The notes under the pieces: model-generated | The model's database searches: none | Seen by the model: the letters and a program-made list of their open reading frames with translations, nothing else | What the model was told of the DNA's origin: nothing | Shown here: positions 1-64,000 of the stretch, in pieces | Numbering within the stretch: the first letter of the stretch is position 1 | Layout of the letters: the number at the start of each line of letters is the position of its first letter | Origin: an uncultured Bacteroidales bacterium | GTDB lineage: Bacteria; Bacteroidota; Bacteroidia; Bacteroidales; Muribaculaceae | DNA: 64,000 nucleotides | Direction of reading: 5' to 3' | NCBI GenBank assembly: GCA_902792435.1 | Contig: CADAZN010000005.1 | Span: forward strand, 49,165 to 113,164 | Translations under genes and position numbers: made by a program

Positions 1-264
1 ATTGACACCGCCAATGCGGCCACTCACATCAAAGAGCACGTCGACACGCTGACCAATGCCGAGTACCTGTGGATGGACTGGCATTTCCAGACCAAATGCG
101 GCGAGAACAAGATTCCCGAGTATATGAACTCCATTCGCAGCAGTTTCTCCAGCAAAGAACTTGCCGAGATAGAATACTCACTGAAAGAACACTGCAACAA
201 CTACGAGAACCAAATGATTGCCAAGCTCCACAAAGTCAAAGGCTTCTATCTTGTAGTGGACTGA
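1..264 (+). CDS. C-terminal part of an unrecognised protein (5' end outside the window)
   Basis: An open frame runs from the first base of the window to a TGA at 262-264 and gives 87 residues with no start of its own: it reads IDTANAATHIKEHVDTL at the left edge, so the true start lies upstream. The tail is hydrophilic and probably helical, with the clusters SSKELAEIEYSLKEH and KLHKVKGFYLVVD. The first internal Met (position 73) is not preceded by anything like a start site, so I treat it as internal. I do not recognise the family. Confidence 0.6.
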   Translation: MDTANAATHIKEHVDTLTNAEYLWMDWHFQTKCGENKIPEYMNSIRSSFSSKELAEIEYSLKEHCNNYENQMIAKLHKVKGFYLVVD

Positions 265-337
265 AATTTGGTGGAACGTGGAAGGATGAAAGAGTAAAGT
301 GAGCTCTTCGTCCTTCATACTTATTGCTTCATACTTC

Positions 338-1015
338 CTACTTGATACTTTTCTTGGACTTCGCTTTTCGCAGGGCATCTATCTCTGCCTTGATGCGTTG
401 CTCTTCTTGTTGAACTTTTTGGAGTTGGCTTTCAAGACTGTTGATTTGCACATCAATCTCATCAATCTTGAGCTCATTGCCAGTGGGCATGTGCGACATT
501 ATGACTTTAAACTCCTTCCAGCCAGTAGCGTTCCTGTAGGCATCCTCGCATCCCTTAGGCACCACAATGATGGTGGTGAGCGTGTGGTAAGGCTCTATCA
601 CCTCATCCCATTTGCCGCCATAGAACGGGTGCGCACTCTCAAGCAAAGGAGGCTCCTTGCTATTAATTTTAATAACACGCAAATTTGGGCAGCCGAGCAA
701 TGCGCCCTTAAGAAAACTGATTTTATTGTTGAGCTCAAGTGTTATGAGATTGTGGCAACCGCCGAAGGCTCCCGGTCCTATCTCAGCAACCGGATATTCA
801 CGGCCATACCAAGTGACGACATCAGGCACCGTGACTTGCGTCACCGACTTGTCGAGGCACGAGTCGAGCGTGAGATAAGGAGCATCCCAGTTACTGTAGA
901 GGAATACGCCCTGCTTGATACGCTTCACGCGCCCCACAGCACCACTCTCAAACGCCACCCCGGCAGCAACCCCAAGCAACACCGCCACAACCAATATTTT
1001 GCAATAACGCTTCAT
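338..1015 (-). CDS. Small BspA-like leucine-rich-repeat protein with C-terminal coiled coil
   Basis: Encodes about 225 residues. A hydrophobic N-terminal segment (CKILVVAVLLGVAAGVAF) looks like a signal anchor or signal peptide. The middle has BspA-type (LRR_5) signatures: IGPGAFGGCHNLITLEL, then GCPNLRVIKI. The last 45 residues are a charged coiled coil (IDVQINSLESQLQKVQQEEQ). I chose the Met at 1015 over 1027 because a TATCTTTG -7 box at 1025-1032 overlaps the longer start. The module after the LRR (PFYGG...VIEPYH...W-KEFK) closely resembles the end of the kinase ectodomain encoded at 13186-14520, so the two are probably paralogous at this end. The function is unknown; LRR_5 modules usually mediate surface protein contacts. 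Confidence 0.75.
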   Translation of the reverse strand: MKRYCKILVVAVLLGVAAGVAFESGAVGRVKRIKQGVFLYSNWDAPYLTLDSCLDKSVTQVTVPDVVTWYGREYPVAEIGPGAFGGCHNLITLELNNKISFLKGALLGCPNLRVIKINSKEPPLLESAHPFYGGKWDEVIEPYHTLTTIIVVPKGCEDAYRNATGWKEFKVIMSHMPTGNELKIDEIDVQINSLESQLQKVQQEEQRIKAEIDALRKAKSKKSIK

Positions 1016-1024
1016 AAACCACTG

Positions 1025-1032
1025 CAAAGATA
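1025..1032 (-). promoter_or_regulatory. -7 promoter box (TATCTTTG) of the LRR gene
   Basis: On the minus strand TATCTTTG matches the Bacteroidota consensus TAnnTTTG. The last G is only 10 nt before the ATG at 1015, so the transcript would have almost no leader. Confidence 0.6.
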
Positions 1033-1176
1033 GCTAATTGTTTTGAGTTATCAGTCATCAGCCGTTAGTTTTCAGTTGTCAGTGGACTGCGCATAGGTGT
1101 TTTTGCCACACAAGCGTGGAAATTAAAGCGCTACGCGCTAAAATTATTATAATTAACATTCCCTGAAAAAGACAGC

Positions 1177-1206
1177 AAGCCCTGACGGAATGTTCCGTCA
1201 GGGCTT
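1177..1206 (-). terminator. Rho-independent terminator after rpsP
   Basis: A perfect 14-bp stem (AAGCCCTGACGGAA pairing with TTCCGTCAGGGCTT) has a 2-base loop. On the minus strand it is followed by a short U run (GTCTTTTTC). It lies 60 bp past the rpsP stop. Confidence 0.8.
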
Positions 1207-1266
1207 TGCCTTATAAGTTAATCACAAAAGAAGTGCCACGGCATGGTGGCACGAGGTTGACCGATG

Positions 1267-1875
1267 TTACTCAGCAGCGGGAGCCTCCTCAGCAGGAGCC
1301 TCAGCGGCGGGAGCTTCTTCAGCGGCGGGAGCCTCGTCGGCAGCCTTAGCTGCGTCCTCAGCGGCTTGTGCCTCGGCAGCTGCCTCAGCCTCAGCCTCAG
1401 CTTTTGCCTTAGCGATCTCGGCGCGCTTTTGAGCTACGGCCTCAGCCTTAGCCTCGTTCTTCTTAGCCTCGTCCTCAAGACGTTGCTTGCCAGCGGCCTT
1501 CTTGTCCTCACGAACTTTGTTGCGAACAGCCTCGAGCTTAGCGTCCTTCTCGGCCTTCCAAGCGTCGAAACGTTTTTGAGCCTCTTCCTCGGTGAAAGCG
1601 CCCTTCTTCACGCCACCTTGGAGGTGCTTCATGAGCATAACGCCCTCGCGTGATAGAATGTTGCGAACGGTGTCGGTTGGAATTGCGCCAACGTTGATCC
1701 AATAAAGAGCTCTCTCGAAGTTCAAACTTATTGTAGCAGGATTAGTGTTTGGGTTATACGAACCAATCCTTTCAATAAATCTACCATCTCGTGGTGCCCT
1801 GCTATCGGCGATGACAATTGGATAGAACGGATAGTCTTTGCGACCATGACGTTGCAGTCTGATTTTTGTTGCCAT
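1267..1875 (-). CDS. rpsP: 30S ribosomal protein S16
   Basis: Encodes 202 residues. The first 80 or so are canonical S16: [40 protein letters not shown], then the [19 protein letters not shown] and [20 protein letters not shown] regions. S16 binds the 5' domain of 16S rRNA during 30S assembly. The remaining 110 residues are a low-complexity Lys/Ala/Glu tail ending in [17 protein letters not shown]; Bacteroidota S16 proteins commonly carry such extensions. The Met at 1875 is chosen because family homology begins there; the upstream in-frame Met at 1962 would add 29 unrelated residues. The gene appears monocistronic, with a terminator at 1177-1206. Confidence 0.97.
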
Positions 1876-1997
1876 GTTTAATAAGTTTTGTTTTGTGCGG
1901 CATGCCCTACACTGAAAGCTACCGCGGTTAATAATCATGGGGTTACCCCCTAAAGTTCTCAAAAATAAAAGTGGCCGCAGTGGTCACTTTTATTGGT

Positions 1998-2067
1998 TGT
2001 CCTGGTAGGATTCGAACCCACGCAAACGGAACCAGAATCCGGTGTGCTACCGTTACACCACAGGACA
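1998..2067 (-). tRNA. tRNA-Gln (anticodon CTG)
   Basis: On the minus strand a 70-nt cloverleaf has acceptor arms TGTCCTG and CAGGACA (7 bp). The D arm is GTGT/GCAC around AACGGTA. The anticodon loop is TTCTGGT (CTG, reading CAG = Gln), and the T arm is GTGGG-TTCGAAT-CCTAC. The CCA end is not encoded. Confidence 0.93.
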
Positions 2068-2208
2068 ATTTTTTCAATTGCGGGGCAAAGTTACTACTTT
2101 TTTCTAAACTACCAAAACTTTTTCAAGATTTTTTGAAAAAAATGGTGCTTTTGTTTCGGGGAGCGGGGCGCGAATGACTGCCCCGCTCCATTTTCAATGC
2201 ACGAAACG

Positions 2209-4998
2209 TTAGTTTCCTAACAAGATGTTGTAAACAACGGTCACATCGCCTGCGGTGATGCTGCCATCACCGTTTTGATCAGCGTTGACAACGCCCGTGT
2301 AGTCATCATTGAGCAGGATGTTGTAGAGCAAGGTGACATCGGCACTTGTGACCACTCCATCGCCGTCAACGTCGCCAGGCACGGCCACCACAGGGGGCTC
2401 TGTAACCACGTCGATGAGTTTGTAGCAGTTGACGTAGTTGCCCACAGTGCCTTCGATGGAGCCATGTTTTGCTTCGACCATGATCAAGTAGCGCCCAGGC
2501 TCGAAGTCGATGCGACTGGAGATGTTGATAGTTTTCTCTTCGCCTGCGGCAATCGTCTGGTTACCCATGTAGAGGATTCCGCCGTTAGTAAGTGTGTACT
2601 GACGCATGCGCACATAGACATATCCGCTGTGGGCTGTGGGTGCGCTGAGAGTTACGGAGCCCACTAGTCTCTCACCCTTGACCACATAGCCAGGCAGGTC
2701 AAATGAAACGGCATTGAGGAAGATGTTGTCGGCCTCACCCACCGTGATAACGAGAGGATATACGTCGTTGTTGGGGTCGAGAGTTATTTCCCCATCATCG
2801 GTCACATAGCTGATTACCACCTTATAGTTACCGGGATCAACTGGCAACTTGCGGTAGAATGTGAAATTCTTGGCCTCGCCGCGCTCTACCGTGCCATTGC
2901 TCTGCTGGTAAATATAGCTCTTCGAAGGGTCGTTAACGTCAACCAGATTAAGGATTACACCCACATTGCCTGCAGCGCCATAATTGCGGGCATTGAGCGC
3001 GAAGTAGATGTTATCGCCTTGATTGATGAAATCTTGCGAGTCGGCGCGACGCCACTGGACAGCGGTCGTGAGACGCATCACTGGCGTTGTGGCAGCAGGC
3101 AACACATTGACGATGCCGTCGCCTTGAGTCTGCTCAAAAGGATATTGCTCAAAACCTTTCTCAAAGGCCTTGAGACGATACTCGCCTTGTGGCATATTCT
3201 CGTCAAGATTCACAAGCAGTGACACATTCTCCTCAACTGCATCATAAACATTGAGCTCGTTTTCATAGTCGAAATACTGGCTTTCATCGTCGGTGCTTGT
3301 GAAACGCACAACGATGTTGCGCAAGCGCACGTCGGGACTGTTGTTGCGCAGGTGCAAGTTAAAAAGTGCGGAGCCAGCTGCATAGACCTCGCCTTGAGGC
3401 TCAAGTGGTGATAGCAGAGTTACATCGGGATGCGAGCAGCTGTCGTCGAGAGTGAGAATGCGGCCACCAGCCACCTGAGTAGTGAAGAAGCCTACATAGG
3501 GATTGTTGCGGCTGTCGCGGCCACGACAATATCGCATAAGCTGCCATGGCGACTGGCTGTCCTCGCGAAATGCCATCCACACTGTGGCCTCACCATCGGG
3601 GATGTCATTGCCTACTTGCTTGGGAATGTCGTAAATCGACGCCATTGCAAGAAGGCCGGTGTGACCATTGGCAAAACCCGCGATATTGCGCTGCTCGGTT
3701 TTAAGCACCTTCAGAATCTGACCATCTCGCACCAAAGCCACGCCCAAATCGCCCGTGAAAGGCTTGGTGTCGAAATTCTCAACGGTAATCATCACGTTGA
3801 AGTCATTGGCGCTTTGAGTTATCAGTCGCATGCTGAGCGAGTTGTAGAGCGGGCGTTCATAGGTTGTGCCACTCGCAGGAGGCTGAATGCCTGTTATTAT
3901 CTCTTGATCGACATTATAGCCACCAGTTCCGCCGCCAATGCCAAGGTCATCGGGATCGAGATGGCTAACAAGGAAGTAGCCATTGCTGGTTCCGTACCAT
4001 CCCCAATTGATGTGAACGAAACCTTCGCTGTCATATCCGTCGCACACAAAGGCATGGCCGCTGCTGCCCACGTCGCTGGAGGCCGCATAATAAACTGGGC
4101 GGCCTGCATCGAGTTCGCTCTTGATGAGTTGCAACCACTCAGTGCTGCTGTAATAGTCTCGCTTGCGCATGGTTGTCGCTGGATCATAGCAGAAGTACTC
4201 ACGCAGTGCATTGGGCACCTCCATCGAGTGAGCGCCACTGCCTGCGGGCTGATATTCCATGTTTACCGCAACACCAAAATGGGCGGCAAGCGTAGCAACT
4301 GCATTGGCTTGAGCTGTGGTGTAGTTAACATCGTCGTAGGTTGGAAGCATGTTGTTCCAGTCGTAGGTGGTGTTGCCAAAATCGGCTGTCACACTTTGGC
4401 CATTGACGGTAATGGTCTTGCTGCCCACGCCATGCTCGGGATAGCTGTGATAGCGCATTATCTGAGTGGCGGCAGTTGCCACGCAGCCCACATAATAGTG
4501 GGTGCCTCCGTCGTAGGTTGGGCACATATTATTATAAGGAGCGCCCTGCCCCCACAGGATGTCGCCAAGCAAAGGAGCGACAACGGGAGTGCCCTGAGAA
4601 ACCTGTCGCTCTACCCCTTGGCGGCTGGCGCATGCCTTGACATACAGTTCGTTGAGCTCAATCCACTGACGCAAATTGTCGGGCATATTGTCATAACTGA
4701 AAGAGCCTTCAGTTGAATATCCTAAAATGGGCTCAGCTGCATCATCGCCGGCAACAATTATAAAACCATGGCCATTGGCACGGTTGAACACATAGAGCGG
4801 CGCATTGTCATCCTGCGACACTGTGCCCATGCGGGCAACACGATGCCATTGGGCTGATTGTGGCTGCGAAACTGCCGATTGAGCAAAACGAGTGGCTACC
4901 GCTTCGGCCTTAGTCCAATCAATAGGACTACCCCAAGCCGACATTGCCACTGCAGCCAGCATCGCTAAAGTCATAAACAAATGCTTCAAGTTTTTCAT
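2209..4998 (-). CDS. Secreted C10 (streptopain-like) cysteine protease with C-terminal dockerin-like module
   Basis: Encodes 929 residues. Signal peptide residues 1-23 (MKNLKHLFMTLAMLAAVAMS). An inhibitory-type prodomain follows (about 25-140, VFNRANGHGFIIVAGDD), then the C10 catalytic domain. The catalytic Cys is C172 in YVGCVATAATQIMRYH, the catalytic His is H315 in SSGHAFVCDGY, and the conserved Trp region is HINWGWYGTSNGYF. After the protease come several beta-sandwich-like repeats (about 400-860) and a dockerin type I-like tail (GDVDGDGVVTSADVTLLYN, then ADQNGDGSITAGDVT). The start at 4998 is chosen because it begins the signal peptide; the upstream Mets run into the promoter (TATATTTG at 5052-5059). 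It probably degrades extracellular protein; streptopain-family enzymes are made as zymogens. Confidence 0.93.
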   Translation of the reverse strand: MKNLKHLFMTLAMLAAVAMSAWGSPIDWTKAEAVATRFAQSAVSQPQSAQWHRVARMGTVSQDDNAPLYVFNRANGHGFIIVAGDDAAEPILGYSTEGSFSYDNMPDNLRQWIELNELYVKACASRQGVERQVSQGTPVVAPLLGDILWGQGAPYNNMCPTYDGGTHYYVGCVATAATQIMRYHSYPEHGVGSKTITVNGQSVTADFGNTTYDWNNMLPTYDDVNYTTAQANAVATLAAHFGVAVNMEYQPAGSGAHSMEVPNALREYFCYDPATTMRKRDYYSSTEWLQLIKSELDAGRPVYYAASSDVGSSGHAFVCDGYDSEGFVHINWGWYGTSNGYFLVSHLDPDDLGIGGGTGGYNVDQEIITGIQPPASGTTYERPLYNSLSMRLITQSANDFNVMITVENFDTKPFTGDLGVALVRDGQILKVLKTEQRNIAGFANGHTGLLAMASIYDIPKQVGNDIPDGEATVWMAFREDSQSPWQLMRYCRGRDSRNNPYVGFFTTQVAGGRILTLDDSCSHPDVTLLSPLEPQGEVYAAGSALFNLHLRNNSPDVRLRNIVVRFTSTDDESQYFDYENELNVYDAVEENVSLLVNLDENMPQGEYRLKAFEKGFEQYPFEQTQGDGIVNVLPAATTPVMRLTTAVQWRRADSQDFINQGDNIYFALNARNYGAAGNVGVILNLVDVNDPSKSYIYQQSNGTVERGEAKNFTFYRKLPVDPGNYKVVISYVTDDGEITLDPNNDVYPLVITVGEADNIFLNAVSFDLPGYVVKGERLVGSVTLSAPTAHSGYVYVRMRQYTLTNGGILYMGNQTIAAGEEKTINISSRIDFEPGRYLIMVEAKHGSIEGTVGNYVNCYKLIDVVTEPPVVAVPGDVDGDGVVTSADVTLLYNILLNDDYTGVVNADQNGDGSITAGDVTVVYNILLGN

Positions 4999-5051
4999 AA
5001 TATGTTTTTTAGTTACTAAATATGCTTTATCAATTACGGGCCAATAAACCG

Positions 5052-5059
5052 CAAATATA
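5052..5059 (-). promoter_or_regulatory. -7 promoter box of the C10 protease gene
   Basis: The minus strand reads TATATTTG, a perfect TAnnTTTG box, about 54 nt upstream of the ATG at 4998. Confidence 0.6.
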
Positions 5060-5130
5060 ATAAACATTTCGAGAAACACCAATTTGCACCCAGAAAAAAG
5101 TATGAACTCAGTGAATCACTAACAACAAAT

Positions 5131-5500
5131 TGAGCGAATTAGCGAAAGATGGACTCACTTGACTCACTTGACTCACTTGACTCACCTGACTCAGTTGACT
5201 CAGTTGGGTCGCGCTGCGCGCGAAAAATTATTGCCCTGCGGGCTAAAATTGGTAGTGTGGTGCCTACGGCACTAATATTTATTTTTGCGCTGACGCGCTA
5301 AGATGTCACTGTAAATGGAATCGGTGGAATCACCGGAATCAGTGGAATCAGTCAACCTATTCCAGGAATATGAGTGGATAGGAGTTGCTAAGAACAACTA
5401 GGAGTTACCAGAAACTACAAGGGGTTGAATGTCAAAGAACGCTTTACCATAGTGGCGAAGCAAATATATTGCATTATTAATAATAGACACAAGATTAAAA
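5131..5500. repeat. Dispersed composite intergenic element, copy A
   Basis: This is the gene-free interval between the C10 protease and the PH-like gene. From left to right: AAAGATGGACTCA; a 9-bp tandem array (TTGACTCAC, about six imperfect units, 5151-5209); short hairpins with three- or four-base loops at about 5211-5303 (GCCC-TGC-GGGC, GTGCC-TAC-GGCAC, GCGC-TGAC-GCGC); a second 9-bp array of GGAATCAGT units (about 5317-5352); and a conserved right end containing TGTCAAAGAACGCTTTA (5429-5445). Copies B (17893-18200) and C (53044-53830) share parts of this order. No transposase and no convincing ORF. Confidence 0.7.
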
Positions 5501-5568
5501 CACAAGAACACCGCACCTGCGATACAGGGTGCAGTGTTCTTGTAGTGTGTGATGTTAATGGGAAGGTG

Positions 5569-5841
5569 TCAGCTCAGGAGGCGAGCAATTGCCTTGGCAT
5601 CGCCATGGCTAAAGCCGTTGGCGACAATCACTTGGCCACCGTTGGTCTCAATGATAATATCGGCAAAAAGCAGATGCTTGTCAATTGACACGCTACCAAT
5701 AGCTGCGAAACGAATCTTCTTCTCCTCATAGCCAATCACCTTAGCCTTGCGGTAAATAAAGAACTCGTCGGTAATGATAATCTTGTCGGGGAAGACGGCA
5801 TTGCCGCCCGTCACCCTGCTCGCTGAAAATTCGTAATGCAT
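5569..5841 (-). CDS. Small PH-like domain protein (hypothetical)
   Basis: Encodes 90 residues with an alternating beta pattern (KIIITDEFFIYRKAKVIGYE, then KIRFAAIGSVSIDKHLLFAD and IIIETNGGQVIVANGF) that closes with a helix (HGDAKAIARLLS). That layout, several strands followed by one C-terminal helix, resembles small bacterial PH-like domains (bPH/YokE type). This is inference from the pattern only. No signal peptide, so probably cytoplasmic. Its start is 14 bp after the stop of the neighbouring 337-aa gene, so the two are probably co-transcribed. Confidence 0.65.
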   Translation of the reverse strand: MHYEFSASRVTGGNAVFPDKIIITDEFFIYRKAKVIGYEEKKIRFAAIGSVSIDKHLLFADIIIETNGGQVIVANGFSHGDAKAIARLLS

Positions 5842-5855
5842 AGTTAAAAATTGTA

Positions 5856-6869
5856 TTATTGTTTTGGGATAGTCACTTTTTTATCTGTTTTTTCAAAGGT
5901 TATATATTCTCCATCTTTGTAAAGAATTCTAAAGCTATCACGACTTTCTTTAAGGACAAATTGCCAAGCAAAGAACTCTTTAAAAAATGGAATAAGATTC
6001 TCGGCTTGTTGCTCAATAACAGGATACATCTTTGTGTTGACATCTTTAGGGCTATAATTACAATAAACTATTTTTGTAATATTATTGTTATTCATACTAA
6101 ATGCCATGTAATTATACCGACTATCGTTAAATATTGAATAAGAGCCCGAAGCCTTTACTCCATAAATATTTTTAATGTCTCCCTCTTTTGGAATCTTTTC
6201 TTTTGCTATTTCGGCAAAGAATTTTTCTGTTTTAACATCCTCTTCTGTTTTAAATGTTTGTGAAAGCAATATCGCCTCAAAGGTTTCGTTTTTCTCATCA
6301 AATGTGATTTCCAAAGTATACCCACCAATATTCGTCACCCAAGTTCCACCTGGGAAAATTTTAGTTTCCACATAACTAGGCAGGCCCGAAACACGAAGCC
6401 ATGTTGTCTCAATCCATTCTGTGGCATTTCCAAAAATATCATAAGTGGTTTCTCCCTCGATCAATTTGTTTCCACGCAAAAAAACTGTCACATAATTATT
6501 AGGATAACAATCATGATCAAAAGAGAAAGACAGTCCACTTCTAAAAGGCTCAGCTTCCATTATTTGTGAAATATGTCCATTGTCATGGCAGAACAATTGT
6601 CCATAATAAGATCCGCCTTCCCTTTTAATTACCAGATATCGCTCAAAACCAGCTTTGTCCTTATCAACAAGTTGCCATGTCCCCACAAATCCACCTTTAT
6701 TCGTAGCCTTGCTTTTGTTGGCTTTTCTATTCTTCTTAGTGTTTTTGGCGTAAAGTTGTTCTTGAGTATCATTTGAATAACTTCCCAAGAGCAGTCCATC
6801 ATAAGCCTTTGTATCAAAACCAAATAAAAGGACTGCTAATAACAATGTAAATAAAAGAGTCTTTTTCAT
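5856..6869 (-). CDS. Exported protein of unknown function
   Basis: Encodes 337 residues. Residues 1-22 are a signal peptide (MKKTLLFTLLLAVLLFGFDT). A basic low-complexity linker follows (KNTKKNRKANKSKATNKGG), then GTWQLVDKDKAGFERYLVIK, typical of a lipocalin-like or DUF-type beta-barrel start (FxGTWxLV). A second similar beta-rich unit follows, beginning FPGGTWVTNIGGYTLEITFD, so the protein may hold two related barrels. The base composition is AT-rich compared with the genes left of 5 kb, as in the rest of 5.8-12.5 kb. I do not recognise a specific family. Confidence 0.75.
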   Translation of the reverse strand: MKKTLLFTLLLAVLLFGFDTKAYDGLLLGSYSNDTQEQLYAKNTKKNRKANKSKATNKGGFVGTWQLVDKDKAGFERYLVIKREGGSYYGQLFCHDNGHISQIMEAEPFRSGLSFSFDHDCYPNNYVTVFLRGNKLIEGETTYDIFGNATEWIETTWLRVSGLPSYVETKIFPGGTWVTNIGGYTLEITFDEKNETFEAILLSQTFKTEEDVKTEKFFAEIAKEKIPKEGDIKNIYGVKASGSYSIFNDSRYNYMAFSMNNNNITKIVYCNYSPKDVNTKMYPVIEQQAENLIPFFKEFFAWQFVLKESRDSFRILYKDGEYITFEKTDKKVTIPKQ

Positions 6870-6941
6870 TTTTAAACGTTGGTGTGTTAGGATTAAAAAT
6901 TAAATTATATATAATAAAATACGGAAGATTCCTAGCAAATG

Positions 6942-7697
6942 CTAATCATCATCTTTATTTTCGGTTTTCTCCTTATTAATTTCGTCCATAAAACCAGCTG
7001 TAATTATACCAGAAGGCAAAGCGATAATAGCAATACCCACAAGTGATGAAAGAATACTAATTACACGTCCTGTGGTAGAAATGGGGAAAATATCACCATA
7101 ACCAACAGTAGTAAGAGTACAAGCCGACCAATAAAACGCATCAAAAAAAGTTGCAAATAAATAATCTCCATCATTAGGATTTATTTGCTGCTCGGCATTA
7201 AACATGATAAGAGCCGTAACAAACATATAGAACAAGGCCAGAGCAAAGACAGTGGCAAGAATTACACGCTGCTTCTTGATAACTGTCATAATAATACGTA
7301 ATGGTTCGAAATAGCGTATAACTTTAACCATACGTACAATTTTCAAGAGTCGGATAATCCTTGTTAGCTTGAATGCGTCCTTTACAAAATTGAATGTAGG
7401 AAGAATTGATAGTAAATCGATAATAGCTATTATAGTGAATGGATAAACGACAAATGCCCAAGCTCCTCGTTTCGGGTTTCGATAATCGGCAGTAATCCAT
7501 CTCAAAATGTAGTCAAGAATAAACAGACCGCAAGGTATAACATCAAAATAGTAAAACAAAGTTGATTGCTCGCGAAACATAAGAGGTATTGTTGCTACAA
7601 GGATAGCTATTAGCATTACCCAATCATACATTTTAGCCAATATAGTGTTATTATAATTAGGCTCTATGATTTGAAAAATTTTCTCTCTGATTTTCAT
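6942..7697 (-). CDS. Voltage-gated-type potassium channel (6-TM ion transport protein)
   Basis: Encodes 251 residues. Several hydrophobic helices are visible (MLIAILVATIPLMF, YFDVIPCGLFILDYILRW, AFVVYPFTIIAIIDLLSIL, VFALALFYMFVTALIMF, ISILSSLVGIAIIALPSGII). A basic helix (FKLTRIIRLLKIVRMVKVIR) has the spaced Arg/Lys of an S4 voltage sensor. The selectivity filter TLTTVGYGDIFP lies near residues 195-205. This is the Ion_trans/KvAP-like layout, so it should conduct K+ across the inner membrane. It stands alone: the terminator at 7799-7848 separates it from the upstream operon, so it is probably not part of the peptide cluster. Confidence 0.92.
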   Translation of the reverse strand: MKIREKIFQIIEPNYNNTILAKMYDWVMLIAILVATIPLMFREQSTLFYYFDVIPCGLFILDYILRWITADYRNPKRGAWAFVVYPFTIIAIIDLLSILPTFNFVKDAFKLTRIIRLLKIVRMVKVIRYFEPLRIIMTVIKKQRVILATVFALALFYMFVTALIMFNAEQQINPNDGDYLFATFFDAFYWSACTLTTVGYGDIFPISTTGRVISILSSLVGIAIIALPSGIITAGFMDEINKEKTENKDDD

Positions 7698-7798
7698 TAT
7701 CTAATTGTTCGTTTTTTGTACTATGTGTTATTGTTATACCCTTCTCACTTAAATGATTTAACAATCAACATGAATTACTAACTTTGAACTTCTTACCT

Positions 7799-7848
7799 AA
7801 AAAAATGTCCTCTAAAGAGCAACAACAAAGAGCACTCTTTAGAGGACA
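7799..7848 (-). terminator. Strong terminator closing the peptide-modification operon
   Basis: A perfect 14-bp stem (TGTCCTCTAAAGAG at 7806-7819 with CTCTTTAGAGGACA at 7835-7848) is followed, on the minus strand, by seven U. It lies just after the stop of the gene ending at 7862. Confidence 0.9.
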
Positions 7849-7861
7849 ACACCCTAAAAGA

Positions 7862-8338
7862 TTAAGTAGTGTACAAGATAGTATCTTCAACTCCTTCGGT
7901 TCTGCGAATAGCATCTGTGAGCTCTCGTAATGTGCCATCAGTAGTAACTTCAAGTATAATATCGGCACGATTCTCGAAGAAATAACCAGCATAGACGATG
8001 TTATACTTATCAGAAGCCGCTAAGTTCTTTAACGTTTGCTCATGCATGCCACGCTCGGCTTTCACGAGAACGATAAATAGCTCCTGGCCAGCAGGCATTT
8101 TCTCTGTAGGTTGCACAACCACATCAACAGGAATCAGCTGAAGGTCAAGAATACCTTCAAAATCTTGAATTGCACTCACTTTCTTCACATTTTCCTCTGT
8201 CATTTTCAGGACTGTGTAGAAATCGGACAATTGAGCAAGCCTAGACATAATTGGGTTGCCAAACACCTCATTAATCTTGTCGTAGACAACATCTTCAAAT
8301 CCAGCACGCGGATTTACTTGTAAAATAAGTTTAATCAT
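7862..8338 (-). CDS. Two-module Lrp/AsnC-effector-like (RAM-like) protein
   Basis: Encodes 158 residues that look like two alpha-beta units of the Lrp/AsnC ligand-binding (RAM, ferredoxin-like) type. Unit 1 is about residues 1-75 (MIKLILQVNPRAGFEDVVYD ... FYTVLKMTEE). Unit 2 is about 85-158 (ELFIVLVKAERGMHEQTLKN ... ADIILEVTTDG, then ELTDAIRRTEGVEDTILYTT). No DNA-binding helix-turn-helix precedes either unit. Stand-alone RAM domains often bind small ligands or regulate oligomers. It is the last gene before the operon terminator, 118 bp after the AAA+ gene, so a role in the peptide cluster is plausible but unproven. The family call is by pattern. Confidence 0.65.
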   Translation of the reverse strand: MIKLILQVNPRAGFEDVVYDKINEVFGNPIMSRLAQLSDFYTVLKMTEENVKKVSAIQDFEGILDLQLIPVDVVVQPTEKMPAGQELFIVLVKAERGMHEQTLKNLAASDKYNIVYAGYFFENRADIILEVTTDGTLRELTDAIRRTEGVEDTILYTT

Positions 8339-8456
8339 AACTGAAATAATTTAAAAATTAAAACTAAAATATACTTAACTCTTAAATGTTTTCTGAAATA
8401 TCGCAATAAGAGATAGATCATCAAATCTTTAATCAACTCTATTTCAAGGTGAGTAA

Positions 8457-9329
8457 TCATGAAAAACCAATGGATTTTCTTCTCTCTCCATTTAGAACGT
8501 CGAGTTGTTGTGCCAAATTATCATATTTGGCACGAAAAACTTTCATTTCGGCAGCATTGTTTTTATGAATGAAATCCATGATGCAATTGGTATTAATATT
8601 ACATTTTGAAAGCGCGCTTTGAAGGGCAGCATTTTCTACTACATTTAATATATTAGCAACCGTAAAATTCTCGCTAGCTTCAACAATTTGATCGTAGTCA
8701 ATCTTTTCAACAGGACGCCCTTTCAAACTCTGTTGAAATATAAAACCACGCATATCTTCATCAGGGAATGGAAGATAAAACAATTCGTTTAGATACCCTG
8801 AATATCCAATTTGTGCATCGGTATCTTGTGGGCGGGATGTTGTTGCTATAAAAAGAATATTTCTTTCATAGCCTTGTTTTATTAAGTCCAAAATATTAGC
8901 AACATCCAAACGCGAGGAGCCATTCTTTACCGTGTCACGGTTGGGTAAGATAGTCTCAACATTTTCTAAAACAATTGTACCAGATAGCTTTGCCGCCATT
9001 TCAATAAGACATGCAAAACTACAGCTCAACACTTTATTTTCATCCCTCAACAACCTGTGCCGGTTCACAATTATATATGGCCTGTTCAGCATTTGAGCAA
9101 AAGATTTAGCTATAAACGTTTTTCCTTGCCCAGGAGCACTAAACAATAATAATCCTAAAGGGCGTTTCAGTAAATATGGATTGTTTCCCTCATATTCTTG
9201 CAATGGAAACATTATTTTCTCCTTAAACCGCTCAAATATTGTATTGGAGTGGAAGAGCGCCTTTTGGCATTCCTCGAATGGAGGTTCAAAGAAATCATAA
9301 GATCCATATTTCTGTTCTAAATCAATCAT
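8457..9329 (-). CDS. AAA+ family ATPase with atypical Walker B, in the peptide-modification operon
   Basis: Encodes 290 residues. Walker A is SAPGQGKT (residues 64-71). The predicted Walker B is TIVLENVE (118-125), where the usual Asp-Glu is Glu-Asn. Sensor-1 region is IATTSRP (161-167). A C-terminal helical lid contains NILNVVENAALQSALSK. The architecture is that of a single-module CDC48/FtsH-like AAA+ protein without a protease domain. It overlaps the preceding GNAT gene by 4 bp (start 9329, GNAT stop 9326), so translation is coupled. It may remodel or unfold the modified peptide or the maturase; the Walker B change raises the possibility that it binds ATP but hydrolyses it poorly. Function inferred. 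Confidence 0.82.
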   Translation of the reverse strand: MIDLEQKYGSYDFFEPPFEECQKALFHSNTIFERFKEKIMFPLQEYEGNNPYLLKRPLGLLLFSAPGQGKTFIAKSFAQMLNRPYIIVNRHRLLRDENKVLSCSFACLIEMAAKLSGTIVLENVETILPNRDTVKNGSSRLDVANILDLIKQGYERNILFIATTSRPQDTDAQIGYSGYLNELFYLPFPDEDMRGFIFQQSLKGRPVEKIDYDQIVEASENFTVANILNVVENAALQSALSKCNINTNCIMDFIHKNNAAEMKVFRAKYDNLAQQLDVLNGERRKSIGFS

Positions 9330-9823
9330 ATGCCTGCCCTAGATTTAATTGTTCTGACGAACTCGTTATCAAATTGTTCAGATGTCAATGTGCTATCAAA
9401 ATGATTCTCATCCTGGGCTTTCAGCTCAAATCCCATGCATTTAGTGGTCTTGAATGCTCTTGTGTTGAAAGCAAAAGAACCACTGCGTATTATAGCATTA
9501 GGATAATAATTGAAAAAATGGTTTATAAAAGCCACACCAGAGTAAATGCCATACCCACGATTCTGAATCTTAGTAGGAACGAAACCAGCAATAGAGTAAG
9601 TCTTATCATGATTTTGAGAGAACTTAGCCATAGCTATCTTTCTCTTGACACCATTATGTTCTAACACACATACATATTTAGCTTCATATTTCCAAGGAAG
9701 AAAATATCCTAATACTCTACGCTTATCGTCAAACATGAAACGTTGAATAGACTTGTCGGTGACAATCTGAAATTGAAACCAAAAATCTCTATACCAATGA
9801 TATGGTCTTACTAACGTCTTCAT
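9326..9823 (-). CDS. GNAT-like N-acetyltransferase, second copy in the peptide operon
   Basis: Encodes 165 residues. The acetyl-CoA-binding motif A is visible as IQNRGYGIYSGVAFINHFF (about 106-124; Q-N-R-G-Y-G). A late motif-B-like segment, AFNTRAFKTTKCMGFEL, ends in the typical GF. No signal peptide. It overlaps both neighbours by 4 bp, so it is certainly part of this operon. GNAT enzymes move an acetyl (or other acyl) group from CoA to an amine; a target in this operon would be the N-terminus or a Lys of the precursor peptide, which is inference. Confidence 0.8.
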   Translation of the reverse strand: MKTLVRPYHWYRDFWFQFQIVTDKSIQRFMFDDKRRVLGYFLPWKYEAKYVCVLEHNGVKRKIAMAKFSQNHDKTYSIAGFVPTKIQNRGYGIYSGVAFINHFFNYYPNAIIRSGSFAFNTRAFKTTKCMGFELKAQDENHFDSTLTSEQFDNEFVRTIKSRAGI

Positions 9824-10335
9824 ATTGTCTTAAGTAATCGGATTGGCACAGGAGATGTATAAAAATCCTCTTTTGTGAGTCTCAGCTTGTTAAATAGTCG
9901 AACGTCGTAATGCATTTGACCGATAACATGAAACCCCATAGACATGTTCATTTTCATTGAACGTCTATTATTCTCATAAATAGCACAATGGAGCTCAGTA
10001 CAACTTGTTGACTTGAAATAATTATCCAAAGCAAACACGTAACTGCGAATACTTGTTGCGCTATTATGAAAGTGCTTTATCATTCCACCAAAAACATCGG
10101 TCCATCCGCCTTTTCTTTTAATGAAATGACAAAAAGCAACAGGTTCTCCAGTCTTATCTAAAGACAGCACCCACTTGGTTTCACAATCATTTTGAGGGCA
10201 AACAAAGCGAAGGATCTGTTGGTCAGTCACAAAATCATCTGCTGAAAAACCACTATTCTCAATCCATTCAGGGTCACGCAGCATCGAAGCATAAAAGCCA
10301 ATGTCTTCAACTGTTGCTATATGAGCGCAAAACAT
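9820..10335 (-). CDS. GNAT-fold protein, first copy in the peptide operon, motif A degenerate
   Basis: Encodes 171 residues. It fits the GNAT plan: an N-terminal beta-alpha part (HIATVEDIGFYASMLRDPEW), central strands (WVLSLDKTGEPVAFCHFIKR) and a clear motif B (AIYENNRRSMKMNMSMGFHV). Where motif A should read Q/RxxGxG/A, the segment is HFHNSATSIRSYVF, so CoA binding may be altered or lost. The start is 7 bp after the radical SAM stop (10343). Two adjacent GNATs, one with a good and one with a poor CoA motif, may form a heteromer or act on different sites; this is inference. Confidence 0.75.
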   Translation of the reverse strand: MFCAHIATVEDIGFYASMLRDPEWIENSGFSADDFVTDQQILRFVCPQNDCETKWVLSLDKTGEPVAFCHFIKRKGGWTDVFGGMIKHFHNSATSIRSYVFALDNYFKSTSCTELHCAIYENNRRSMKMNMSMGFHVIGQMHYDVRLFNKLRLTKEDFYTSPVPIRLLKTI

Positions 10336-10342
10336 AGGTTAT

Positions 10343-11503
10343 TTAAACTTCAACATTCAGGTCTTTTAGCTCCTGTTCAATTGACTCTAATAGTGGAACG
10401 ATTTTTTCGATTGCCTCAAGTGTAGCCATTCTAGATTGCAGTTCTTCAACCGAAAGTGAATTGGTATCTTCTTTGCTGTTGACGATTCGGTCATATTCAT
10501 ACTTAGCAACTTCAAGAGTACGAACTTTCTCCAACTTGCACAAATTCATATCGCGACTGCCTATGCTACCACGCTCAATGTAATTTGCGCCATAGCAAGT
10601 TGGGCAAGTTGGATACAATGGGCATTTAGAGCACTCTTCTGAGATATATTCTTTGGGGTTAGCCCAGTCGATGTCGTGCCAAGCTTGTGATTTTTCTTTA
10701 CCGCAAACGTTCTCAAAGAACAAATGACATGGATATTGAGAACCATCAATGTTATAAGCCATCATCTCTACACCTGCCCCACACCAGCGGCGAGTACGCC
10801 CTTGCTCCGAAACAAGGATTGGAAAGCACAAATTGAAAATAGAATCCTTCTTTAAATCAGGATTCTCTTTATAGAATTTGGCGAGACGACGCAACTCTCG
10901 TTGGTAAACATGGACAAAATGTGGTGCGCTCCAGTCGACCATATAAGCCAAATTAACTAAGATGTTATGGAGGCCAACCGAATGAAGGAACATAACACCA
11001 TCAGCCAATGTCTCAATTGACTTGGGGCTGACAGTCATTTTGACACCTTGATTGGGCCAAGTTTTAGCAAAGAAATCAATATCAATAAGGTCAAACGAGT
11101 TTGATCTATTCATATTCTGCATTTCACGTGTTCCATCAAGACTTAACCCTGCTACGAAACGGTGACGATTCTCGTACAACCAGTCTTTTATCTCGCCATG
11201 AACCTTGGTGCCATTTGTCGTTGCAAAAAAGACATAGTGGGTCTTAAAATCCTGTGCCCATGTCCATTCACAAAGTTCTTTAATTTTTGAAAATACTAGA
11301 AACGGTTCACCTCCATGTAGATTGACAATTACCGACTCATCAGAAGGTGAACTAAGTTGTTCAAAGAGCTTCTGTTTTGTCTGTTCCACATCAAACTCGT
11401 CATTGCCAATCTTGTTTTCGTAGCAATATACACAACGCAGGTTGCAAGCAACATTTGTAGTAATATATATATTTTTCTTTGTTTGTTCTAGTTCCATTAT
11501 CAT
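10343..11503 (-). CDS. Radical SAM/SPASM peptide maturase
   Basis: Encodes 386 residues. The radical SAM cluster motif is CNLRCVYC (Cys 20, 24, 27), followed by NLHGGEP (61-67), the GGEP SAM-binding motif. The C-terminal SPASM domain is complete: Cys 241, 259, 267, then C-x2-C-x5-C-x2-C (291, 294, 300, 303) and Cys 322, able to hold two auxiliary 4Fe-4S clusters. A helical tail (ATLEAIEKIVPLLESIEQ) follows. SPASM enzymes install thioether or C-C links in ribosomal peptides or make formylglycine in sulfatases. Here the gene lies 79 bp after a Cys-repeat peptide gene and no sulfatase is nearby, so a RiPP maturase is the best reading. A second Met is at 11497. Confidence 0.9.
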   Translation of the reverse strand: MIMELEQTKKNIYITTNVACNLRCVYCYENKIGNDEFDVEQTKQKLFEQLSSPSDESVIVNLHGGEPFLVFSKIKELCEWTWAQDFKTHYVFFATTNGTKVHGEIKDWLYENRHRFVAGLSLDGTREMQNMNRSNSFDLIDIDFFAKTWPNQGVKMTVSPKSIETLADGVMFLHSVGLHNILVNLAYMVDWSAPHFVHVYQRELRRLAKFYKENPDLKKDSIFNLCFPILVSEQGRTRRWCGAGVEMMAYNIDGSQYPCHLFFENVCGKEKSQAWHDIDWANPKEYISEECSKCPLYPTCPTCYGANYIERGSIGSRDMNLCKLEKVRTLEVAKYEYDRIVNSKEDTNSLSVEELQSRMATLEAIEKIVPLLESIEQELKDLNVEV

Positions 11504-11525
11504 GAATATAGCTTATAACAAAACT

Positions 11526-11547
11526 AAGGGCATAATACTATGTCCTT
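11526..11547 (-). promoter_or_regulatory. Imperfect hairpin between precursor and maturase genes
   Basis: AAGGGCATA and TATGTCCTT form a 9-bp stem with one mismatch and a 4-base loop. On the minus strand it is followed by AGTTTTG. It could be a leaky terminator that keeps precursor mRNA above maturase mRNA, as is common in RiPP operons. Weak evidence. Confidence 0.35.
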
Positions 11548-11582
11548 AATGTTTTCTTCGTAAATCTCAATTTTATAAGTAA

Positions 11583-11762
11583 TTAAGATTTACCACAGCC
11601 TTCGCATCTGCCATCACATGTATCATCACATGAGCCCTCACAACTCCCACTGCAGGAACACGCATAGATACTAAAATCTTTTTGTTGTTCTATGGGCTGA
11701 ATTGAGGATAAACGAGTAGTAAACTCTTCTTTTTTATCTTGAATTTTTTTAAGATCAAACAT
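11583..11762 (-). CDS. Putative RiPP precursor peptide with CXXX-repeat core
   Basis: A 59-residue ORF, below common length cut-offs. The leader-like part (1-34, MFDLKKIQDKKEEFTTRLSS then IQPIEQQKDFSIYA) is charged and helical. The tail packs seven Cys into 22 residues at 35, 37, 41, 45, 49, 53 and 56: CSCSGSCEGSCDDTCDG then RCEGCGKS. Five of the cysteines (37-53) are exactly four apart (CXXX repeat). No signal peptide, so a disulfide-rich secreted toxin is less likely. It is directly upstream of a SPASM radical SAM gene on the same strand. Families called CXXX-repeat peptides with radical SAM maturases are known from Bacteroidales; whether this belongs to them needs a profile search. Likely modification: thioether links from Cys (inference). 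Confidence 0.8.
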   Translation of the reverse strand: MFDLKKIQDKKEEFTTRLSSIQPIEQQKDFSIYACSCSGSCEGSCDDTCDGRCEGCGKS

Positions 11763-11812
11763 GATTATTGTTTATAATTTCGATGATAAAGAAAAACTAA
11801 AAAATAAACCAT

Positions 11813-11880
11813 AGTGTCCACTAAAAAACATGACCAAGCAAAAAGCTATAAAATGCGACCCTTGCTTTTTAGTGAACACT
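11813..11880. promoter_or_regulatory. Long hairpin between the 95-aa gene and the precursor gene
   Basis: AGTGTCCACTAAAAA pairs with TTTTTAGTGAACACT (one mismatch) around a loop of about 35 nt. Inside, AAAAAGC and GCTTTTT offer an alternative pairing. On the minus strand it follows the stop of the 95-aa gene by 15 nt and is trailed by a U-rich stretch (TTTATTTTTTAG), so it may be that gene's terminator, or the structured leader of the precursor mRNA. Confidence 0.5.
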
Positions 11881-11895
11881 CTAAAGAATTAGGAA

Positions 11896-12183
11896 TTAAT
11901 AATTTTGAAATAATTTCCTTCCTTTTTTAGCTTCTATTTTGGCTCTTCTCTCTTCTAATGTAAGATGTTTCTTTTTTCCGATTTTCGTACCTGAATTTTT
12001 TTCAAGACCTGCAACGAAGTCTTCTAGCAGGACATTACCCACTTTTTTTGAGGTTTTCTTTACACTACGACCAGCTGCGTGTTTCAATCCATTATAAGTA
12101 CCCCTTTTTGTTACTTTTCTAGCTTCAACAGCATTTGGCATAGCTATAGCAATAGCCGCTAAAATCAATAATAATTTTTTCAT
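11896..12183 (-). CDS. Small basic exported protein (hypothetical)
   Basis: Encodes 95 residues. Residues 1-21 are a signal peptide (MKKLLLILAAIAIAMPNAVE). The mature part is strongly basic (KVTKRGTYNGLKHAAGRSVK, KIGKKKHLTLEERRAKIEAK) and without Cys. It has its own -7 box at 12239-12246 and a possible terminator at 11813-11880. It lies just upstream of the peptide operon on the same strand, but the shared context may be accidental. Family not recognised. Confidence 0.65.
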   Translation of the reverse strand: MKKLLLILAAIAIAMPNAVEARKVTKRGTYNGLKHAAGRSVKKTSKKVGNVLLEDFVAGLEKNSGTKIGKKKHLTLEERRAKIEAKKGRKLFQNY

Positions 12184-12238
12184 TTTTCTTAAAGTTTTAG
12201 TTAGTAAATATTATTAAAATCACATTTTTTAGTTTGCA

Positions 12239-12246
12239 CAAAATTA
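12239..12246 (-). promoter_or_regulatory. -7 promoter box of the 95-aa gene
   Basis: The minus strand reads TAATTTTG, a perfect TAnnTTTG box 56 nt before the ATG. Confidence 0.6.
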
Positions 12247-12267
12247 AACAAAAAAACAAATCGAAAA

Positions 12268-12285
12268 TAATTCAAATTGGGTCAA
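12268..12285. promoter_or_regulatory. Putative operator, left copy
   Basis: TAATTCAAATTGGGTCAA, identical over 18 bp to the copy at 12446-12463. Within it TCAA occurs twice, 10 bp apart (one helical turn), as in direct-repeat operators. The two copies lie in the 362-bp divergent gap between the 95-aa gene and the HTH gene. Otherwise that gap holds only the two promoters and AT-rich sequence. Confidence 0.5.
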
Positions 12286-12445
12286 GTTTTGAATATGGTA
12301 AATTGAATTGATTTGAACAGATTTGGTAGGATATTTGGGGGGAGGTTGTTATGAAAAATGATGGAAAAAATCACAAATTTTAAGTTTCGGAGCTTTTTTG
12401 GCTTTGAAGTTATGCTTTCGATTTTTAATAGAAACTAGAACGGTT

Positions 12446-12463
12446 TAATTCAAATTGGGTCAA
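12446..12463. promoter_or_regulatory. Putative operator, right copy
   Basis: Exact 18-bp copy of 12268-12285, in the same orientation. It lies 67 bp upstream of the -7 box of the HTH gene, a usual distance for an activator site. Confidence 0.5.
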
Positions 12464-12530
12464 TTTGTATCAGGATTGCTAGTTTTTTGTATTATTATTG
12501 TGGTGGTGGGGAAAAATGTTTAACTTTGCA

Positions 12531-12538
12531 AATAATAT
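12531..12538 (+). promoter_or_regulatory. -7 promoter box of the HTH gene
   Basis: TAACTTTG, a perfect box whose last G is 8 nt before the ATG at 12546, so the mRNA would be nearly leaderless. I see no good -33 element at the usual distance, which fits activator dependence. Confidence 0.6.
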
Positions 12539-12545
12539 TCAATTT

Positions 12546-13124
12546 ATGAGTGATAAAGATAAATATGTAAAACTGCTGACTGGCGATGTGGAAGAACGCC
12601 TTGGTCGTGGCATGCTTTCGCCCAAAGATTTTGAGTACCTTCATGGCATAATAGCTTCGGAACTTAATGAGAGTGTGAGCGTGTCGACACTGAAGCGCCT
12701 GTGGGGATATTCGAAGTATCTGTCGAGCCCCAGCGTGAGCATTTTATCGATCCTTTGCCGTCTAGTGGGCTATCGCGACTGGGAAGACTACAGGGCAAAT
12801 CGTGAAAAAGAAGATAATGCTCCTAGCGCTATTGTGCTGAATGACAAGATAACTGTTGCTACCGACCTTGAGGAGGGTGACCGCATCAGGCTCACATGGG
12901 CGCCACAGCGAGTGTGCGACGTGATGTACCACGGTGATGGCGATTTTGAAGTGCTAGCATCGCAAAACACTGGCATCAAGGCTGGTGACTGGTTTTGCTG
13001 CAGCCTTATTGTGAGCGGCGAGCCTTTGTGGCTTAGCAACTTGCGCCAGTATGGAAAAGCTCCCGTGGCCTATGTGTGCGGAAAGCAGGGAGGAGTACGG
13101 TTTCAGTTAATGCATAATTCATAA
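12546..13124 (+). CDS. HTH-type putative DNA-binding protein of the kinase locus
   Basis: Encodes 192 residues. Residues 1-75 are helical and contain LSPKDFEYLHGIIASELNES then VSVSTLKRLWGYSKYLSSPS, a pattern I associate with Bacteroidales helix-turn-helix-like proteins (VSxSTLKRLWGY). The C-terminal half is a small beta-rich domain (GDRIRLTWAPQRVCDVMYHG, DGDFEVLASQNTGIKAGDWF). The Met at 12546 is chosen over 12498 and 12516 because the promoter box at 12531-12538 lies between them. It precedes the Ser/Thr kinase gene by 61 bp and is probably its partner or regulator. Confidence 0.75.
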   Translation: MSDKDKYVKLLTGDVEERLGRGMLSPKDFEYLHGIIASELNESVSVSTLKRLWGYSKYLSSPSVSILSILCRLVGYRDWEDYRANREKEDNAPSAIVLNDKITVATDLEEGDRIRLTWAPQRVCDVMYHGDGDFEVLASQNTGIKAGDWFCCSLIVSGEPLWLSNLRQYGKAPVAYVCGKQGGVRFQLMHNS

Positions 13125-13185
13125 TGCACAATTTTCAGTTTTCAGTTCTCAGTTTTGGTTTTTGATTTGTATAATTTGTGACGTT

Positions 13186-14520
13186 TTGAGCGAGAATAGT
13201 AGCATACATGACAGCCAGGTGTCGGGTATTGTTCCCGATGACTATGAGGGCATTGAGTCGCAGTTCACTCAGGTGAGTGAGTTGCCGTCGCTAGGCCATT
13301 GCCGCCTGATGAAGGCTATGCGCTATGGCCGCTGGCATGTGCTCAAGGGGCTGAAAGCAGAGTATGCCGCTGACCCCACTCACACACAGCGCTTGCGCAA
13401 GGAACTGGAAATGATGATGAAGCTGTCGCATGCTGGCATCCTGCAGGTGCATGGCATGGAGAAGGGCTGTAAGGATGCCGAGGTGGGCATGGACACATTT
13501 ATTGTGATGGAATGGGTCGACGGCTTGACACTTGGAGAGTGGCTTGCCACAGGTCCTAGCCTAAGTCAGCGCCAGCGAGTGGCCGATGAGATGCTCGATG
13601 CCACGAGCTACATGCACCGCCAGGGTGTGGTTCACCGCGACCTAAAGCCCGAGAACATCATGATAACGCGCAACGGAGCTAACGTGAAGATTATAGACTT
13701 TGGGCTTGCCGACAATGACCAGTACGCCGTGTTTAAGAATCCTGCTGGTACCGAGCAATATATCGCTCCTGAGCAATTAAACTCTAATGTTGCCGACTCG
13801 CGCAACGACATCTACAGCCTGGGCATAGTGTTGAACCTCATGCACATGGGCAGCATCTATAAAAGAGTGGTTAGGAAATGCCTGATGCCCATTAGTGCTC
13901 GCTATCAGAGTGTGGATGAGATAAGGGAGGATCTTGAGCGAAGCAAGCGCCGGCGCCGGCTGGCTCGCATCGCCGGCTTTGCGATTGCGGTGTCGCTCGT
14001 GATTGCGAGCATCTTGCTTGGACTGGGATATGCGGGGCGTCAGAAACTTGAGAATCCTTCGGGGAACTTCACATTTCGCGACAGCAATGATTTTGTCCAC
14101 ACCAATTGGGATAATGTTACATCAACTCTAACTTCGGTGCAATATGCAGGTGGGAATAAAGCAAATGTAAGGCTCAGGTCAGACTACCGCTTTAACGGTA
14201 ACACTTGGATAAGTGGCGAACTTGGGTTCGGTTGTTTTCGCAACATGGATAAACTTGAAAATGTGACGCTTGACCCTCCAAGTTTTGGCATACAAAAAAA
14301 CTCCTTCAAGGGTTGTAAGAGCCTTAAAAGCATCACTATGCCTAATATCATTCATCCTCCACACATTGGCAACGGCGGCTGGGTGACGGTGATTGACTCA
14401 ATTTTTGAACCGTACCATTTTGACCGCGTTACGCTCTATGTGCCTGAGCCCGAGATGTTGCGCAACGATGCCTCATGGCGCAAGTTCAAGCACATTGAGC
14501 CTTATCAGCCAAAGCAATAG
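13186..14520 (+). CDS. Transmembrane Ser/Thr protein kinase with BspA-like LRR ectodomain
   Basis: About 444 residues. The kinase domain (about 20-245) shows the lysine region WHVLKGLK, the helix-C glutamate region RKELEMMMKLSH, the catalytic loop VVHRDLKPENIM, DFG (KIIDFGLADN) and GTEQYIAPEQ. The glycine loop is poor. A basic stretch (RSKRRRRLARIAG) and one TM helix (FAIAVSLVIASILLGLGYAG) follow. The outside part ends in LRR_5-like repeats (CFRNMDKLENVTL, FKGCKSLKSITM). It is thus a receptor-like kinase: surface sensor, cytoplasmic phosphotransfer. No ATG exists at the N-terminus; TTG at 13186 or 13162 are candidates, and 13186 gives MSENSSIHDS. Confidence 0.88.
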   Translation: MSENSSIHDSQVSGIVPDDYEGIESQFTQVSELPSLGHCRLMKAMRYGRWHVLKGLKAEYAADPTHTQRLRKELEMMMKLSHAGILQVHGMEKGCKDAEVGMDTFIVMEWVDGLTLGEWLATGPSLSQRQRVADEMLDATSYMHRQGVVHRDLKPENIMITRNGANVKIIDFGLADNDQYAVFKNPAGTEQYIAPEQLNSNVADSRNDIYSLGIVLNLMHMGSIYKRVVRKCLMPISARYQSVDEIREDLERSKRRRRLARIAGFAIAVSLVIASILLGLGYAGRQKLENPSGNFTFRDSNDFVHTNWDNVTSTLTSVQYAGGNKANVRLRSDYRFNGNTWISGELGFGCFRNMDKLENVTLDPPSFGIQKNSFKGCKSLKSITMPNIIHPPHIGNGGWVTVIDSIFEPYHFDRVTLYVPEPEMLRNDASWRKFKHIEPYQPKQ

Positions 14521-14566
14521 AGTTTTCAGTTGTCAGTTTTCAGTAGTCAGTTTTTCATACCCCCTA

Positions 14567-14587
14567 CCCCCTCTATCTTAGAGGGGG
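14567..14587. repeat. CCCCCT/AGGGGG palindrome, copy 1
   Basis: CCCCCTCTA, loop TCT, TAGAGGGGG: a perfect 9-bp stem. Copies lie at 45225-45245 and 61451-61466, each preceded by a further C-rich run (ATACCCCCTA-like). It sits between the converging kinase and miaA genes and could act as a bidirectional terminator. Confidence 0.75.
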
Positions 14588-14612
14588 AGTTGATTTTGGT
14601 GTAGTAAACTTT

Positions 14613-15518
14613 TTATTTCAGGTTGTTTTTAATGCTGAGGACGGCGGCGATGAAGTCGTCGTTGGGCATATCGTATGGAAGCCAATGGATGTGGGTGCCT
14701 CGACGTTCCATGCCTCGGAACCAAGTCATCTGGCGCTTGGCGAACTGATGGATGGCCGTTTCGAGCTGTGTGAACATCTCGTCGTAAGTGAGCTGCCCGA
14801 TGACGTGCAGAGTGATGAATTTGTATTCTAAGCCGTAATAGATTAAGTCTTCGGGGGCTACCCCACCCTCAATTAAGCGTCGCACCTCGTCGACCATACC
14901 GGCCTCGAGACGCGCTTTTAAGCGCTCGGTGATGCGGTTGCGGCGTGTGTCGCGGTCGATGTCGACACCGATGACCACTGCATCGGTAAGCGGATGTGGC
15001 TCGGTCTGTGCTTTGAGGTGCGGATTGTCGTGGTAGTACATAGCAATCTCAATGGCGCGGATAGCACGTTTGCAGGTGTCGATATCGCTGTTGTTGCGCA
15101 ACGTTTTGTAACGCTTGAGGATGACGGTGAGTTCGTCTAGGCTCTTAGTGCTCAATTCCTGGCGCAATTCACAGTTCTCGGGCACAGGCGGCAGCGCAAT
15201 GCCCTTGACTACACTCTCGACGTACATTCCCGTGCCTCCACACAGAATGACCGGTTTGCCCCGGCTCGTTATGTCGTCGTAGCAAGCCTGATAGTCGCGC
15301 AAGTACTCGTAGAGGTTGTATTTGTAGCCCGCATCGCAGATGTCAATCATGTGGTAAGGCACGCTGCCATACTCGTCGAGATCCTTACCAGTGCCCAGGT
15401 CCATGCCACGGTAGAGCTGGCGAGAGTCGGCGCTGATGATTTCGCCGCCTATCGCCTGGGCAAGGGCTACTGCCTTGCCTGTCTTGCCTGAAGCTGTGGG
15501 ACCGGTTATTACTATCAT
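14613..15518 (-). CDS. miaA: tRNA dimethylallyltransferase
   Basis: Encodes 301 residues. The P-loop is ITGPTASGKTGKAVALAQ (about 4-21), followed by the substrate-binding IISADSRQLYRGMDLGTGKD and YHMIDICDAGYKYNLYEY. Further along are VILCGGTGMYVESVVKG and the C-terminal QFAKRQMTWFRGM. MiaA moves a dimethylallyl group to N6 of A37 in tRNAs that read UNN codons. The Met at 15518 is preferred: the extra residues from 15593 or 15554 are encoded by a degenerate repeat (GAGTTAAGAGTGGAGAGTG on the plus strand), which is not typical of the family. Confidence 0.96.
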   Translation of the reverse strand: MIVITGPTASGKTGKAVALAQAIGGEIISADSRQLYRGMDLGTGKDLDEYGSVPYHMIDICDAGYKYNLYEYLRDYQACYDDITSRGKPVILCGGTGMYVESVVKGIALPPVPENCELRQELSTKSLDELTVILKRYKTLRNNSDIDTCKRAIRAIEIAMYYHDNPHLKAQTEPHPLTDAVVIGVDIDRDTRRNRITERLKARLEAGMVDEVRRLIEGGVAPEDLIYYGLEYKFITLHVIGQLTYDEMFTQLETAIHQFAKRQMTWFRGMERRGTHIHWLPYDMPNDDFIAAVLSIKNNLK

Positions 15519-15622
15519 AGAGTTATGAGTTAAGAGTGGAGAGTGAGAGTTCATAGTTATGTTCTCTAGATAAACTAGATTCACTAGAAACACTAGATAT
15601 TATAGAAACTACTGAAAACTGA

Positions 15623-17800
15623 TTACTTCTTGAGGTGCTGGTCGAAGAAGTTGAGCACTCGCTGGTAGAGGGGCAGGCGCACGCCGCAGCCGTTGATGCT
15701 GTGGTTCATGTTGGGATAAACCATCATGTCGAACTGCTGATTCTCGCTATGTAGCTTTGCGACGTACTGCATTGAGTTGACGATGCGCACGTTGTCGTCG
15801 GCACTACCGAACATGAGCAGGAGCTTGCCCTTGAGTTTGTCGGTGAGGTCGAGTGGTGCATAGTTGTAACCCTCGGGATTTTCCTGTGGGGTGAGCATGA
15901 ATCGCTCGGTGTAGATGCTATCGTAGAACTTCCACGAGGTGACAGGGGCGATAGCCACACCGCAAGCGTAGCGGCTGTCGTCCTGTGACATTGCCATAAG
16001 CGACTCAAAGCCGCCGAAACTCCATCCCCAAATGCCGATGCGGTCTGCGTCGATGTAGGGCTGCTCGGCCATGTAGCGTGCTGCAGCGAGCTGATCCTCA
16101 GTCTCGTGACGTCCCAGGTTGAGGTAGATGGCCTTGAGGAACTCTTTGCCCTGACCGCCAGTGCCACGTCCGTCAACACAGGCTATGACATAGCCTTGCA
16201 TGGCGAAATATTCCTCCCATTCCATCTTCCACTTGTTGAGCACCTGCTGTGAGCCAGGACCGCTGTATTGCGACATGATGCAGGGATATTTCTTAGCAGG
16301 GTCGAAGTTGACAGGCTTGATAATGTAGCCGTTCATCTTGTCGCCGTTGTCGTTGTACATAGTGAAGAACTCGCGGCGTGGAATCTCGGGCGAGGTGTAT
16401 TTCTCGGCATATTTTTCGTTGAGCTGCAGGTCGCGTACCTTCTTGCCGTCGATGCTGTAGAGCACGAACTGGTCGGGCGTGGTAGCGTCGCTGAAACGGC
16501 GAATGTAGTAAGTGAAATCGCTGTTGAAACTAGCGCTGTAGGTGCCGTTGCCATCGACAAGTTCCTTTACCTCGCCCGTGGCATCGTTGGCACAGCGGAT
16601 AGTGCGGTTGAGAGCACCTTTGTTGGTTTGGAAGTAGAAGAGCTTGTGAGGTTGATCGTAACCATAATAGGCAGTCACGTCGTAGTCGCCTTTAGAGATT
16701 TGCTTCAGGAGCTTACCCATGTAGTTGTACTTATAGAGGTGCTTGCGTCCGTCGCGATTGCTCATCACTACGAAGAAACCGTCGTAATATTTCACGCCGG
16801 TGGCCACGTCCTCGTCGATCCACATATCGCTCTGCTCGTCATAGACTTCTTCGGAGTTGCCAGTAGCGGGATCTACTGAATAGATGTTCATGCGAGTTTG
16901 TGCGCGGTTGAGCTTCACCACCATGAGAGTGGGATAAGGCTGCTTTCCAAACTGGATGTTGGGCACATAGTCCTCCTCAATGAGTGGCAACTCAATCTTG
17001 CTCAGGTTGCCTGTCTGTGTGTCGTAGCAGTGCACGCTAACCACCGAGTTGTGCTCGCCAGCAGCTGGATATTTGTAGTCGTAGCGTCCTGGGTGGATTG
17101 AATATTCTTCAACGGGATAGCACATGCCCTCATAGAGTTCCATAGAGCACATGGGGACCTTAGACTCGTCGAAGCGGATGAACGCCAAGTAACGGCCATC
17201 GGCGCTCCAGGTGAAGGTGTTGAGCACTCCAAATTCCTCTTGGTATACCCAGTCGGGGACGGCGTTAATGATTTCGTTCATCTTGCCATCGGTAGTGACA
17301 GTAGAAGTTGTGCCAGATGCCAAATCCTTTACATAAACGTTATTGTTCTTGACATAAGCCACCTTGCTGCCGTCGGGCGAGAGTGTTGCAATTTCTTCGC
17401 CGCCAGCGTCGGAGAGTCGATTAAGCTTGTTCTCCTTTATATTATAAATATAGTGGTCGGCGGTGTAAGAGTAACGATAAATGGGCTTGCTATTGGTCCA
17501 CAGCAAGATGCTCTTCTCATCGCTCGACATAGTGTAACCATACCACGCCTTGATGGGGTTGTCGGGGATCTTGGCATTGTCGAAGAAGGTGGTTACATCT
17601 TTCTCCTTCTTGTAGCTTAGCTTCTTGATCATCGTTCCCTCGTTGTTGAACTGATAGTAGTAACGTCCATCGAGGGCGGGCTGACTTGAAGGGATTCCAT
17701 GTACACGCACTCCACCGAGCACAAAGTCCTCTAACTCAAAGGCACTAGCCACCATGCAGCACATCACGGCAGCTATCACAGGCAAAATAAATTTCTTCAT
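15623..17800 (-). CDS. Dipeptidyl peptidase IV-type serine peptidase (S9B)
   Basis: Encodes 725 residues with a signal peptide (MKKFILPVIAAVMCCMVASA). The N-terminal beta-propeller runs to about 470 (GGEEIATLSPDGSKVAYVKN, then the Glu-motif region WVYQEEFGVLNTFTWSADGR). The C-terminal alpha/beta hydrolase has the nucleophile in GIWGWSFGGFES (about 597-608), Asp in FGSADDNVRI and His in YPNMNHSINGCG. DPP IV enzymes remove X-Pro or X-Ala dipeptides from peptide N-termini in the periplasm. A YQEE motif of the kind that binds the substrate N-terminus is present, which supports the assignment over acylaminoacyl peptidase. Confidence 0.95.
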   Translation of the reverse strand: MKKFILPVIAAVMCCMVASAFELEDFVLGGVRVHGIPSSQPALDGRYYYQFNNEGTMIKKLSYKKEKDVTTFFDNAKIPDNPIKAWYGYTMSSDEKSILLWTNSKPIYRYSYTADHYIYNIKENKLNRLSDAGGEEIATLSPDGSKVAYVKNNNVYVKDLASGTTSTVTTDGKMNEIINAVPDWVYQEEFGVLNTFTWSADGRYLAFIRFDESKVPMCSMELYEGMCYPVEEYSIHPGRYDYKYPAAGEHNSVVSVHCYDTQTGNLSKIELPLIEEDYVPNIQFGKQPYPTLMVVKLNRAQTRMNIYSVDPATGNSEEVYDEQSDMWIDEDVATGVKYYDGFFVVMSNRDGRKHLYKYNYMGKLLKQISKGDYDVTAYYGYDQPHKLFYFQTNKGALNRTIRCANDATGEVKELVDGNGTYSASFNSDFTYYIRRFSDATTPDQFVLYSIDGKKVRDLQLNEKYAEKYTSPEIPRREFFTMYNDNGDKMNGYIIKPVNFDPAKKYPCIMSQYSGPGSQQVLNKWKMEWEEYFAMQGYVIACVDGRGTGGQGKEFLKAIYLNLGRHETEDQLAAARYMAEQPYIDADRIGIWGWSFGGFESLMAMSQDDSRYACGVAIAPVTSWKFYDSIYTERFMLTPQENPEGYNYAPLDLTDKLKGKLLLMFGSADDNVRIVNSMQYVAKLHSENQQFDMMVYPNMNHSINGCGVRLPLYQRVLNFFDQHLKK

Positions 17801-17829
17801 ATGGTTTGTTGGTTTTTAGTTTTCTGCTA

Positions 17830-17837
17830 CAAAATTA
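17830..17837 (-). promoter_or_regulatory. -7 promoter box of the DPP IV gene
   Basis: The minus strand reads TAATTTTG, 30 nt upstream of the ATG at 17800. Confidence 0.6.
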
Positions 17838-17892
17838 GTGTAAGTCGAGTGAAATACAAAATTTATTTAAGTATTTCCTAGACATCGCCTCG

Positions 17893-18200
17893 ATTGGGCC
17901 GCGCTGCGCGCTAAAGATTGTTGCCCTTCGGGCTAAGATTGGTAGTGTGGTGCCTACGGCACTAATATTTATTTTTGCGCTGGCGCGCTAAGATGTCGCT
18001 GTGCATGGAATCGGTGGAATCAGTTGGTTCGGCTGGTTCGGCTGGTTCGGTTGGTTCAGTTGGTTCGTTTGGGGCGCTTGGGACAGATGGGACAGATGGG
18101 ACAGTGAGTCAACTTTTTTCAGGAATAGGAAGGACTAGGGGTGGCAGTTTGTCAATGAGCGCTGGGCAAAGGTAATACCTTATTTTATATAGAAACAAGG
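17893..18200. repeat. Dispersed composite intergenic element, copy B
   Basis: This fills most of the gap between the DPP IV promoter and the end of the 1659-aa gene. It shares with copy A (5131-5500) the hairpin segment (GCGCGC, GCCC-TTC-GGGC, GTGCC-TAC-GGCAC, GCGC-TGGC-GCGC; about 17898-17990) and TGGAATCGGTGGAATCA. The 9-bp array here is different (GGTTCGGCT units, then GGGACAGAT units, 18026-18103). The right end, GGTGGCAGTTTGTCAATGA with GCGCTGGGCAAAGGTAA, matches 53763-53803 of copy C. The arrays keep frames open but the product (repeated Gly-Ser) is not credible as a protein. Confidence 0.7.
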
Positions 18201-18211
18201 TTGAAAAGCAG

Positions 18212-18242
18212 TTAGGGGAACGGCGTCTCGCCGTCCCCCTAA
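18212..18242 (-). terminator. Terminator-like hairpin after the 1659-aa gene
   Basis: TTAGGGGAACGGCG pairs with CGCCGTCCCCCTAA around the loop TCT, with single-base bulges. On the minus strand a short U run (CTGCTTTTC) follows. Confidence 0.6.
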
Positions 18243-18273
18243 CGAATCAGATGAAAATATTATCTAAAACTTT

Positions 18274-21200
18274 TTATTTCAGAACTTTCACTGTGCTTGT
18301 AGAGCCATCGCTGTAGCGAGTAACCACGATGTTAACACCCTTGAATGGAGTGTCGCTCTCGATACCAGCTGGGTTATAGTACTTCTCGCTAACAACCTGA
18401 CGAGCACAGTCGAGACTCATGACACCAGTAATAACCTCGCTAGCAAGTGCAGTGTGTGGAATGGTCTGCTCAACTATGAAGTACTTAGCCTCATCCTGGT
18501 CGCCCTCGGCACGCAAGAGTGGAGCACCGTTCTGGGTAGTTTGTAAGTTACTCTTCTTGGTGAAGTAGATGCGAACCACGAAGTTCATGTCAAGCTCATC
18601 AATAACGCCTTGCTCATCAGCACCCTCAGTACGCAGCTTGCGAGCGCCAAAGGTGCCAGTGTAGCCAGTATAGGTGTGGGTAGCTTGGTCGGCACCAACA
18701 ACCTGGAATGACTTAGAACCACTACCAAGCTGATATGTATATTGGTCGCTTGCATCGCAATCGGGATAAGTGATCTCCTCAAAGTTCACTTTTGCGCCCA
18801 TGCGTCCGCTAAGCTCGGTGTACTCCTCTCCTTGCATATTGGCAGGAACCTCACGCCAAGCACGAATCTTATAGATTTCGTAAGTGTCATCGGGCAATGA
18901 CTTCTGATCAAACTTGAGGCAGAAGTTGTAGTAAGCGTACTTGTTACCATTAGCATCGGTCCAGCTGTAAGTACTCATCATTGGCTGCTCAGTTGTTGGT
19001 TGGGCAACACTGACTTGCATCTTACCTACTGCAGCACTCTGCAATGGACCACCATAAGTGTTGTAGTCACCACGGCCAGAGAAGGCCTCAACAACAGGAG
19101 CATAAGTATAGGCAACAGCAGTAGTGCTGGCACCAGGAACCTCATCAACGAATGTTGCAGTTCCTGAACCACTGGCTACTGAAGTCTCGCCATTGGTCTC
19201 ATTATCGGTGTCAGGATTCATCGAAATGGTGTAATACTCACCCTGGTTCATTGCCAGACCAGTTGGTGGCAAGTCTTGCTCATCGTCGCCATCAGCCCAT
19301 TCTATGATGTAGCGGTCTTCATTCTCACCCCAACGGTAAGTGTCGTAACGCAGAATCTCAGTTCTTGAACTCAACTGAACACCTACGCCAAATTCTATAT
19401 TCTCAGCCAAACCAAGAGCACCACCAGTATCGGCATTTACTTCATCAAGGCTAAATGAGCCATTGATTTGTGAACTGGTCTTGTAGATTGGAATACGGAA
19501 TGTGTTACTGTGAGCCTGGTCGTAGATCACATCACCTGCCCAATAACCAGTCATGTCCCAACCATAGAGAGTGAATGTTTTACCCATATAACCCACAGTG
19601 CTCAAGTCACCAGTCCTATTCCAAGTTGCACCATCAAATGAAGGCACATTGCTTGCTGCAGGATTCATGCGGGCAAAGATAATGTTATTCTTGGCAGGTC
19701 CGAACTTCAATATGCCACCTGCTTGTGGAGTACCGAGCAACCACTTTCCATCGTTATCGTTATTCCAAGTCCAAGCATACCAAATTTCATCACCGGTAGA
19801 GGTTACACCAGGATTCAGATATACTGCAGTTGGCTGGTTGTTATCGCACTCATAGTTACTGGTCACATTGTAGAAGTATCCATTTGGATGTGAGTTGTCA
19901 GATGGAATAGCCTGTACAAAGTTGTCGAAAATCTCTAATGTACCAAGGTTGATAGTTCCATTTGTGTTCTCGGCATAAGTGCCAGTCCAGCTACCATTAC
20001 CCTTAACAGTTCCACCATTGTTGGCGTGATAACCTGCTCTTGAGTGATCAGCACACTCTGGGAATTCGGTCTCATCAGCAGCCTGATCAAACATCTGAAC
20101 AGTGTAACCATGGTTACTTGGGTCGAATGTTACAGTAGCAATAGTTGTTGGCTCAGTAGCGCCCTGTGCCTGACGAGTAATGGTCAGTTGAGTGCTCGAA
20201 GTGAGGTTTGCTTGCTTAATACCATTAAGATCATTCTCCATCGTCAGCTTGTTAGAGTAGCAGTTACGAACACGCTCTGCATCGAAACGGCTGTAGTGGG
20301 TAGCATCATCAAGAAGAACAATCTCCGAAGGATCTGTACCAGGAACAATGTAGCTCTGGCGGTTAGAAATCTGCAGGCTGAGGAAGTGCTTGCCTTCACT
20401 ATCGGCGGCATCACGACCACGGATTGCATAAGTCACCTGCTGGCTATGCTCCATACGCGCTACATAAACATTTGGATAGTTCTTAATTCTACCAGCCTCC
20501 ATAATTAGGATGATAGGAACCTTGTTAGCTTCGTCAACAACGTTACCCTGGGCATCGGTATATTCGCCATTTGCATTCATGTAATATACAGGAACGTAGA
20601 TCTCGTTACCATTATCGTCAACAACGATCTGCAACAACTCAAACTCCTGATCTTGACTTGGCAAGAAGTCGTCAAGGTTGGTACGCCAGTTAAGCTGGAG
20701 CATATAATAATCCTCTGCCTCTGTAGTTGGAGTAATCTCATCTTGACGGATTACATAAAGACCCATAGTGGGCATGTGCTGAGGATTATAATTCAAGAAC
20801 TTAGCATTAGCATCACGAGAGCTATGATACATCATGCGATAATCGGGAATGAAGAACATTAGGTCGCGAACGTCCTGGCAGTCGGCTGAAGGACTGTCTT
20901 CACCGTACATCATGAAGTGGTGACCACTAGGACTAGCCATTGGTACAGTTACACAATCATGCTTTACACCAAATGATCTCATATTGATGAGGTCTTGATA
21001 CAAATCATCATTATCACCTTGAGTTGCCAAGTCATAAGGGCTAAACTGCTCAAACATGTGATAGAACAACTCACCAGTATTTTCATCTATGAAGCCACCT
21101 GAGGTGTTCGCCTCATTTCCGTCATAGTACAAACCAGAATAATCAGACTTAGCATACAGAGGCAAACGGCAGAATGTTGCATATGGATAATAAGTAGTAT

Positions 21201-23253
21201 TATTCGGATCTGAGAAATTAGCAAATACTCGTTGCGAATTAAAAAGATAGCGCATTTGTCCCTTTGCAATCAAGAAGAACTTGTTCATCTTGTCGCAATC
21301 AATTTTGAACAATGTACCACTATTTACACCTTCGCCAGTGCGTTTTGCCTCTTTAACTACACGGATAGACTTAACCGATTCAGCGAACTGAGCTTTAAGC
21401 ATATCATAAGGTGTATCGTAAGTCGTATTATAAATCTTATTCAAATAAGAATTAAGTGTATAATCATCCTTAATCTCAACTAAAAGAAGGGTAAGGCCAT
21501 TCTCATTAGGCAGATATTTTGTAGAATCCATATAAGAGTAATGAGCCATGAAAGTCTCATCATATCCATACTGAGTATGAGTGGTGTTACCAGTGTTACC
21601 AGAGATACCCCAACCATAACCATCAGCCCAGCTATAGTGTGATGCGCTATTAAAATCGCTTGAACCATCATGTACAATAGTTCCTACACCAGTATAAGCC
21701 ACATCATTGTAAGGTTCGTTTCTACCCTTAGAAGAGAAACCACGTTTGAGGTTGCCAGGAATAGTCTTGTCGGTGTAAATCTTCTGAATCATTGCAATCA
21801 TTTGTTCTGGCTTAGTTGCAATTTCAGACAAGTTACTTGTGTGATTACCATCACCATCTGTCCAAGTGTAAGTTTTTCCTTCAAAGAAATCTTCACCATT
21901 AATAGCAACATCAAGACCTGACTCGATAGGTGGAGTAGTGTAATCAATGCTCATCTTAGGCAAGAAAGCCTGAGCTGCGCCAGAAGCTGATGAACTACTT
22001 GCAGTAAAACTTGAGCCACTTGTAGCACTCACACCTGTCCAATAGCAATTAACCCAACTTCCTGTTGTGTTCACATAAGTATCAATCAGCAGATTGCCAC
22101 CATTGTATGTATAAGGCTGAGTAAACGTTATTGTCATCTTATAGTCACCTGTTGGCAGATATCCATTGAATACAGATGTCTTGTTATTACGATTGTTTCG
22201 CATTGTCGATGCATTGCTAATTGTAGTAGCAGTTACCTCACCGATTCTTACTTCGATTTTGGCGGTACCAATCTTAGCTGGCACAACTCCATCTGCCTGA
22301 TCTGAATGAACGTAGAATGTAATAGCTGTAATCTGGTCACCAGCACTAAGACCTGTCCCTTTAATTGTTGCTGATGGGTAAATCATCTGAGATTCGCAAC
22401 CATATGTATCAATATATGATCCATAAACAGGCACAAAACCATTCTTCTCTGTTCCAGCACATATTGTAAACTCAGGATCTGGTGGAAGAGGCCTTGTTAT
22501 AACCACGCCTTCATGAAGACCATAGTATAAGCCATCTACATCTGCGTCTTTAATACACAAATAACTTGTGGTCATTGTCAATTTACCCACTGTTGAATTA
22601 TAAGTGAAAGAGACACTACTTTGTTCAACTCCATTAGAGTTCTCACCTACAAACCAAAACTCATCCTCTCCTTCTTCAGTAAAGAACTGAGGTGAAGGAA
22701 ATGTAACATTGGTACCATTGATTGTTCCTTTTACCCAGGCATCTGGAAAATACACACAAAACCCGGCTATATAAATGTCATTGCCATCTATTGCAACTTT
22801 AACACTATTGTTATAGTTGGCAGTTTGCCAACCATTATTGTAATAATGGTAACTAGATGTCATGTTCCAGTATTCAACTTCAGCATTTGCTGGTGGGGTT
22901 ACTGTTACCTTGTCGGCCTTAAGAGAAACACCTTTAGTGTTTTTCTTGCCAGAAGCTTTCTGGCCCCTCATTGCTGCTACAGGAACTGAAAAATCAGCCA
23001 CTTGCTGTGGCGTATTTATCTTCTCGTTGTCAACATGCTTGCCTTCTGGTTCATTAGCAACCTGTGTTTTAACAACAGATGCTTTATGACCATTCTTCGA
23101 CAAGCCTACGTTACAGATGTCTGCATGAGACACCTTCATTTCTGCCACCGAAACATTACTCTTTGCTTCAGGAACAGCATCTTGAGCCGCTGCGGGCTGC
23201 CACAGGGGCAAGGCGACAGCGGCGATTAGTAGTAATCTCAGAATACGTTTCAT
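18274..23253 (-). CDS. Very large secreted protein with C-terminal sorting-type domain
   Basis: Encodes 1659 residues. Signal peptide residues 1-23 (MKRILRLLLIAAVALPLWQP). The body is rich in Asn, Thr, Tyr and Gly with many predicted beta strands; ITAITFYVHSDQADGVVPAK and GDYKMTITFTQPYTYNGGNL resemble carbohydrate-binding-like jelly rolls. The last 40 residues (EKYYNPAGIESDTPFKGVNI, VVTRYSDGSTSTVKVLK) follow the pattern of Bacteroidetes C-terminal secretion/sorting domains (type IX-like, or the related surface-attachment tail). The function is unknown: an adhesin or matrix protein is a guess. It is monocistronic, with a 500-bp AT-rich upstream gap. Confidence 0.85.
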   Translation of the reverse strand: MKRILRLLLIAAVALPLWQPAAAQDAVPEAKSNVSVAEMKVSHADICNVGLSKNGHKASVVKTQVANEPEGKHVDNEKINTPQQVADFSVPVAAMRGQKASGKKNTKGVSLKADKVTVTPPANAEVEYWNMTSSYHYYNNGWQTANYNNSVKVAIDGNDIYIAGFCVYFPDAWVKGTINGTNVTFPSPQFFTEEGEDEFWFVGENSNGVEQSSVSFTYNSTVGKLTMTTSYLCIKDADVDGLYYGLHEGVVITRPLPPDPEFTICAGTEKNGFVPVYGSYIDTYGCESQMIYPSATIKGTGLSAGDQITAITFYVHSDQADGVVPAKIGTAKIEVRIGEVTATTISNASTMRNNRNNKTSVFNGYLPTGDYKMTITFTQPYTYNGGNLLIDTYVNTTGSWVNCYWTGVSATSGSSFTASSSSASGAAQAFLPKMSIDYTTPPIESGLDVAINGEDFFEGKTYTWTDGDGNHTSNLSEIATKPEQMIAMIQKIYTDKTIPGNLKRGFSSKGRNEPYNDVAYTGVGTIVHDGSSDFNSASHYSWADGYGWGISGNTGNTTHTQYGYDETFMAHYSYMDSTKYLPNENGLTLLLVEIKDDYTLNSYLNKIYNTTYDTPYDMLKAQFAESVKSIRVVKEAKRTGEGVNSGTLFKIDCDKMNKFFLIAKGQMRYLFNSQRVFANFSDPNNTTYYPYATFCRLPLYAKSDYSGLYYDGNEANTSGGFIDENTGELFYHMFEQFSPYDLATQGDNDDLYQDLINMRSFGVKHDCVTVPMASPSGHHFMMYGEDSPSADCQDVRDLMFFIPDYRMMYHSSRDANAKFLNYNPQHMPTMGLYVIRQDEITPTTEAEDYYMLQLNWRTNLDDFLPSQDQEFELLQIVVDDNGNEIYVPVYYMNANGEYTDAQGNVVDEANKVPIILIMEAGRIKNYPNVYVARMEHSQQVTYAIRGRDAADSEGKHFLSLQISNRQSYIVPGTDPSEIVLLDDATHYSRFDAERVRNCYSNKLTMENDLNGIKQANLTSSTQLTITRQAQGATEPTTIATVTFDPSNHGYTVQMFDQAADETEFPECADHSRAGYHANNGGTVKGNGSWTGTYAENTNGTINLGTLEIFDNFVQAIPSDNSHPNGYFYNVTSNYECDNNQPTAVYLNPGVTSTGDEIWYAWTWNNDNDGKWLLGTPQAGGILKFGPAKNNIIFARMNPAASNVPSFDGATWNRTGDLSTVGYMGKTFTLYGWDMTGYWAGDVIYDQAHSNTFRIPIYKTSSQINGSFSLDEVNADTGGALGLAENIEFGVGVQLSSRTEILRYDTYRWGENEDRYIIEWADGDDEQDLPPTGLAMNQGEYYTISMNPDTDNETNGETSVASGSGTATFVDEVPGASTTAVAYTYAPVVEAFSGRGDYNTYGGPLQSAAVGKMQVSVAQPTTEQPMMSTYSWTDANGNKYAYYNFCLKFDQKSLPDDTYEIYKIRAWREVPANMQGEEYTELSGRMGAKVNFEEITYPDCDASDQYTYQLGSGSKSFQVVGADQATHTYTGYTGTFGARKLRTEGADEQGVIDELDMNFVVRIYFTKKSNLQTTQNGAPLLRAEGDQDEAKYFIVEQTIPHTALASEVITGVMSLDCARQVVSEKYYNPAGIESDTPFKGVNIVVTRYSDGSTSTVKVLK

Positions 23254-23772
23254 AAATAAAAAGTTTTAAATTTAAATTTTATAAATATCTTATTTTTAGT
23301 TGATTTTCTGCATAAAAAGTATCAGTCGCTTCAAAGATGGCGACAAAAAAGCACGTAACAAAGATGTGTCTTAGCGTTGTTTCAGATAAATGATTTTCAG
23401 TCTATTCTGCACTTAAACAATATAAGCAAATCACATCAAATAAAAATCATGCCATCGTATCATTAACAACACACATCTACAAAATCGGTTGCAAATTTAT
23501 GTTATTTTTATTGAGTATACAATAATTAAATATACAAAAAACGCAAAAAAACTCATAAACTATCGCAATTGATTAACCAATATAGGTAGCAATAACAGAC
23601 AAATTAGAAAAAATGTGATTAAAGTCTTGAAAACATTGATTTCCATCAGTTTATGTCAAATAAATTATACAACTTAAAATAATTAATCTAAATTGGTTGG
23701 TTAAAAAGGGTAGTTTTTGAGATCAAGACTGATTTAATGCATAAAATTGTTGCATAATTTATAATTATAGCA
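23254..23772. other. AT-rich gene-free upstream region of the 1659-aa gene
   Basis: About 520 bp without a credible ORF. On the minus strand CATCTTTG (complement at 23333-23340) is one base off the -7 consensus and lies about 80 nt before the ATG at 23253, so it is a candidate promoter. I see nothing else that I can name. Confidence 0.4.
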
Positions 23773-23780
23773 TAATTTTG
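23773..23780 (+). promoter_or_regulatory. -7 promoter box of the candidate small RNA
   Basis: TAATTTTG followed by CACC. A TTG-containing -33 candidate (TTGTTG, 23747-23752) lies about 20 bp upstream, the expected spacing. Confidence 0.65.
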
Positions 23781-23786
23781 CACCGT

Positions 23787-24128
23787 CTGATTAACATGAT
23801 TTGCGAAACTTAGTGATTAACAGAGAATGTGAGTGTCTTGATTTGCATTACCATCACCACGAGAAACACGTGTAAATCAACATTATAATCTCACATGCAC
23901 TAGTTAAATAGGATTGACACAGGCTTATTGGCAAATGCATGAATTTCAGTGCTGCCCCATTTCCTATTCAAGATCACTATTGTTTTGGAGTTTATTGACA
24001 TTCCAAAACGATGTGCAAGTTATGCTAATTTGCACTCAAAACAAGCAACACACATATTTTAGATAAGGTTTTTAAAATAATTACCGTAAGTCGAGGCACG
24101 ATGCGATATCGAGCCTCGATTTTTTTTG
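23787..24128 (+). ncRNA. Candidate structured small RNA of about 340 nt
   Basis: A transcript bounded by a good promoter (23773-23780) and a strong terminator, with no ORF worth calling, shows five local stems. (1) TGTGAG 23828-23833 with CTCACA 23890-23895, enclosing TTGATTT/AAATCAA (23838-23844, 23874-23880) and CACG/CGTG. (2) AATAGGA 23907-23913 with TCCTATT 23962-23968. (3) GTTTTGGA 23982-23989 with TCCAAAAC 24002-24009. (4) GTGCAA 24013-24018 with TTGCAC 24030-24035. (5) The terminator. I see no tmRNA, RNase P, SRP or 6S hallmarks. It could be a trans-acting regulator. TSS position is estimated from the -7 box. Confidence 0.65.
24091..24128 (+). terminator. Rho-independent terminator of the candidate small RNA
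   Basis: TCGAGGC-A-CGAT, loop GCGAT, ATCG-A-GCCTCGA: 11 paired bases around one symmetric mismatch, then eight or more T. The T run is on the plus strand, fixing the direction of transcription. Confidence 0.88.
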
Positions 24129-24132
24129 TTAG

Positions 24133-24183
24133 AAGACAATTAAGGACAATATCTTATTTTTCATTTTAATTAAGGACAATTGA
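24133..24183. repeat. 51-bp direct repeat, left copy
   Basis: Identical to 24452-24502; begins AAGACAATTAAGGACAATAT and ends AATTAAGGACAATTGA. Each copy itself holds CAATTAAGGACAAT- or TAATTAAGGACAAT-like units twice. Confidence 0.85.
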
Positions 24184-24451
24184 CTCGGACTTTTTACGCA
24201 AATTATCGTGAATGGAACGTGAATTGTCAAACAAATAGTTTTCAGTTTTTTTGTCATACAATTACAAACAATTTAAAACAATTTATTGTTGTCCTGTGCA
24301 ACGATGGGACTGTGAAGTTCCCCTTCGGGGCACTTTTCATTAGATTCTACTTGGACCAAGCTGCGAGGGTCTTCGACCCTCTTGCATGGTCTTACACACA
24401 AAGTCGGGTCTTCGACCCGCCCAGCATCTTCGATGCTCACGCAGGTTTTTT
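24184..24451. repeat. Repeat-flanked non-coding segment with hairpin array
   Basis: 268 bp between the two 51-bp repeats. The left part contains TTTTTACGCAAATTATCGTG then AATGGAACGTGAATTGTCAA, a motif that recurs at about 53060-53103 and 53677-53715. The right part holds perfect hairpins that all have a TTC loop: CCCC-TTC-GGGG, GAGGGTC-TTC-GACCCTC, CGGGTC-TTC-GACCCG and AGCATC-TTC-GATGCT. No ORF with support. Confidence 0.65.
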
Positions 24452-24502
24452 AAGACAATTAAGGACAATATCTTATTTTTCATTTTAATTAAGGACAATT
24501 GA
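24452..24502. repeat. 51-bp direct repeat, right copy
   Basis: Exact copy of 24133-24183 in the same orientation, 319 bp further on. Confidence 0.85.
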
Positions 24503-24629
24503 GATAGATGGATTGCACCGATTAGAGAAGAGATTTAGATTGAAGAACTGGAACAACATTGAGATAACTGGTACAACGAGGACAACAACGTGTACAACTT
24601 CATTTGATGGGTGGCAAACATCAAAACGT

Positions 24630-24682
24630 CGCAGATTTTGCGACGTTACAGCATAAAAATTGTCGCAGATTTTGCGACGATT
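24630..24682. repeat. Tandem pair of GTCGCAGATTTTGCGAC hairpins
   Basis: ACGTCGCAGATTTTGCGACGT and a second GTCGCAGATTTTGCGAC lie side by side. A related sequence (ATCTGCGACAT) forms the stem of the terminator at 58433-58472, so this may be another dispersed palindrome family. Confidence 0.55.
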
Positions 24683-24690
24683 TTAAAGCA

Positions 24691-24722
24691 AAAAACGGGA
24701 GTCGCGATGGTGGCGGCTCCCG
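24691..24722 (-). terminator. Terminator after the acyl-CoA dehydrogenase gene
   Basis: CGGGAG-T-CGC pairs with GCG-G-CTCCCG; on the minus strand it is followed by TTTTTTGC. It ends the etfB-etfA-acyl-CoA dehydrogenase run. Confidence 0.8.
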
Positions 24723-24754
24723 ATTCTCATTATAGTAATTTTCTCAAAAATCAA

Positions 24755-26461
24755 TCACTGTTGGGTGTAGAGGGCGGATTCTTCGGGGGTGAAGTCGGCA
24801 ATGAACTTGGCGTTGGCGGCGAGGCGTGCCTCGGCGTAACGCACGTAAACGTTGGCCGACTGCATGAAGAGCTCGGGCTCACGGCTGGCGTCGTAGCACA
24901 ACAGGTAGCTCATGATGGTCCAAGCAGCCATCTCGACCATGCGGCGTGCGTGGAAGGTGATGTAGTCGGGGTTATCGTAACCCTTCACCTTCTCCACTGC
25001 TTCCTCATAGGCTGCCATCATCTTATCGACGCGAGCCTTGAGAGGAGCAACTTCGTCGCTATACTGACCCTCGGCATACTCCTTCATCTGCGCCAGATAG
25101 GTGCCAGTGGTGACATGGCGAATTGCAGCAACGACCTGAAGCTGAGTGGTTCCCTCGTAAATGTTCATGATGCGGGCATCACGATAGAGGCGCTCGCAGG
25201 TGTAATCGCGCATGAAGCCACTACCGCCGTGAATCTGGATGCAGTCGTAGGCGGTTTGGTTGGCATACTCGCTCGAAGAAGCCTTTGACAGAGGAGTGAA
25301 GGCATCGGCAAGACGATTGTAGCGCTTCATCTCGGCACGCTCCTCGGGAGTGAGCAGACGTTCGCGGGCAATCTGTTCCCAAATCTTATAAACATCGACA
25401 AAACGTGCAGTCTCATAGAGGATGGTGCGTGCTGCGTCGAGCTTAGCCTTGATGTTGCTGAGCATCTCGGCTACAGCAGGGAAGTTGATAATAGCAACAC
25501 CAAACTGCTCACGGCTGCGGGCATAGTCGATAGCCTCGTTGTAGGCTGCCTGGCACAGACCAACGCTTTGCGCTGTGATACCCAAACGGGCACCGTTCAT
25601 GAGCGACATCACATACTTGATGAGGCCCAAGCGGCGCGAGCCACAAAGCTCGGCCTTGGCATTCTTGAACACCAGCTCGCAAGTGGGGCTACCATGGATA
25701 CCCATCTTGTCCTCGATGCGGCGAACGTTAACACCACCGTTGCGCTTGTCGTAGATGAACATTGACAGGCCACGGCCGTCCTTGCTGCCCTCCTCGCTGC
25801 GTGCGAGCACCAGGTGAATGTCGCTGTCGCCATTGGTGATAAAGCGCTTCACACCGTTGAGTCGCCAAGTGCCGTCCTCGTCCTGAGTGGCCTTGAGCAT
25901 CACGCTCTGGAGGTCGCTACCAGCGTCGGGCTCGGTGAGGTCCATCGACATAGTCTCACCGTTGCACACGCGTGGGATGTAACGCTCGAACTGGTCCTCA
26001 TCACCAGCCTCAAAGAGGGTGTCGATACAGCTCTGGAGGCTCCAGATGTTCTGGAAACCGGCATCGGCCTGAGCAATCATCTCGCTCATCATTGAGAAGG
26101 TGACATTAGGGAGGTTAAGGCCGCCATACTTGCGGGGCATCGACACGCCATAAAGGCCTGCCTTGCGAGTTACATCGAGGTTCTCCTGAGTCTTGCTGGC
26201 GTAAGCCACACGACCATCAGCATGATGTGGACCTTCCTTGTCGACGCTCTCGGCATTAGGAGCGATAGTCTCGGCAGTAATTTCACCGGTAATCTCGAGA
26301 ATCTTGTCGTAAGAGTCGATAGCATCGTCAAAATCGACAGGTGCATAGTCAAACTCCTGGCTCTGAGTGTAGTCACGCTCCTTCATTCCCACGATTTTCT
26401 CCATCAAGGGATGACGCAGATGATACTGCAGAGCTTTATTGTCTTTATAAAAGTTAGCCAT
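24755..26461 (-). CDS. Acyl-CoA dehydrogenase with C-terminal extension
   Basis: Encodes 568 residues, longer than the usual 380. An N-terminal extension (MANFYKDNKALQYHLRHPLM) precedes the ACAD core: FAD/substrate-binding MSMDLTEPDAGSDLQSVMLK and RLNGVKRFITNGDSDIHLVL, and the helical domain EQFGVAIINFPAVAEMLSNI. The catalytic base is probably the Glu in NIYEGTTQLQ (about residue 434), the position of the base in short-chain enzymes. A helical tail of about 110 residues follows, as in the AidB/FadE5-like branch. It passes electrons from acyl-CoA to EtfAB, whose genes lie directly upstream (71-bp gap). The substrate cannot be told from sequence. Confidence 0.93.
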   Translation of the reverse strand: MANFYKDNKALQYHLRHPLMEKIVGMKERDYTQSQEFDYAPVDFDDAIDSYDKILEITGEITAETIAPNAESVDKEGPHHADGRVAYASKTQENLDVTRKAGLYGVSMPRKYGGLNLPNVTFSMMSEMIAQADAGFQNIWSLQSCIDTLFEAGDEDQFERYIPRVCNGETMSMDLTEPDAGSDLQSVMLKATQDEDGTWRLNGVKRFITNGDSDIHLVLARSEEGSKDGRGLSMFIYDKRNGGVNVRRIEDKMGIHGSPTCELVFKNAKAELCGSRRLGLIKYVMSLMNGARLGITAQSVGLCQAAYNEAIDYARSREQFGVAIINFPAVAEMLSNIKAKLDAARTILYETARFVDVYKIWEQIARERLLTPEERAEMKRYNRLADAFTPLSKASSSEYANQTAYDCIQIHGGSGFMRDYTCERLYRDARIMNIYEGTTQLQVVAAIRHVTTGTYLAQMKEYAEGQYSDEVAPLKARVDKMMAAYEEAVEKVKGYDNPDYITFHARRMVEMAAWTIMSYLLCYDASREPELFMQSANVYVRYAEARLAANAKFIADFTPEESALYTQQ

Positions 26462-26531
26462 TGTTTATCAGTTTTCAGTTGTCAGTTTTCAGTTGTCGGT
26501 TTTGACACCCTAAAATTCTGCAACTATAGTG

Positions 26532-27560
26532 TTATTTGGAATTTTTCTTATAATACTTGATTAGTTTTGGGATAATCTCCTCGAGGTTGCCGGTGATAAC
26601 ATAGTCGGCAATAGCATTGATGGGAGCGGCAGGGTCGTTATTGATAGAGATAATGATAGAGCTCTCGTTCATGCCTGCCACGTGCTGAATCTGTCCCGAG
26701 ATACCGCAAGCAATGTAGAGCTTGGGGCGCACGGTGACACCAGTCTGACCAATTTGACGCTCATGCTCACAGAAGCCAGCATCGACAGCTGCGCGGCTTG
26801 CACCCACCTCTCCGCCAAGCACATCGGCAAGCTGGAAGATGAGGTCGAAGTTCTCCTTGCTGCCCACACCATAGCCACCAGCCACGATGATTGGCGAATT
26901 CTTGATGTTGATTTTCGACTTCTCAACCTCGCGGTCGATAATCTTGACGATAAAGCTCGCAGGGTCAACATATTTGTTGGCATCGATGTTAATGACTTCA
27001 CCCTTGTAGTTGGGATCGAAAATCTCCTTCTTCATCACACCCTCGCGCACGGTAGCCATTTGTGGACGGTGCTCGGGGTTGACGATAGTTGCCACGATGT
27101 TGCCGCCAAAGGCAGGACGAATCTGGTAAAGCAAGTCTTTGTACTCAGTCTTGCTTATGGGGTCGGTGTGATCGCCAATCTCCAGTGCGGTGCAATCGGC
27201 AGTAAGACCACTTGTAAGGCACGACGAAACGCGTGGACCCAAGTCGCGGCCAATCACGGTGGCACCCATCAGGCAGATTTGTGGCTTGATTTCCTTGAAA
27301 AGGTTGATAACGATTGAAGAGTGTGGCAGCGAAGTGTAAGGATAAAGACGCTCGTCCTCTACCTTGTAAACCACGTCAACACCATAGGGGAACACTTGCT
27401 CCTCTACTCCATCGAGCTTGTCGCCGAGGATGAGGGCCTCGAGCTTAACGCCCAAACGAGTAGCAAGGGTGCGTCCCTTGGTCAACAACTCCAGACTGAC
27501 GTCGGCAACGCGACCGTCGTCAAACTCGCAGTAAACTACTAAATTATTATTGTCGTTCAT
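26532..27560 (-). CDS. etfA: Electron transfer flavoprotein, alpha subunit
   Basis: Encodes 342 residues. The C-terminal FAD-binding domain is clear: SPIIVAGGYGVGSKENFDLI, LADVLGGEVGASRAAVDAGF, IGQTGVTVRPKLYIACGISG, then QHVAGMNESSIIISINNDPA, PINAIADYVITGNLEEIIPK. The Rossmann-like N-terminal domain is about 1-190. With EtfB it carries electrons between the acyl-CoA dehydrogenase and the next acceptor. It starts 21 bp after etfB. Whether this pair does electron bifurcation is not settled here. Confidence 0.96.
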   Translation of the reverse strand: MNDNNNLVVYCEFDDGRVADVSLELLTKGRTLATRLGVKLEALILGDKLDGVEEQVFPYGVDVVYKVEDERLYPYTSLPHSSIVINLFKEIKPQICLMGATVIGRDLGPRVSSCLTSGLTADCTALEIGDHTDPISKTEYKDLLYQIRPAFGGNIVATIVNPEHRPQMATVREGVMKKEIFDPNYKGEVINIDANKYVDPASFIVKIIDREVEKSKINIKNSPIIVAGGYGVGSKENFDLIFQLADVLGGEVGASRAAVDAGFCEHERQIGQTGVTVRPKLYIACGISGQIQHVAGMNESSIIISINNDPAAPINAIADYVITGNLEEIIPKLIKYYKKNSK

Positions 27561-27581
27561 AGTTCTTTCCTGTTTTAAGTG

Positions 27582-28454
27582 TTAACCAATGATGTGGTCG
27601 GCAATGAGTTCTTGCACGAGACCTTCGAGCTGGGCTTCGTCGCCACCCTCGATGGTCTTGCTCTCCTTGGCCTGGAACACAACGTTTACTACTGTCTTAA
27701 CCTTAGTGGGCGAGCCCTTCATACCAATCTGGTTAGGGTCGGCCTCGATGTCGGCAACACCCCACTCGCGAATGTTGAGATAAGGACGAGCCTCGACGAG
27801 CTTCTGACGATCCTCGCTGAGCTGTGCCTTCTCGCTGGGAGTGACGGCATATTTGTACTTCTGAATCAACTTGGCGTTGCGTGGACGGCAAGCATCGGCA
27901 CTGCCGTTAACGGTAACAACCAATGGAAGTGGACAAGTTACGGTTTCAAAGCCGTTCTCGATGCGGCGCTTGATGGTGGCAATGCCATCTTCAACCTTAA
28001 CACTCTCGGCATAAGTAACTTGTGGCAAACCAAGTTTCTCGGCAATCTGTGGCCCCACCTGAGCGGTGTCGCCGTCGATAGCTTGGCGGCCACCAACGAT
28101 GATATCCACCTTGTCGAGGTGACGGATGGTCTGCGCCAGCGAGTAGCTAGTTGCGAGGGTGTCGGCGCCACCCAATGGGCGGTCGGTGAGCACCACGCCG
28201 TCATCGCCACCGCGATAGAGGCTCTCGCGCACCATCTCGGCACTGCGAGGCAGACCCATTGTCACGAGTGTGATTTTTGAACCAGGATGAGCATCCTTGA
28301 GCTGAAGCGCTTGCTCAAGCGCGTTCAGGTCCTCGGGGTTGAAGATAGCGGGAAGAGCAGCACGGTTGATGGTGCCGTCGGCCTTCATCGCATCTTTACC
28401 CACGTTGCGAGTGTCTGGCACTTGTTTTGCCAGCACAACGATATTCAAACTCAT
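27582..28454 (-). CDS. etfB: Electron transfer flavoprotein, beta subunit
   Basis: Encodes 290 residues. Starts MSLNIVVLAKQVPDTRNVGK; the AMP/FAD-binding region shows ITLVTMGLPRSAEMVRESLY, RGGDDGVVLTDRPLGGADTL and DIIVGGRQAIDGDTAQVGPQ, and PQVTYAESVKVEDGIATIKR and ENGFETVTCPLPLVVTV follow. First gene of the operon, with a -7 box at 28540-28547. Confidence 0.96.
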   Translation of the reverse strand: MSLNIVVLAKQVPDTRNVGKDAMKADGTINRAALPAIFNPEDLNALEQALQLKDAHPGSKITLVTMGLPRSAEMVRESLYRGGDDGVVLTDRPLGGADTLATSYSLAQTIRHLDKVDIIVGGRQAIDGDTAQVGPQIAEKLGLPQVTYAESVKVEDGIATIKRRIENGFETVTCPLPLVVTVNGSADACRPRNAKLIQKYKYAVTPSEKAQLSEDRQKLVEARPYLNIREWGVADIEADPNQIGMKGSPTKVKTVVNVVFQAKESKTIEGGDEAQLEGLVQELIADHIIG

Positions 28455-28539
28455 AAGAATTTTTATTTGTTATTTGATTATTAATTTACTCTTTTTATTG
28501 GGCAATAGCATATTAGGCTTCATGCCCGTTTAAAACGTG

Positions 28540-28547
28540 CAAAATTA
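28540..28547 (-). promoter_or_regulatory. -7 promoter box of the etfB operon
   Basis: The minus strand reads TAATTTTG within GTGTAATTTTGCACG, about 86 nt before the ATG. Confidence 0.6.
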
Positions 28548-28611
28548 CACAATTCCCCCCACACGGCAAAAACTTTGCACCTTAATTATAGTTTATTAAG
28601 AGAAAGAGAGA

Positions 28612-28641
28612 AGGCTGTCGCAATTATTTTTGCAACAGCCT
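28612..28641 (-). terminator. Terminator-like hairpin after the tandem secreted genes
   Basis: AGGCTGT-C-GCAA pairs with TTGC-A-ACAGCCT. The following minus-strand sequence (TCTCTCTTTC) is only moderately U-rich. Confidence 0.5.
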
Positions 28642-28693
28642 AACTGCTTGCATGCTTTGACAGCTTAAAGGATTCTAGCAAGAGAAAATGGGG

Positions 28694-29452
28694 CTATTTC
28701 TGAGGGGTGCTCACAGGTCGCACCGAATATCCATTACACCTGTGTGCGTTGCCCCAGGTTCCTCCATCGGCATCAACATCCAGTATGTAAGCGATGTAGG
28801 TGGTACCACCAATCTCGCCCGACCAATAGTAGCCATTAACACCGGCTTGGTACCAGGTATCCGTATGGTATCCGGCAGCAGGAAAGAAAACTGTCTCGCC
28901 ATTGATTCTGCTGGTGAACAATTGACCGTAAACACCATTAATTGCAGTCCATTCAGTAGTACATTTGCTTGTCAACTCCTTAATCTGAGCATACGTCGGC
29001 ATGTACCAACCAGGTCCCCAGTTGGCAGTGGCGGCATCATCCTCGGGATAGAGCACTCTCACGTTATCAACAAAGCCATTATAACCATAGTCTTCTTTGT
29101 AGCAATACTTGGTCAACGTGTTGTTGCTACCGTTGCACCACAGGTAGGTGCTCCAGTCATATACATCCTTGGTAGTGGTCTCTCCCCAGGCGAAGAAGTC
29201 GCCGTATTCTTCAGGGCTGTTAGCTCCAACGTTCATCGTCGCCCACAGTGTGCCGCTGGGCAGGCCCAAATCTACATAAGCGTGCCCATTGATGCTTGGC
29301 AAAATGCCTAGCAAATGGTCATAAATCGCTGACACATCGGATACTGTGAGCTCACCATCACCATTCACATCAAAACGTGAATGCTGTGATTGTGAATAAC
29401 CTGTCAAACTAAATGTTGCTACTATGAATAATGAAATATATAAATTCTTCAT
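28694..29452 (-). CDS. Secreted protein with N-terminal dockerin-like module and FISUMP-like domain
   Basis: Encodes 252 residues. Signal peptide (MKNLYISLFIVATFSLTGYS), then half a dockerin-like repeat close to the N-terminus (FDVNGDGELTVSDVSAIYDH). The rest is a compact domain beginning HAYVDLGLPSGTLWATMNVG and containing FFAWGETTTKDVYDWSTYLW, WYMPTYAQIKELTSKC and VFFPAAGYHTDTWYQAGVNG, ending with a YSVRP tail. This pattern is like the major paralogous domain described from Fibrobacter (FISUMP). Presumably exported. It is about 55% identical by eye to the next gene and comes from a tandem duplication. Confidence 0.8.
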   Translation of the reverse strand: MKNLYISLFIVATFSLTGYSQSQHSRFDVNGDGELTVSDVSAIYDHLLGILPSINGHAYVDLGLPSGTLWATMNVGANSPEEYGDFFAWGETTTKDVYDWSTYLWCNGSNNTLTKYCYKEDYGYNGFVDNVRVLYPEDDAATANWGPGWYMPTYAQIKELTSKCTTEWTAINGVYGQLFTSRINGETVFFPAAGYHTDTWYQAGVNGYYWSGEIGGTTYIAYILDVDADGGTWGNAHRCNGYSVRPVSTPQK

Positions 29453-29504
29453 GATTTTATCTGATTTTTTTATGAGTGGTTAAAAGATTCGTTGAGGAAG
29501 GGAA

Positions 29505-30248
29505 TCAATCCTGAGCGCGCACAGCTCTCACCGAATTTCCCTGAAACCTGAAAGCGCTGCCCGATTTTCCGGCGTTGGCATCCACCTTCAAGGTGTAAGC
29601 TTTGTAGCACACGGTGTTGACAACCTCGTGCGACCAATAGTTTCCAGTAGTACCAACTTCGAACCCTACACTCGAATGGTAGCCTGCTGCAGGAAAGAAC
29701 AACGTCGCGCCATTGATGTCGCTGGTGAACAAACGACCGTAAACACCATTCCTTTCGGTCCATTCACTTGAACAATTGGCTGTCAACTCCTGAATCTGCT
29801 CATACGTTGGCATGCGCCATTCAGGTCCCCAGTAGGCAGTGGCGGCATCGTCCTCAGGATAAAGTTGTGTTATGTCATCAACAAAGCCATAGGGGTACTG
29901 GGTACAGTACTTTGTCAACGAGCTAGAGCTACCATTGCACCACATATAATTATCCCAGCTATATATATTTCTAGGATAAGTCTCACCCCATGCAAAATAG
30001 TAGCCATAACTTTCGGGACTGGCGGCACCAATGTTCATCGCTGCCCACAGTGTGCCACTAGGCAGGCCCAGGTCAACATATTCGTGAGTACTGAAGCCTG
30101 GTTCAACTCCTAACATTTGGTTATAAAGAGCTGTTACATCAGATATTGTGACCACACCGTCACCATTCACATCATAACGATAGGTCTGTGAATAACCTGC
30201 CACACTAAATACGGCAGCAACACACAATAAGATAAAAAATTTCTTCAT
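29505..30248 (-). CDS. Paralogue of the preceding secreted dockerin/FISUMP-like protein
   Basis: Encodes 247 residues. Signal peptide (MKKFFILLCVAAVFSVAGYS), dockerin-like half repeat (YDVNGDGVVTISDVTALYNQ), then the same domain as the 28694 gene: HEYVDLGLPSGTLWAAMNIG, YYFAWGETYPRNIYSWDNYM, WRMPTYEQIQELTANC, LFFPAAGYHSSVGFEVGTTG. The Met at 30248 starts the signal peptide; the upstream Met at 30278 would overlap the -7 box (30276-30283). Its stop is 52 bp before the next gene's start, so both are probably one transcript. Confidence 0.8.
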   Translation of the reverse strand: MKKFFILLCVAAVFSVAGYSQTYRYDVNGDGVVTISDVTALYNQMLGVEPGFSTHEYVDLGLPSGTLWAAMNIGAASPESYGYYFAWGETYPRNIYSWDNYMWCNGSSSSLTKYCTQYPYGFVDDITQLYPEDDAATAYWGPEWRMPTYEQIQELTANCSSEWTERNGVYGRLFTSDINGATLFFPAAGYHSSVGFEVGTTGNYWSHEVVNTVCYKAYTLKVDANAGKSGSAFRFQGNSVRAVRAQD

Positions 30249-30275
30249 GATATTTTTGAGTCTATGTAAAACATG

Positions 30276-30283
30276 CAAATATA
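30276..30283 (-). promoter_or_regulatory. -7 promoter box of the tandem secreted genes
   Basis: The minus strand reads TATATTTG, 28 nt before the ATG at 30248. Confidence 0.6.
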
Positions 30284-30386
30284 CATAATAATTTGTGAAG
30301 TTTGGGCGGTTATGGTGAGAAAAAATGAAATAGTAGCGCGATGCAACTTTTCACACGTTTTGAATTGCGGTTTTGAAGAAAAGTAT

Positions 30387-30394
30387 TAAATTTG
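30387..30394 (+). promoter_or_regulatory. -7 promoter box of the DPP III gene
   Basis: TAAATTTG followed by CACG, with a TTG at 30365-30367 at -33 spacing. The ATG at 30441 is 46 nt downstream. Confidence 0.6.
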
Positions 30395-30440
30395 CACGAT
30401 TATCTTGAAAACTACAAATACTAATTTTATAAACCGTTTT

Positions 30441-32411
30441 ATGAAGAAAAAATTAATTGCCGCTGCTGTAGTGGCATTGGCATCAACAGGTATTGCTATG
30501 GCACAGAACAGCAATTTCAATTACAACGTGGACCGCTTTGCCGACATTGAGGTGTTGCGCTATCAGGTCCCAGGTTTTAACGACTTGAGCTTGCAGCAAA
30601 AGAAGTATGTCTATTACCTCACCGAGGCAGCCCTTCAGGGCCGCGACATCCTTTTCGACCAGAATGGCAAGTACAACCTCGTGGTTCGTCAAGTGCTCGA
30701 GGCCATTTACACCAACTACAATGGCGACCGCTCAAGCGCCGACTTCAAAGGCTTTGAGAAATACCTGAAGCAGGTGTGGTTTGGCAATGGTATCCATCAC
30801 CACTATGCACAGGACAAGTTTGTGCCTGAGTTCTCACAGGAGTTCTTCGATGCTCAGTACAAGGCTTTGCCTCTTGAGAAGCTTCCCATCCAGTCATGCG
30901 ACAAGTGCAGCAAGGAGAAGAAATGCGACAAGGCCGATGAGCTGCTCAAGACACTCGACAAGGTGATTTTTGACCCCACTTTCATGGCTAAACGCGTGAA
31001 CCAAGCCGATGGCGAAGACCTCATCCTCACTAGTGCCAACAACCTCTATGAGGGCGTTACCCAGCAGGAAGTTGAGGCATTCTACGAGGGTATCAAAGAT
31101 CCTAACGACGAGACCCCCATCAGCTATGGCCTAAACCGCAAGGTGGTTAAGGAAGATGGCAAAGTGGTAGAGAAAACCTACAAGATTGGTGAGCTCTATA
31201 GCCCAGCCATCGTCAACATCGTTTATTGGTTGCAGAAGGCTGCCAGTGTTGCTGAGAACAGCGCACAGAAGGCTTACATCGCCAAGCTCATCGAGTACTA
31301 CACCACTGGTGACCTCAAGGCATTTGACGACTACAGCATCATGTGGGCCGAGGAGACTCAAGGCACTGTAGACTTCATCAATGGCTTCATTGAGAGCTAC
31401 GGTGACCCACTGGGCATGACTGCCAACTGGGAGAGCATCGTGAACTTCAAGAACAAAGACGCTTCGTTCCGCACCACACTCATCAGCGAGAACGCACAGT
31501 GGTTTGAGGACAACTCGCCCGTTGACAAACGCTTCAAAAAGCAGAATGTGAAGGGCGTGAGCGCCAAGGTTATCACCGCTGCCATCCTTGCCGGTGACAG
31601 CTATCCCTCGACCCCTATTGGCATCAACTTGCCAAACAGCAACTGGATTCGCGCTGCTCATGGCTCGAAGTCAGTTACTTTGGAGAACATCACCGATGCC
31701 TACGATGAAGTAGCAAGCGGAACAGGCTTCAACGAAGAGTTTGCCTACAGCGATACCGAAGTACAGCTCATGAAGAAATACCTCACCATTGCCGACAAGC
31801 TGCACACCGACCTTCACGAGTGCCTTGGCCACGCCAGCGGACAACTGCTGCCAGGCGTTGACCCCGACGCACTCAAGGCCTATGGTGCCACCCTCGAGGA
31901 AGGCCGCGCCGACCTCTTCGCTCTCTACTATCTTGCCGATCCAAAGCTCGTTGAGCTTGGAATCTTTAAGGATGCCGACACCTACAAAGCTGAGTACTAC
32001 AAGTACATCATGAATGGTCTGCTCACCCAGCTCACCCGCATTGAGCCAGGCAAAGACATTGAGGAGTCGCACATGCGCAACCGCAAGTTCATCAGCGAGT
32101 GGTGCTACGAGAAGGGAAAGAAAGACAAAGTTATTGAGATTGTGAAGGACAAGAAGAGAGGTGGCAAGACCTTCGTTAAGGTTAATGACTACCAGAAGCT
32201 CCGCAACCTCTTTGGTCAGCTTCTTGCTGAGGTGCAGCGCATCAAGAGCGAGGGTGACTTCGAGGCAGGCCGCAAGCTCGTTGAGACCTATGGAGTTAAG
32301 GTTGATCCAAAGATTCACGCCGAGATTCTCAAGCGTTACGAGAGCTTGAACATCGCTCCTTACAAGGGCTTTGTGAACCCAGTTTACAAGCCTAAAGTTC
32401 ACAGTTTATAG
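30441..32411 (+). CDS. Dipeptidyl peptidase III (M49 zinc peptidase)
   Basis: Encodes 656 residues. Hydrophobic N-terminus (MKKKLIAAAVVALASTGIAM) suggests export. Zinc ligands are in HECLGH (H459, E460, H464) and EEGRAD (E486-E487 region), the M49 pattern; the HECLGH variant, with one residue fewer than eukaryotic HELLGH forms only in identity, is typical of Bacteroides enzymes. The ending IEESHMRNRKFISEWCYEKG also fits. DPP III removes dipeptides from short peptides. The Met at 30441 is chosen because it begins the signal sequence and lies downstream of the promoter; the Met at 30405 would add 12 residues. The terminator at 32447-32483 follows. Confidence 0.93.
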   Translation: MKKKLIAAAVVALASTGIAMAQNSNFNYNVDRFADIEVLRYQVPGFNDLSLQQKKYVYYLTEAALQGRDILFDQNGKYNLVVRQVLEAIYTNYNGDRSSADFKGFEKYLKQVWFGNGIHHHYAQDKFVPEFSQEFFDAQYKALPLEKLPIQSCDKCSKEKKCDKADELLKTLDKVIFDPTFMAKRVNQADGEDLILTSANNLYEGVTQQEVEAFYEGIKDPNDETPISYGLNRKVVKEDGKVVEKTYKIGELYSPAIVNIVYWLQKAASVAENSAQKAYIAKLIEYYTTGDLKAFDDYSIMWAEETQGTVDFINGFIESYGDPLGMTANWESIVNFKNKDASFRTTLISENAQWFEDNSPVDKRFKKQNVKGVSAKVITAAILAGDSYPSTPIGINLPNSNWIRAAHGSKSVTLENITDAYDEVASGTGFNEEFAYSDTEVQLMKKYLTIADKLHTDLHECLGHASGQLLPGVDPDALKAYGATLEEGRADLFALYYLADPKLVELGIFKDADTYKAEYYKYIMNGLLTQLTRIEPGKDIEESHMRNRKFISEWCYEKGKKDKVIEIVKDKKRGGKTFVKVNDYQKLRNLFGQLLAEVQRIKSEGDFEAGRKLVETYGVKVDPKIHAEILKRYESLNIAPYKGFVNPVYKPKVHSL

Positions 32412-32446
32412 TTATTTATGAAAAACTGAGAACGTTAACAATCATC

Positions 32447-32483
32447 AAAGAGTGCTGTGCTTTAATGGCGCAGCACTCTTTTA
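32447..32483 (+). terminator. Terminator after the DPP III gene
   Basis: AAAGAGTGCTG pairs with CAGCACTCTTT (11 bp), followed by TTAAAG; a good stem with a short U run. Confidence 0.8.
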
Positions 32484-32497
32484 AAGAATAATCATAT

Positions 32498-33022
32498 ATG
32501 ATACAGGAGGTTAAAAGGGAGTTTTTTGCTTATCGCAACGGCATCATTGCCGAGCAATTGCGAGCAGCTGGTGATCCACACACGATGATAATGGGATGCC
32601 AACTCACCGATGTAATAGCGATAGCTGAACACTATGAAAAAAGTGCTGAATTGGCTCAAGCGCTGTGGAATGATGTGAATCACCGTGAGTGCCGCATGGC
32701 AGCGACAATGCTCTACCCTACCGAGAATTTCGACATAGAAACAGCCGTTGCATGGTGCAAAAGCGTGGAGAGCGTGGAGATTGCCGACGTGCTGTGCCAC
32801 CGTCTGTTGCGACACCTGCCCTATGCTATTGAGTTGTGGAAGCAACTGCTTACATGTAATAAAAAGCTTGTGCAATACACCGCTTGGCGACTGCTACTCA
32901 ATCTCCTTATTATGAATAGAATAGAAAAAACTGACGGATTGCGCACAATGGTGGAAAAAGAACTGAAGAGTGCCCAACAACCCATTCAATCACTTCTCCA
33001 AAGAATACTTGAAGAGCTGTAG
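32498..33022 (+). CDS. AlkD-like HEAT-repeat protein (DNA alkylation repair family)
   Basis: Encodes 174 residues, shorter than full AlkD (about 220-240). It is all helical with HEAT-like units: LTDVIAIAEHYEKSAELAQA, LWNDVNHRECRMAATMLYPT, IETAVAWCKSVESVEIADVL and YAIELWKQLLTCNKKLVQYT. The REcRmaA pattern is typical of the AlkD-like superfamily, which holds DNA against a concave surface and can remove bulky N-alkyl adducts. Catalytic activity cannot be judged here. It lies 86 bp after the DPP III stop and past its terminator, so it probably has its own promoter. Confidence 0.75.
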   Translation: MIQEVKREFFAYRNGIIAEQLRAAGDPHTMIMGCQLTDVIAIAEHYEKSAELAQALWNDVNHRECRMAATMLYPTENFDIETAVAWCKSVESVEIADVLCHRLLRHLPYAIELWKQLLTCNKKLVQYTAWRLLLNLLIMNRIEKTDGLRTMVEKELKSAQQPIQSLLQRILEEL

Positions 33023-33143
33023 AAAATATTAATAACGATGGTGCACTGAGAACTGATAACTGAAAACTTTTCACTACCTTTAGATAAATTAGGCGGCGGC
33101 TCGGAAAAACTCAAATAAATTTGGATTTTCACTCACCTTGCAC

Positions 33144-33151
33144 TAATTTTG
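33144..33151 (+). promoter_or_regulatory. -7 promoter box of the thiamine uptake operon
   Basis: TAATTTTG followed by CACC, just upstream of the TPP riboswitch. Confidence 0.65.
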
Positions 33152-33164
33152 CACCACGATTCAA

Positions 33165-33298
33165 TGAGTTTGGGGGTGCTGCACCGTTAAGGCTCTTGAG
33201 AGTCAATTGCTTGTCTAGGCAATACTCACTAGCAGCTGGTGTGGCTGAGAACATACCCATGGAATCTGAACCGGGTAATTCCGGCGTAGAGAACAGAA
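33165..33298 (+). promoter_or_regulatory. TPP (THI-element) riboswitch
   Basis: The thi-box core is complete: GGGGGTGCT (33172-33180), GGCTGAGAACATACCC (33243-33258) and GAACCGGGTAATTCCGGCG (33268-33286). The P3 arm is long, with an extra hairpin (ATTGC-TTGTCTAG-GCAAT). No clear terminator follows. The RBS-like AGGAAACGTAA before the ATG at 33329 suggests control of translation initiation. It should lower expression of the TonB receptor and PnuT when TPP is abundant. Confidence 0.93.
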
Positions 33299-33328
33299 CT
33301 TATTAATTTTTATTTTTAGGAAACGTAA

Positions 33329-35578
33329 ATGAAGAAGACAATGCTTCTTGCTGCCGCTGTGATGTGTGGCAGCCTGATGGCCACCGCACAACTTAAGGTG
33401 GTCCGTGACTCTGTGCAACTCCAGGAAGTGGAGGTGCTGGCAACGCGTGCGACGAGCAACACCCCTGTTGCTTTTACCAACGTGAGTAAACAACAAATAG
33501 AAGCTGTGAACCACGGCCTTGACTTGCCCTACCTGCTGTCGCTAACTCCTGGCGTGCTAACCACCAGCGATGCTGGCGCTGGTGTGGGCTACACATCGAT
33601 GCGCGTGCGCGGCACCGACGCAACTCGCATCAATGTGACAATGAACGACATCCCCATCAACGACTCAGAGAGCCATAGCGTGTTTTGGGTAAACACCCCT
33701 GACCTCGCTTCATCGCTGCGCGATGTGCAAGTGCAACGCGGCGTGGGAACCTCGACCAACGGCTCTGGTGCTTTTGGTGCCAGTGTGAACATGCGTTCTC
33801 AAGCATCGTCACTAACCCCCTATGCGGAGCTCTCGGGTTCTTATGGCTCGTTCAACACCAATAAAGAGACCATTAAGTTTGGCACCGGCCGCCTGGGTGA
33901 CCACTGGGTGTTTGACGGCCGCTTGTCGCACATTTCAAGCGACGGTTACCGCGACCGCGCCACCACATCACTGTTTTCCTACTATGCTCAAGCAGCCTAT
34001 TTCAATGACAAGACTCAGGTGAAGTTTATCACCTTCGGTGGTAAGGAAGACACTTATCACGCTTGGGATGGCATAAGCCGCAGCAAGCTCGAGAGCAACC
34101 GCAAGTATAACCCCAACGGCGAGATTAAGCATGATGGCGTGGTGACTGGCTTTTATAATGACCAGAAGGACATCTACAAACAGTTCCATTTCCAGTTGCT
34201 CTTTGACCACAGGTTCAACAACAACTGGAAACTCAATGCCGCTCTGCACTACACCGATGGTTATGGCTACTACCAAGAATACAAGAACCAGCGCACGCTC
34301 ACTGAATATGCCCTCGAACCATTTTTGGTTGATGGCGAAAAGATAAAGAAGTCGAACCTTGTTCGCAAGAAGATTCTCGACAGTGGTTTTGGTGGCGGTG
34401 TATTCTCGGTTCACTACACTGGAGAGCGCCTTGCAAGTGTGCTGGGCGGTGGTTTCAACAAATACAGCAACAACCACCATGGTCAAGTGATTTGGGTGGA
34501 GAACTATATCGGAACTCTTGATCCCAATCATGAGTACTATCGCAACAAAGGCAAGAAGACCGATTTTAACATCTACTGGAAGAACAATTATATGATTTGG
34601 CGTGGATTGAGCGCTTATCTCGACCTGCAATATCGCCACATCAACTACACAATAAAGGGCGTTAACGATAAGTGGGACTGGACCGCAAGTCCCGAGCACA
34701 TGCAGACGCTTGACGTAGACGAGAACTTCAATTTCTTCAACCCCAAGGTGGGCCTTAACTGGCAGATTAACCTCAATAACCGAGTGTATGCTTCGTTTGC
34801 AATAGCACAGAAGGAGCCCACCCGCAACAACTACAATGACGGTCCACTCACCGTGCATCCCAAGGCCGAGAAACTCATGGACTGGGAGGCTGGTTATGAG
34901 TTCAAGAGCCGTCGTTTCTCAGCTGGAGTTAACCTCTATTATATGAAATATAAGGACCAGCTCGTGCTTAATGGCAAGCTCAACGAGATAGGCGAGCTGA
35001 TGGCCGAGAACGTGCCCGACAGCTACCGCTGCGGTATCGAGCTGATGGCAGGTGTAAAATTCACCAACTGGCTGCGCTGGGATGTGAATGCTACCTTCAG
35101 CCGCAACATCATCAAGAACTATGTGGGCTACGTGAGCGACTACGACGACAACTGGGAAGAAATGTGGACCCAAACAGCCATCGAGAAAGGCAACACCACC
35201 ATCGCCTTCTCGCCTAGCGCCATCGTAAACAGCGTGCTGCAGTTCAACTTCAAGGGCTTTGAGGCTCAGTTCCAATCGCAGTATGTGAGCCGCCAGTATC
35301 TCGACAACTTCGAGAGCAAGGAAGACTCGCTTGACCCCTATTTCATCAGCAATCTGGGACTATCCTACTCCTTCAGCCTGCCTCACGTGAAGAAAATCAC
35401 TGCCGGCGTGACAATCTACAACTTGTTTAACAAGAAGTATGAGAACAACGGTTACTCGCAGACAGCAGCAGTCTACAAAGACGGCGACAAGAGCAACCAA
35501 CCCACTCTTGCAAGCGACCCACGCTTCTATCCCATGGCAGGCACCAACGTGCTGGCTCACCTCACCTTCAGCTTCTAA
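33329..35578 (+). CDS. TonB-dependent receptor, predicted thiamine uptake
   Basis: Encodes 749 residues. Signal peptide (MKKTMLLAAAVMCGSLMATA), a TonB-box-like VQLQEVEVLATRA, and a plug domain (NHGLDLPYLLSLTPGVLTTS, GYTSMRVRGTDATRINVTMN, VQRGVGTSTNGSGAFGASVN). The 22-strand-type beta-barrel ends in an aromatic residue (VLAHLTFSF), as outer-membrane barrels do. The substrate is inferred from the TPP riboswitch just upstream and the pnuT gene just downstream: thiamine or its phosphates. Confidence 0.94.
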   Translation: MKKTMLLAAAVMCGSLMATAQLKVVRDSVQLQEVEVLATRATSNTPVAFTNVSKQQIEAVNHGLDLPYLLSLTPGVLTTSDAGAGVGYTSMRVRGTDATRINVTMNDIPINDSESHSVFWVNTPDLASSLRDVQVQRGVGTSTNGSGAFGASVNMRSQASSLTPYAELSGSYGSFNTNKETIKFGTGRLGDHWVFDGRLSHISSDGYRDRATTSLFSYYAQAAYFNDKTQVKFITFGGKEDTYHAWDGISRSKLESNRKYNPNGEIKHDGVVTGFYNDQKDIYKQFHFQLLFDHRFNNNWKLNAALHYTDGYGYYQEYKNQRTLTEYALEPFLVDGEKIKKSNLVRKKILDSGFGGGVFSVHYTGERLASVLGGGFNKYSNNHHGQVIWVENYIGTLDPNHEYYRNKGKKTDFNIYWKNNYMIWRGLSAYLDLQYRHINYTIKGVNDKWDWTASPEHMQTLDVDENFNFFNPKVGLNWQINLNNRVYASFAIAQKEPTRNNYNDGPLTVHPKAEKLMDWEAGYEFKSRRFSAGVNLYYMKYKDQLVLNGKLNEIGELMAENVPDSYRCGIELMAGVKFTNWLRWDVNATFSRNIIKNYVGYVSDYDDNWEEMWTQTAIEKGNTTIAFSPSAIVNSVLQFNFKGFEAQFQSQYVSRQYLDNFESKEDSLDPYFISNLGLSYSFSLPHVKKITAGVTIYNLFNKKYENNGYSQTAAVYKDGDKSNQPTLASDPRFYPMAGTNVLAHLTFSF

Positions 35579-35596
35579 AACTATAAAAAGAAGCCT

Positions 35597-36187
35597 ATGG
35601 ACTGGCTGCGATTGATTGACATTATTGGCTTGGTGCTCGGGCTGCTTTACCTGTGGCTTGAGTACCGTGCCAACATTTGGCTATGGGCCGTGGGAATCAT
35701 TATGCCTATTGTCAATTCCTATCTGTTATTTGCCAAGGGGCTTTATGCCGACTTTGGCATGGAGTTCTACTATGTAGTTATTGCAATCTACGGCTACTAC
35801 TGCTGGAGATGGGGGAACAAAACAGACAAGGGGACGGAATTGCCTATTACTCATTACAAGTCACGGCATATAGTTGCCTCGACAATCACATGGTTGATAC
35901 TATGGGGAGGCATTTACTGGTTCCTGAAATATCACACCAATAGCACTGTGCCCATCCTCGACAGCTTCACCACATCATTGAGTGCCGTGGCAATGTGGGC
36001 TTTGGCGCGCAAATACTTGGAGCAGTGGCTCTTGTGGCTTGTTGTTGATGCAGTATCGTGTGGTCTTTACATCTATAAAGGTATCCCTTTCAGAGCTTGC
36101 CTCTACGGTCTCTACACTGTTATTGCCGTGCTTGGTTTCCTCAAGTGGAAGAAGATGGTGGCAGCAGATGCCACAACCCTTAGCTAA
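35597..36187 (+). CDS. pnuT: PnuT-type thiamine transporter (PnuC family)
   Basis: Encodes 196 residues with about seven hydrophobic helices. PnuC-family motifs are visible: LIDIIGLVLGLLYLWLEYRA, NIWLWAVGIIMPIVNSYLLF, GLYADFGMEFYYVVIAIYGY and the C-terminal EQWLLWLVVDAVSCGLYIYK. PnuC proteins facilitate vitamin diffusion across the inner membrane, trapped by phosphorylation. The TPP riboswitch and receptor make thiamine the likely cargo (PnuT rather than nicotinamide riboside PnuC). It starts 18 bp after the receptor stop. No thiamine kinase gene follows in this window. Confidence 0.88.
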   Translation: MDWLRLIDIIGLVLGLLYLWLEYRANIWLWAVGIIMPIVNSYLLFAKGLYADFGMEFYYVVIAIYGYYCWRWGNKTDKGTELPITHYKSRHIVASTITWLILWGGIYWFLKYHTNSTVPILDSFTTSLSAVAMWALARKYLEQWLLWLVVDAVSCGLYIYKGIPFRACLYGLYTVIAVLGFLKWKKMVAADATTLS

Positions 36188-36205
36188 GACACATTTTACA
36201 TGATA

Positions 36206-36245
36206 AAAATCACCCCTGTGACTAAGTGGTCGCAGGGGTGATTTT
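36206..36245. terminator. Bidirectional terminator between pnuT and the next gene
   Basis: AAAATCACCCCTG pairs perfectly with CAGGGGTGATTTT (13 bp); A and T runs on both sides suit both strands. Confidence 0.85.
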
Positions 36246-36265
36246 GTGAATTATATTCTTTGATA

Positions 36266-37321
36266 TTACTCACCGAGGATAACGTTGTAGACAGCCGTAA
36301 TATCCACCGAAGTGATTTCACCGTCGCCACTCTGGTCGCCGTTGACCATGCCCTCGGTTTCACCATTAAGAAGATAATTGTAGAGAATGGTCACATCCAC
36401 TGTGTTGACCTCGCCATCGCCATTCACGTCGCCATAAAGAGATGGCTCCTGCTGTTCAATCACTTCCATGTTCACGAGCCATGAATTGTCGGGGAGCTGC
36501 ATGAGCTGTGTAGCCGAAACCTGGCCAAGCGTTGGGTTAATCTCATAGAGATAGCTCTTCTGGTCATTAAGAACTACAGCCCAGTAGAACTTGCCTGTGC
36601 GCTTGTCGTAGGTCATAGTGCTGGGGTTAGTAGAAATATTATCGATGCCAAGGTCACCCATAGGGAACACCTCAATCTCACCTATAGCACCTGGATTGGC
36701 TGTGCTGATAGCATAAAGCCAACCTTCTTCTCCTACACCATAGAGAATGCCTTGATCGCTGAAAGCTATGGCTGCCATTGGGATGGAAGCTGTGCCAATT
36801 ATATTTCGTGTGGGTGTATTGGTCGAGAAGTCAATAGTGGCAAGCTTACGGTTCACAACCTCCCAACTCATGTTGAAGTTGTAGAAAATACCGTAGTTCT
36901 TACCAGTCACGTGGTCGTGAGCCAAGCCGCAGCTTGAAATGTAGTTGCGATCCATAGTGCTCAACGCATAAGCCTTAACGCGCTCCCAAGTGGTCATGTC
37001 GTATTGCACATGGTAAAGCACATAGGTATAGGTCTGCTCAAAGTCGTCCCAAATGGTCTTGAAATGGACGCCCTTCATCATGCCGTCCTCATAGACTGCG
37101 CCACCAAGAGGGGCCTGATAAACGTCACGGCCCTCGGTGAGTTTAGTGAGCGTTGCATTGGCAAGGTCAAACTCATAGATGCCCTCCATGTTGTTACCAT
37201 CAGTCCAGGAGTCGGCTTTCACCACGCCACACAGGAATTTAGGTTGATATTCTCGGGCTTGAGCCAAGAAACAGCTGGCAATCACAACCAACACAAAGCA
37301 TAAGGTTTTAATTGTTTTCAT
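36266..37321 (-). CDS. Secreted protein with C-terminal dockerin-like module, propeller-like body
   Basis: Encodes 351 residues. Signal peptide (MKTIKTLCFVLVVIASCFLA). The body (about 25-290) has repeated short strands with WTDGNNMEGIYEFDLANATL, NYGIFYNFNMSWEVVNRKLA, ILYGVGEEGWLYAISTANPG and MTYDKRTGKFYWAVVLNDQK, like a beta-propeller. A complete dockerin-like pair ends the protein (GDVNGDGEVNTVDVTILYNY and GDQSGDGEITSVDITAVYNV), very like that of the C10 protease. The Met at 37321 is chosen since it begins the signal peptide and lies below the -7 box at 37362-37369. Confidence 0.8.
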   Translation of the reverse strand: MKTIKTLCFVLVVIASCFLAQAREYQPKFLCGVVKADSWTDGNNMEGIYEFDLANATLTKLTEGRDVYQAPLGGAVYEDGMMKGVHFKTIWDDFEQTYTYVLYHVQYDMTTWERVKAYALSTMDRNYISSCGLAHDHVTGKNYGIFYNFNMSWEVVNRKLATIDFSTNTPTRNIIGTASIPMAAIAFSDQGILYGVGEEGWLYAISTANPGAIGEIEVFPMGDLGIDNISTNPSTMTYDKRTGKFYWAVVLNDQKSYLYEINPTLGQVSATQLMQLPDNSWLVNMEVIEQQEPSLYGDVNGDGEVNTVDVTILYNYLLNGETEGMVNGDQSGDGEITSVDITAVYNVILGE

Positions 37322-37361
37322 TAGATAAGTTGTTTTATTGATAAGAATGTAAATTTGGGCA

Positions 37362-37369
37362 CAAAAGTA
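37362..37369 (-). promoter_or_regulatory. -7 promoter box of the secreted dockerin gene
   Basis: The minus strand reads TACTTTTG, 41 nt before the ATG at 37321. Confidence 0.6.
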
Positions 37370-37463
37370 CATTATTTTCCCGAACAAATAGGTATATTAG
37401 ATAATTATTTCAATATTTCAAGTTTTGTGGCGCCAGCTTTCTGCAGTAATAAAATATTAATTG

Positions 37464-37471
37464 TAATTTTG
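37464..37471 (+). promoter_or_regulatory. -7 promoter box of the EamA transporter gene
   Basis: TAATTTTG followed by CATC, 29 nt before the ATG at 37500. Confidence 0.6.
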
Positions 37472-37499
37472 CATCACCAAAATTATCACAACAACATCA

Positions 37500-38402
37500 A
37501 TGATTGGTGAAAGAGGAAAAGCGCATGCGGGACTACTATTTGCTATGGTGGCATTTGGACTGATGTCGCCACTGAGCAAAGATATCATAAATCAAAGTCT
37601 CACTGGACTACAACTAGCAACGCTTCGCATCAGTGGAGCGGCATTGCTATTGTGGTGCGCCGCTCCATTTGCTCCTCGCCAGCATGTGCCACGCCACGAC
37701 CTGATGCTCATGGCCATTGCCGGACTGCTAGGAGTGGTGATTGCGCAAGGTGGGTTTATCGTGGGCGTTGAGCTCACATCGCCCATCAACTCGGCCATCG
37801 AGGTCACATCGCAACCCATCTTTGCCATGCTCATGGCTGCGATTATCATGCATGAGCACATCACGGTCAAGACTTCGGCAGGCATATTTTTAGGTTTTGC
37901 CGGTGCTTGCCTGTTGATAATGAGTAATGCCCCACAAGCGGGTCACGCTGCCGACTATCGTGGCGACTTGATAATTCTCGGCAGCCAGTTGGGGTTTGCT
38001 GTTTATCTTACGGTTTTCCCTTCGGTAATACGCCGTTATCATGTGCTCGTGTTCAACAAGTGGATGTTCACTTTTGCTGCCATAGCCATCTTGCCTGTTA
38101 CTATTCACGAAATGCTCTCGCTTGACATCCAAGCCATTACTTCTCAAGTATTTCTTGAAATCGCATTTATTATAGTGGTGTGCACTTTTGTCAACTTCAT
38201 CATAGTGACCAATGCTCAACGAGTGCTTGCCCCCACCACAGTTAGCACCTATAACTATCTCCAACCACTAATAGCAAGCATTGCCAGCATTGGCATGGGC
38301 CTTGCGACCCTGCGCTGGCAGCACTTCGCTTCTACCCTATTGATATTCACAGGAGTGTGGCTCGTAATCAACAGCAATTCACACCACAGGATTAGGAAAT
38401 AG
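37500..38402 (+). CDS. EamA/DMT-family inner-membrane transporter
   Basis: Encodes 300 residues with ten hydrophobic helices in two EamA halves (HAGLLFAMVAFGLMSPLSKD ... ELTSPINSAIEVTSQPIFAM, then GDLIILGSQLGFAVYLTVFP ... VSTYNYLQPLIASIASIGMG). DMT transporters export metabolites or amino acids; the substrate is not readable from sequence. Its last 11 bp overlap the 3' end of the converging lipoprotein gene. Confidence 0.92.
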   Translation: MIGERGKAHAGLLFAMVAFGLMSPLSKDIINQSLTGLQLATLRISGAALLLWCAAPFAPRQHVPRHDLMLMAIAGLLGVVIAQGGFIVGVELTSPINSAIEVTSQPIFAMLMAAIIMHEHITVKTSAGIFLGFAGACLLIMSNAPQAGHAADYRGDLIILGSQLGFAVYLTVFPSVIRRYHVLVFNKWMFTFAAIAILPVTIHEMLSLDIQAITSQVFLEIAFIIVVCTFVNFIIVTNAQRVLAPTTVSTYNYLQPLIASIASIGMGLATLRWQHFASTLLIFTGVWLVINSNSHHRIRK

Positions 38403-39267
38403 ACATTTGCTCCATGCGCTCGAGACTTTGAGAGATTATCATGGTTGCATGAGAAATATCTTCGTTAGTTAGGCTTACTCCATTTACTTTATATTGGGAA
38501 ACACCTGTTACAATAATAAAGTTTTTAAGTAAAGTCACATCGTCATCACTAAGCGAAGCGTCGTAATGATAGGCCACAAATGCTCCCAGCAGATAAGGGA
38601 ATCGTAGATTTGAGTAAAAAACAGGGGTACTTCCTTCAACATCAATAATGTTGTCTATCTTATTGAAAATCTCGGCTGAGAGACGTGCCAGCTGCTCTTG
38701 ATTCAGCGCATTATAATCAACTGCCGTCATCAAGAACAAGGATAGTGCATTGAGCCCAAAACCAGTGGTGGTGTATTCTTGCTCACAATAGAGATTGAGC
38801 AGTTCCAAAGCACCTGTCTTGCGCTGCATCAGTTCCCTGTAACTGTTGGCTTGAGTCATGAAAAAGAAACCTTGATATATTACGTTTTGCGCTGTATAAA
38901 CAAAAGCGTAGGGATGATTATAACAAGTGCGCGCGAGGTTTGCTGTGGACATGGCATGCAGCTTGTCGCTGGGGATATCGCACATAGCCATAAGTTCCTC
39001 GGTTGTTTGAGCCTCATTTTTATGTTCTTGCCAATAGGAGTAATCACCAGCCTCTCCAGTAAGTCCGCTGTCGTCAACAACTGTTGACGGCCACATTGTG
39101 AGTCCATCGTGTTGCTGTGCATAATAAGCAAGAAGTGGAGTCGCACGTACTGGAGCCTCGCGTTCAATCTCAAACTGAGTGCGATTTAAAGGTTCATCAT
39201 TTTTGTCGCATGCCGTCATAATCACGGTAATTGCTGCAAACAACATAAAGTTCAGTTTTAGTGTCAT
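38392..39267 (-). CDS. Lipoprotein of unknown function
   Basis: Encodes 291 residues. SPII signal: MTLKLNFMLFAAITVIMTAC, with the lipobox MTAC. The mature part is largely helical (ATPLLAYYAQQHDGLTMWPS, EELMAMCDIPSDKLHAMSTA, GALELLNLYCEQEYTTTGFG). I do not recognise a family. Its -7 box (39309-39316) faces the divergent lipoprotein pair. Confidence 0.75.
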   Translation of the reverse strand: MTLKLNFMLFAAITVIMTACDKNDEPLNRTQFEIEREAPVRATPLLAYYAQQHDGLTMWPSTVVDDSGLTGEAGDYSYWQEHKNEAQTTEELMAMCDIPSDKLHAMSTANLARTCYNHPYAFVYTAQNVIYQGFFFMTQANSYRELMQRKTGALELLNLYCEQEYTTTGFGLNALSLFLMTAVDYNALNQEQLARLSAEIFNKIDNIIDVEGSTPVFYSNLRFPYLLGAFVAYHYDASLSDDDVTLLKNFIIVTGVSQYKVNGVSLTNEDISHATMIISQSLERMEQMSIS

Positions 39268-39308
39268 AATCTCAAAAATTTAATAGTCATTTCTATTCTA
39301 TTAATGCA

Positions 39309-39316
39309 CAAAGCTA
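39309..39316 (-). promoter_or_regulatory. -7 promoter box of the 291-aa lipoprotein gene
   Basis: The minus strand reads TAGCTTTG, 42 nt before the ATG at 39267. It is back to back with the plus-strand box at 39329-39336. Confidence 0.55.
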
Positions 39317-39328
39317 GAAATCTTGCAT

Positions 39329-39336
39329 TATTTTTG
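39329..39336 (+). promoter_or_regulatory. -7 promoter box of the first tandem lipoprotein gene
   Basis: TATTTTTG followed by CAAA, 63 nt before the ATG at 39400. Confidence 0.55.
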
Positions 39337-39399
39337 CAAAAAAGTGCCATTCTTGATGCAAGATTTTTGATTTCGCTCATTCTATTAATAAAAACGATT

Positions 39400-39855
39400 A
39401 TGACAAAAACAACACAAAAATTATTTAAACTGCTGATGATGCTCGCAATTGCAGGCATTACGCTTAACTCGTGTGAAAAACAAAGGTTGCCTGGTGATGG
39501 TGATTGGTATCCAATGGAATGGAATGATGTGAGCGGACTTTCAATGGTTGACAATGCGTATCAAGTGCCGGCAAGCGGTGGCAGCTATAAGTTTCATTGC
39601 AAGAATTACAGCGCTTTTTGGATTTCGTCTATTGAAGAAGACGGTGAGTTATTAATGCCCAACATCGATAATAATGATTGGAAAGATCTCTCTGGACAAT
39701 GGACACATGTTCAGTGTTTGCCCGATGGCGACCTCGTCGTTACTTTCGAACCATTATCATTTTACAGCTCTGCTTCTAAACGCACGATGAATTTGTGTGT
39801 CTCAGCTGGTGTTTTCTATTCTTTCAGATTTGTGCAAAATAATAACGCCAATTGA
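39400..39855 (+). CDS. Small lipoprotein, first tandem copy
   Basis: Encodes 151 residues. Signal with lipobox: LFKLLMMLAIAGITLNSCEK. The mature part begins KQRLPGDGDWYPMEWNDVSG and holds NAYQVPASGGSYKFHCKNYS, then the stretch WISSIEEDGELLMPNIDNND. The ASGGSYKF...C pattern resembles the BACON-like start of Bacteroidales lipoproteins (inference). Nearly identical to the next gene. The Met at 39400 begins the signal; the longer frame from 39304 crosses the promoter. Confidence 0.82.
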   Translation: MTKTTQKLFKLLMMLAIAGITLNSCEKQRLPGDGDWYPMEWNDVSGLSMVDNAYQVPASGGSYKFHCKNYSAFWISSIEEDGELLMPNIDNNDWKDLSGQWTHVQCLPDGDLVVTFEPLSFYSSASKRTMNLCVSAGVFYSFRFVQNNNAN

Positions 39856-39866
39856 TGCAAGATTTC

Positions 39867-39874
39867 TAACTTTG
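39867..39874 (+). promoter_or_regulatory. -7 promoter box of the second tandem lipoprotein gene
   Basis: TAACTTTG inside the duplicated leader (GATGCAAGATTTCTAACTTT). The matching positions of the first leader read TGATTTCG and of the leader before the sigma gene TAACTTAG, so only this copy keeps a perfect box. Confidence 0.6.
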
Positions 39875-39901
39875 CTCATTCATAATAATAATAATACGAT
39901 T

Positions 39902-40354
39902 ATGACAAGAATAACACAAATATTATTTAAACTGCTGATGATGCTCGCAATTGCAGGCATTACGCTTAACTCATGTGAGAAACAAAGGTGGGATGGTGAT
40001 TGGGATTCAATGAAATGGGAAGATGAGAGCGGCCTTACAATAGTTGACAATGTGTATCAAGTGCCAGCAAGCGGCGGCAGCTATAAGTTTCATTGCAAGA
40101 ATTACAGAGCTTTTTGGATCTCGTCTATTGAAGAAGATGGTCAGATCTTCATGCCCAACATCGATAATAATGATTGGACAGACCTCTCTGGACAATGGAC
40201 TCATGTTCAGTGTTTGGCCGATGGCGACCTCGTCGTTACTTTCGAACCATTATCATTTTACAGCTCTGCTTCTGACCGCACGATGAATTTGTGTGTCACA
40301 GCCGGTGACATTTTCAATCATTTCAGATTTATGCAAAAAAATAACGCCAATTGA
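39902..40354 (+). CDS. Small lipoprotein, second tandem copy
   Basis: Encodes 150 residues, more than 85% identical by eye to the product of 39400-39855: signal ILFKLLMMLAIAGITLNSCE, then KQRWDGDWDSMKWEDESGLT and the same NVYQVPASGGSYKFHCKNYR. Differences cluster just after the lipid anchor. The identity reaches the third codon positions, which shows a recent duplication. It lies 38 bp before the ECF sigma gene, so it might be co-transcribed with it. Confidence 0.82.
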   Translation: MTRITQILFKLLMMLAIAGITLNSCEKQRWDGDWDSMKWEDESGLTIVDNVYQVPASGGSYKFHCKNYRAFWISSIEEDGQIFMPNIDNNDWTDLSGQWTHVQCLADGDLVVTFEPLSFYSSASDRTMNLCVTAGDIFNHFRFMQKNNAN

Positions 40355-40392
40355 TGCAAGATTATTAACTTAGCTCATTATAACAATAGAAT

Positions 40393-40974
40393 ATGAGCAA
40401 TATTGCGGGAGCTGACGAGAGACGACTCATCCGCGACATCATGAAGGGTAATCGCATGGCTATGCAAGAGTTGTATAACCTCACGGTGCGCAACATGACT
40501 GCCGTGTGCTCTCGCTATGTAATTGATCAAAACGATGTTAATGATGTGCTTCAGGAGAGCTATCTCAAGGTGTTTTCTGGAATTGGCGCATTTACTTCAC
40601 ATGACGGTGGGTCGCTTGTGGCTTGGATCAGGCGAATAGTGGTGAATGAGTCGCTGCAGTTGCTGCGGCACAAGAAGTTGCTAAACCAATTGGTCAGTCT
40701 CGACGATGTGGAAGATGAGCCAGAGGACTTGACTGTTACTGAACAGGTCACTAATTATGTTTCATCGATTGACATTGGCAACTTGATGGAATTAGTTCAA
40801 CAACTGCCTGATGGATACCGTACTATCTTCAACCTTTATGCAATAGAAAAACTGCCTCACAGCAAGATTGCATCTATGCTAGGAATAAGCGAGGGGACTT
40901 CGGCCTCGCAATACCATCGCGCACGTAAACTTCTTGCGCAACGAATACTTGAACATCAAAACAAGAAGCTATGA
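40393..40974 (+). CDS. ECF-type RNA polymerase sigma factor
   Basis: Encodes 193 residues. Region 2: RDIMKGNRMAMQELYNLTVR, YVIDQNDVNDVLQESYLKVF and LVAWIRRIVVNESLQLLRHK. Region 4: LPDGYRTIFNLYAIEKLPHS then KIASMLGISEGTSASQYHRA. Typical sigma-70 family, ECF size. Its stop overlaps the start of the next gene (ATGA), so expression is coupled to the presumed anti-sigma/membrane partner. The leader repeats that of the lipoprotein genes. Confidence 0.94.
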   Translation: MSNIAGADERRLIRDIMKGNRMAMQELYNLTVRNMTAVCSRYVIDQNDVNDVLQESYLKVFSGIGAFTSHDGGSLVAWIRRIVVNESLQLLRHKKLLNQLVSLDDVEDEPEDLTVTEQVTNYVSSIDIGNLMELVQQLPDGYRTIFNLYAIEKLPHSKIASMLGISEGTSASQYHRARKLLAQRILEHQNKKL

Positions 40975-42344
40975 AACATGACTATATCGACATATTGCAT
41001 GACCGATTGTCGCAACACGAGATGACAGAACCATCGGGGTTGTGGCAAGAGATTGAGAACTCTTTGGATAGTCATGGCACACACAAGAAGAAAGGCCTTG
41101 TGGCTAGCCGCAGTGCCATCTATAAGGTTGTGGCAGGCGTGGCTGCAGCGGCTCTTGTTGCAATAGTAATGTGGACTGCGCTTAACGATGAGAACAACAC
41201 ATCATTAGAAGGGGACAAACAAGACTTGGCGACCAACGAGCAAGTTGCTGAAAGTCATACTTCTCCCGTTCCCGTCGAGCAACGCACACCTAGCCCCAAC
41301 AGAGAGGGAAACATTAAATCTCCTGCTAAAAATCAACTGGCAAGTGCTCACACCTCTCAGTCACGCCCTAATGAACCCAAGAGGACAATGAAACTATCGT
41401 CTTTAGAGCAATCGGCTGGTGATCCCACTCATCAGCCTCTCGCCCACTCCTCTACCCTAACGAGCACTTCCTCTCAGACACAGGAGGAAGTCACCTCCAT
41501 TTCCTTAAAGGAGCAAGAATCCTCTATGTCTCAAAAAGTGGAGATAGAAGATATAGCCCAATTCACTACCGACACATTAATTAACCAGGTTGACACCACT
41601 ATAATCATTCAATATGAGCCCGCGCCACTGCTACCGCATCTATTCACTGTGACAGAACCAGACAGTAAGAAGCAAAGGGCACTTGAGTTCACTTTGTCTT
41701 ATAATGGAAACTTGGCATCGGCAGGTTCTTCAAGTAATACAGGTTTATATGACTCACAGACCGGAACGATACCAGGCAACACCTCTCCCGACCCCAACAA
41801 TCCTCAAGATCAAGAAATTGTTGATGTTGATAAGAAAGAGCAAATAGTTCCCGTAAGAATCGGGCTTGAAGCCTGGTATCCTATTGGAGAGAAATGGCGT
41901 ATTGGGAGCGGCCTTGTTTATACCCGCTTGACTCGTAAAAACACTACGACTTACATTCAGATCGACAAGACCACATGGTCAAGAAAGACAGAGACTGCCA
42001 GCTATTTGGGCATCCCTCTTGAGGTATCGCGCTTCTTGTGGAACAATAGAAGGTGGGCACTATATGCAAGTGCTGGAGCAATGATAGAATTTAACCTAAA
42101 AAGTAGGTCACGCCAAGAAACCCAAACGGAAGTATATAACAAGAAAGAATATAGAGACAAGCGTCCTCAATTCTCGGCAATAGCAAAGCTAGGACTGCAA
42201 TACAATGTGATTGATAGATTTGGACTATATCTTGAACCTGGAGCATCCTACTATATCCATAATGGAGCCGATGATAACATATATATGTCGCACCCATTTA
42301 GATTTGACATTAACCTAGGAATCAAGATAAACCTTGGCAAATAA
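40971..42344 (+). CDS. Membrane partner of the ECF sigma factor with C-terminal beta-barrel-like domain
   Basis: Encodes 457 residues. The N-terminal 45 residues are cytoplasmic and charged (DILHDRLSQHEMTEPSGLWQ), in the place of an anti-sigma domain; one TM helix follows (VVAGVAAAALVAIVMWTAL). A long Ser/Thr/Gln linker (about 75-220) comes next, then a beta-rich C-terminal part (RIGLEAWYPIGEKWRIGSGL, YLGIPLEVSRFLWNNRRWAL, FSAIAKLGLQYNVIDRFGLY) that ends RFDINLGIKINLGK, like an outer-membrane barrel (PorT/OMP_b-brl type). One protein would thus link inner-membrane and outer-membrane-type parts. Function as anti-sigma is inferred. Confidence 0.8.
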   Translation: MKHDYIDILHDRLSQHEMTEPSGLWQEIENSLDSHGTHKKKGLVASRSAIYKVVAGVAAAALVAIVMWTALNDENNTSLEGDKQDLATNEQVAESHTSPVPVEQRTPSPNREGNIKSPAKNQLASAHTSQSRPNEPKRTMKLSSLEQSAGDPTHQPLAHSSTLTSTSSQTQEEVTSISLKEQESSMSQKVEIEDIAQFTTDTLINQVDTTIIIQYEPAPLLPHLFTVTEPDSKKQRALEFTLSYNGNLASAGSSSNTGLYDSQTGTIPGNTSPDPNNPQDQEIVDVDKKEQIVPVRIGLEAWYPIGEKWRIGSGLVYTRLTRKNTTTYIQIDKTTWSRKTETASYLGIPLEVSRFLWNNRRWALYASAGAMIEFNLKSRSRQETQTEVYNKKEYRDKRPQFSAIAKLGLQYNVIDRFGLYLEPGASYYIHNGADDNIYMSHPFRFDINLGIKINLGK

Positions 42345-42349
42345 GACAG

Positions 42350-42386
42350 AAATGACACAACTGCATCGAGCACAGTTGTGTCATTT
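42350..42386. terminator. Bidirectional terminator
   Basis: AAATGACACAACTG pairs with CAGTTGTGTCATTT (14 bp), followed by TT on the plus strand. It lies between converging genes. Confidence 0.85.
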
Positions 42387-42403
42387 TTAAGTTTCAGCTC
42401 CTG

Positions 42404-43069
42404 TTAGAATGTGTCGTGAGGGCGCTTGGGGTTGTAACCTCCATGCACTCTACCCTGGGCATCGTGGTCGGTGCGATAATTGAGGGTGCCATCGGCATTA
42501 TAATGGTAATTGGAATAAGGTGCTATCAACTCGTGATTTTCCACCTTGTCAATGATGGGCTTGAAAGCATCTTCAACTTGTTTCAGCAGGTCGCTCCCGT
42601 CGCTATATTCCACCATTGAATATTCTTTGCCGTCTGTTGTCTTCATTGTAACCAGCCAACGAGGTTTAGTAAGGTCCTCATCATCAAGTTTTGTGAATTC
42701 ATTGCTTGACAGAGCTTTACTCTCGGCTATACGGCTAAGCTCAAGCATAAGATCGGCACACACGCCTTTGGCAAAGTCAAAGCTCCAGCCTTCATATTTT
42801 CCAAATCCACGAAAATAGATATAGTCGCCATACTCAGTCTGGCTAGCTGAGTAGACTGCACTGGTTTTGCAACCTCGTCCTTCTGCTTGCTGATATTCCA
42901 GACGGAATTTCACAAGCATTTCTTTAGGTTGAGATTGACTCTTGGCTTTCGTTATAATATTGTTGCTTGTTTTGGGTTGTTTTTTATGCTTAGTTCTCAC
43001 TTTTGGTGCAGCACAAACCAATAATCCAACAATGGACATAACACTTATAAGAGCAATAAATCTTTTCAT
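42404..43069 (-). CDS. Exported protein of unknown function
   Basis: Encodes 221 residues. Signal peptide (MKRFIALISVMSIVGLLVCA), a basic linker (PKVRTKHKKQPKTSNNIITK), then a globular part (MLVKFRLEYQQAEGRGCKTS, YIYFRGFGKYEGWSFDFAKG, WLVTMKTTDGKEYSMVEYSD). Ends RVHGGYNPKRPHDTF. Possibly one Cys pair. Family not recognised. The Met at 43069 is chosen; the frame from 43141 crosses the -7 box at 43098-43105. Confidence 0.72.
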   Translation of the reverse strand: MKRFIALISVMSIVGLLVCAAPKVRTKHKKQPKTSNNIITKAKSQSQPKEMLVKFRLEYQQAEGRGCKTSAVYSASQTEYGDYIYFRGFGKYEGWSFDFAKGVCADLMLELSRIAESKALSSNEFTKLDDEDLTKPRWLVTMKTTDGKEYSMVEYSDGSDLLKQVEDAFKPIIDKVENHELIAPYSNYHYNADGTLNYRTDHDAQGRVHGGYNPKRPHDTF

Positions 43070-43097
43070 AATATTGTTTTTTATATTATTATCTATG

Positions 43098-43105
43098 CAA
43101 AGATA
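43098..43105 (-). promoter_or_regulatory. -7 promoter box of the 221-aa exported protein gene
   Basis: The minus strand reads TATCTTTG, 29 nt before the ATG at 43069. Confidence 0.6.
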
Positions 43106-43157
43106 ATCATTTGTTTTGAATTTAAGAGAGATATTTGCCAAAAAACATTTTTCTTGC

Positions 43158-43165
43158 TAAATTTG
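43158..43165 (+). promoter_or_regulatory. -7 promoter box of the AlbA_2 regulator gene
   Basis: TAAATTTG followed by CAAA, 23 nt before the ATG at 43188. Confidence 0.6.
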
Positions 43166-43187
43166 CAAATTATATAATTACGCAAGA

Positions 43188-44519
43188 ATGAGCGAAACCA
43201 CACGCATAGAATATAAAGAAATTCTTACTAAGGAACTTGATATTGAGAAAGAAGTTATCGCTTTTCTCAATTACAAGGAAGGTGGCTATATCTATATTGG
43301 AATAGACAAAAACGGCAAAGCCATCGGCGTTGATGATGTAGATAACTGTATGTTGAAGCTTAAGGACCGTATCAAGAACAACATATCACCTTCTGCTATG
43401 GGGTTGTTTGATATATCAGAAGAGAAACTAGACGATAAAAATATAGTAAAGGTAACAGTAGCAAGTGGCATTGAGAAACCTTATTTTAAGTCAAAATATG
43501 GTATGACGTCCAAGGGCGCATATATCCGTGTTGGCACCTCAGCTGAACAAATGCCGCAAGAAATGATTGATCGACTTTTCTCTATGCGTACACGAAATTC
43601 TATTGGTCGAATAGTATCTAATCGCCAAGACTTGACTTTCGAACAGTTACGTATCTATTATGACGAACATGGCAAGCGGCTTAATGATAATTTTGCACGT
43701 AGCTTAGAACTACTTACCGACAGTGATAAGTACAATTATGTTGCTTATTTGCTAGCCGATGAGAATGGAAACTCAATTAAGGTTGCCAAATACTCAAGTC
43801 TCGACCGTTGTGATTTAACAGAAAACAATGAGTATGGCTATTGCTCTCTCATAAAAGCAACCAAAAGCGTTTTGGCAAAATTAGATATAGAAAACAGAAC
43901 TGCTGCAACAATTACACCCGTAGAGCGCAAAGAAACTCCGTTATGGGACAAGGTCGCCCTGCGTGAAGCTGTAATCAATGCAATCGTTCATAATGACTAT
44001 TCATTTGAGGTGCCACCCAAGTTTGAGATTTTCCCTGACAGACTTGAGATAACTTCTGCTGGTCGTTTGCCTGAATCTTTGACTCGTGAGGAATTTTTCA
44101 GTGGTATTTCTATTCCACGAAACAAGGAATTAATGCGAATTTATCGCGATGTGGAGCTAGTTGAATCTTTAGGTTCTGGTATACCACGCATCCTTAGAGC
44201 TTATGGAGAGGAATGCTTCAAATTCACTGACAATTTTATTAGGATAACGTTCCCAGTTAGTGGGCAAGGTAAAAGTGGGGAGAAAACTACCCAAAAAGCT
44301 ACCCAGAAAACTGCCCAGAAAACTGCCCAGAAAATATTACACTATATAAAACAAGATGCATCTATTAGTAGGAATAAATTAGCTGAATTATGCGGCATAA
44401 GTCCTGATGGCATCAAATGGCAGTTAAATAAAATGCAAAAGAATGGAGTCATTCGTCGTGTAGGCCCTAACAAAGGCGGCTATTGGGAAGTTATTGAGCA
44501 AAACAATAATAATAAATGA
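43188..44519 (+). CDS. AlbA_2-type putative DNA/RNA-binding regulator with C-terminal winged helix
   Basis: Encodes 443 residues. N-terminal AlbA_2 (Schlafen/divergent AAA-4) domain: RIEYKEILTKELDIEKEVIA then FLNYKEGGYIYIGIDKNGKA. The middle holds the GHKL-like ATP-binding half, ALREAVINAIVHNDYSFEVP then LEITSAGRLPESLTREEF. A four-fold repeat TQKATQKTAQKTAQK leads into a winged helix (DASISRNKLAELCGISPDGI then KWQLNKMQKNGVIRRVGPNK). Annotated in many genomes as RecG-like transcriptional regulators. It lies 6 bp before ispD but its role is probably independent. Confidence 0.88.
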   Translation: MSETTRIEYKEILTKELDIEKEVIAFLNYKEGGYIYIGIDKNGKAIGVDDVDNCMLKLKDRIKNNISPSAMGLFDISEEKLDDKNIVKVTVASGIEKPYFKSKYGMTSKGAYIRVGTSAEQMPQEMIDRLFSMRTRNSIGRIVSNRQDLTFEQLRIYYDEHGKRLNDNFARSLELLTDSDKYNYVAYLLADENGNSIKVAKYSSLDRCDLTENNEYGYCSLIKATKSVLAKLDIENRTAATITPVERKETPLWDKVALREAVINAIVHNDYSFEVPPKFEIFPDRLEITSAGRLPESLTREEFFSGISIPRNKELMRIYRDVELVESLGSGIPRILRAYGEECFKFTDNFIRITFPVSGQGKSGEKTTQKATQKTAQKTAQKILHYIKQDASISRNKLAELCGISPDGIKWQLNKMQKNGVIRRVGPNKGGYWEVIEQNNNNK

Positions 44520-44525
44520 AAAATA

Positions 44526-45239
44526 ATGAAAACAAGTAGATATGCGATAATAGTTGCAGGTGGAAGCGGGAAGCGGTTCGGGAGCGAGCTGCCCAAGCAG
44601 TTCCTGCCTCTTGACGGCAAGGCGGTGCTCATGCGCACGATTGAGAAATTTGACGAGGCTGGCGCGACCATTGTAGTAGTGCTTCCTATTGAGCATCAGG
44701 AGATGTGGATGACGATGTGCAAAGAGAACAACTTTGCTGTCACCCATACTATTGCCGATGGCGGCAAGACTCGCTTTGAGTCGGTAAAAAACGGCATCGC
44801 AGCCATCGAAAGTCTTGCTGATGGTGACCTGGTTGCTGTGCACGATGGAGTGCGCCCGTTGGCAAGCGTGGAGCTGATAAATCGCTGCTACGATAACGCT
44901 CAAGAGACAGGCAGCGCAATCCCTGTTGTTAATCCCAGCGACTCCATACGCCAAGTGATTGACGATGGAACGTCGCGACAGCTGCTGCGCTCGTCGCTTC
45001 GAGCTGTCCAGACACCCCAAACTTTTCGTGCCGAGCTTTTGAAGGGAGCATACGATGTTGAGGAATCTCCGCTGTTTACCGACGACGCTAGCGTTGTGGA
45101 GAGTGCAGGGCATCAAGTGACCCTTGTTGAGGGCGAAGTGACAAATATAAAAATCACCACCCCCATCGACATGATAATTGCAAGTGAGTTGATAAAAGAA
45201 AGCGAATTGTCATACTCCCCCCAACCCCCTCTATCTTAG
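44526..45239 (+). CDS. ispD: 2-C-methyl-D-erythritol 4-phosphate cytidylyltransferase
   Basis: Encodes 237 residues. Nucleotide-binding IVAGGSGKRFGSELPKQFLP, then DGVRPLASVELINRCYDNAQ and VQTPQTFRAELLKGAYDVEE. It joins CTP to MEP, third step of the non-mevalonate isoprenoid pathway. The last nine residues (SYSPQPPLS) and the stop codon come from a dispersed CCCCCT/AGGGGG palindrome (45225-45245), so the natural C-terminus has been rewritten by the repeat; the fold should end before it (PIDMIIASELIKE). Next gene: recG, 34 bp on. Confidence 0.95.
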   Translation: MKTSRYAIIVAGGSGKRFGSELPKQFLPLDGKAVLMRTIEKFDEAGATIVVVLPIEHQEMWMTMCKENNFAVTHTIADGGKTRFESVKNGIAAIESLADGDLVAVHDGVRPLASVELINRCYDNAQETGSAIPVVNPSDSIRQVIDDGTSRQLLRSSLRAVQTPQTFRAELLKGAYDVEESPLFTDDASVVESAGHQVTLVEGEVTNIKITTPIDMIIASELIKESELSYSPQPPLS

Positions 45240-45245
45240 AGGGGG
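45225..45245. repeat. CCCCCT/AGGGGG palindrome, copy 2, containing the ispD stop
   Basis: Same 9-bp arms and TCT loop as 14567-14587. The TAG at 45237-45239, in the right arm, ends ispD. Confidence 0.8.
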
Positions 45246-45273
45246 AGCTATTGCCATAACCCCAGAGAAATTA

Positions 45274-47373
45274 ATGATGGAACGGCTTGCTAAGACCGAC
45301 ATAAAATTCCTGCCAGGCGTGGGACCGAGGCGTGCCGAGCTACTTGGAAAAGAGCTCGACATCCACACGTTCTATGACCTGCTCTACAACTTTCCGTTCC
45401 GCTATATAGACCGCTCTACTATCCATAAAATCAGCGAGATGAACGGCGAGATGCCCTACATCCAACTTAAAGGACAATTCATCTCGTTTACACCCCAAGG
45501 TGAGGGAGCTAAGCGCAGGTTGAACGCTTTGTTCAGCGACGGCACTGGCACGATTGAGGTGGTGTGGTTCAACCGTGTGAAATATATCATGGAGAACTAC
45601 CACACGGGCAAGGAGTATATACTCTTTGGTAAGCCAACCATCTACAAGAGCCATTACAACATGGCACACCCTGAGGTCGACCCCTACAAACCCGAAGCGA
45701 TGAACCGCGGGCTAGTGGGTGTGTACAACCTCACCGAGAAGATGCACAACCGCTCGTTCACAACTCGTGCGATGCAAAAGATTGTCAAGTCGTTGCTTGA
45801 CCATCAAATTTTCCAGAGCATTCGCGAGACACTACCTCAGAGCATAATTGACCGATACAAACTCATGCCCCTGAAAGAGGCACTCATCAACATACACACA
45901 CCTCAAAGTATCCCACTGCTGCAGCAAGCTCAGCGGCGACTGAAGTTTGAGGAGTTGTTCTTCCTGCAGATGAACATTCTCAAATATGTAAAGGGCCGAA
46001 ACGCACAAGTGCCAGGACACGTGTTTGCTCATGTGGGCGACCATTTCAACAACTTCTACAAGAGCTACTTGCAGTTCCCGCTCACGGGTGCACAAAAGCG
46101 TGTAATCAAAGAGATGCACCACGACATGCGCAGTGGCAAGCAAATGAACCGCTTGCTGCAGGGCGATGTGGGCAGCGGTAAGACCATTGTGGCATTCATG
46201 ACCATGCTGCTGGCTGCCGACAACGGATATCAGGCATGCATTATGGCACCCACCGAGATTCTTGCCACTCAGCACTTTGAGAGCATTGGCGAGATGGCTC
46301 AGGCTGTGGGTTTGAAAGCGGCGTTGCTCACTGGCTCCACCCGCAAGAAAGAACGCAACAAGATTCACGAGCAGCTCATGAGCGGTGAGCTGAACATCCT
46401 CATTGGTACTCATGCGTTGATTGAGGATACCGTTCAGTTCAAGGATCTGGGGCTTGCGATTATCGACGAGCAACATCGGTTTGGTGTGGCACAGCGAGCC
46501 AAGCTGTGGCGCAAGAACACGATACCGCCCCATGTGCTTGTAATGACGGCGACACCCATCCCGCGCACCCTCGCTATGACAGTATATGGTGACCTCGACG
46601 TGAGCGTCATCGATGAGCTTCCTCCTGGCCGCAAACCGGTGACCACCGTTCTACGCTACGAGAACAACCACATGGCTGTGTATAATTTCATTGGTCAAGA
46701 GCTCAAGAAGGGTCGCCAGTGCTACATAGTATATCCTCTCATTGAAGAGAATGAGAAGCTTGACTTGCGTGCGCTTGAAGAGGGGTATGAGATAATTCGC
46801 GAAAACTTCCCGAGCTATCGTGTGGCCTATGTGCACGGCAAGATGAAGCCTAGCGAAAAGGATTACCAGATGGGGCTTTTCGCTAGTGGTCAGGCACACA
46901 TTCTTGTGTCGACAACGGTGATTGAGGTGGGTGTTAACGTGCCCAATGCCAGCGTGATGGTTATTGAGAACGCCGAGCGGTTCGGACTCTCGCAGCTGCA
47001 CCAGCTGCGTGGCCGTGTGGGCCGTGGCGCCGACCAGAGCTACTGCATCCTCATGTCGAAATACAAGGTCACAAAAGAGACGCGTCACCGCCTAGAGGTG
47101 ATGACGCAGACTAACGACGGCTTCGTCGTCGCCGAAGAAGACATGAAACTGCGCGGACCAGGCGATATGGAGGGTACACAGCAGAGCGGCGTAGCGTTCA
47201 ACCTGCGCATTGCCAACCTAGCCAGCGACGGCGTGGTACTGCAAGCCGCACGCAACGAAGCACAGCGCATCCTAGACGAGGACTTCGAACTGCAATCACC
47301 CGATGGTCAACTACTCCAACGCACCATGCGCTTCCTCTTCTCTCGAAGCACCAACTGGGGAATGATTTCATAA
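45274..47373 (+). CDS. recG: ATP-dependent DNA helicase RecG
   Basis: Encodes 699 residues. N-terminal wedge (DIKFLPGVGPRRAELLGKEL, FRYIDRSTIHKISEMNGEMP). Helicase motifs: I LLQGDVGSGKTIVAFM, Ia MAPTEILATQHFES, II AIIDEQHRFGVAQR, III VMTATPIPRTLAMTVYGDLD, V STTVIEVGVNVPNASVMVIE, VI QLRGRVGRGADQSYCIL; the TRG-like end is LRGPGDMEGTQQSGVAFNLR. RecG remodels stalled replication forks and Holliday junctions. Start Met at 45274 or 45277. It ends in the AATGCATAAT-type tandem repeat at 47370. Confidence 0.97.
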   Translation: MMERLAKTDIKFLPGVGPRRAELLGKELDIHTFYDLLYNFPFRYIDRSTIHKISEMNGEMPYIQLKGQFISFTPQGEGAKRRLNALFSDGTGTIEVVWFNRVKYIMENYHTGKEYILFGKPTIYKSHYNMAHPEVDPYKPEAMNRGLVGVYNLTEKMHNRSFTTRAMQKIVKSLLDHQIFQSIRETLPQSIIDRYKLMPLKEALINIHTPQSIPLLQQAQRRLKFEELFFLQMNILKYVKGRNAQVPGHVFAHVGDHFNNFYKSYLQFPLTGAQKRVIKEMHHDMRSGKQMNRLLQGDVGSGKTIVAFMTMLLAADNGYQACIMAPTEILATQHFESIGEMAQAVGLKAALLTGSTRKKERNKIHEQLMSGELNILIGTHALIEDTVQFKDLGLAIIDEQHRFGVAQRAKLWRKNTIPPHVLVMTATPIPRTLAMTVYGDLDVSVIDELPPGRKPVTTVLRYENNHMAVYNFIGQELKKGRQCYIVYPLIEENEKLDLRALEEGYEIIRENFPSYRVAYVHGKMKPSEKDYQMGLFASGQAHILVSTTVIEVGVNVPNASVMVIENAERFGLSQLHQLRGRVGRGADQSYCILMSKYKVTKETRHRLEVMTQTNDGFVVAEEDMKLRGPGDMEGTQQSGVAFNLRIANLASDGVVLQAARNEAQRILDEDFELQSPDGQLLQRTMRFLFSRSTNWGMIS

Positions 47374-47402
47374 TGCATAATTCATAATGCACAATGCATA
47401 AT
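47370..47402. repeat. Degenerate short repeat of AATGCATAATTCAT type
   Basis: AATGCATAATTCATAATGCA then CAATGCATAAT. Similar strings lie just after the HTH gene (about 13110-13133) and before element C (53022-53043), each directly downstream of a gene. A tandem pyrimidine-rich stretch (CCTCTCCACTCTCA units) follows to 47510. Confidence 0.6.
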
Positions 47403-47545
47403 CGGGTTTCACCGTGTTAATGCACAATGCTTTCCTCTTTCTTTTACACTTCCACTCTCACCTCTCCACTCTCACCTCTCCACTCTCACCTCTTAGCTCT
47501 CACCTAAAAATACATATTAAATTTGGTGGAGTGATGAGATTTTTT

Positions 47546-47553
47546 TATCTTTG
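47546..47553 (+). promoter_or_regulatory. -7 promoter box of the SH3 protein genes
   Basis: TATCTTTG followed by TGGC, 46 nt before the ATG at 47599. Confidence 0.6.
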
Positions 47554-47598
47554 TGGCAATAAAAGTGATTATTTGTTAATTTATAGAAAATTATAATT

Positions 47599-48111
47599 AT
47601 GAAGAAGCTTTTAGTTATCACTTTACTTGCACTGGTGGCATCGTTTTTCACTATTGATGCGCAGCAGTATTATGGCCGCGTAAGTGATCCTGACGGCTAC
47701 ACCAACATACGTACAGGCCCATCAACCAGATACCCTATTACAAGAAGATATAATTCGGGCTACTATCTCTACTACACCCCCATGAACAATGGATGGAGCA
47801 AAGTGTATTCAGGCGCTCGCAGCAATACCTTCATGGGGTACATGAGCACCAGCCGCATCGTGAGAGTGAATCCCAACAACGGTTATAGTAGCTCTCCATC
47901 CACAACCTCCAGCATGAGGAGTGGCTACATTGTTGACCCTCGCGACAATTATGTTAACGTGCGCACTGGACCAGGTACAAACTACGCCATCCGCACCCGC
48001 CTCTATGTGGGTACCTATGTGTATTACAGCGGCAGCTCAAGATGGGTTAAGGTGTATAATTCCAACGGTACCTATTTGGGCTATGTGTACTATGACCGCA
48101 TACGTCGTTAA
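47599..48111 (+). CDS. Exported protein with two bacterial SH3 domains, first copy
   Basis: Encodes 170 residues. Signal peptide (MKKLLVITLLALVASFFTID). Two SH3_3 units: DPDGYTNIRTGPSTRYPITR with YSGARSNTFMGYMSTSRIVR, and DPRDNYVNVRTGPGTNYAIR with YNSNGTYLGYVYYDRIRR. The repeated xxNVRxGPGTNY pattern is diagnostic of bacterial SH3. Such domains bind peptidoglycan or associate with cell-wall enzymes; no catalytic part here. The next gene is a paralogue, 34 bp on. Confidence 0.9.
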   Translation: MKKLLVITLLALVASFFTIDAQQYYGRVSDPDGYTNIRTGPSTRYPITRRYNSGYYLYYTPMNNGWSKVYSGARSNTFMGYMSTSRIVRVNPNNGYSSSPSTTSSMRSGYIVDPRDNYVNVRTGPGTNYAIRTRLYVGTYVYYSGSSRWVKVYNSNGTYLGYVYYDRIRR

Positions 48112-48145
48112 TATCAATTTATTTACATATCTTATACAAAACATC

Positions 48146-48664
48146 ATGAAAAAACTATTATCAATCACGCTGTTAGCCATTTTGGCATCTTTCGTCACTG
48201 TTGATGCTCAAAAATATTATGGCTACGTTTCTGACCCCGATGGATTTGCCTACATTCGCGCTTCGGCATCCACTAAAGCTGAAATCGTAGGTGATTTCAC
48301 TTCGGGTGAATACCTGTATTACACCCCACTGAAAAACGGATGGAGCAAAGTGTACTCCGATGCCAGCAGCGATAGCTTCTTGGGATATATGCACTCTAGC
48401 CGCATCGTTAGAGTTGAAGCACAAAATGAGGACGTTGAAAACGCTTACGAGAGTGCATATGAGAAAGGTTACATTGTTGACCCTGACGACAACTATGTAA
48501 ACGTGCGCAGAGGACCAGGCACTAACTATGGCATTGCCTGTCGCCTTGAAGTGAGCACCGATGTTTACTTTGAGAAAAGCAACTCGAAATGGGTAAAAGT
48601 CTATGATGAAGACTTTAACTATCTGGGCTATGTGCATCGCAGCCGCATCTCGCAGCACCTCTAA
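48146..48664 (+). CDS. Exported protein with two bacterial SH3 domains, second copy
   Basis: Encodes 172 residues. Signal peptide (MKKLLSITLLAILASFVTVD), then two SH3 units (DPDGFAYIRASASTKAEIVG, DPDDNYVNVRRGPGTNYGIA), ending YLGYVHRSRISQHL. The first unit lacks the GPG motif and is more acidic than the first copy's (linker QNEDVENAYESAYEKG), so the pair is diverging. The Met at 48146 starts the signal peptide; the longer frame from 47921 lies inside the previous gene in another frame. Confidence 0.9.
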   Translation: MKKLLSITLLAILASFVTVDAQKYYGYVSDPDGFAYIRASASTKAEIVGDFTSGEYLYYTPLKNGWSKVYSDASSDSFLGYMHSSRIVRVEAQNEDVENAYESAYEKGYIVDPDDNYVNVRRGPGTNYGIACRLEVSTDVYFEKSNSKWVKVYDEDFNYLGYVHRSRISQHL

Positions 48665-48791
48665 TTGCTGAGCGAAACCGCATTTTCAAGGACGGCCACA
48701 ACGGTAGTCCTTGTTTTTTGCAGCAACATCGACATTTCCTCTAACCAATTAATCACTACATGTTGTGATTGTGTGATTTGTAAAAAATGTG

Positions 48792-48799
48792 TACTTTTG
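48792..48799 (+). promoter_or_regulatory. -7 promoter box of the second TonB receptor operon
   Basis: TACTTTTG followed by CAGCT; the last G is 5 nt before the proposed GTG start at 48805. Confidence 0.55.
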
Positions 48800-48804
48800 C
48801 AGCT

Positions 48805-51030
48805 GTGAAAAAACTGCTGTTTATATTAACTATCACATTCTCAGCCTTGTCGATGTGGGCGACCGACAATGAGGCCGCTATCGACACTGTGACCCTCGCC
48901 GATGTGAGCGTGACTGCTATCAAGCAAGGCGCTGCAACCGACCTCACCACGGCCAGCACTGTGCTCAACAAGAGCGATGTGGAGCGCAATGGCATTGTCA
49001 CGGTGCGTGGCGTGAGCGACCTCGTACCCAACTTCTTCCTGCCCGACTATGGTAGCCGCATGACCTCGACCATCTACGTTCGTGGCCTTGGTGCTCGCAT
49101 CGACCAGCCATCAATGGGCCTCAACATTGACAATGTGCCCGTGATGTGCAAAGAGAACTATGACTTTGACATCGCCGACATAGCCCGCGTGGAGATGCTG
49201 CGCGGACCACAGAGCACCCTCTATGGCCGTAACACCATGGGCGGACTCATGAACGTGTACACCCTGTCGCCCATGCAATGGCAAGGCACTCGCATCATTG
49301 CTGAGATGGCATCGCACATGACCTTGAAGGTTGGCGCAAGCCACTATGCACGCATCAATGACAAGCTGGGGATAGCTGGAGGAATCTACTACACCTCGAC
49401 CAATGGTCAATACACCAACCAATATAACGGCAAGAAATGCGACTGGGAACGCCAAGGCACAGGACGCCTAAAACTCGTGTGGCAGCCCTCATCATCGCTA
49501 ATGCTCAGCAACACCCTGAGTGCATCCATCAGCCGTCAGGGCGGTTACCCCTACGAGTGGGTCGAGACTGGACAGATAGCCTACAACGACACCTGCTTCT
49601 ACCGCCGCACCAGCATTATGGACGGATTGACCATCACCAAGCGATTCGACAGCTGGTCGCTCTCGAGCATTACCAGCTATCAGTATATTGATGACAACAT
49701 GACCCTCGATCAGGACTTCACACCTATGCCCTACTTCACCCTCACGCAGGCTCGCCGTGAGCATGCCGTGACACAAGACGTGGTGGCACGTGGTGACAAC
49801 AGCCGCGCCTATAAGTGGCTCGTGGGTGCCTTCGGCTTCTACCGACGCTACAAGATGGATGCCCCTGTGACATTTAAGGACACAGGCATAAAGTCCCTCA
49901 TTGAGGACCATATCAACAGTGTCAACCCCTACTATCCCGTGGTTTGGAACGAGCGCAGCTTCGTGCTTGGCAGCCGTTTCACCAATCCCACTTGGGGAGT
50001 AGCGCTATACCACCAGTCGAGCTATGACTGGAAGCGCTTCACTTTCACCGCCGGACTGCGTTTCGACTATGAGCACACATCACTCAACCACCACAGCGAG
50101 ACCCACACTGGCTATAGAGTGATGGACGCTGCCACTGGCGAGGTCTTTCACAGCAACAACATCGACATCGACGACGGTGGCAGCCTAAGCAAGCATTTTA
50201 CCGAACTACTGCCCAAGTTCAGCATTACTTACCACCTGCCCACGGCTGGCGAGTCGAGCATCTATGCCAGCGTGAGCAAGGGCTACAAGGCTGGCGGATT
50301 CAACACCCAGATGTTCAGCGATGTGCTGCAGCAGCGCCTCATGGGCATAATGGGAATTGGTGCTGCCTACGACATCAACGATATTGTGGGATATAAGCCC
50401 GAGAAGGCGTGGAACTACGAGATTGGCGGTCACTTCGAGAGCGCCAACCGCCGCGTCAGGGGCGACCTTGCATTGTTCTACATCGACTGCCGCGACCGAC
50501 AGATGACCATCTTCCCCGATGGCACTACCACAGGCCGCATCATGACCAATGCGGGCAAGACCCGCAGCGTGGGTGCCGAGGCGAGCATGAGCGTCAACTT
50601 CACCGACAACCTGGGCATGAACCTGAGCTACGGCTACTGCGACGCTCGCTTTGTGCGTTACAACGACGGCAAAGCCGATTACAAAGACAAACACGTGCCC
50701 TACTGCCCGCAGCACACCCTCTTTGCCCAAGCGTTCTACACCTACAACTTTAAAGGTGGCAGCGACTGGGCACAGAGCATCACCCTCGACGCTAGCCTCA
50801 AAGGCACTGGTGAGATTTACTGGAACGAGGCCAACACCCAGCGCCAGCCTTTCTATGCTCTACTGGGCAGCAGCATCACCATTGCCGGCAAGCACTACTC
50901 GCTGCAACTGTGGGGCCAGAACCTCACCGGCACTCACTACAACACGTTCTACTTTGTGTCGATCAGCCACGAGTTCCTGCAGCGCGGCCGCAGCCGCATG
51001 CTGGGTGCAACATTGAGAATAAACATATAA
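48805..51030 (+). CDS. TonB-dependent receptor
   Basis: Encodes about 741 residues. Signal peptide (MKKLLFILTITFSALSMWAT if GTG is read as Met), then plug domain: TLADVSVTAIKQGAATDLTT, TSTIYVRGLGARIDQPSMGL, ARVEMLRGPQSTLYGRNTMG. The barrel ends in QRGRSRMLGATLRINI. The ATG at 48787 lies in front of the TACTTTTG box, so it is an unlikely start; GTG at 48805 is preferred. It is followed after 19 bp by a lipoprotein gene, suggesting one uptake operon. The substrate is unknown. Confidence 0.92.
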   Translation: MKKLLFILTITFSALSMWATDNEAAIDTVTLADVSVTAIKQGAATDLTTASTVLNKSDVERNGIVTVRGVSDLVPNFFLPDYGSRMTSTIYVRGLGARIDQPSMGLNIDNVPVMCKENYDFDIADIARVEMLRGPQSTLYGRNTMGGLMNVYTLSPMQWQGTRIIAEMASHMTLKVGASHYARINDKLGIAGGIYYTSTNGQYTNQYNGKKCDWERQGTGRLKLVWQPSSSLMLSNTLSASISRQGGYPYEWVETGQIAYNDTCFYRRTSIMDGLTITKRFDSWSLSSITSYQYIDDNMTLDQDFTPMPYFTLTQARREHAVTQDVVARGDNSRAYKWLVGAFGFYRRYKMDAPVTFKDTGIKSLIEDHINSVNPYYPVVWNERSFVLGSRFTNPTWGVALYHQSSYDWKRFTFTAGLRFDYEHTSLNHHSETHTGYRVMDAATGEVFHSNNIDIDDGGSLSKHFTELLPKFSITYHLPTAGESSIYASVSKGYKAGGFNTQMFSDVLQQRLMGIMGIGAAYDINDIVGYKPEKAWNYEIGGHFESANRRVRGDLALFYIDCRDRQMTIFPDGTTTGRIMTNAGKTRSVGAEASMSVNFTDNLGMNLSYGYCDARFVRYNDGKADYKDKHVPYCPQHTLFAQAFYTYNFKGGSDWAQSITLDASLKGTGEIYWNEANTQRQPFYALLGSSITIAGKHYSLQLWGQNLTGTHYNTFYFVSISHEFLQRGRSRMLGATLRINI

Positions 51031-51049
51031 ACTAAATAACAATAAAATT

Positions 51050-52012
51050 ATGAACAAATTTTTATTATCACTTGCCCTTGTGGCAACAGCGCTTGCGTTC
51101 ACCTCGTGCACCGATGACGAGCCTAACCAAGAGCAATCAGTAAAAGAGACCATCCAGGGCAAAGACCTGATTAACTGGACAATTAAAGCAGTTGACAACA
51201 CAACCAACTATGTTGAGACTGCCGACTACACCTTCAACATCGAGCGCACTAAAAATGAGGCTACCGTGAGCGTGCTAGCACAAGGCGTGCAGTTTGACTC
51301 GCACATGCCCTTCAAGGTATCGTTCCGCATGGAGGACATCAAGGCTAGTACATTTGACGACAACTTCGTGCGTTTCAAAGCCGAGAGCGTGAAGTTCTTT
51401 GACCCCGAGACTGGTGAAGAAAACGCAAAATACAAACTTACCAATGTAAGAGGCTACGTCGACAAGAAGAACAACGTGTACTCGCTCGACTACACCGTCA
51501 ATGGCACCTGGCGTGTGCTTGTGTGCAACTCCACCGTGAGCTCGCTTGTGACCGACAACAACTACAACGCCACATCCGAGCTTTACTACACCTACAAGAT
51601 TGATGTCGCCAACAGAAAGGCCGAAGTCTTTATCTACAACGTTCAGTTCCAAGTGGGCGGAGCCACCAGCCCAGTGCTGAAGAAAATCTCAATCCCAAAT
51701 CTCGATGTGGAATTCACAACTCTTAATTATACTGAATTGACTGATGTTGACGATATCACAATCATCACCGATCCAATAATCAAACTCACTGGCGACAATA
51801 TTGTGCCCATCTACTACACAGGAGAAAACCTCGATCAGGCAACACCCTATCCTGCACTCGTGGTCACAAACTTCAACAGCGCACTCTGTATTAATCAAGG
51901 CTTTTACACCATTTACTTCAACGCTCGCGGCGGTGAGCATAACAGCGCTAATAACCCCAACTGCAACCTCTACCTATGGAACAATGGACCTGCCAGTAGC
52001 CCAATCCATTGA
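51050..52012 (+). CDS. Lipoprotein of unknown function, partner of the TonB receptor
   Basis: Encodes 320 residues. SPII signal: LSLALVATALAFTSCTDDEP, lipobox FTSC. Beta-rich (YTFNIERTKNEATVSVLAQG, FKVSFRMEDIKASTFDDNFV, ELYYTYKIDVANRKAEVFIY). Pattern of surface lipoproteins linked to TonB receptors in Bacteroidales, but no SusD features. The next gene encodes a shorter lipoprotein with a similar plan. Family not recognised with certainty (DUF4840-like possible). Confidence 0.78.
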   Translation: MNKFLLSLALVATALAFTSCTDDEPNQEQSVKETIQGKDLINWTIKAVDNTTNYVETADYTFNIERTKNEATVSVLAQGVQFDSHMPFKVSFRMEDIKASTFDDNFVRFKAESVKFFDPETGEENAKYKLTNVRGYVDKKNNVYSLDYTVNGTWRVLVCNSTVSSLVTDNNYNATSELYYTYKIDVANRKAEVFIYNVQFQVGGATSPVLKKISIPNLDVEFTTLNYTELTDVDDITIITDPIIKLTGDNIVPIYYTGENLDQATPYPALVVTNFNSALCINQGFYTIYFNARGGEHNSANNPNCNLYLWNNGPASSPIH

Positions 52013-52082
52013 CAACAGTCAACAATTAACGATAATTTCACTAATTTAGTTTAAATATCAACGTTATTATAAAATAATGTGC

Positions 52083-52090
52083 TACTTTTG
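52083..52090 (+). promoter_or_regulatory. -7 promoter box of the 265-aa lipoprotein gene
   Basis: TACTTTTG, 50 nt before the ATG at 52140; so that gene probably has its own promoter. Confidence 0.55.
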
Positions 52091-52139
52091 TGGCACATTA
52101 TTCTTTATTTGACATTATTCACAAACCAATAACACTATT

Positions 52140-52937
52140 ATGAAGAAAGTATTTTCAATTCTCACATTAGCGCTGCTCATGCTCAGCTTCACAGCGTGCA
52201 ACGACAACGACAGCGATCAGCAGACCTATAAGATTCAAGGGCAAATGCTGAACAACTCGGTAAACATCTCGAACGGACAGTCGGAGAAAGTTGGCATAAG
52301 CCCAGTTGAATTGACCTGGAAAGCTCTCGATTCAAAAGTGTCGGTCGTTTACTCAGTGCAAATCAACAATGGCACCACTATAAATGTGTCACTGCAGGAT
52401 GCCGACATTAATCCTAACAACACCTACCAGTGCTACACCTTCTCGGCCGCCAACGCAGGCAATGGCGTGACCAACCTCACCGGTTATTACCGTCCCGAGA
52501 CAGGATGCCTCTACATCGAGTTTATTGCCAACAGCACTTACCGCGTGATAAGCATTGCGCAGATGTACTATCCCTACACGAAGTATAACTTCACCAACAC
52601 CGAGACAGGCAATTCTAAAGAAAGCCTCAACGGAGAGTTAGCAATCAGCGTCGATCCTAGCAACATGAACGCAAATGTTGCTTTTGGCAAGTTCGCCCTC
52701 AACGAGGATGGTGGACTTATTACAGCTGTAGTGTTCCAAGGAGTACATGCCGAGGCAACATCCACTGGCTACAAGATTACCTATAGCGGCGAAACCGGAC
52801 TGCGCTCGACCGATGGCAGCTATGTGCTCAACGAGCTTGAACTCATCGTCACAGGCAGCGGACAAGTTGTAAACGGCACCGTGAAGATTAACGAGAAGTA
52901 CAACGGCACAATCGCCGGAAAAGCCTTCGCCAACTAA
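52140..52937 (+). CDS. Lipoprotein of unknown function
   Basis: Encodes 265 residues. SPII signal: MKKVFSILTLALLMLSFTAC, lipobox FTAC. Mature part beta-rich and Asn-rich (VVYSVQINNGTTINVSLQDA, YKITYSGETGLRSTDGSYVL, LELIVTGSGQVVNGTVKINE). It shares the lipobox context and general plan with the previous lipoprotein, so it probably sits at the same surface complex. A strong terminator follows (52961-52992). Confidence 0.78.
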   Translation: MKKVFSILTLALLMLSFTACNDNDSDQQTYKIQGQMLNNSVNISNGQSEKVGISPVELTWKALDSKVSVVYSVQINNGTTINVSLQDADINPNNTYQCYTFSAANAGNGVTNLTGYYRPETGCLYIEFIANSTYRVISIAQMYYPYTKYNFTNTETGNSKESLNGELAISVDPSNMNANVAFGKFALNEDGGLITAVVFQGVHAEATSTGYKITYSGETGLRSTDGSYVLNELELIVTGSGQVVNGTVKINEKYNGTIAGKAFAN

Positions 52938-52960
52938 CGCAAGGCCCAAACTACACACGA

Positions 52961-52992
52961 AACACCTGCACCACCGGCGCAGGTGTTTTTTT
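52961..52992 (+). terminator. Terminator after the lipoprotein gene
   Basis: ACACCTGC pairs with GCAGGTGT (8 bp), followed by seven T. Confidence 0.85.
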
Positions 52993-53043
52993 GTGAACTC
53001 ACGCAAATGACACTTTAATCAATGCATAATTCACAATGCATAA

Positions 53044-53830
53044 TTGGGCTGCGCGTGGAGTTTTTTACACAAATTACCATGAATGGACCGTAAATTATCA
53101 AAAACGGTGAAATACCGAACGGCGAATTGGGCGAATTTGACAAAGATGGAATAACTAACGGCGAATGGAGCGAATTAGGCAAAGATGGAATAACTAACGG
53201 CGAATGGAGCGAATTAGGCAAAGATAGAATCACTAACGGCGAATGGAGCGAATTAGGCAAAGATGGAATAACTAACGGCGAATTGGGTGAATTGGGCAAA
53301 AGATGGACTCAGTGGAATCACTTGACTCACCTGACTCACTTGACTCACCTGACTCAGTTTCGGATTGTAAGCGGCCTCTATATTGGAATGGGACGGGTGG
53401 GACACTTTTTGTTTTTTTTATTTTTCCGTTTTGAGGGTTTGTAATCATTGTGGGTAAAATTTGTTTTATATATTAAGGGAATCAAGGCGCGCTGCTTAAT
53501 GTTTGATTGCGGACTGATTGGGTCAGCTGGATTACAAATTATAAGTTCGTCTAACTCATTTTATGCACATACCTCAAATATATCATGTCGCTAGAGGGTT
53601 CGATAATCTCAAAAAGTTGCACCTATAGGTGTCGAAAAGCCTGCTTACGCAGGAAATAATGGGCTGCGCATGGAGCATTTTACACAAATTTCCGCGAATG
53701 GACCGTTAATTTATTATTTAATGAGTGGGCTGCGCACAATGCAGAACTACAATCTTTTAGAGGGTGGCAGTATGTCAATGAACGCTTTATTGGCAAAAGT
53801 AACACATTATTATATATAAAAACAATATCA
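53044..53830. repeat. Dispersed composite intergenic element, copy C (with flanks)
   Basis: The gene-free interval before the restriction-modification operon. It holds two copies of GGGCTGCGC followed by TTTTACACAAATT and CGAATGGACCGTTAAT-like sequence (53044-53103 and 53660-53715), the 39-bp tandem array (53148-53304), a 9-bp array of TTGACTCAC units (about 53326-53362), and the conserved right end GGTGGCAGTATGTCAATGAA CGCTT (53763-53787). Motif order is partly that of copies A and B. The remaining part (53830-54040) is AT-rich with nothing that I can name. Confidence 0.7.
53148..53304. repeat. 39-bp tandem repeat, four units
   Basis: The unit GGAATAACTAACGGCGAATG plus GAGCGAATTAGGCAAAGAT starts at 53148, 53187, 53226 and 53265, with a degenerate half unit before. 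Because 39 is a multiple of 3, frames stay open on both strands, but codon use and the repetitive products are not protein-like. There are no spacers, so it is not a CRISPR array. Confidence 0.85.
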
Positions 53831-54043
53831 AAAAAATTCTTAGTTTTATGCGACAGTTATTGTACTTAGCAAGACTCCATTAGTGGACAGGAATGCTGGA
53901 GTGGTTAGGCATTAACAAGAATTGATGGGAAACATTATTAACAGAATATTTTTTTAAGAACAGAGTTTTAAGGCTGGTTTTGATCTTTTTTGATCACAAA
54001 TCATAAAGAATGATCTAATTGTATTATTGTCGTTTTATTACTG

Positions 54044-54051
54044 TATTTTTG
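54044..54051 (+). promoter_or_regulatory. -7 promoter box of the restriction-modification operon
   Basis: TATTTTTG followed by TTAT, 29 nt before the ATG at 54081. Confidence 0.55.
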
Positions 54052-54080
54052 TTATAAAATAAAGGGTTTAATAATAGAAC

Positions 54081-55022
54081 ATGAAATTAGACTATAATAA
54101 AGCAAGGCCATTCTTGAAATGGGCTGGGGGAAAAAGACAGCTTATACCACAACTAAATGAGTTGCTTCCTAATGAGCTTTATAATAACGATTTCACCTAT
54201 ATAGAACCTTTTGTTGGAGGTGGCGCAATGTTATTTTTTATGCTCGATAAGTTCCCCAACATCAAAAAAGTCATAATCAATGACATAAATAAGAAATTAA
54301 CTGACGCATATAGAATAATCAAAGATGATGCAGAAGGATTAGTTTTAATGCTAACTAATATTGAGAATGAATATCATAAACTCAAAGTTGAAGATTCTAA
54401 AAAAGAATTCTATTTAAAGCAGCGTGAAAGATTTAATGAAGCAAATCTTGATTTATTGGAAATGACAGCTTTATTAATATTTCTTAATCGCACTTGCTTT
54501 AATGGTTTATATAGAGAGAATTCTAAAGGAGAATTTAATGTCCCATTTGGAAGATATGTTAATCCCACAATTTGCAATGCAGAAATTCTTTATGCTGATA
54601 GTAAATTGCTTAACAAATGTAAGATAGAGATTCTTACAGGGGACTTTTCAAATACTGCAACTTTTGTTGAAGAAGGAAATCTTTCTTTCTTCTATTTTGA
54701 CCCTCCATATAGGCCTTTAAGTGCAACATCAAGTTTTAATTCATTTGTAAAAGAAAATTTTAATGATGATAGTCAACGTAAACTATCAAACTTTTGTAGA
54801 CAGTTGGCATTAAAAGAGAATGTTTTATGGATGCTGAGTAACTCTGATTGCTCTGCAAAAAACCCAAAAGACACTTTTTTTGAAGATCTCTACAAAGGAT
54901 TTGATATTCAACGAGTAATCGCCTCAAGAGCTGTAAACGCAAATGCAAGCAAAAGAGGCAAATTGACAGAGTTACTTATTAGAAATTATACGACATCAAC
55001 AATCAAACAAAAAGCAATCTAA
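54081..55022 (+). CDS. D12-class DNA adenine-N6 methyltransferase (DpnM-like)
   Basis: Encodes 313 residues. Motif X/N-terminus: ARPFLKWAGGKRQLIPQLNE. SAM motif I: YIEPFVGGGAMLFFMLDKFP. Catalytic motif IV: LSFFYFDPPYRPLSATSSFN (DPPY). Alpha class, as in Dam and M.DpnII; the predicted target is GATC, methylating adenine-N6. The three genes are AT-rich relative to the flanks. The stop is 2 bp before the restriction endonuclease start. Confidence 0.95.
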   Translation: MKLDYNKARPFLKWAGGKRQLIPQLNELLPNELYNNDFTYIEPFVGGGAMLFFMLDKFPNIKKVIINDINKKLTDAYRIIKDDAEGLVLMLTNIENEYHKLKVEDSKKEFYLKQRERFNEANLDLLEMTALLIFLNRTCFNGLYRENSKGEFNVPFGRYVNPTICNAEILYADSKLLNKCKIEILTGDFSNTATFVEEGNLSFFYFDPPYRPLSATSSFNSFVKENFNDDSQRKLSNFCRQLALKENVLWMLSNSDCSAKNPKDTFFEDLYKGFDIQRVIASRAVNANASKRGKLTELLIRNYTTSTIKQKAI

Positions 55023-55024
55023 AA

Positions 55025-55861
55025 ATGGCAGCACATACAGAAGAACAGTTTAATCAATTTATGACTCAATTGTCGGAGACTAATGCAACTTTAAGTTTTT
55101 GGACTGATTTCGAGAAAATCAAGAAAAATGTTGCAAGTATCGAGATAAAATTAAATACTCTGAATTATTTAATAGGCAAACAAGATTTACGCACTGCTGT
55201 ATCTGAATTATGGGATAATGACAAAAGTGTTTTTGACGTTTTGCTAATTCTAGTCGCTTGCAGAAAGAAAGACAAGAAAAAAGTTATTAAAGATAATGCT
55301 GAAGTTGTCCTTCTAGATAGTTATCTTAAAACAAAAGAAGGGGTAATCGAATATATAGAAGGCACTGGACTAGCTCAAGTTTTTCTTGATAAAAGTATAA
55401 AAAATCTTGTCGATTATGTTTTTGGTGTTGAAGCTGGTCTAGATTCCAACGCGCGTAAGAATCGTAGTGGTCATGCCATGGAAGATACAGTGGAGCGAAT
55501 AATAAAGAATTCTGGTATTGATTACCGCAGAGAAGTATATTCAAGCGAATGGCCTGAATTGACAGCCGCATTAGGAACTGATAAGAAACGTTTTGATTTT
55601 GTTATTCCAACAAATGAGAAAACATATTTGATGGAAGTCAATTTCTATAGTGGTGGCGGTAGTAAACTTAATGAAACTGCACGTTCTTTTACCGAATTGG
55701 CTCCTAAAGTTAATTCTGTTCCAGGCTTTGAATTTGTTTGGGTTACTGATGGTATTGGATGGAATAGTGCAAAAAATAAATTGCAGGAGGCTTATTACAC
55801 CATTCCAAGTGTTTACAATCTTTTTACCCTTAATACTTTTCTTAATAGTATCAAAATATAA
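55025..55861 (+). CDS. DpnII/MboI-like type II restriction endonuclease
   Basis: Encodes 278 residues. The DpnII family core is visible: NARKNRSGHAMEDTVERIIK, EVYSSEWPELTAALGTDKKR and FDFVIPTNEKTYLMEVNFYS, then GGGSKLNETARSFTELAPKV and FEFVWVTDGIGWNSAKNKLQ. The active site has D in RFDFVI and E-V-N in MEVNFY, an ExN variant of the usual ExK. Expected to cut unmethylated GATC. It ends in TAATG, sharing the A with the next start. Confidence 0.9.
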   Translation: MAAHTEEQFNQFMTQLSETNATLSFWTDFEKIKKNVASIEIKLNTLNYLIGKQDLRTAVSELWDNDKSVFDVLLILVACRKKDKKKVIKDNAEVVLLDSYLKTKEGVIEYIEGTGLAQVFLDKSIKNLVDYVFGVEAGLDSNARKNRSGHAMEDTVERIIKNSGIDYRREVYSSEWPELTAALGTDKKRFDFVIPTNEKTYLMEVNFYSGGGSKLNETARSFTELAPKVNSVPGFEFVWVTDGIGWNSAKNKLQEAYYTIPSVYNLFTLNTFLNSIKI

Positions 55862-56742
55862 TGGCAGCAATTCTTCCATATTACCGCAGTGTGAATCGTG
55901 ACTTCACCTTGCTTCATGGTAATTGCATGGGGTTGTTAAATCAGTTTGATTTCAAATTTGACATGATATTTGCCGATCCCCCATATTTTTTGTCGAATGA
56001 CGGCATAAGTTTTCAGTCAGGAAAGATTGTTAGTGTGAATAAGGGCGAATGGGATAAAGGAAAGAGTACAGATGAAATCAACGATTTCAACATGCGCTGG
56101 TTGTCAGCATGCCGTGACAAGCTTAAAGATAACGGGACAATATGGATTAGTGGCACATATCACAACATCTTCAGTGTTGCAACAGCACTGAAATCTTTAG
56201 GTTACAAGATACTAAACGTAGTTACTTGGGCAAAAACGAATCCCCCACCCAACATCTCATGTAGATATTTCACATATTCAACCGAATTTGTGATTTGGGC
56301 AAGAAAAAGTCCAAAAGTTCCACACCGTTTTAATTATGAGTTGATGAAACTACTTAATGATGGCAAGCAGATGACCGACGTGTGGCGATTGCCTGCAATA
56401 GCGCGTTGGGAAAAGTCATGTGGAAAGCATCCCACTCAAAAGCCGTTAGCACTGTTGACCCGCATTATCTTAGCATCAACCGATGAGAATAATTGGATTC
56501 TTGATCCATTCGCTGGTTCATCAACTACTGGCATAGCTGCATGCCTAACAGGACGTCGTTATCTTGGCATTGAGAAGGAAAAAGAATTCGTAGTGATTAG
56601 CAAGAACCGACGTATTGAACTTGACGATATTAACAAGTGGACAGAATACCGTTCCCGCATTAAGGACATAGGCAAGTCGTGCCAGCTTGAAGTACCTGGA
56701 ATAGCCAGTGAACCGAGCATTGCTTACGACCTCCCATTTTAG
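55861..56742 (+). CDS. Second adenine-specific DNA methyltransferase (DpnA-like)
   Basis: Encodes 293 residues. Catalytic motif near the N-terminus, DMIFADPPYFLSNDGISFQS (DPPY), SAM-binding WILDPFAGSSTTGIAACLTG at the C-terminal side: beta-class order, as in M2.DpnII/DpnA. In the DpnII system this enzyme also methylates single-stranded GATC, which helps incoming DNA survive. Starts on the last base of the endonuclease stop codon. Base composition is closer to the host than that of the first two genes. Confidence 0.9.
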   Translation: MAAILPYYRSVNRDFTLLHGNCMGLLNQFDFKFDMIFADPPYFLSNDGISFQSGKIVSVNKGEWDKGKSTDEINDFNMRWLSACRDKLKDNGTIWISGTYHNIFSVATALKSLGYKILNVVTWAKTNPPPNISCRYFTYSTEFVIWARKSPKVPHRFNYELMKLLNDGKQMTDVWRLPAIARWEKSCGKHPTQKPLALLTRIILASTDENNWILDPFAGSSTTGIAACLTGRRYLGIEKEKEFVVISKNRRIELDDINKWTEYRSRIKDIGKSCQLEVPGIASEPSIAYDLPF

Positions 56743-56898
56743 TAGTGTTGTATTAGGCGACTCAAGTTCAAGATAATGAGTTGCATTGGATTCCGTCTTG
56801 AAAAAGCACTCCACATTAATTATAATCCACACAGTTATTAATTGTGGGGTTGGATAAAAAAAGTGGTGGGTAATAAGTGAAAAATGAAAAGTTTTTTG

Positions 56899-56906
56899 TA
56901 CCTTTG
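56899..56906 (+). promoter_or_regulatory. -7 promoter box of the second ECF sigma operon
   Basis: TACCTTTG followed by AGGC, 19 nt before the ATG at 56926. Confidence 0.6.
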
Positions 56907-56925
56907 AGGCGGTTTTTTAGAAATA

Positions 56926-57486
56926 ATGGCGACACGAGTAAAATACGACGAGGCCGAAATAATTGAGCAACTGCACAAACAGGCCACTTGCCGCGCAGCA
57001 TTCGGGAAAGTGATAGAGCACTATTCCGAGCAGTTGTATTGGCACATTCGTCGTATGGTTATCGACCACGACGACACTAACGACGTGCTTCAAAACACGT
57101 TTATCAAGGCTTGGACAAATATTGACAACTTTCGTGGTGATGCGAAACTCTCGACGTGGCTCTATAAGATAGCCATCAACGAGTCGATAACTTTCATCAA
57201 CAAGAAGAAAGTGCAGAATAATATTTCGCTCGATGATGACGACTCATTCCTTGTAAACAGCCTCGAAGCCGACAAGTATTTTGACGGTGACGATGCACAA
57301 ATCAAATTGCAGAAAGCCATCTCTACGCTTCCTGAGAAACAGCGCATTGTATTCAATATGCGTTACTACGACGAGATGAAATATGAAGAGATGAGCGAGA
57401 TACTCGGCACGTCGGTTGGAGCTTTGAAAGCTTCTTACCACCATGCGTTGAAGAAAATTGAGACATTTTTTGAGAACAATGATTAA
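56926..57486 (+). CDS. ECF-type RNA polymerase sigma factor
   Basis: Encodes 186 residues. Region 2: YSEQLYWHIRRMVIDHDDTN, DVLQNTFIKAWTNIDNFRGD, KLSTWLYKIAINESITFINK. Region 4: AISTLPEKQRIVFNMRYYDE then MKYEEMSEILGTSVGALKAS. Group of Bacteroidetes ECF sigmas with a short membrane anti-sigma. The next gene follows after 33 bp (start 57520). Confidence 0.95.
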   Translation: MATRVKYDEAEIIEQLHKQATCRAAFGKVIEHYSEQLYWHIRRMVIDHDDTNDVLQNTFIKAWTNIDNFRGDAKLSTWLYKIAINESITFINKKKVQNNISLDDDDSFLVNSLEADKYFDGDDAQIKLQKAISTLPEKQRIVFNMRYYDEMKYEEMSEILGTSVGALKASYHHALKKIETFFENND

Positions 57487-57519
57487 ACCTTTTTGTGTTA
57501 TTGTAGTCAAAAAGTTGTA

Positions 57520-57918
57520 ATGAAAACCGAAAATTCCAAAATATTAGAAAAGCTAGGGAAAGATCCGGGATTTATCGTTCCAGACAATTTCTTCGACGAC
57601 TTCAACAAAAAGATGGCAGAGTCGCTTCCCGAGGTGAAAATCACCGAGGAAGAGAAGCCCACAATGTGGGTTAAAGTTAGGCCCTTCATCTACATGGCTG
57701 CAATGTTTGCCGGAGTGTGGCTGATGATGAACATCTTCTCGCTAGGCAAGTCGAGCGCAACAGGCGAGCAACGTGCCGCCAACATCTCGGCTGGCGTTAG
57801 CGTAGAGAAGAATGCTGAGGACTTTATCGACTACACCGGTGCCAACGACTATGACGCAATCATGACTTATGAAGACTCGGTAGCCATGGAAGAGAATGAG
57901 GCTGAAATGATGCCCTAA
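57520..57918 (+). CDS. Small single-pass membrane protein, probable anti-sigma factor
   Basis: Encodes 132 residues. Cytoplasmic part of about 55 residues (SKILEKLGKDPGFIVPDNFF, DFNKKMAESLPEVKITEEEK), one TM helix (VRPFIYMAAMFAGVWLMMNI), then an acidic outer tail. Position after an ECF sigma gene and topology fit an anti-sigma factor, but no zinc-finger (HxxxCxxC) motif is present. The Met at 57520 is preferred to 57493 because MKTENSK begins the conserved part. Confidence 0.75.
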   Translation: MKTENSKILEKLGKDPGFIVPDNFFDDFNKKMAESLPEVKITEEEKPTMWVKVRPFIYMAAMFAGVWLMMNIFSLGKSSATGEQRAANISAGVSVEKNAEDFIDYTGANDYDAIMTYEDSVAMEENEAEMMP

Positions 57919-57950
57919 GAATTAGTTAGAACGCATTTTTTGAGATTTAG

Positions 57951-58415
57951 ATGATGATGAAACGGACTTCCTTCATAGCATTAGCACTAATGCTTCTCAT
58001 GAGCTTTTTGCCTGCCACGGCTAAGGATAACAGCAACAATAGCCAGTGGGCGCAGGAGATGCTCAACTACAAGCATGACTTCATTGCTGAACAAACTGGT
58101 ATGACCCAGGCTCAGCGCGATAAGTTCATGCCCATCTATGAGGCTATGGAGAAAGAGATTTTTGCAGTTCACCGCACTGCGCGTGAGCAAGCAAAGAAAA
58201 TTTCAACAACAACTAAGGCATCGGATCAAGACTATGCTAACGCTGCACGAGCCATGTCGCAAGTGAAGGTTAAAGAAGGCGAGATTGAAGGTCGCTACTT
58301 CGAGAGGTTCTCAAAAATCCTGTCAAAGAAGCAAATGTTCCTACTCAAGCAAGCCGAGATGAAATTCACGCGTCAAATGTACTCACAAGGCAAGCGTCAA
58401 GGCAAGAAGAAATAA
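57951..58415 (+). CDS. Spy/CpxP-like periplasmic protein
   Basis: Encodes 154 residues. Signal peptide (SFIALALMLLMSFLPATAKD), then an all-helical domain: YKHDFIAEQTGMTQAQRDKF, MPIYEAMEKEIFAVHRTARE and FSKILSKKQMFLLKQAEMKF. The fold and TxAQrxkF pattern are those of LTXXQ/Spy-CpxP proteins, which act as periplasmic chaperones or sense envelope stress. It may be the output or regulator of the sigma system. Possible starts 57951, 57954 and 57957. Confidence 0.85.
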   Translation: MMMKRTSFIALALMLLMSFLPATAKDNSNNSQWAQEMLNYKHDFIAEQTGMTQAQRDKFMPIYEAMEKEIFAVHRTAREQAKKISTTTKASDQDYANAARAMSQVKVKEGEIEGRYFERFSKILSKKQMFLLKQAEMKFTRQMYSQGKRQGKKK

Positions 58416-58432
58416 GCCCCCTAAGCTTTAAA

Positions 58433-58480
58433 AAATCTGCGACATCTACACAATTGTAAATGTCGCAGATTTCTTTTTCT
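58433..58480 (+). terminator. Terminator after the sigma operon
   Basis: AAATCTGCGACAT pairs with ATGTCGCAGATTT (13 bp), inner stem TACA/TGTA, followed by CTTTTTC. The arm resembles the GTCGCAGATTT palindromes at 24630-24682. Confidence 0.85.
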
Positions 58481-58518
58481 GTAACAATAAAAACGATGAC
58501 TGCGAAGCCGTTGGAGTG

Positions 58519-58824
58519 TTACTTCACATCGAGCGTTAAATCCTCGGAAGCCTGAGAGAGCTGCTTTTGGAGGATATTAATCCATTTCACAAGGTCTTCA
58601 ACTTCTTGACGCTTCTTGACGCTGAAAACCCAGCCCTGGCCACACTTGAGCCTTGGGTTGTAACGACCTCCCAATTTCTTAATCTCGGACTTGAAGAGTT
58701 TGGTGTTGCCCGTAACGACAATAGCCTTCTCAGAATAATCTACGACTTTGAGTTCCTCAACATCAAAATCTAGAGTCATCTCTCTTGACTCGCCCGTTAA
58801 TTCATCCAAAACTTTTATCTGCAT
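58519..58824 (-). CDS. Small conserved protein with C-terminal fusion-type domain (hypothetical)
   Basis: Encodes 101 residues. MQIKVLDELTGESREMTLDF, then a beta pattern and FKSEIKKLGGRYNPRLKCGQ followed by GWVFSVKKRQEVEDLVKWIN. The LGGRYNprLk.GqGWVFsvk..EVe.lv pattern is one I know from several Bacteroidetes and phage-like small proteins of unknown function. Starts at 58824, since the longer frame (58995) crosses the promoter at 58853-58860. No signal peptide. Probably cytoplasmic. Confidence 0.72.
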   Translation of the reverse strand: MQIKVLDELTGESREMTLDFDVEELKVVDYSEKAIVVTGNTKLFKSEIKKLGGRYNPRLKCGQGWVFSVKKRQEVEDLVKWINILQKQLSQASEDLTLDVK

Positions 58825-58852
58825 AATAGTATAGTTTTTTGGTTTCCAGTTG

Positions 58853-58860
58853 CAAATATA
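58853..58860 (-). promoter_or_regulatory. -7 promoter box of the 101-aa gene
   Basis: The minus strand reads TATATTTG, 29 nt before the ATG at 58824. Confidence 0.6.
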
Positions 58861-58957
58861 CAAAAAGTTCAATAAATTGGCATAAAATTGTAACAAAATT
58901 ATTATAATTCGCAAAAATAAGGCAAGTAAAAGTGATGTAATTAACGAAATTAATGTG

Positions 58958-58965
58958 TAACTTTG
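58958..58965 (+). promoter_or_regulatory. -7 promoter box of the GH31 gene
   Basis: TAACTTTG followed by CATT, 38 nt before the ATG at 59004. Confidence 0.6.
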
Positions 58966-59003
58966 CATTTTATGATTGATATCAACCAAAAACAATAATA
59001 AAG

Positions 59004-61367
59004 ATGAAAGTTTACAGAATTATATCTTTAGTTGCTATAGCGCTCCTGGCGACAGCAGCAAGCGCTAATATAAGATACACCGACAAAGACAATCGCCAAA
59101 CCATCAAGGTAACGACACTTTGCAACGACATCATGAAAGTGGAAATCACGCCCGACGGATGGGACGGCAAGCGACTACCATCGCTAGCAACAGGCGAGAA
59201 AGACTTGCAAAATGTATCGGAAAAAGGTGATTTGTTGAACGATTTAGAGATAATAACCACCGGCGGTGGACTGCGAGCTGTGCTTGACCGGTCGCTCAAG
59301 AGCTTGACACTGAGCAATGGCAGCAACTTGTATGTGGCCGACCTGTGCGAGCGCGACGGGAAGACCGTGCGCCTGTTCCATCGTGGTAACGAATCGTTTT
59401 ACGGTGCTGGCGAACGCGGCTACTCTTTCAATCTCGTTGGTGACACGCTGGTGAACTACAACAAGCAGAACTATGGCTACGTGGCTGGCGAGAAGCGCAT
59501 CAAGCAAATGGGCATCACTATGCCGTTTGTGATTTCATCTAAAGGCTACGGCATCTTCTTTGACGACTTCTGCAAGTCGACGTTGCGAGTTGGCGATGAA
59601 TGCCTGGAATATACCAGCACCTCTCCTCAACCACTCACCTACTACATCATTGACGGTCATGGCAAAGTGGAGAACGTGGTGAAGAACTTCACTGCACTTG
59701 TGGGCCACCAAGAGTTGCCACCACTGTGGACGTTGGGCTACATCACCTCGAAATATGGCTACCACAACCAGCGCGAAAGCGAGGGTGTTGTTGACACCCT
59801 CAAGCGCAACGGATATCCCCTTGACGGTATGGTATTTGACCTGTACTGGTATGGCAAAGAGCAAGACATGGGCCGCCTGGAGTGGGACAAGGACCAATGG
59901 CCCGACCACCGCAGCATGCTCAAGAACTTCAAGGAGAAAGGCATCAACGTGGTGACCATCTCACAGCCCTATGTGCTCACCAATGGCCGCGCCATCAACA
60001 ACTATAACGAACTAAACCCCAAGGGCATGTTCTGCAAGACCAATGATACCAACGAGACTCAAACCGTAACCATTTGGGTGGGACAGGGAGGCATGTTTGA
60101 CGTGTCGAATCCCGACACCCGCCAGTGGCTGCGCAACCGCTATAAATCGCTCACCGACGAGGGCGTGACAGGCTGGTGGGGCGACCTGGGCGAACCTGAG
60201 GTACACCCCGAGGCCATTCGCCACTACAACGGCCTAACTGCCGAGCAGTATCACAACTACTACGGCAACGAGTGGAGTCGCATCATCTACGACCTATTCA
60301 AGGAGGAATATCCCGACCGCCGTCCCATGATCATGATGCGCGCCGGCACAGCAGGCCTGCAGCACTACTCAGTGTTCCCCTGGTCGACCGACGTGTCGCG
60401 CTCGTGGGGAGGTTTCCAGCCACAGGTAACCATCATGCTCAACTCGGGATTGAGCGGCCTGGGCTACATGTCGCACGACGTGGGCGGCTTTGCCCTCGAC
60501 CCCAATAAGAAACGCGATGGCGAGCTCTACATACGCTGGCTTGAGCTTGGTTTGTTCTCACCTGTGCTGCGCACCCACTCACAAGACCTTGCCGAGCCCT
60601 ATCACTACACTGAATATGGCGACCTGCCACGACGCATCATCAGTGAGCGTTACCGCTGGCTGCCTTATAACTACAACCTTGCCTATGAGAACGCTAGCCA
60701 GGGCCTGCCACTGGTGCGTCCACTAGGTTTCTACGAGAAGGACAACAACATCAAGCGTTTTGACAATGTGAGCGACCAGTACTTGTGGGGCCATGACGTA
60801 ATGGTGGCTCCTGTGATGACTCAAGGCGCTACAAGCCGCGACATCACCTTCCCCGAAGGCACATGGGTTGACATCAACACCCCCAGTAATCGTTACAACG
60901 CCTACTCAACAATAAAATATGAAGCACCCATTGAGGTGCTGCCACTCTTTGCCCGCGCAGGAGCTTTCATACCACAGGCCAGCTACAAAATGGACAATGT
61001 GGGTGACTACAATCCTAACAAGCTCGATATCATGTACTACATGAGCGATGAGCCATCGGAGTACACTCTCTTTGAAGATGACCTGCAGTCGACAGGTACG
61101 CTTGCTGATGGAAAGCACCGCCTAATTCACTTTGCTGCTGCACCTGCTGCCGACAAATGGGTAATAACCATCAAGGGCGAAGGCGGCGGCACACCAGCCA
61201 AGAAGGAGTATCGCCTCCTGGTTCCTGGGCTGGAAATAAAACCATCGCAGGTGAAGGTCAACGGCAAGAAGGTTAAGATGAACTACGACCCCACTATTCC
61301 AGTGCTCAGAATCCCTATCACCATCAACGATATCAATGCGACAACTACAGTGGAGATTGTGAAGTGA
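59004..61367 (+). CDS. Glycoside hydrolase family 31 (alpha-glucosidase/alpha-xylosidase type)
   Basis: Encodes 787 residues. Signal peptide (MKVYRIISLVAIALLATAAS). N-terminal beta domain, then the GH31 TIM barrel: LPPLWTLGYITSKYGYHNQR, GMVFDLYWYGKEQDMGRLEW. Nucleophile Asp 394 in GWWGDLGEPEVHP, acid/base Asp 492 in YMSHDVGGFALDP, LRTHSQD follows. GH31 retains the anomeric configuration and hydrolyses alpha-glucosides or alpha-xylosides; which one cannot be read from the motifs. Exported, so it probably acts on oligosaccharides in the periplasm. No Sus genes adjoin. Confidence 0.95.
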   Translation: MKVYRIISLVAIALLATAASANIRYTDKDNRQTIKVTTLCNDIMKVEITPDGWDGKRLPSLATGEKDLQNVSEKGDLLNDLEIITTGGGLRAVLDRSLKSLTLSNGSNLYVADLCERDGKTVRLFHRGNESFYGAGERGYSFNLVGDTLVNYNKQNYGYVAGEKRIKQMGITMPFVISSKGYGIFFDDFCKSTLRVGDECLEYTSTSPQPLTYYIIDGHGKVENVVKNFTALVGHQELPPLWTLGYITSKYGYHNQRESEGVVDTLKRNGYPLDGMVFDLYWYGKEQDMGRLEWDKDQWPDHRSMLKNFKEKGINVVTISQPYVLTNGRAINNYNELNPKGMFCKTNDTNETQTVTIWVGQGGMFDVSNPDTRQWLRNRYKSLTDEGVTGWWGDLGEPEVHPEAIRHYNGLTAEQYHNYYGNEWSRIIYDLFKEEYPDRRPMIMMRAGTAGLQHYSVFPWSTDVSRSWGGFQPQVTIMLNSGLSGLGYMSHDVGGFALDPNKKRDGELYIRWLELGLFSPVLRTHSQDLAEPYHYTEYGDLPRRIISERYRWLPYNYNLAYENASQGLPLVRPLGFYEKDNNIKRFDNVSDQYLWGHDVMVAPVMTQGATSRDITFPEGTWVDINTPSNRYNAYSTIKYEAPIEVLPLFARAGAFIPQASYKMDNVGDYNPNKLDIMYYMSDEPSEYTLFEDDLQSTGTLADGKHRLIHFAAAPAADKWVITIKGEGGGTPAKKEYRLLVPGLEIKPSQVKVNGKKVKMNYDPTIPVLRIPITINDINATTTVEIVK

Positions 61368-61385
61368 AACTTGGATTAAACAATA

Positions 61386-61425
61386 AAATAAGCGCATCGG
61401 GCAAAAGCTCGATGCGCATTTATTT
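61386..61425 (+). terminator. Terminator after the GH31 gene
   Basis: GCGCATCG-G-GC, loop AAAA, GC-T-CGATGCGC with outer AATAA/TTATT, followed by TATTTC. Confidence 0.8.
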
Positions 61426-61450
61426 CTAATGGGAATCATACTCCCCCTTA

Positions 61451-61466
61451 CCCCCTTTAGAGGGGG
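61451..61466. repeat. CCCCCT/AGGGGG palindrome, copy 3
   Basis: CCCCCT-TTAG-AGGGGG, shorter loop arm than copies 1 and 2, but preceded by the same ATACTCCCCCT context as copy 2. It lies between converging GH31 and korC genes. Confidence 0.7.
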
Positions 61467-61488
61467 AATTGGTGGGGAAATTATCAGA

Positions 61489-62028
61489 TTAGTCCTTGAT
61501 GAGGGTAGCGCCCTTCTTGAGAGCTTCCTCGTTCATTGGGATGAGGTGCCAGTGGCGCTCGGGAAGGGTCTTCTTCAAGCCCTTGAGCACGTTCTCGATG
61601 GTAACGATGGGCTTAACCTTGAGGTAAGCGCCAAGGACGATCATGTTGAACGCCTTGCTGTTGTTGATCTCGATAGTAGCCTCGGTAGCCTCGATGCGAT
61701 AGATCTTGATATCTTTACGGGTTGGAGGAGTGTTGATACCATAGCTGTCGTAGATGAGGACGCCGCCTGGCTTCACCATCTTCTCAAACTTGTCAAGACT
61801 CTGCTGGTTGAGCACCACTGCAGTGTCGTACATGTTAAGGATAGGTGAGCTGATGCGCTCGTCGCTAACGATTACGGTAACGTTGGCAGTACCACCACGC
61901 TGCTCGGGTCCATAAGATGGCATCCAGGTTACTTCCTTGTCTTCCATCAATCCAGAGTAAGCGAGAATCTTACCCATTGAGAGGACACCCTGTCCTCCAA
62001 ATCCTGCTATTACTATTTCTTCTTTCAT
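61489..62028 (-). CDS. korC: 2-oxoacid:ferredoxin oxidoreductase, gamma subunit
   Basis: Encodes 179 residues. MKEEIVIAGFGGQGVLSMGK, ILAYSGLMEDKEVTWMPSYG, PEQRGGTANVTVIVSDERIS: the standard gamma-domain (POR family). Last gene of the kor operon; it starts 2 bp after the beta gene. The complex oxidises 2-oxoglutarate (or a related 2-oxoacid) with CoA to acyl-CoA and reduced ferredoxin. Confidence 0.94.
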   Translation of the reverse strand: MKEEIVIAGFGGQGVLSMGKILAYSGLMEDKEVTWMPSYGPEQRGGTANVTVIVSDERISSPILNMYDTAVVLNQQSLDKFEKMVKPGGVLIYDSYGINTPPTRKDIKIYRIEATEATIEINNSKAFNMIVLGAYLKVKPIVTIENVLKGLKKTLPERHWHLIPMNEEALKKGATLIKD

Positions 62029-62030
62029 GA

Positions 62031-62795
62031 TTATTCTTTATTTTTTAAATCACCCAATGGGTACTTAGCAAACATGTTCTCTTGTAGCCACTCGTTGGCT
62101 TTCACTGGAGTGAGTTTCCAACCAGTGTTGCAGGTGCTGACAACTTCAACAACCGAGCATCCCTTGCCGTCCATACTGTTTTGGAAGGCTTTCTTGAGAG
62201 CGGCTTTGGTCTTGCGCACTGCAGCGGGGCTGTAAACAGTTTGACGGGTTACGTAGCAAGTACCGTCGAGCTGAGCCAGCAGGTTGCTGATAGCCAGAGG
62301 ATAGCCGTTAAGGTCGGCACGGCGTCCGTAAGGGCAAGTAGCGGTCTTTTGACCGAGCAGAGTAGTAGGCGCCATTTGTCCACCAGTCATACCATAGATA
62401 GCATTGTTGATGAAGATGATGACGATGTTCTCACCGCGGTTGGCAGCGTGGATAGTCTCGGCAGTACCAATAGCTGAGAGGTCACCATCGCCCTGATAGG
62501 TGAAGACGAGTTTGTCGGGCATGAGTCGCTTGGTAGCTGTAGCCATAGCTGGAGCGCGTCCGTGAGCGGCCTCAAGCCAGTCGATGTCGATGTAGTTGTA
62601 GGCAAATACGGCGCAACCTACAGGAGAAACGCCGATAGCCTTTTCTTGCAGTCCCATTTCTTCGATAACCTCGGCAACGAGTTTGTGCACAACACCGTGG
62701 CTACAGCCAGGGCAGTAGTGCATGTGTGCATCGTTGAGAAGGCTCGGTTTCTTATAAACCCTATTTTCGGGGCGGATTATATCGTTAAGTTCCAT
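62031..62795 (-). CDS. korB: 2-oxoacid:ferredoxin oxidoreductase, beta subunit (TPP-binding)
   Basis: Encodes 254 residues. CPGCSHGVVHKLVAEVIEEM, IGVSPVGCAVFAYNYIDIDW, then AHGRAPAMATATKRLMPDKL and TPP/Mg motif VFTYQGDGDLSAIGTAETIH (GDGD ... ). INNAIYGMTGGQMAPTTLLG completes the TPP site. The beta subunit carries TPP. Gap to the alpha gene is 29 bp. Confidence 0.95.
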   Translation of the reverse strand: MELNDIIRPENRVYKKPSLLNDAHMHYCPGCSHGVVHKLVAEVIEEMGLQEKAIGVSPVGCAVFAYNYIDIDWLEAAHGRAPAMATATKRLMPDKLVFTYQGDGDLSAIGTAETIHAANRGENIVIIFINNAIYGMTGGQMAPTTLLGQKTATCPYGRRADLNGYPLAISNLLAQLDGTCYVTRQTVYSPAAVRKTKAALKKAFQNSMDGKGCSVVEVVSTCNTGWKLTPVKANEWLQENMFAKYPLGDLKNKE

Positions 62796-62824
62796 AATGG
62801 TCTTGTAATGATTAAAAAAGTTGA

Positions 62825-63916
62825 TTATCCTAATTTGTTAACCAGTTTCTCTTTGAGTGCGTTGAGAATCTCGTCGGGAGCGGGAACGTTGCCACCCAGG
62901 CGGCAGAAGAGGTCAACTGGGTAGTTGCACTCGGTAGCGAGCTTGATGTCCTCGATCATTTGACCAGCGCTAAGCTCCACACTAAGGATGCCCTTAACGC
63001 CCTGAGCAGCTTTGCGGATAGCGTCAACTGGGAAAGGCCAGAGAGTGATGGGTCGAGCGATGCCGACCTTGATGCCTTCCTCGGCAGCGAGCTCCATAGC
63101 CTTCTGGCTAATGCGTGCCATACTACCAAAAGCAACGATGAGGTAGTCGCAGTCGTCGGTGTTGATCAACTCGCAACGTTGCTCGTTCTTCTCGATCTCG
63201 CGGTAAGTAGCTTGGAAGCGGTGGTTGTTCTCCTCCATCTTGTCGTCGTCAAGCTCAAGCGAGGTGATGATGTTCTTGGGACGCATACCCTTGCGGCCGT
63301 TAACAGCCCATGGGCAGTTCTCACGAATCCATTCCTCGGTGTGACGTGGACGCTGCTCGGGGAGCACCACTTTCTCCATCATCTGGCCGATAACGCCATC
63401 GGCGAGAATCATAGATACTGCGCGATACTTGAAAGCCAAGTCCCAGCCAAGAGCTACGAAGTCAACCATCTCCTGAACCGAAGCAGGAGCGAGAGTAATC
63501 AAGCGGTAGTCGCCATGACCACCACCCTTAACAGCCTGGAAGTAGTCGGCCTGTGATGGGTGGATAGTACCCAGACCAGGGCCGCCACGCATTACGTTAA
63601 TCACCAATGCGGGAACCTCGCTAGCTGCCATGTAACTCATACCTTCTTGCATCAAGCTGAAGCCTGGACTAGAGGTTGAAGTGAGCACTGTCTTGCCGCA
63701 CGAAGCGCCAGCATACACCATGTTGATAGCAGCCACTTCACTCTCGGCTTGCAGAACTACCATACCAGTAGTCTCCCAAGGCATTTCTTCTTCAAGTTTC
63801 TCGAGAACCTCAGACTGCGGGGTAATAGGATAACCAAAATAACCGTCGGCACCATAGCGAATAGCAGCGACAGCGAGAGCCTCATTACCCTTCATTAATG
63901 TTACTTTATCGTTCAT
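62825..63916 (-). CDS. korA: 2-oxoacid:ferredoxin oxidoreductase, alpha subunit
   Basis: Encodes 363 residues. MKGNEALAVAAIRYGADGYF, GYPITPQSEVLEKLEEEMPW, VYAGASCGKTVLTSTSSPGF and the SLMQEGMSYMAASEVPALVI region are the PYR/alpha family signatures (GYPITPxSE). C-terminal domain: VAFGSMARISQKAMELAAEE, GIARPITLWPFPVDAIRKAA. The 2-oxoglutarate type is inferred from gene order (D-A-B-C) and length; 2-oxoisovalerate (Vor) is possible. Confidence 0.94.
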   Translation of the reverse strand: MNDKVTLMKGNEALAVAAIRYGADGYFGYPITPQSEVLEKLEEEMPWETTGMVVLQAESEVAAINMVYAGASCGKTVLTSTSSPGFSLMQEGMSYMAASEVPALVINVMRGGPGLGTIHPSQADYFQAVKGGGHGDYRLITLAPASVQEMVDFVALGWDLAFKYRAVSMILADGVIGQMMEKVVLPEQRPRHTEEWIRENCPWAVNGRKGMRPKNIITSLELDDDKMEENNHRFQATYREIEKNEQRCELINTDDCDYLIVAFGSMARISQKAMELAAEEGIKVGIARPITLWPFPVDAIRKAAQGVKGILSVELSAGQMIEDIKLATECNYPVDLFCRLGGNVPAPDEILNALKEKLVNKLG

Positions 63917-63955
63917 CGTTTCTACGGTTTTGTTTTTTAAAGATTGATTACTTGT

Positions 63956-64000
63956 TTACTTCTCTACAACACGATATACCTCAATGCAAGCGTCGGGGCA
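63956..64000 (-). CDS. korD: Ferredoxin-type subunit of the kor complex (C-terminal end only)
   Basis: The right edge of the window encodes on the minus strand the end CPDACIEVYRVVEK and a TAA stop at 63956-63958. The motif CPDACIE is the last part of a 4Fe-4S ferredoxin motif (CxxxCP). Its place directly upstream of korA fits the ferredoxin-like delta subunit of the complex; the rest is outside the window. Confidence 0.75.
   Translation of the reverse strand, partial: CPDACIEVYRVVEK

What the first reader, a model, noticed from the sequence alone, without database searches (positions are those of the whole stretch)
7862..11762. Compact peptide-modification operon: Cys-repeat precursor, radical SAM/SPASM enzyme, two GNATs, AAA+ ATPase, RAM-like protein
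Seen: six minus-strand genes, three junctions overlapping or within 7 bp, closed by a strong terminator at 7799-7848. Known: SPASM radical SAM enzymes next to small Cys-rich peptides are usual for RiPPs. Unusual: the added pair of GNAT-like proteins and an AAA+ ATPase of the CDC48/FtsH sort, and no obvious transporter or peptidase. The product may act inside the cell or leave by a general exporter. Base composition is AT-rich, which suggests transfer.
Basis: partly seen in the sequence, partly recalled or inferred. Interest (0 to 1): 0.88.

Follow-up and report, generated by a model that had tools for sequence, protein, structure and literature searches.

The report
Cys-repeat peptide operon with pseudo-ATPase
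A gut bacterium carries a small operon that very likely cross-links and then acylates a short cysteine-repeat peptide, a known kind of natural-product pathway, but here with an unusual extra protein that resembles a molecular motor whose key engine residues are replaced.

Summary
The six minus-strand genes exist as described. The core is real: a 59-aa CxxxC-repeat precursor, a SPASM radical SAM enzyme and a GNAT. Three other genomes of the same family keep precursor, enzyme and GNAT in the same order. The enzyme is nearest to PapB and CXXX-repeat maturases but far below both curated cut-offs (125.7 of 340 and 118.1 of 350 bits), as are eight relatives of its branch that were scored: an uncurated Bacteroidales branch of a known kind. 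The six-gene set was not found elsewhere. The RAM-like protein was found only in the window's own genome (1 of 297 family, 1 of 295 order genomes). The AAA+ protein is a stand-alone relative of the C-terminal domain of common kinase-AAA fusions. It keeps the P-loop but has lost the Walker B DE, the sensor-1 Asn and both Arg fingers; 16 aligned relatives keep these except one second finger: a pseudo-AAA. One of the two GNATs lacks the CoA-loop glycines. Best reading: radical cross-linking of Cys (probably to acidic residues), then N-acylation, with the pseudo-AAA as nucleotide-bound scaffold. A new variant of a known kind.

The parts
11583..11762 (-). precursor peptide, 59 aa; leader MFDL..KKEE.. 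and a core with Cys at 35, 37, 41, 45, 49, 53, 56
   Evidence: relatives in L020, L021, L022 at the same place; TIGR04114 16.2 bits of 20, TIGR04118 15.6 of 35
11504..11582 (-). intergenic stretch with a weak hairpin and short T-run, possible attenuator letting more precursor than enzyme be made
   Evidence: fold -11.9 kcal/mol, no shuffle control; hairpins at the same place in L020, L021, L022
10343..11503 (-). radical SAM/SPASM peptide maturase, 386 aa (CxxxCxxC = CNLRCVYC; further Cys invariant in four sequences at 241, 259, 267, 291, 294, 300, 303, 322)
   Evidence: tree
9820..10335 (-). GNAT-1, 171 aa, CoA loop degenerate (GxG replaced by AxS)
   Evidence: Pfam Acetyltransf_3 E 0.0041, 18.2 bits of 25.4; alignment
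9326..9823 (-). GNAT-2, 165 aa, CoA loop intact (QNRGYG); closest to the single GNAT of relatives
   Evidence: phmmer; no Pfam match; AlphaFold model pLDDT 80.1 and PDB GNAT matches
8457..9329 (-). stand-alone pseudo-AAA, 290 aa: P-loop kept; Walker B EN, sensor-1 S, Arg-finger positions Y and Y
7862..8338 (-). RAM-like protein, 158 aa, predicted tandem ferredoxin-like fold; operon membership uncertain
   Evidence: no relatives
7799..7848 (-). terminator hairpin closing the operon
   Evidence: fold -27.0 kcal/mol for the 76-nt stretch 7790-7865
11813..11880 (-). strong hairpin between the 95-aa gene and the precursor (terminator of the upstream gene or leader hairpin)
   Evidence: fold -26.4 kcal/mol for 11785-11890; full copy once in the own genome

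Best explanation
This is a RiPP operon of an uncurated Bacteroidales branch of the PapB/CXXX-repeat maturases. Shown: precursor, rSAM and GNAT are kept together in four genomes. Inferred: the rSAM enzyme binds the leader, abstracts a hydrogen from a core residue and closes Cys thioethers, most likely onto Asp/Glu (six of the seven core Cys have an acidic residue within CX0-CX6, the range PapB accepts). After leader removal by a peptidase encoded outside the operon, GNAT-2 acylates the product, most likely at the new N-terminal amine, because the cores of L020 and L021 have no Lys. GNAT-1 is a degenerate helper subunit. The AAA protein binds but does not hydrolyse ATP and acts as a nucleotide-loaded scaffold or holding chaperone for the peptide or enzymes; the RAM-like protein, if it belongs, binds a small ligand or the peptide as sensor or carrier.
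For: rSAM nearest families PapB 125.7 bits and TIGR04115 118.1 bits. Precursor-rSAM-GNAT order in L020 (59% rSAM identity), L021 (54%), L022 (50%). Leader similarity: L020 10 of 24 ungapped identities, 0 of 20000 shuffles as good; L021 8 of 24, 50 of 20000. Acidic acceptors and Lys counts. PapB accepts CXnD with n 0-6 (PMC9413430, abstract and passages). A GNAT follows the rSAM in two other branches, L032 and L111 (tree). GN2 model matches GNATs, among them a lasso-peptide acetyltransferase, 9iy3, at rank 19. Pseudo-AAA motifs against 16 relatives. ATGA overlaps of GNAT-1, GNAT-2 and AAA.
Against: rSAM and precursor miss every curated cut-off. Leader similarity to L022 and L020b is not beyond shuffles (2374 and 808 of 20000), and leader-only phmmer is weak (best E 0.044). 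AAA and RAM-like occur with this core only here, so their part in the pathway rests on position alone. The CX3[DE] spacing of PapA is absent. No exporter was recognised near the operon; the nearest peptidases, C10 at 2209-5082 and DPP-IV type at 15623-17800, look like separate genes. No selection test was possible for the pseudo-AAA, with one copy known. That it does not hydrolyse ATP is inferred from motifs only.
Confidence: 0.55

Rival explanations
1. The GNATs are self-protection rather than tailoring: they acetylate the finished peptide (or its target) inside the producer to keep it harmless, as the acetyltransferase MccE does for microcin C (recalled).
For: GNAT genes lie directly after the rSAM in four genomes and in two other branches; no other immunity gene or exporter was recognised in the operon, so an active product would sit in the cytoplasm.
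Against: GNAT coupling to the maturase by touching or overlapping genes suggests joint stoichiometry; nothing shows that the product is toxic.
Confidence: 0.25
2. The product is not secreted but is an intracellular signal or regulator; AAA and RAM-like are its receptors, part of the kinase/AAA signalling islands of Bacteroidales.
For: AAA is kin to kinase-AAA fusion proteins. L111 holds a Cys peptide, rSAM, GNAT and a kinase-AAA fusion in one locus. L091 holds an AAA protein, M48 peptidase, rSAM and Cys peptide on one strand. A protein kinase gene lies near the window operon, on the other strand (13162-14520).
Against: Controls: AAA in 3 of 23 rSAM loci against 0 of 20 random loci; kinase in 3 of 23 against 1 of 20, and those 3 are the very loci that supplied kinase seeds; rSAM in 1 of 25 kinase-AAA loci, the one that drew my attention. 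No clear association. Among matches of the AAA in the own genome there is only FtsH (named by sequence), no kinase-AAA.
Confidence: 0.2
3. Only precursor, rSAM and GNAT-2 are functional; GNAT-1 and AAA are decaying passengers, and RAM-like is an unrelated neighbour. (The confidences of these rivals overlap with one another and with the best explanation; they are not exclusive.)
For: No orthologue of AAA or RAM-like beside the core in L020, L021, L022; RAM-like in no other genome searched; degenerate motifs in GNAT-1 and AAA; 118-nt gap before RAM-like.
Against: AAA is a 290-aa intact frame at 36% GC, overlapping GNAT-2, with its P-loop kept while four other catalytic positions are changed: not the pattern expected of random decay.
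Confidence: 0.25

Closest known systems
PapB/PapA ranthipeptide (freyrasin) system, NF047865
   Same: SPASM radical SAM enzyme as best-scoring family; small precursor with an N-terminal leader and a Cys- and acid-rich core
   Different: 125.7 bits of a 340-bit cut-off; core is CxxxC repeats without the CX3[DE] spacing; GNAT and AAA genes present
CXXX-repeat target radical SAM maturase, TIGR04115, with TIGR04114 peptide
   Same: Cys at every fourth position; second-best family for the enzyme
   Different: 118.1 bits of 350; precursor 16.2 bits of 20; the one annotated plasmid member seen (L082) is a 728-aa enzyme near ABC transporter and LanKC genes
GNAT-tailored RiPPs: lasso-peptide acetyltransferase (PDB 9iy3, title), nostolysamides (start of abstract), selidamides (term count only)
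   Same: GNAT-fold or acyl-group tailoring of a ribosomal peptide
   Different: to my knowledge (recalled) those are not radical-SAM Cys-repeat peptides; here the acylated site is unknown
Bacteroidales kinase-AAA fusion proteins (about 600 aa)
   Same: C-terminal Cdc48-like AAA domain is the closest relative of the window AAA in the family and order searches
   Different: they have a kinase half and intact catalytic motifs; the window protein has neither

Membership tests
radical SAM/SPASM RiPP operon (general kind) | CxxxCxxC radical SAM motif plus SPASM-like Cys cluster, beside a small precursor conserved in relatives | tested here: met
radical SAM/SPASM RiPP operon (general kind) | modified product detected | not testable with these tools
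   needs expression and mass spectrometry
PapB family (NF047865) | score above curated cut-off 340 bits | tested here: not met
   125.7 bits; of ten relatives scanned, nine have PapB as best family at 115.8-145.1 bits
PapB family (NF047865) | substrate with CX3D/E motifs | tested here: not met
   no core Cys of the window peptide is followed by Asp/Glu at CX3; acids lie at other CXn spacings (sequence; counts)
CXXX-repeat maturase (TIGR04115) | score above 350 bits | tested here: not met
   118.1 bits
CXXX-repeat peptide (TIGR04114) | score above 20 bits | tested here: not met
   16.2 bits; the spacing itself is present
anaerobic sulfatase maturase | score near cut-off 349.45 bits | tested here: not met
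   40.9 bits
active AAA+ ATPase | Walker A P-loop | tested here: met
   SAPGQGKT
active AAA+ ATPase | Walker B Asp-Glu, sensor-1 Asn, Arg fingers | tested here: not met
   EN, S, Y, Y in the window; kept in 16 of 16 relatives except one second Arg
GNAT (GNAT-2) | GNAT fold and Q/RxxGxG/A loop (motif recalled) | tested here: met
   model and Foldseek; QNRGYG
GNAT (GNAT-1) | Q/RxxGxG/A loop (motif recalled) | tested here: not met
   HNSATS at that place
Lrp/AsnC RAM domain | beta-alpha-beta-beta-alpha-beta fold with family sequence match | tested here: inconclusive
   tandem fold in a low-confidence model, pLDDT 62; Foldseek best hits monooxygenase-type, Lrp at ranks 13-14; no match above cut-off in Pfam (NapD 13.3 bits of 28) and only E 0.61 in the PDB

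The most novel reading that the evidence does not exclude
A RiPP assembly line organised around a dedicated pseudo-AAA: an AAA protein derived from a kinase-AAA signalling protein that has given up hydrolysis and serves as an ATP-charged scaffold or receptor for a radical-cross-linked, N-acylated Cys-repeat peptide that acts inside the producing cell.
Probability: 0.12. Interest if true: 0.8.

Novelty: new variant of a known kind. Interest (0 to 1): 0.5.

Why it matters
It points to a branch of Bacteroidales peptide maturases that curated models miss (the nine branch members scored, window included, reach at most 145.1 of 340 bits) and to a repeated maturase-GNAT pairing that could give doubly modified peptides in gut bacteria. 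The pseudo-AAA, with P-loop kept and four other catalytic positions changed, inside a peptide operon, is unusual as far as I recall, and gives a cheap direct test of whether an ATPase domain has become a scaffold.

Tried and rejected
RAM-like relatives: none in viral contigs, none in plasmids at E 0.01, none in 297 family and 295 order genomes except the own. AAA relatives in viral contigs: none; in plasmids 67 records at about 22-26% identity in the ten rows listed, not read. rSAM in viral contigs: three loci at 25-26%, not read; in plasmids 41 and in phage records 45, of which I read three, H1, H2 and H26. Of 40 loci from the capped genome-contig scan I read four, L037-L040. Regulatory RNA at 4500-15000: no Rfam match at E 0.5. 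tRNA integration site: the only tRNA in the window is at 1994-2067. Mobile-element reading of the hairpin upstream of the precursor: one full copy and one 79% match of 35 bases elsewhere in the own genome: not a repeated element. PADLOC matches (IetA E 6e-11 for AAA, pVip E 1.3e-12 for rSAM) I take as domain-level likeness and did not follow.

Literature: no paper holds 'CXXX repeat', 'radical SAM' and 'GNAT' together; none holds TIGR04115, TIGR04114, rSAM_Cxxx or 'CXXX repeat peptide'; Muribacul with RiPP and radical SAM gives two papers, of which PMC10352776 was seen as passages only and has 0 occurrences of 'acetyltransferase' and 'cys-rich' in its main text. PMC8326336 and PMC9413430 were also seen as passages only. 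Such absences cover only the held open library.

An association of these rSAM loci with kinases or AAA proteins in general was tested and not shown. That count took 23 of the 24 rSAM regions whose neighbourhood I had read (L039 left out), and 25 of 61 listed kinase-AAA places. Its GNAT threshold misses L032, which was seen by eye and later confirmed by Pfam. Kinase and AAA seeds came partly from the tested loci. L027 and L028 are near-copies, so the 23 are not fully independent; the random loci are somewhat shorter in all (334 against 366 kb). The FHA label that I gave one L020 gene has no Pfam support.
Full report
Observation. The six genes are present as described. Precursor 11583-11762, rSAM 10343-11503, GNAT-1 9820-10335, GNAT-2 9326-9823, AAA 8457-9329, RAM-like 7862-8338, all on the minus strand, followed by a strong terminator hairpin. 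GNAT-1, GNAT-2 and AAA are joined by ATGA overlaps; RAM-like follows after 118 nt and may have its own start.

The maturase. In NCBIfam the rSAM protein scores best with PapB ranthipeptide maturases (125.7 bits, cut-off 340) and CXXX-repeat maturases (118.1, cut-off 350); sulfatase maturase gets 40.9. Ten relatives scanned give the same picture: L020, L021, L022, L023, L091, L081, L027 and L039 lead with PapB at 115.8-145.1 bits; so does the second, more distant enzyme of L020 (123.5), while the L111 enzyme leads with CcpM (185.6 of 500; it also reaches 154.6 of 300 for TIGR04148). In the PDB the nearest sequence is 5wgg (E 1.1e-11), which I recall as CteB. The window's enzyme thus belongs to a distinct, uncurated branch.

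Distribution. Of 297 sampled genomes of the family, 13 including the own have a relative at E 1e-30; of 101 in the genus, 2 including the own; of 295 in the order, 5 including the own at E 1e-50 with the four-member profile.

The conserved core. L020, L021 and L022 have precursor, rSAM and one GNAT in the same order. Window, L020, L021 and L022 cores share a CxDTC stretch and a GCG tail. CxxxC pairs exceed most shuffles (378, 254, 65, 43 and 0 of 20000 as high for window, L020, L021, L022, L020b). Leaders resemble the window's clearly in L020 and L021, not beyond chance in L022 and L020b. The four rSAMs group together in the tree with modest support (85/42; 92/95 with L024). L020 and L021 also share, upstream, a phage-type integrase, a NusG-family protein and an M42 aminopeptidase; the window stretch 2500-19500 has no match to these. 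L081 has an M18 aminopeptidase; L027, L031 and L083 have a ClpP-like protein and an ABC transporter, L028 a ClpP-like stretch at its contig edge. So leader removal and export look different across the family and are not visible in the window's operon. Two peptidase genes lie further off in the window: a C10 peptidase with Spi inhibitor and dockerin domains at 2209-5082 and a DPP-IV-type peptidase at 15623-17800; nothing ties them to the operon, but they cannot be excluded as leader peptidases.

The GNATs. GNAT-2 is nearest to the relatives' single GNAT (E 3.4e-17, 6.6e-12, 6.5e-7 against 1.2e-7, 1.7e-5, 3.7e-5 for GNAT-1). Its model (pLDDT 80.1) matches GNATs in the PDB. GNAT-1 lacks the loop glycines. 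A GNAT directly after an rSAM also occurs in L032 (Pfam Acetyltransf_3 E 1.7e-21) and L111 (E 4.9e-14), on other branches; the tree needs three changes of that label and firmly supported branches force at least two, with L111 on a long branch. Of the four cores, those of L020 and L021 have no Lys, which points to the N-terminal amine as acceptor; this is inference.

The AAA protein. Its best PDB matches are Cdc48. In the family, 56 of 297 genomes including the own have a match at E 1e-15; apart from the own, the matches lie in frames of 491-675 residues. In the order 6 of 295 including the own match at E 1e-20. I aligned 16 of these proteins (11, 5). Pfam confirmed kinase plus AAA for one, L109; similarity to kinase seeds was found in 24 of 25 such genes. 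At Walker B, sensor 1 and the two Arg fingers the 16 read DE (16), N (16), R (16) and R (15); the window reads EN, S, Y, Y, while keeping GxGKT. I read this as a pseudo-AAA that may still bind ATP. The own genome's only other match is FtsH by its sequence, so a mixed ring with a kinase-AAA in the same cell is not supported, with the caution that the assembly is 93% complete.

The RAM-like protein. The single-sequence model, pLDDT 62, shows two ferredoxin-like halves, the second better (62-86 by block). Foldseek hits are weak: monooxygenase-type first (best E 7.7e-4), Lrp at ranks 13-14. No relative was found. RAM-like is a fair fold description but not a family assignment.

Wider context. L111 combines M48 peptidase, Cys peptide, rSAM, GNAT, a CbxX-like AAA (name recalled; Pfam AAA and AAA_lid_6) and a kinase-AAA. 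L091 combines AAA, M48, rSAM and Cys peptide on one strand; its M48 is kin to that of L111 (E 3.4e-48). These made a link between such peptides and AAA signalling attractive, but the control does not show it: AAA in 3 of 23 rSAM loci (one of them the window itself, a seed) against 0 of 20 random ones, kinases 3 of 23 (all three seed loci) against 1 of 20, and rSAM in 1 of 25 kinase-AAA loci.

Chemistry. PapB links Cys to Asp/Glu and accepts CXnD with n from 0 to 6 (PMC9413430, abstract and passages). In the window core six of seven Cys have at least one acid in that range. Cys-to-acid thioethers are therefore the first hypothesis, but the CX3 spacing of PapA is not present and another acceptor is possible.

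Verdict. The finding is real and very probably a RiPP operon; kind known, branch uncurated, with an unusual pseudo-AAA and a degenerate second GNAT that I found only in this genome.

Noticed in passing
window 11896-12183: 95-aa basic protein with a signal-peptide-like start directly upstream of the precursor, separated from it by a strong hairpin; no Pfam or NCBIfam match above cut-off.
   Followed up: partly
window 12268-12288 and 12446-12466: 21-nt direct repeat (95% identical, starts 178 nt apart) in the AT-rich intergenic region upstream of the 95-aa gene; possible regulator site.
   Followed up: no
window 12498-14520; L024:12609-14579; L140:6062-8043: A gene without Pfam match (STLKRLWGY-type motif, by eye) beside a Ser/Thr kinase gene recurs near two rSAM loci and in one random control locus.
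   Followed up: partly
L020:535-8884: Downstream of the GNAT, same strand: PP2C phosphatase, a 1408-aa FtsW-like plus penicillin-binding-like fusion (by eye) and a Ser/Thr kinase.
   Followed up: no
L111:3-10642: Locus with M48 peptidase, 68-aa Cys peptide, CcpM-like rSAM, GNAT, CbxX-like AAA, YbjN-like and kinase-AAA genes on one strand; may be a larger undescribed peptide or conflict system.
   Followed up: partly
L091:194-10319: rSAM, Cys-rich peptide and M48 peptidase with an AAA protein and GTPase-like genes (by eye; the one scanned has no Pfam match).
   Followed up: partly
L027, L028, L031, L083: Two rSAM genes flanking a Cys-rich peptide of the CKGTCRGTC type, with ClpP-like and ABC-transporter genes; L027, L028 and L083 also have a phage-type integrase in the fetched stretch.
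   Followed up: partly
window 2209-5082: Large C10-family peptidase with Spi inhibitor and dockerin domains, same strand, about 2.8 kb beyond the operon end.
   Followed up: partly
window 6942-7697: Voltage-gated ion-channel-like gene directly downstream of the operon terminator, same strand, also AT-rich.
   Followed up: no
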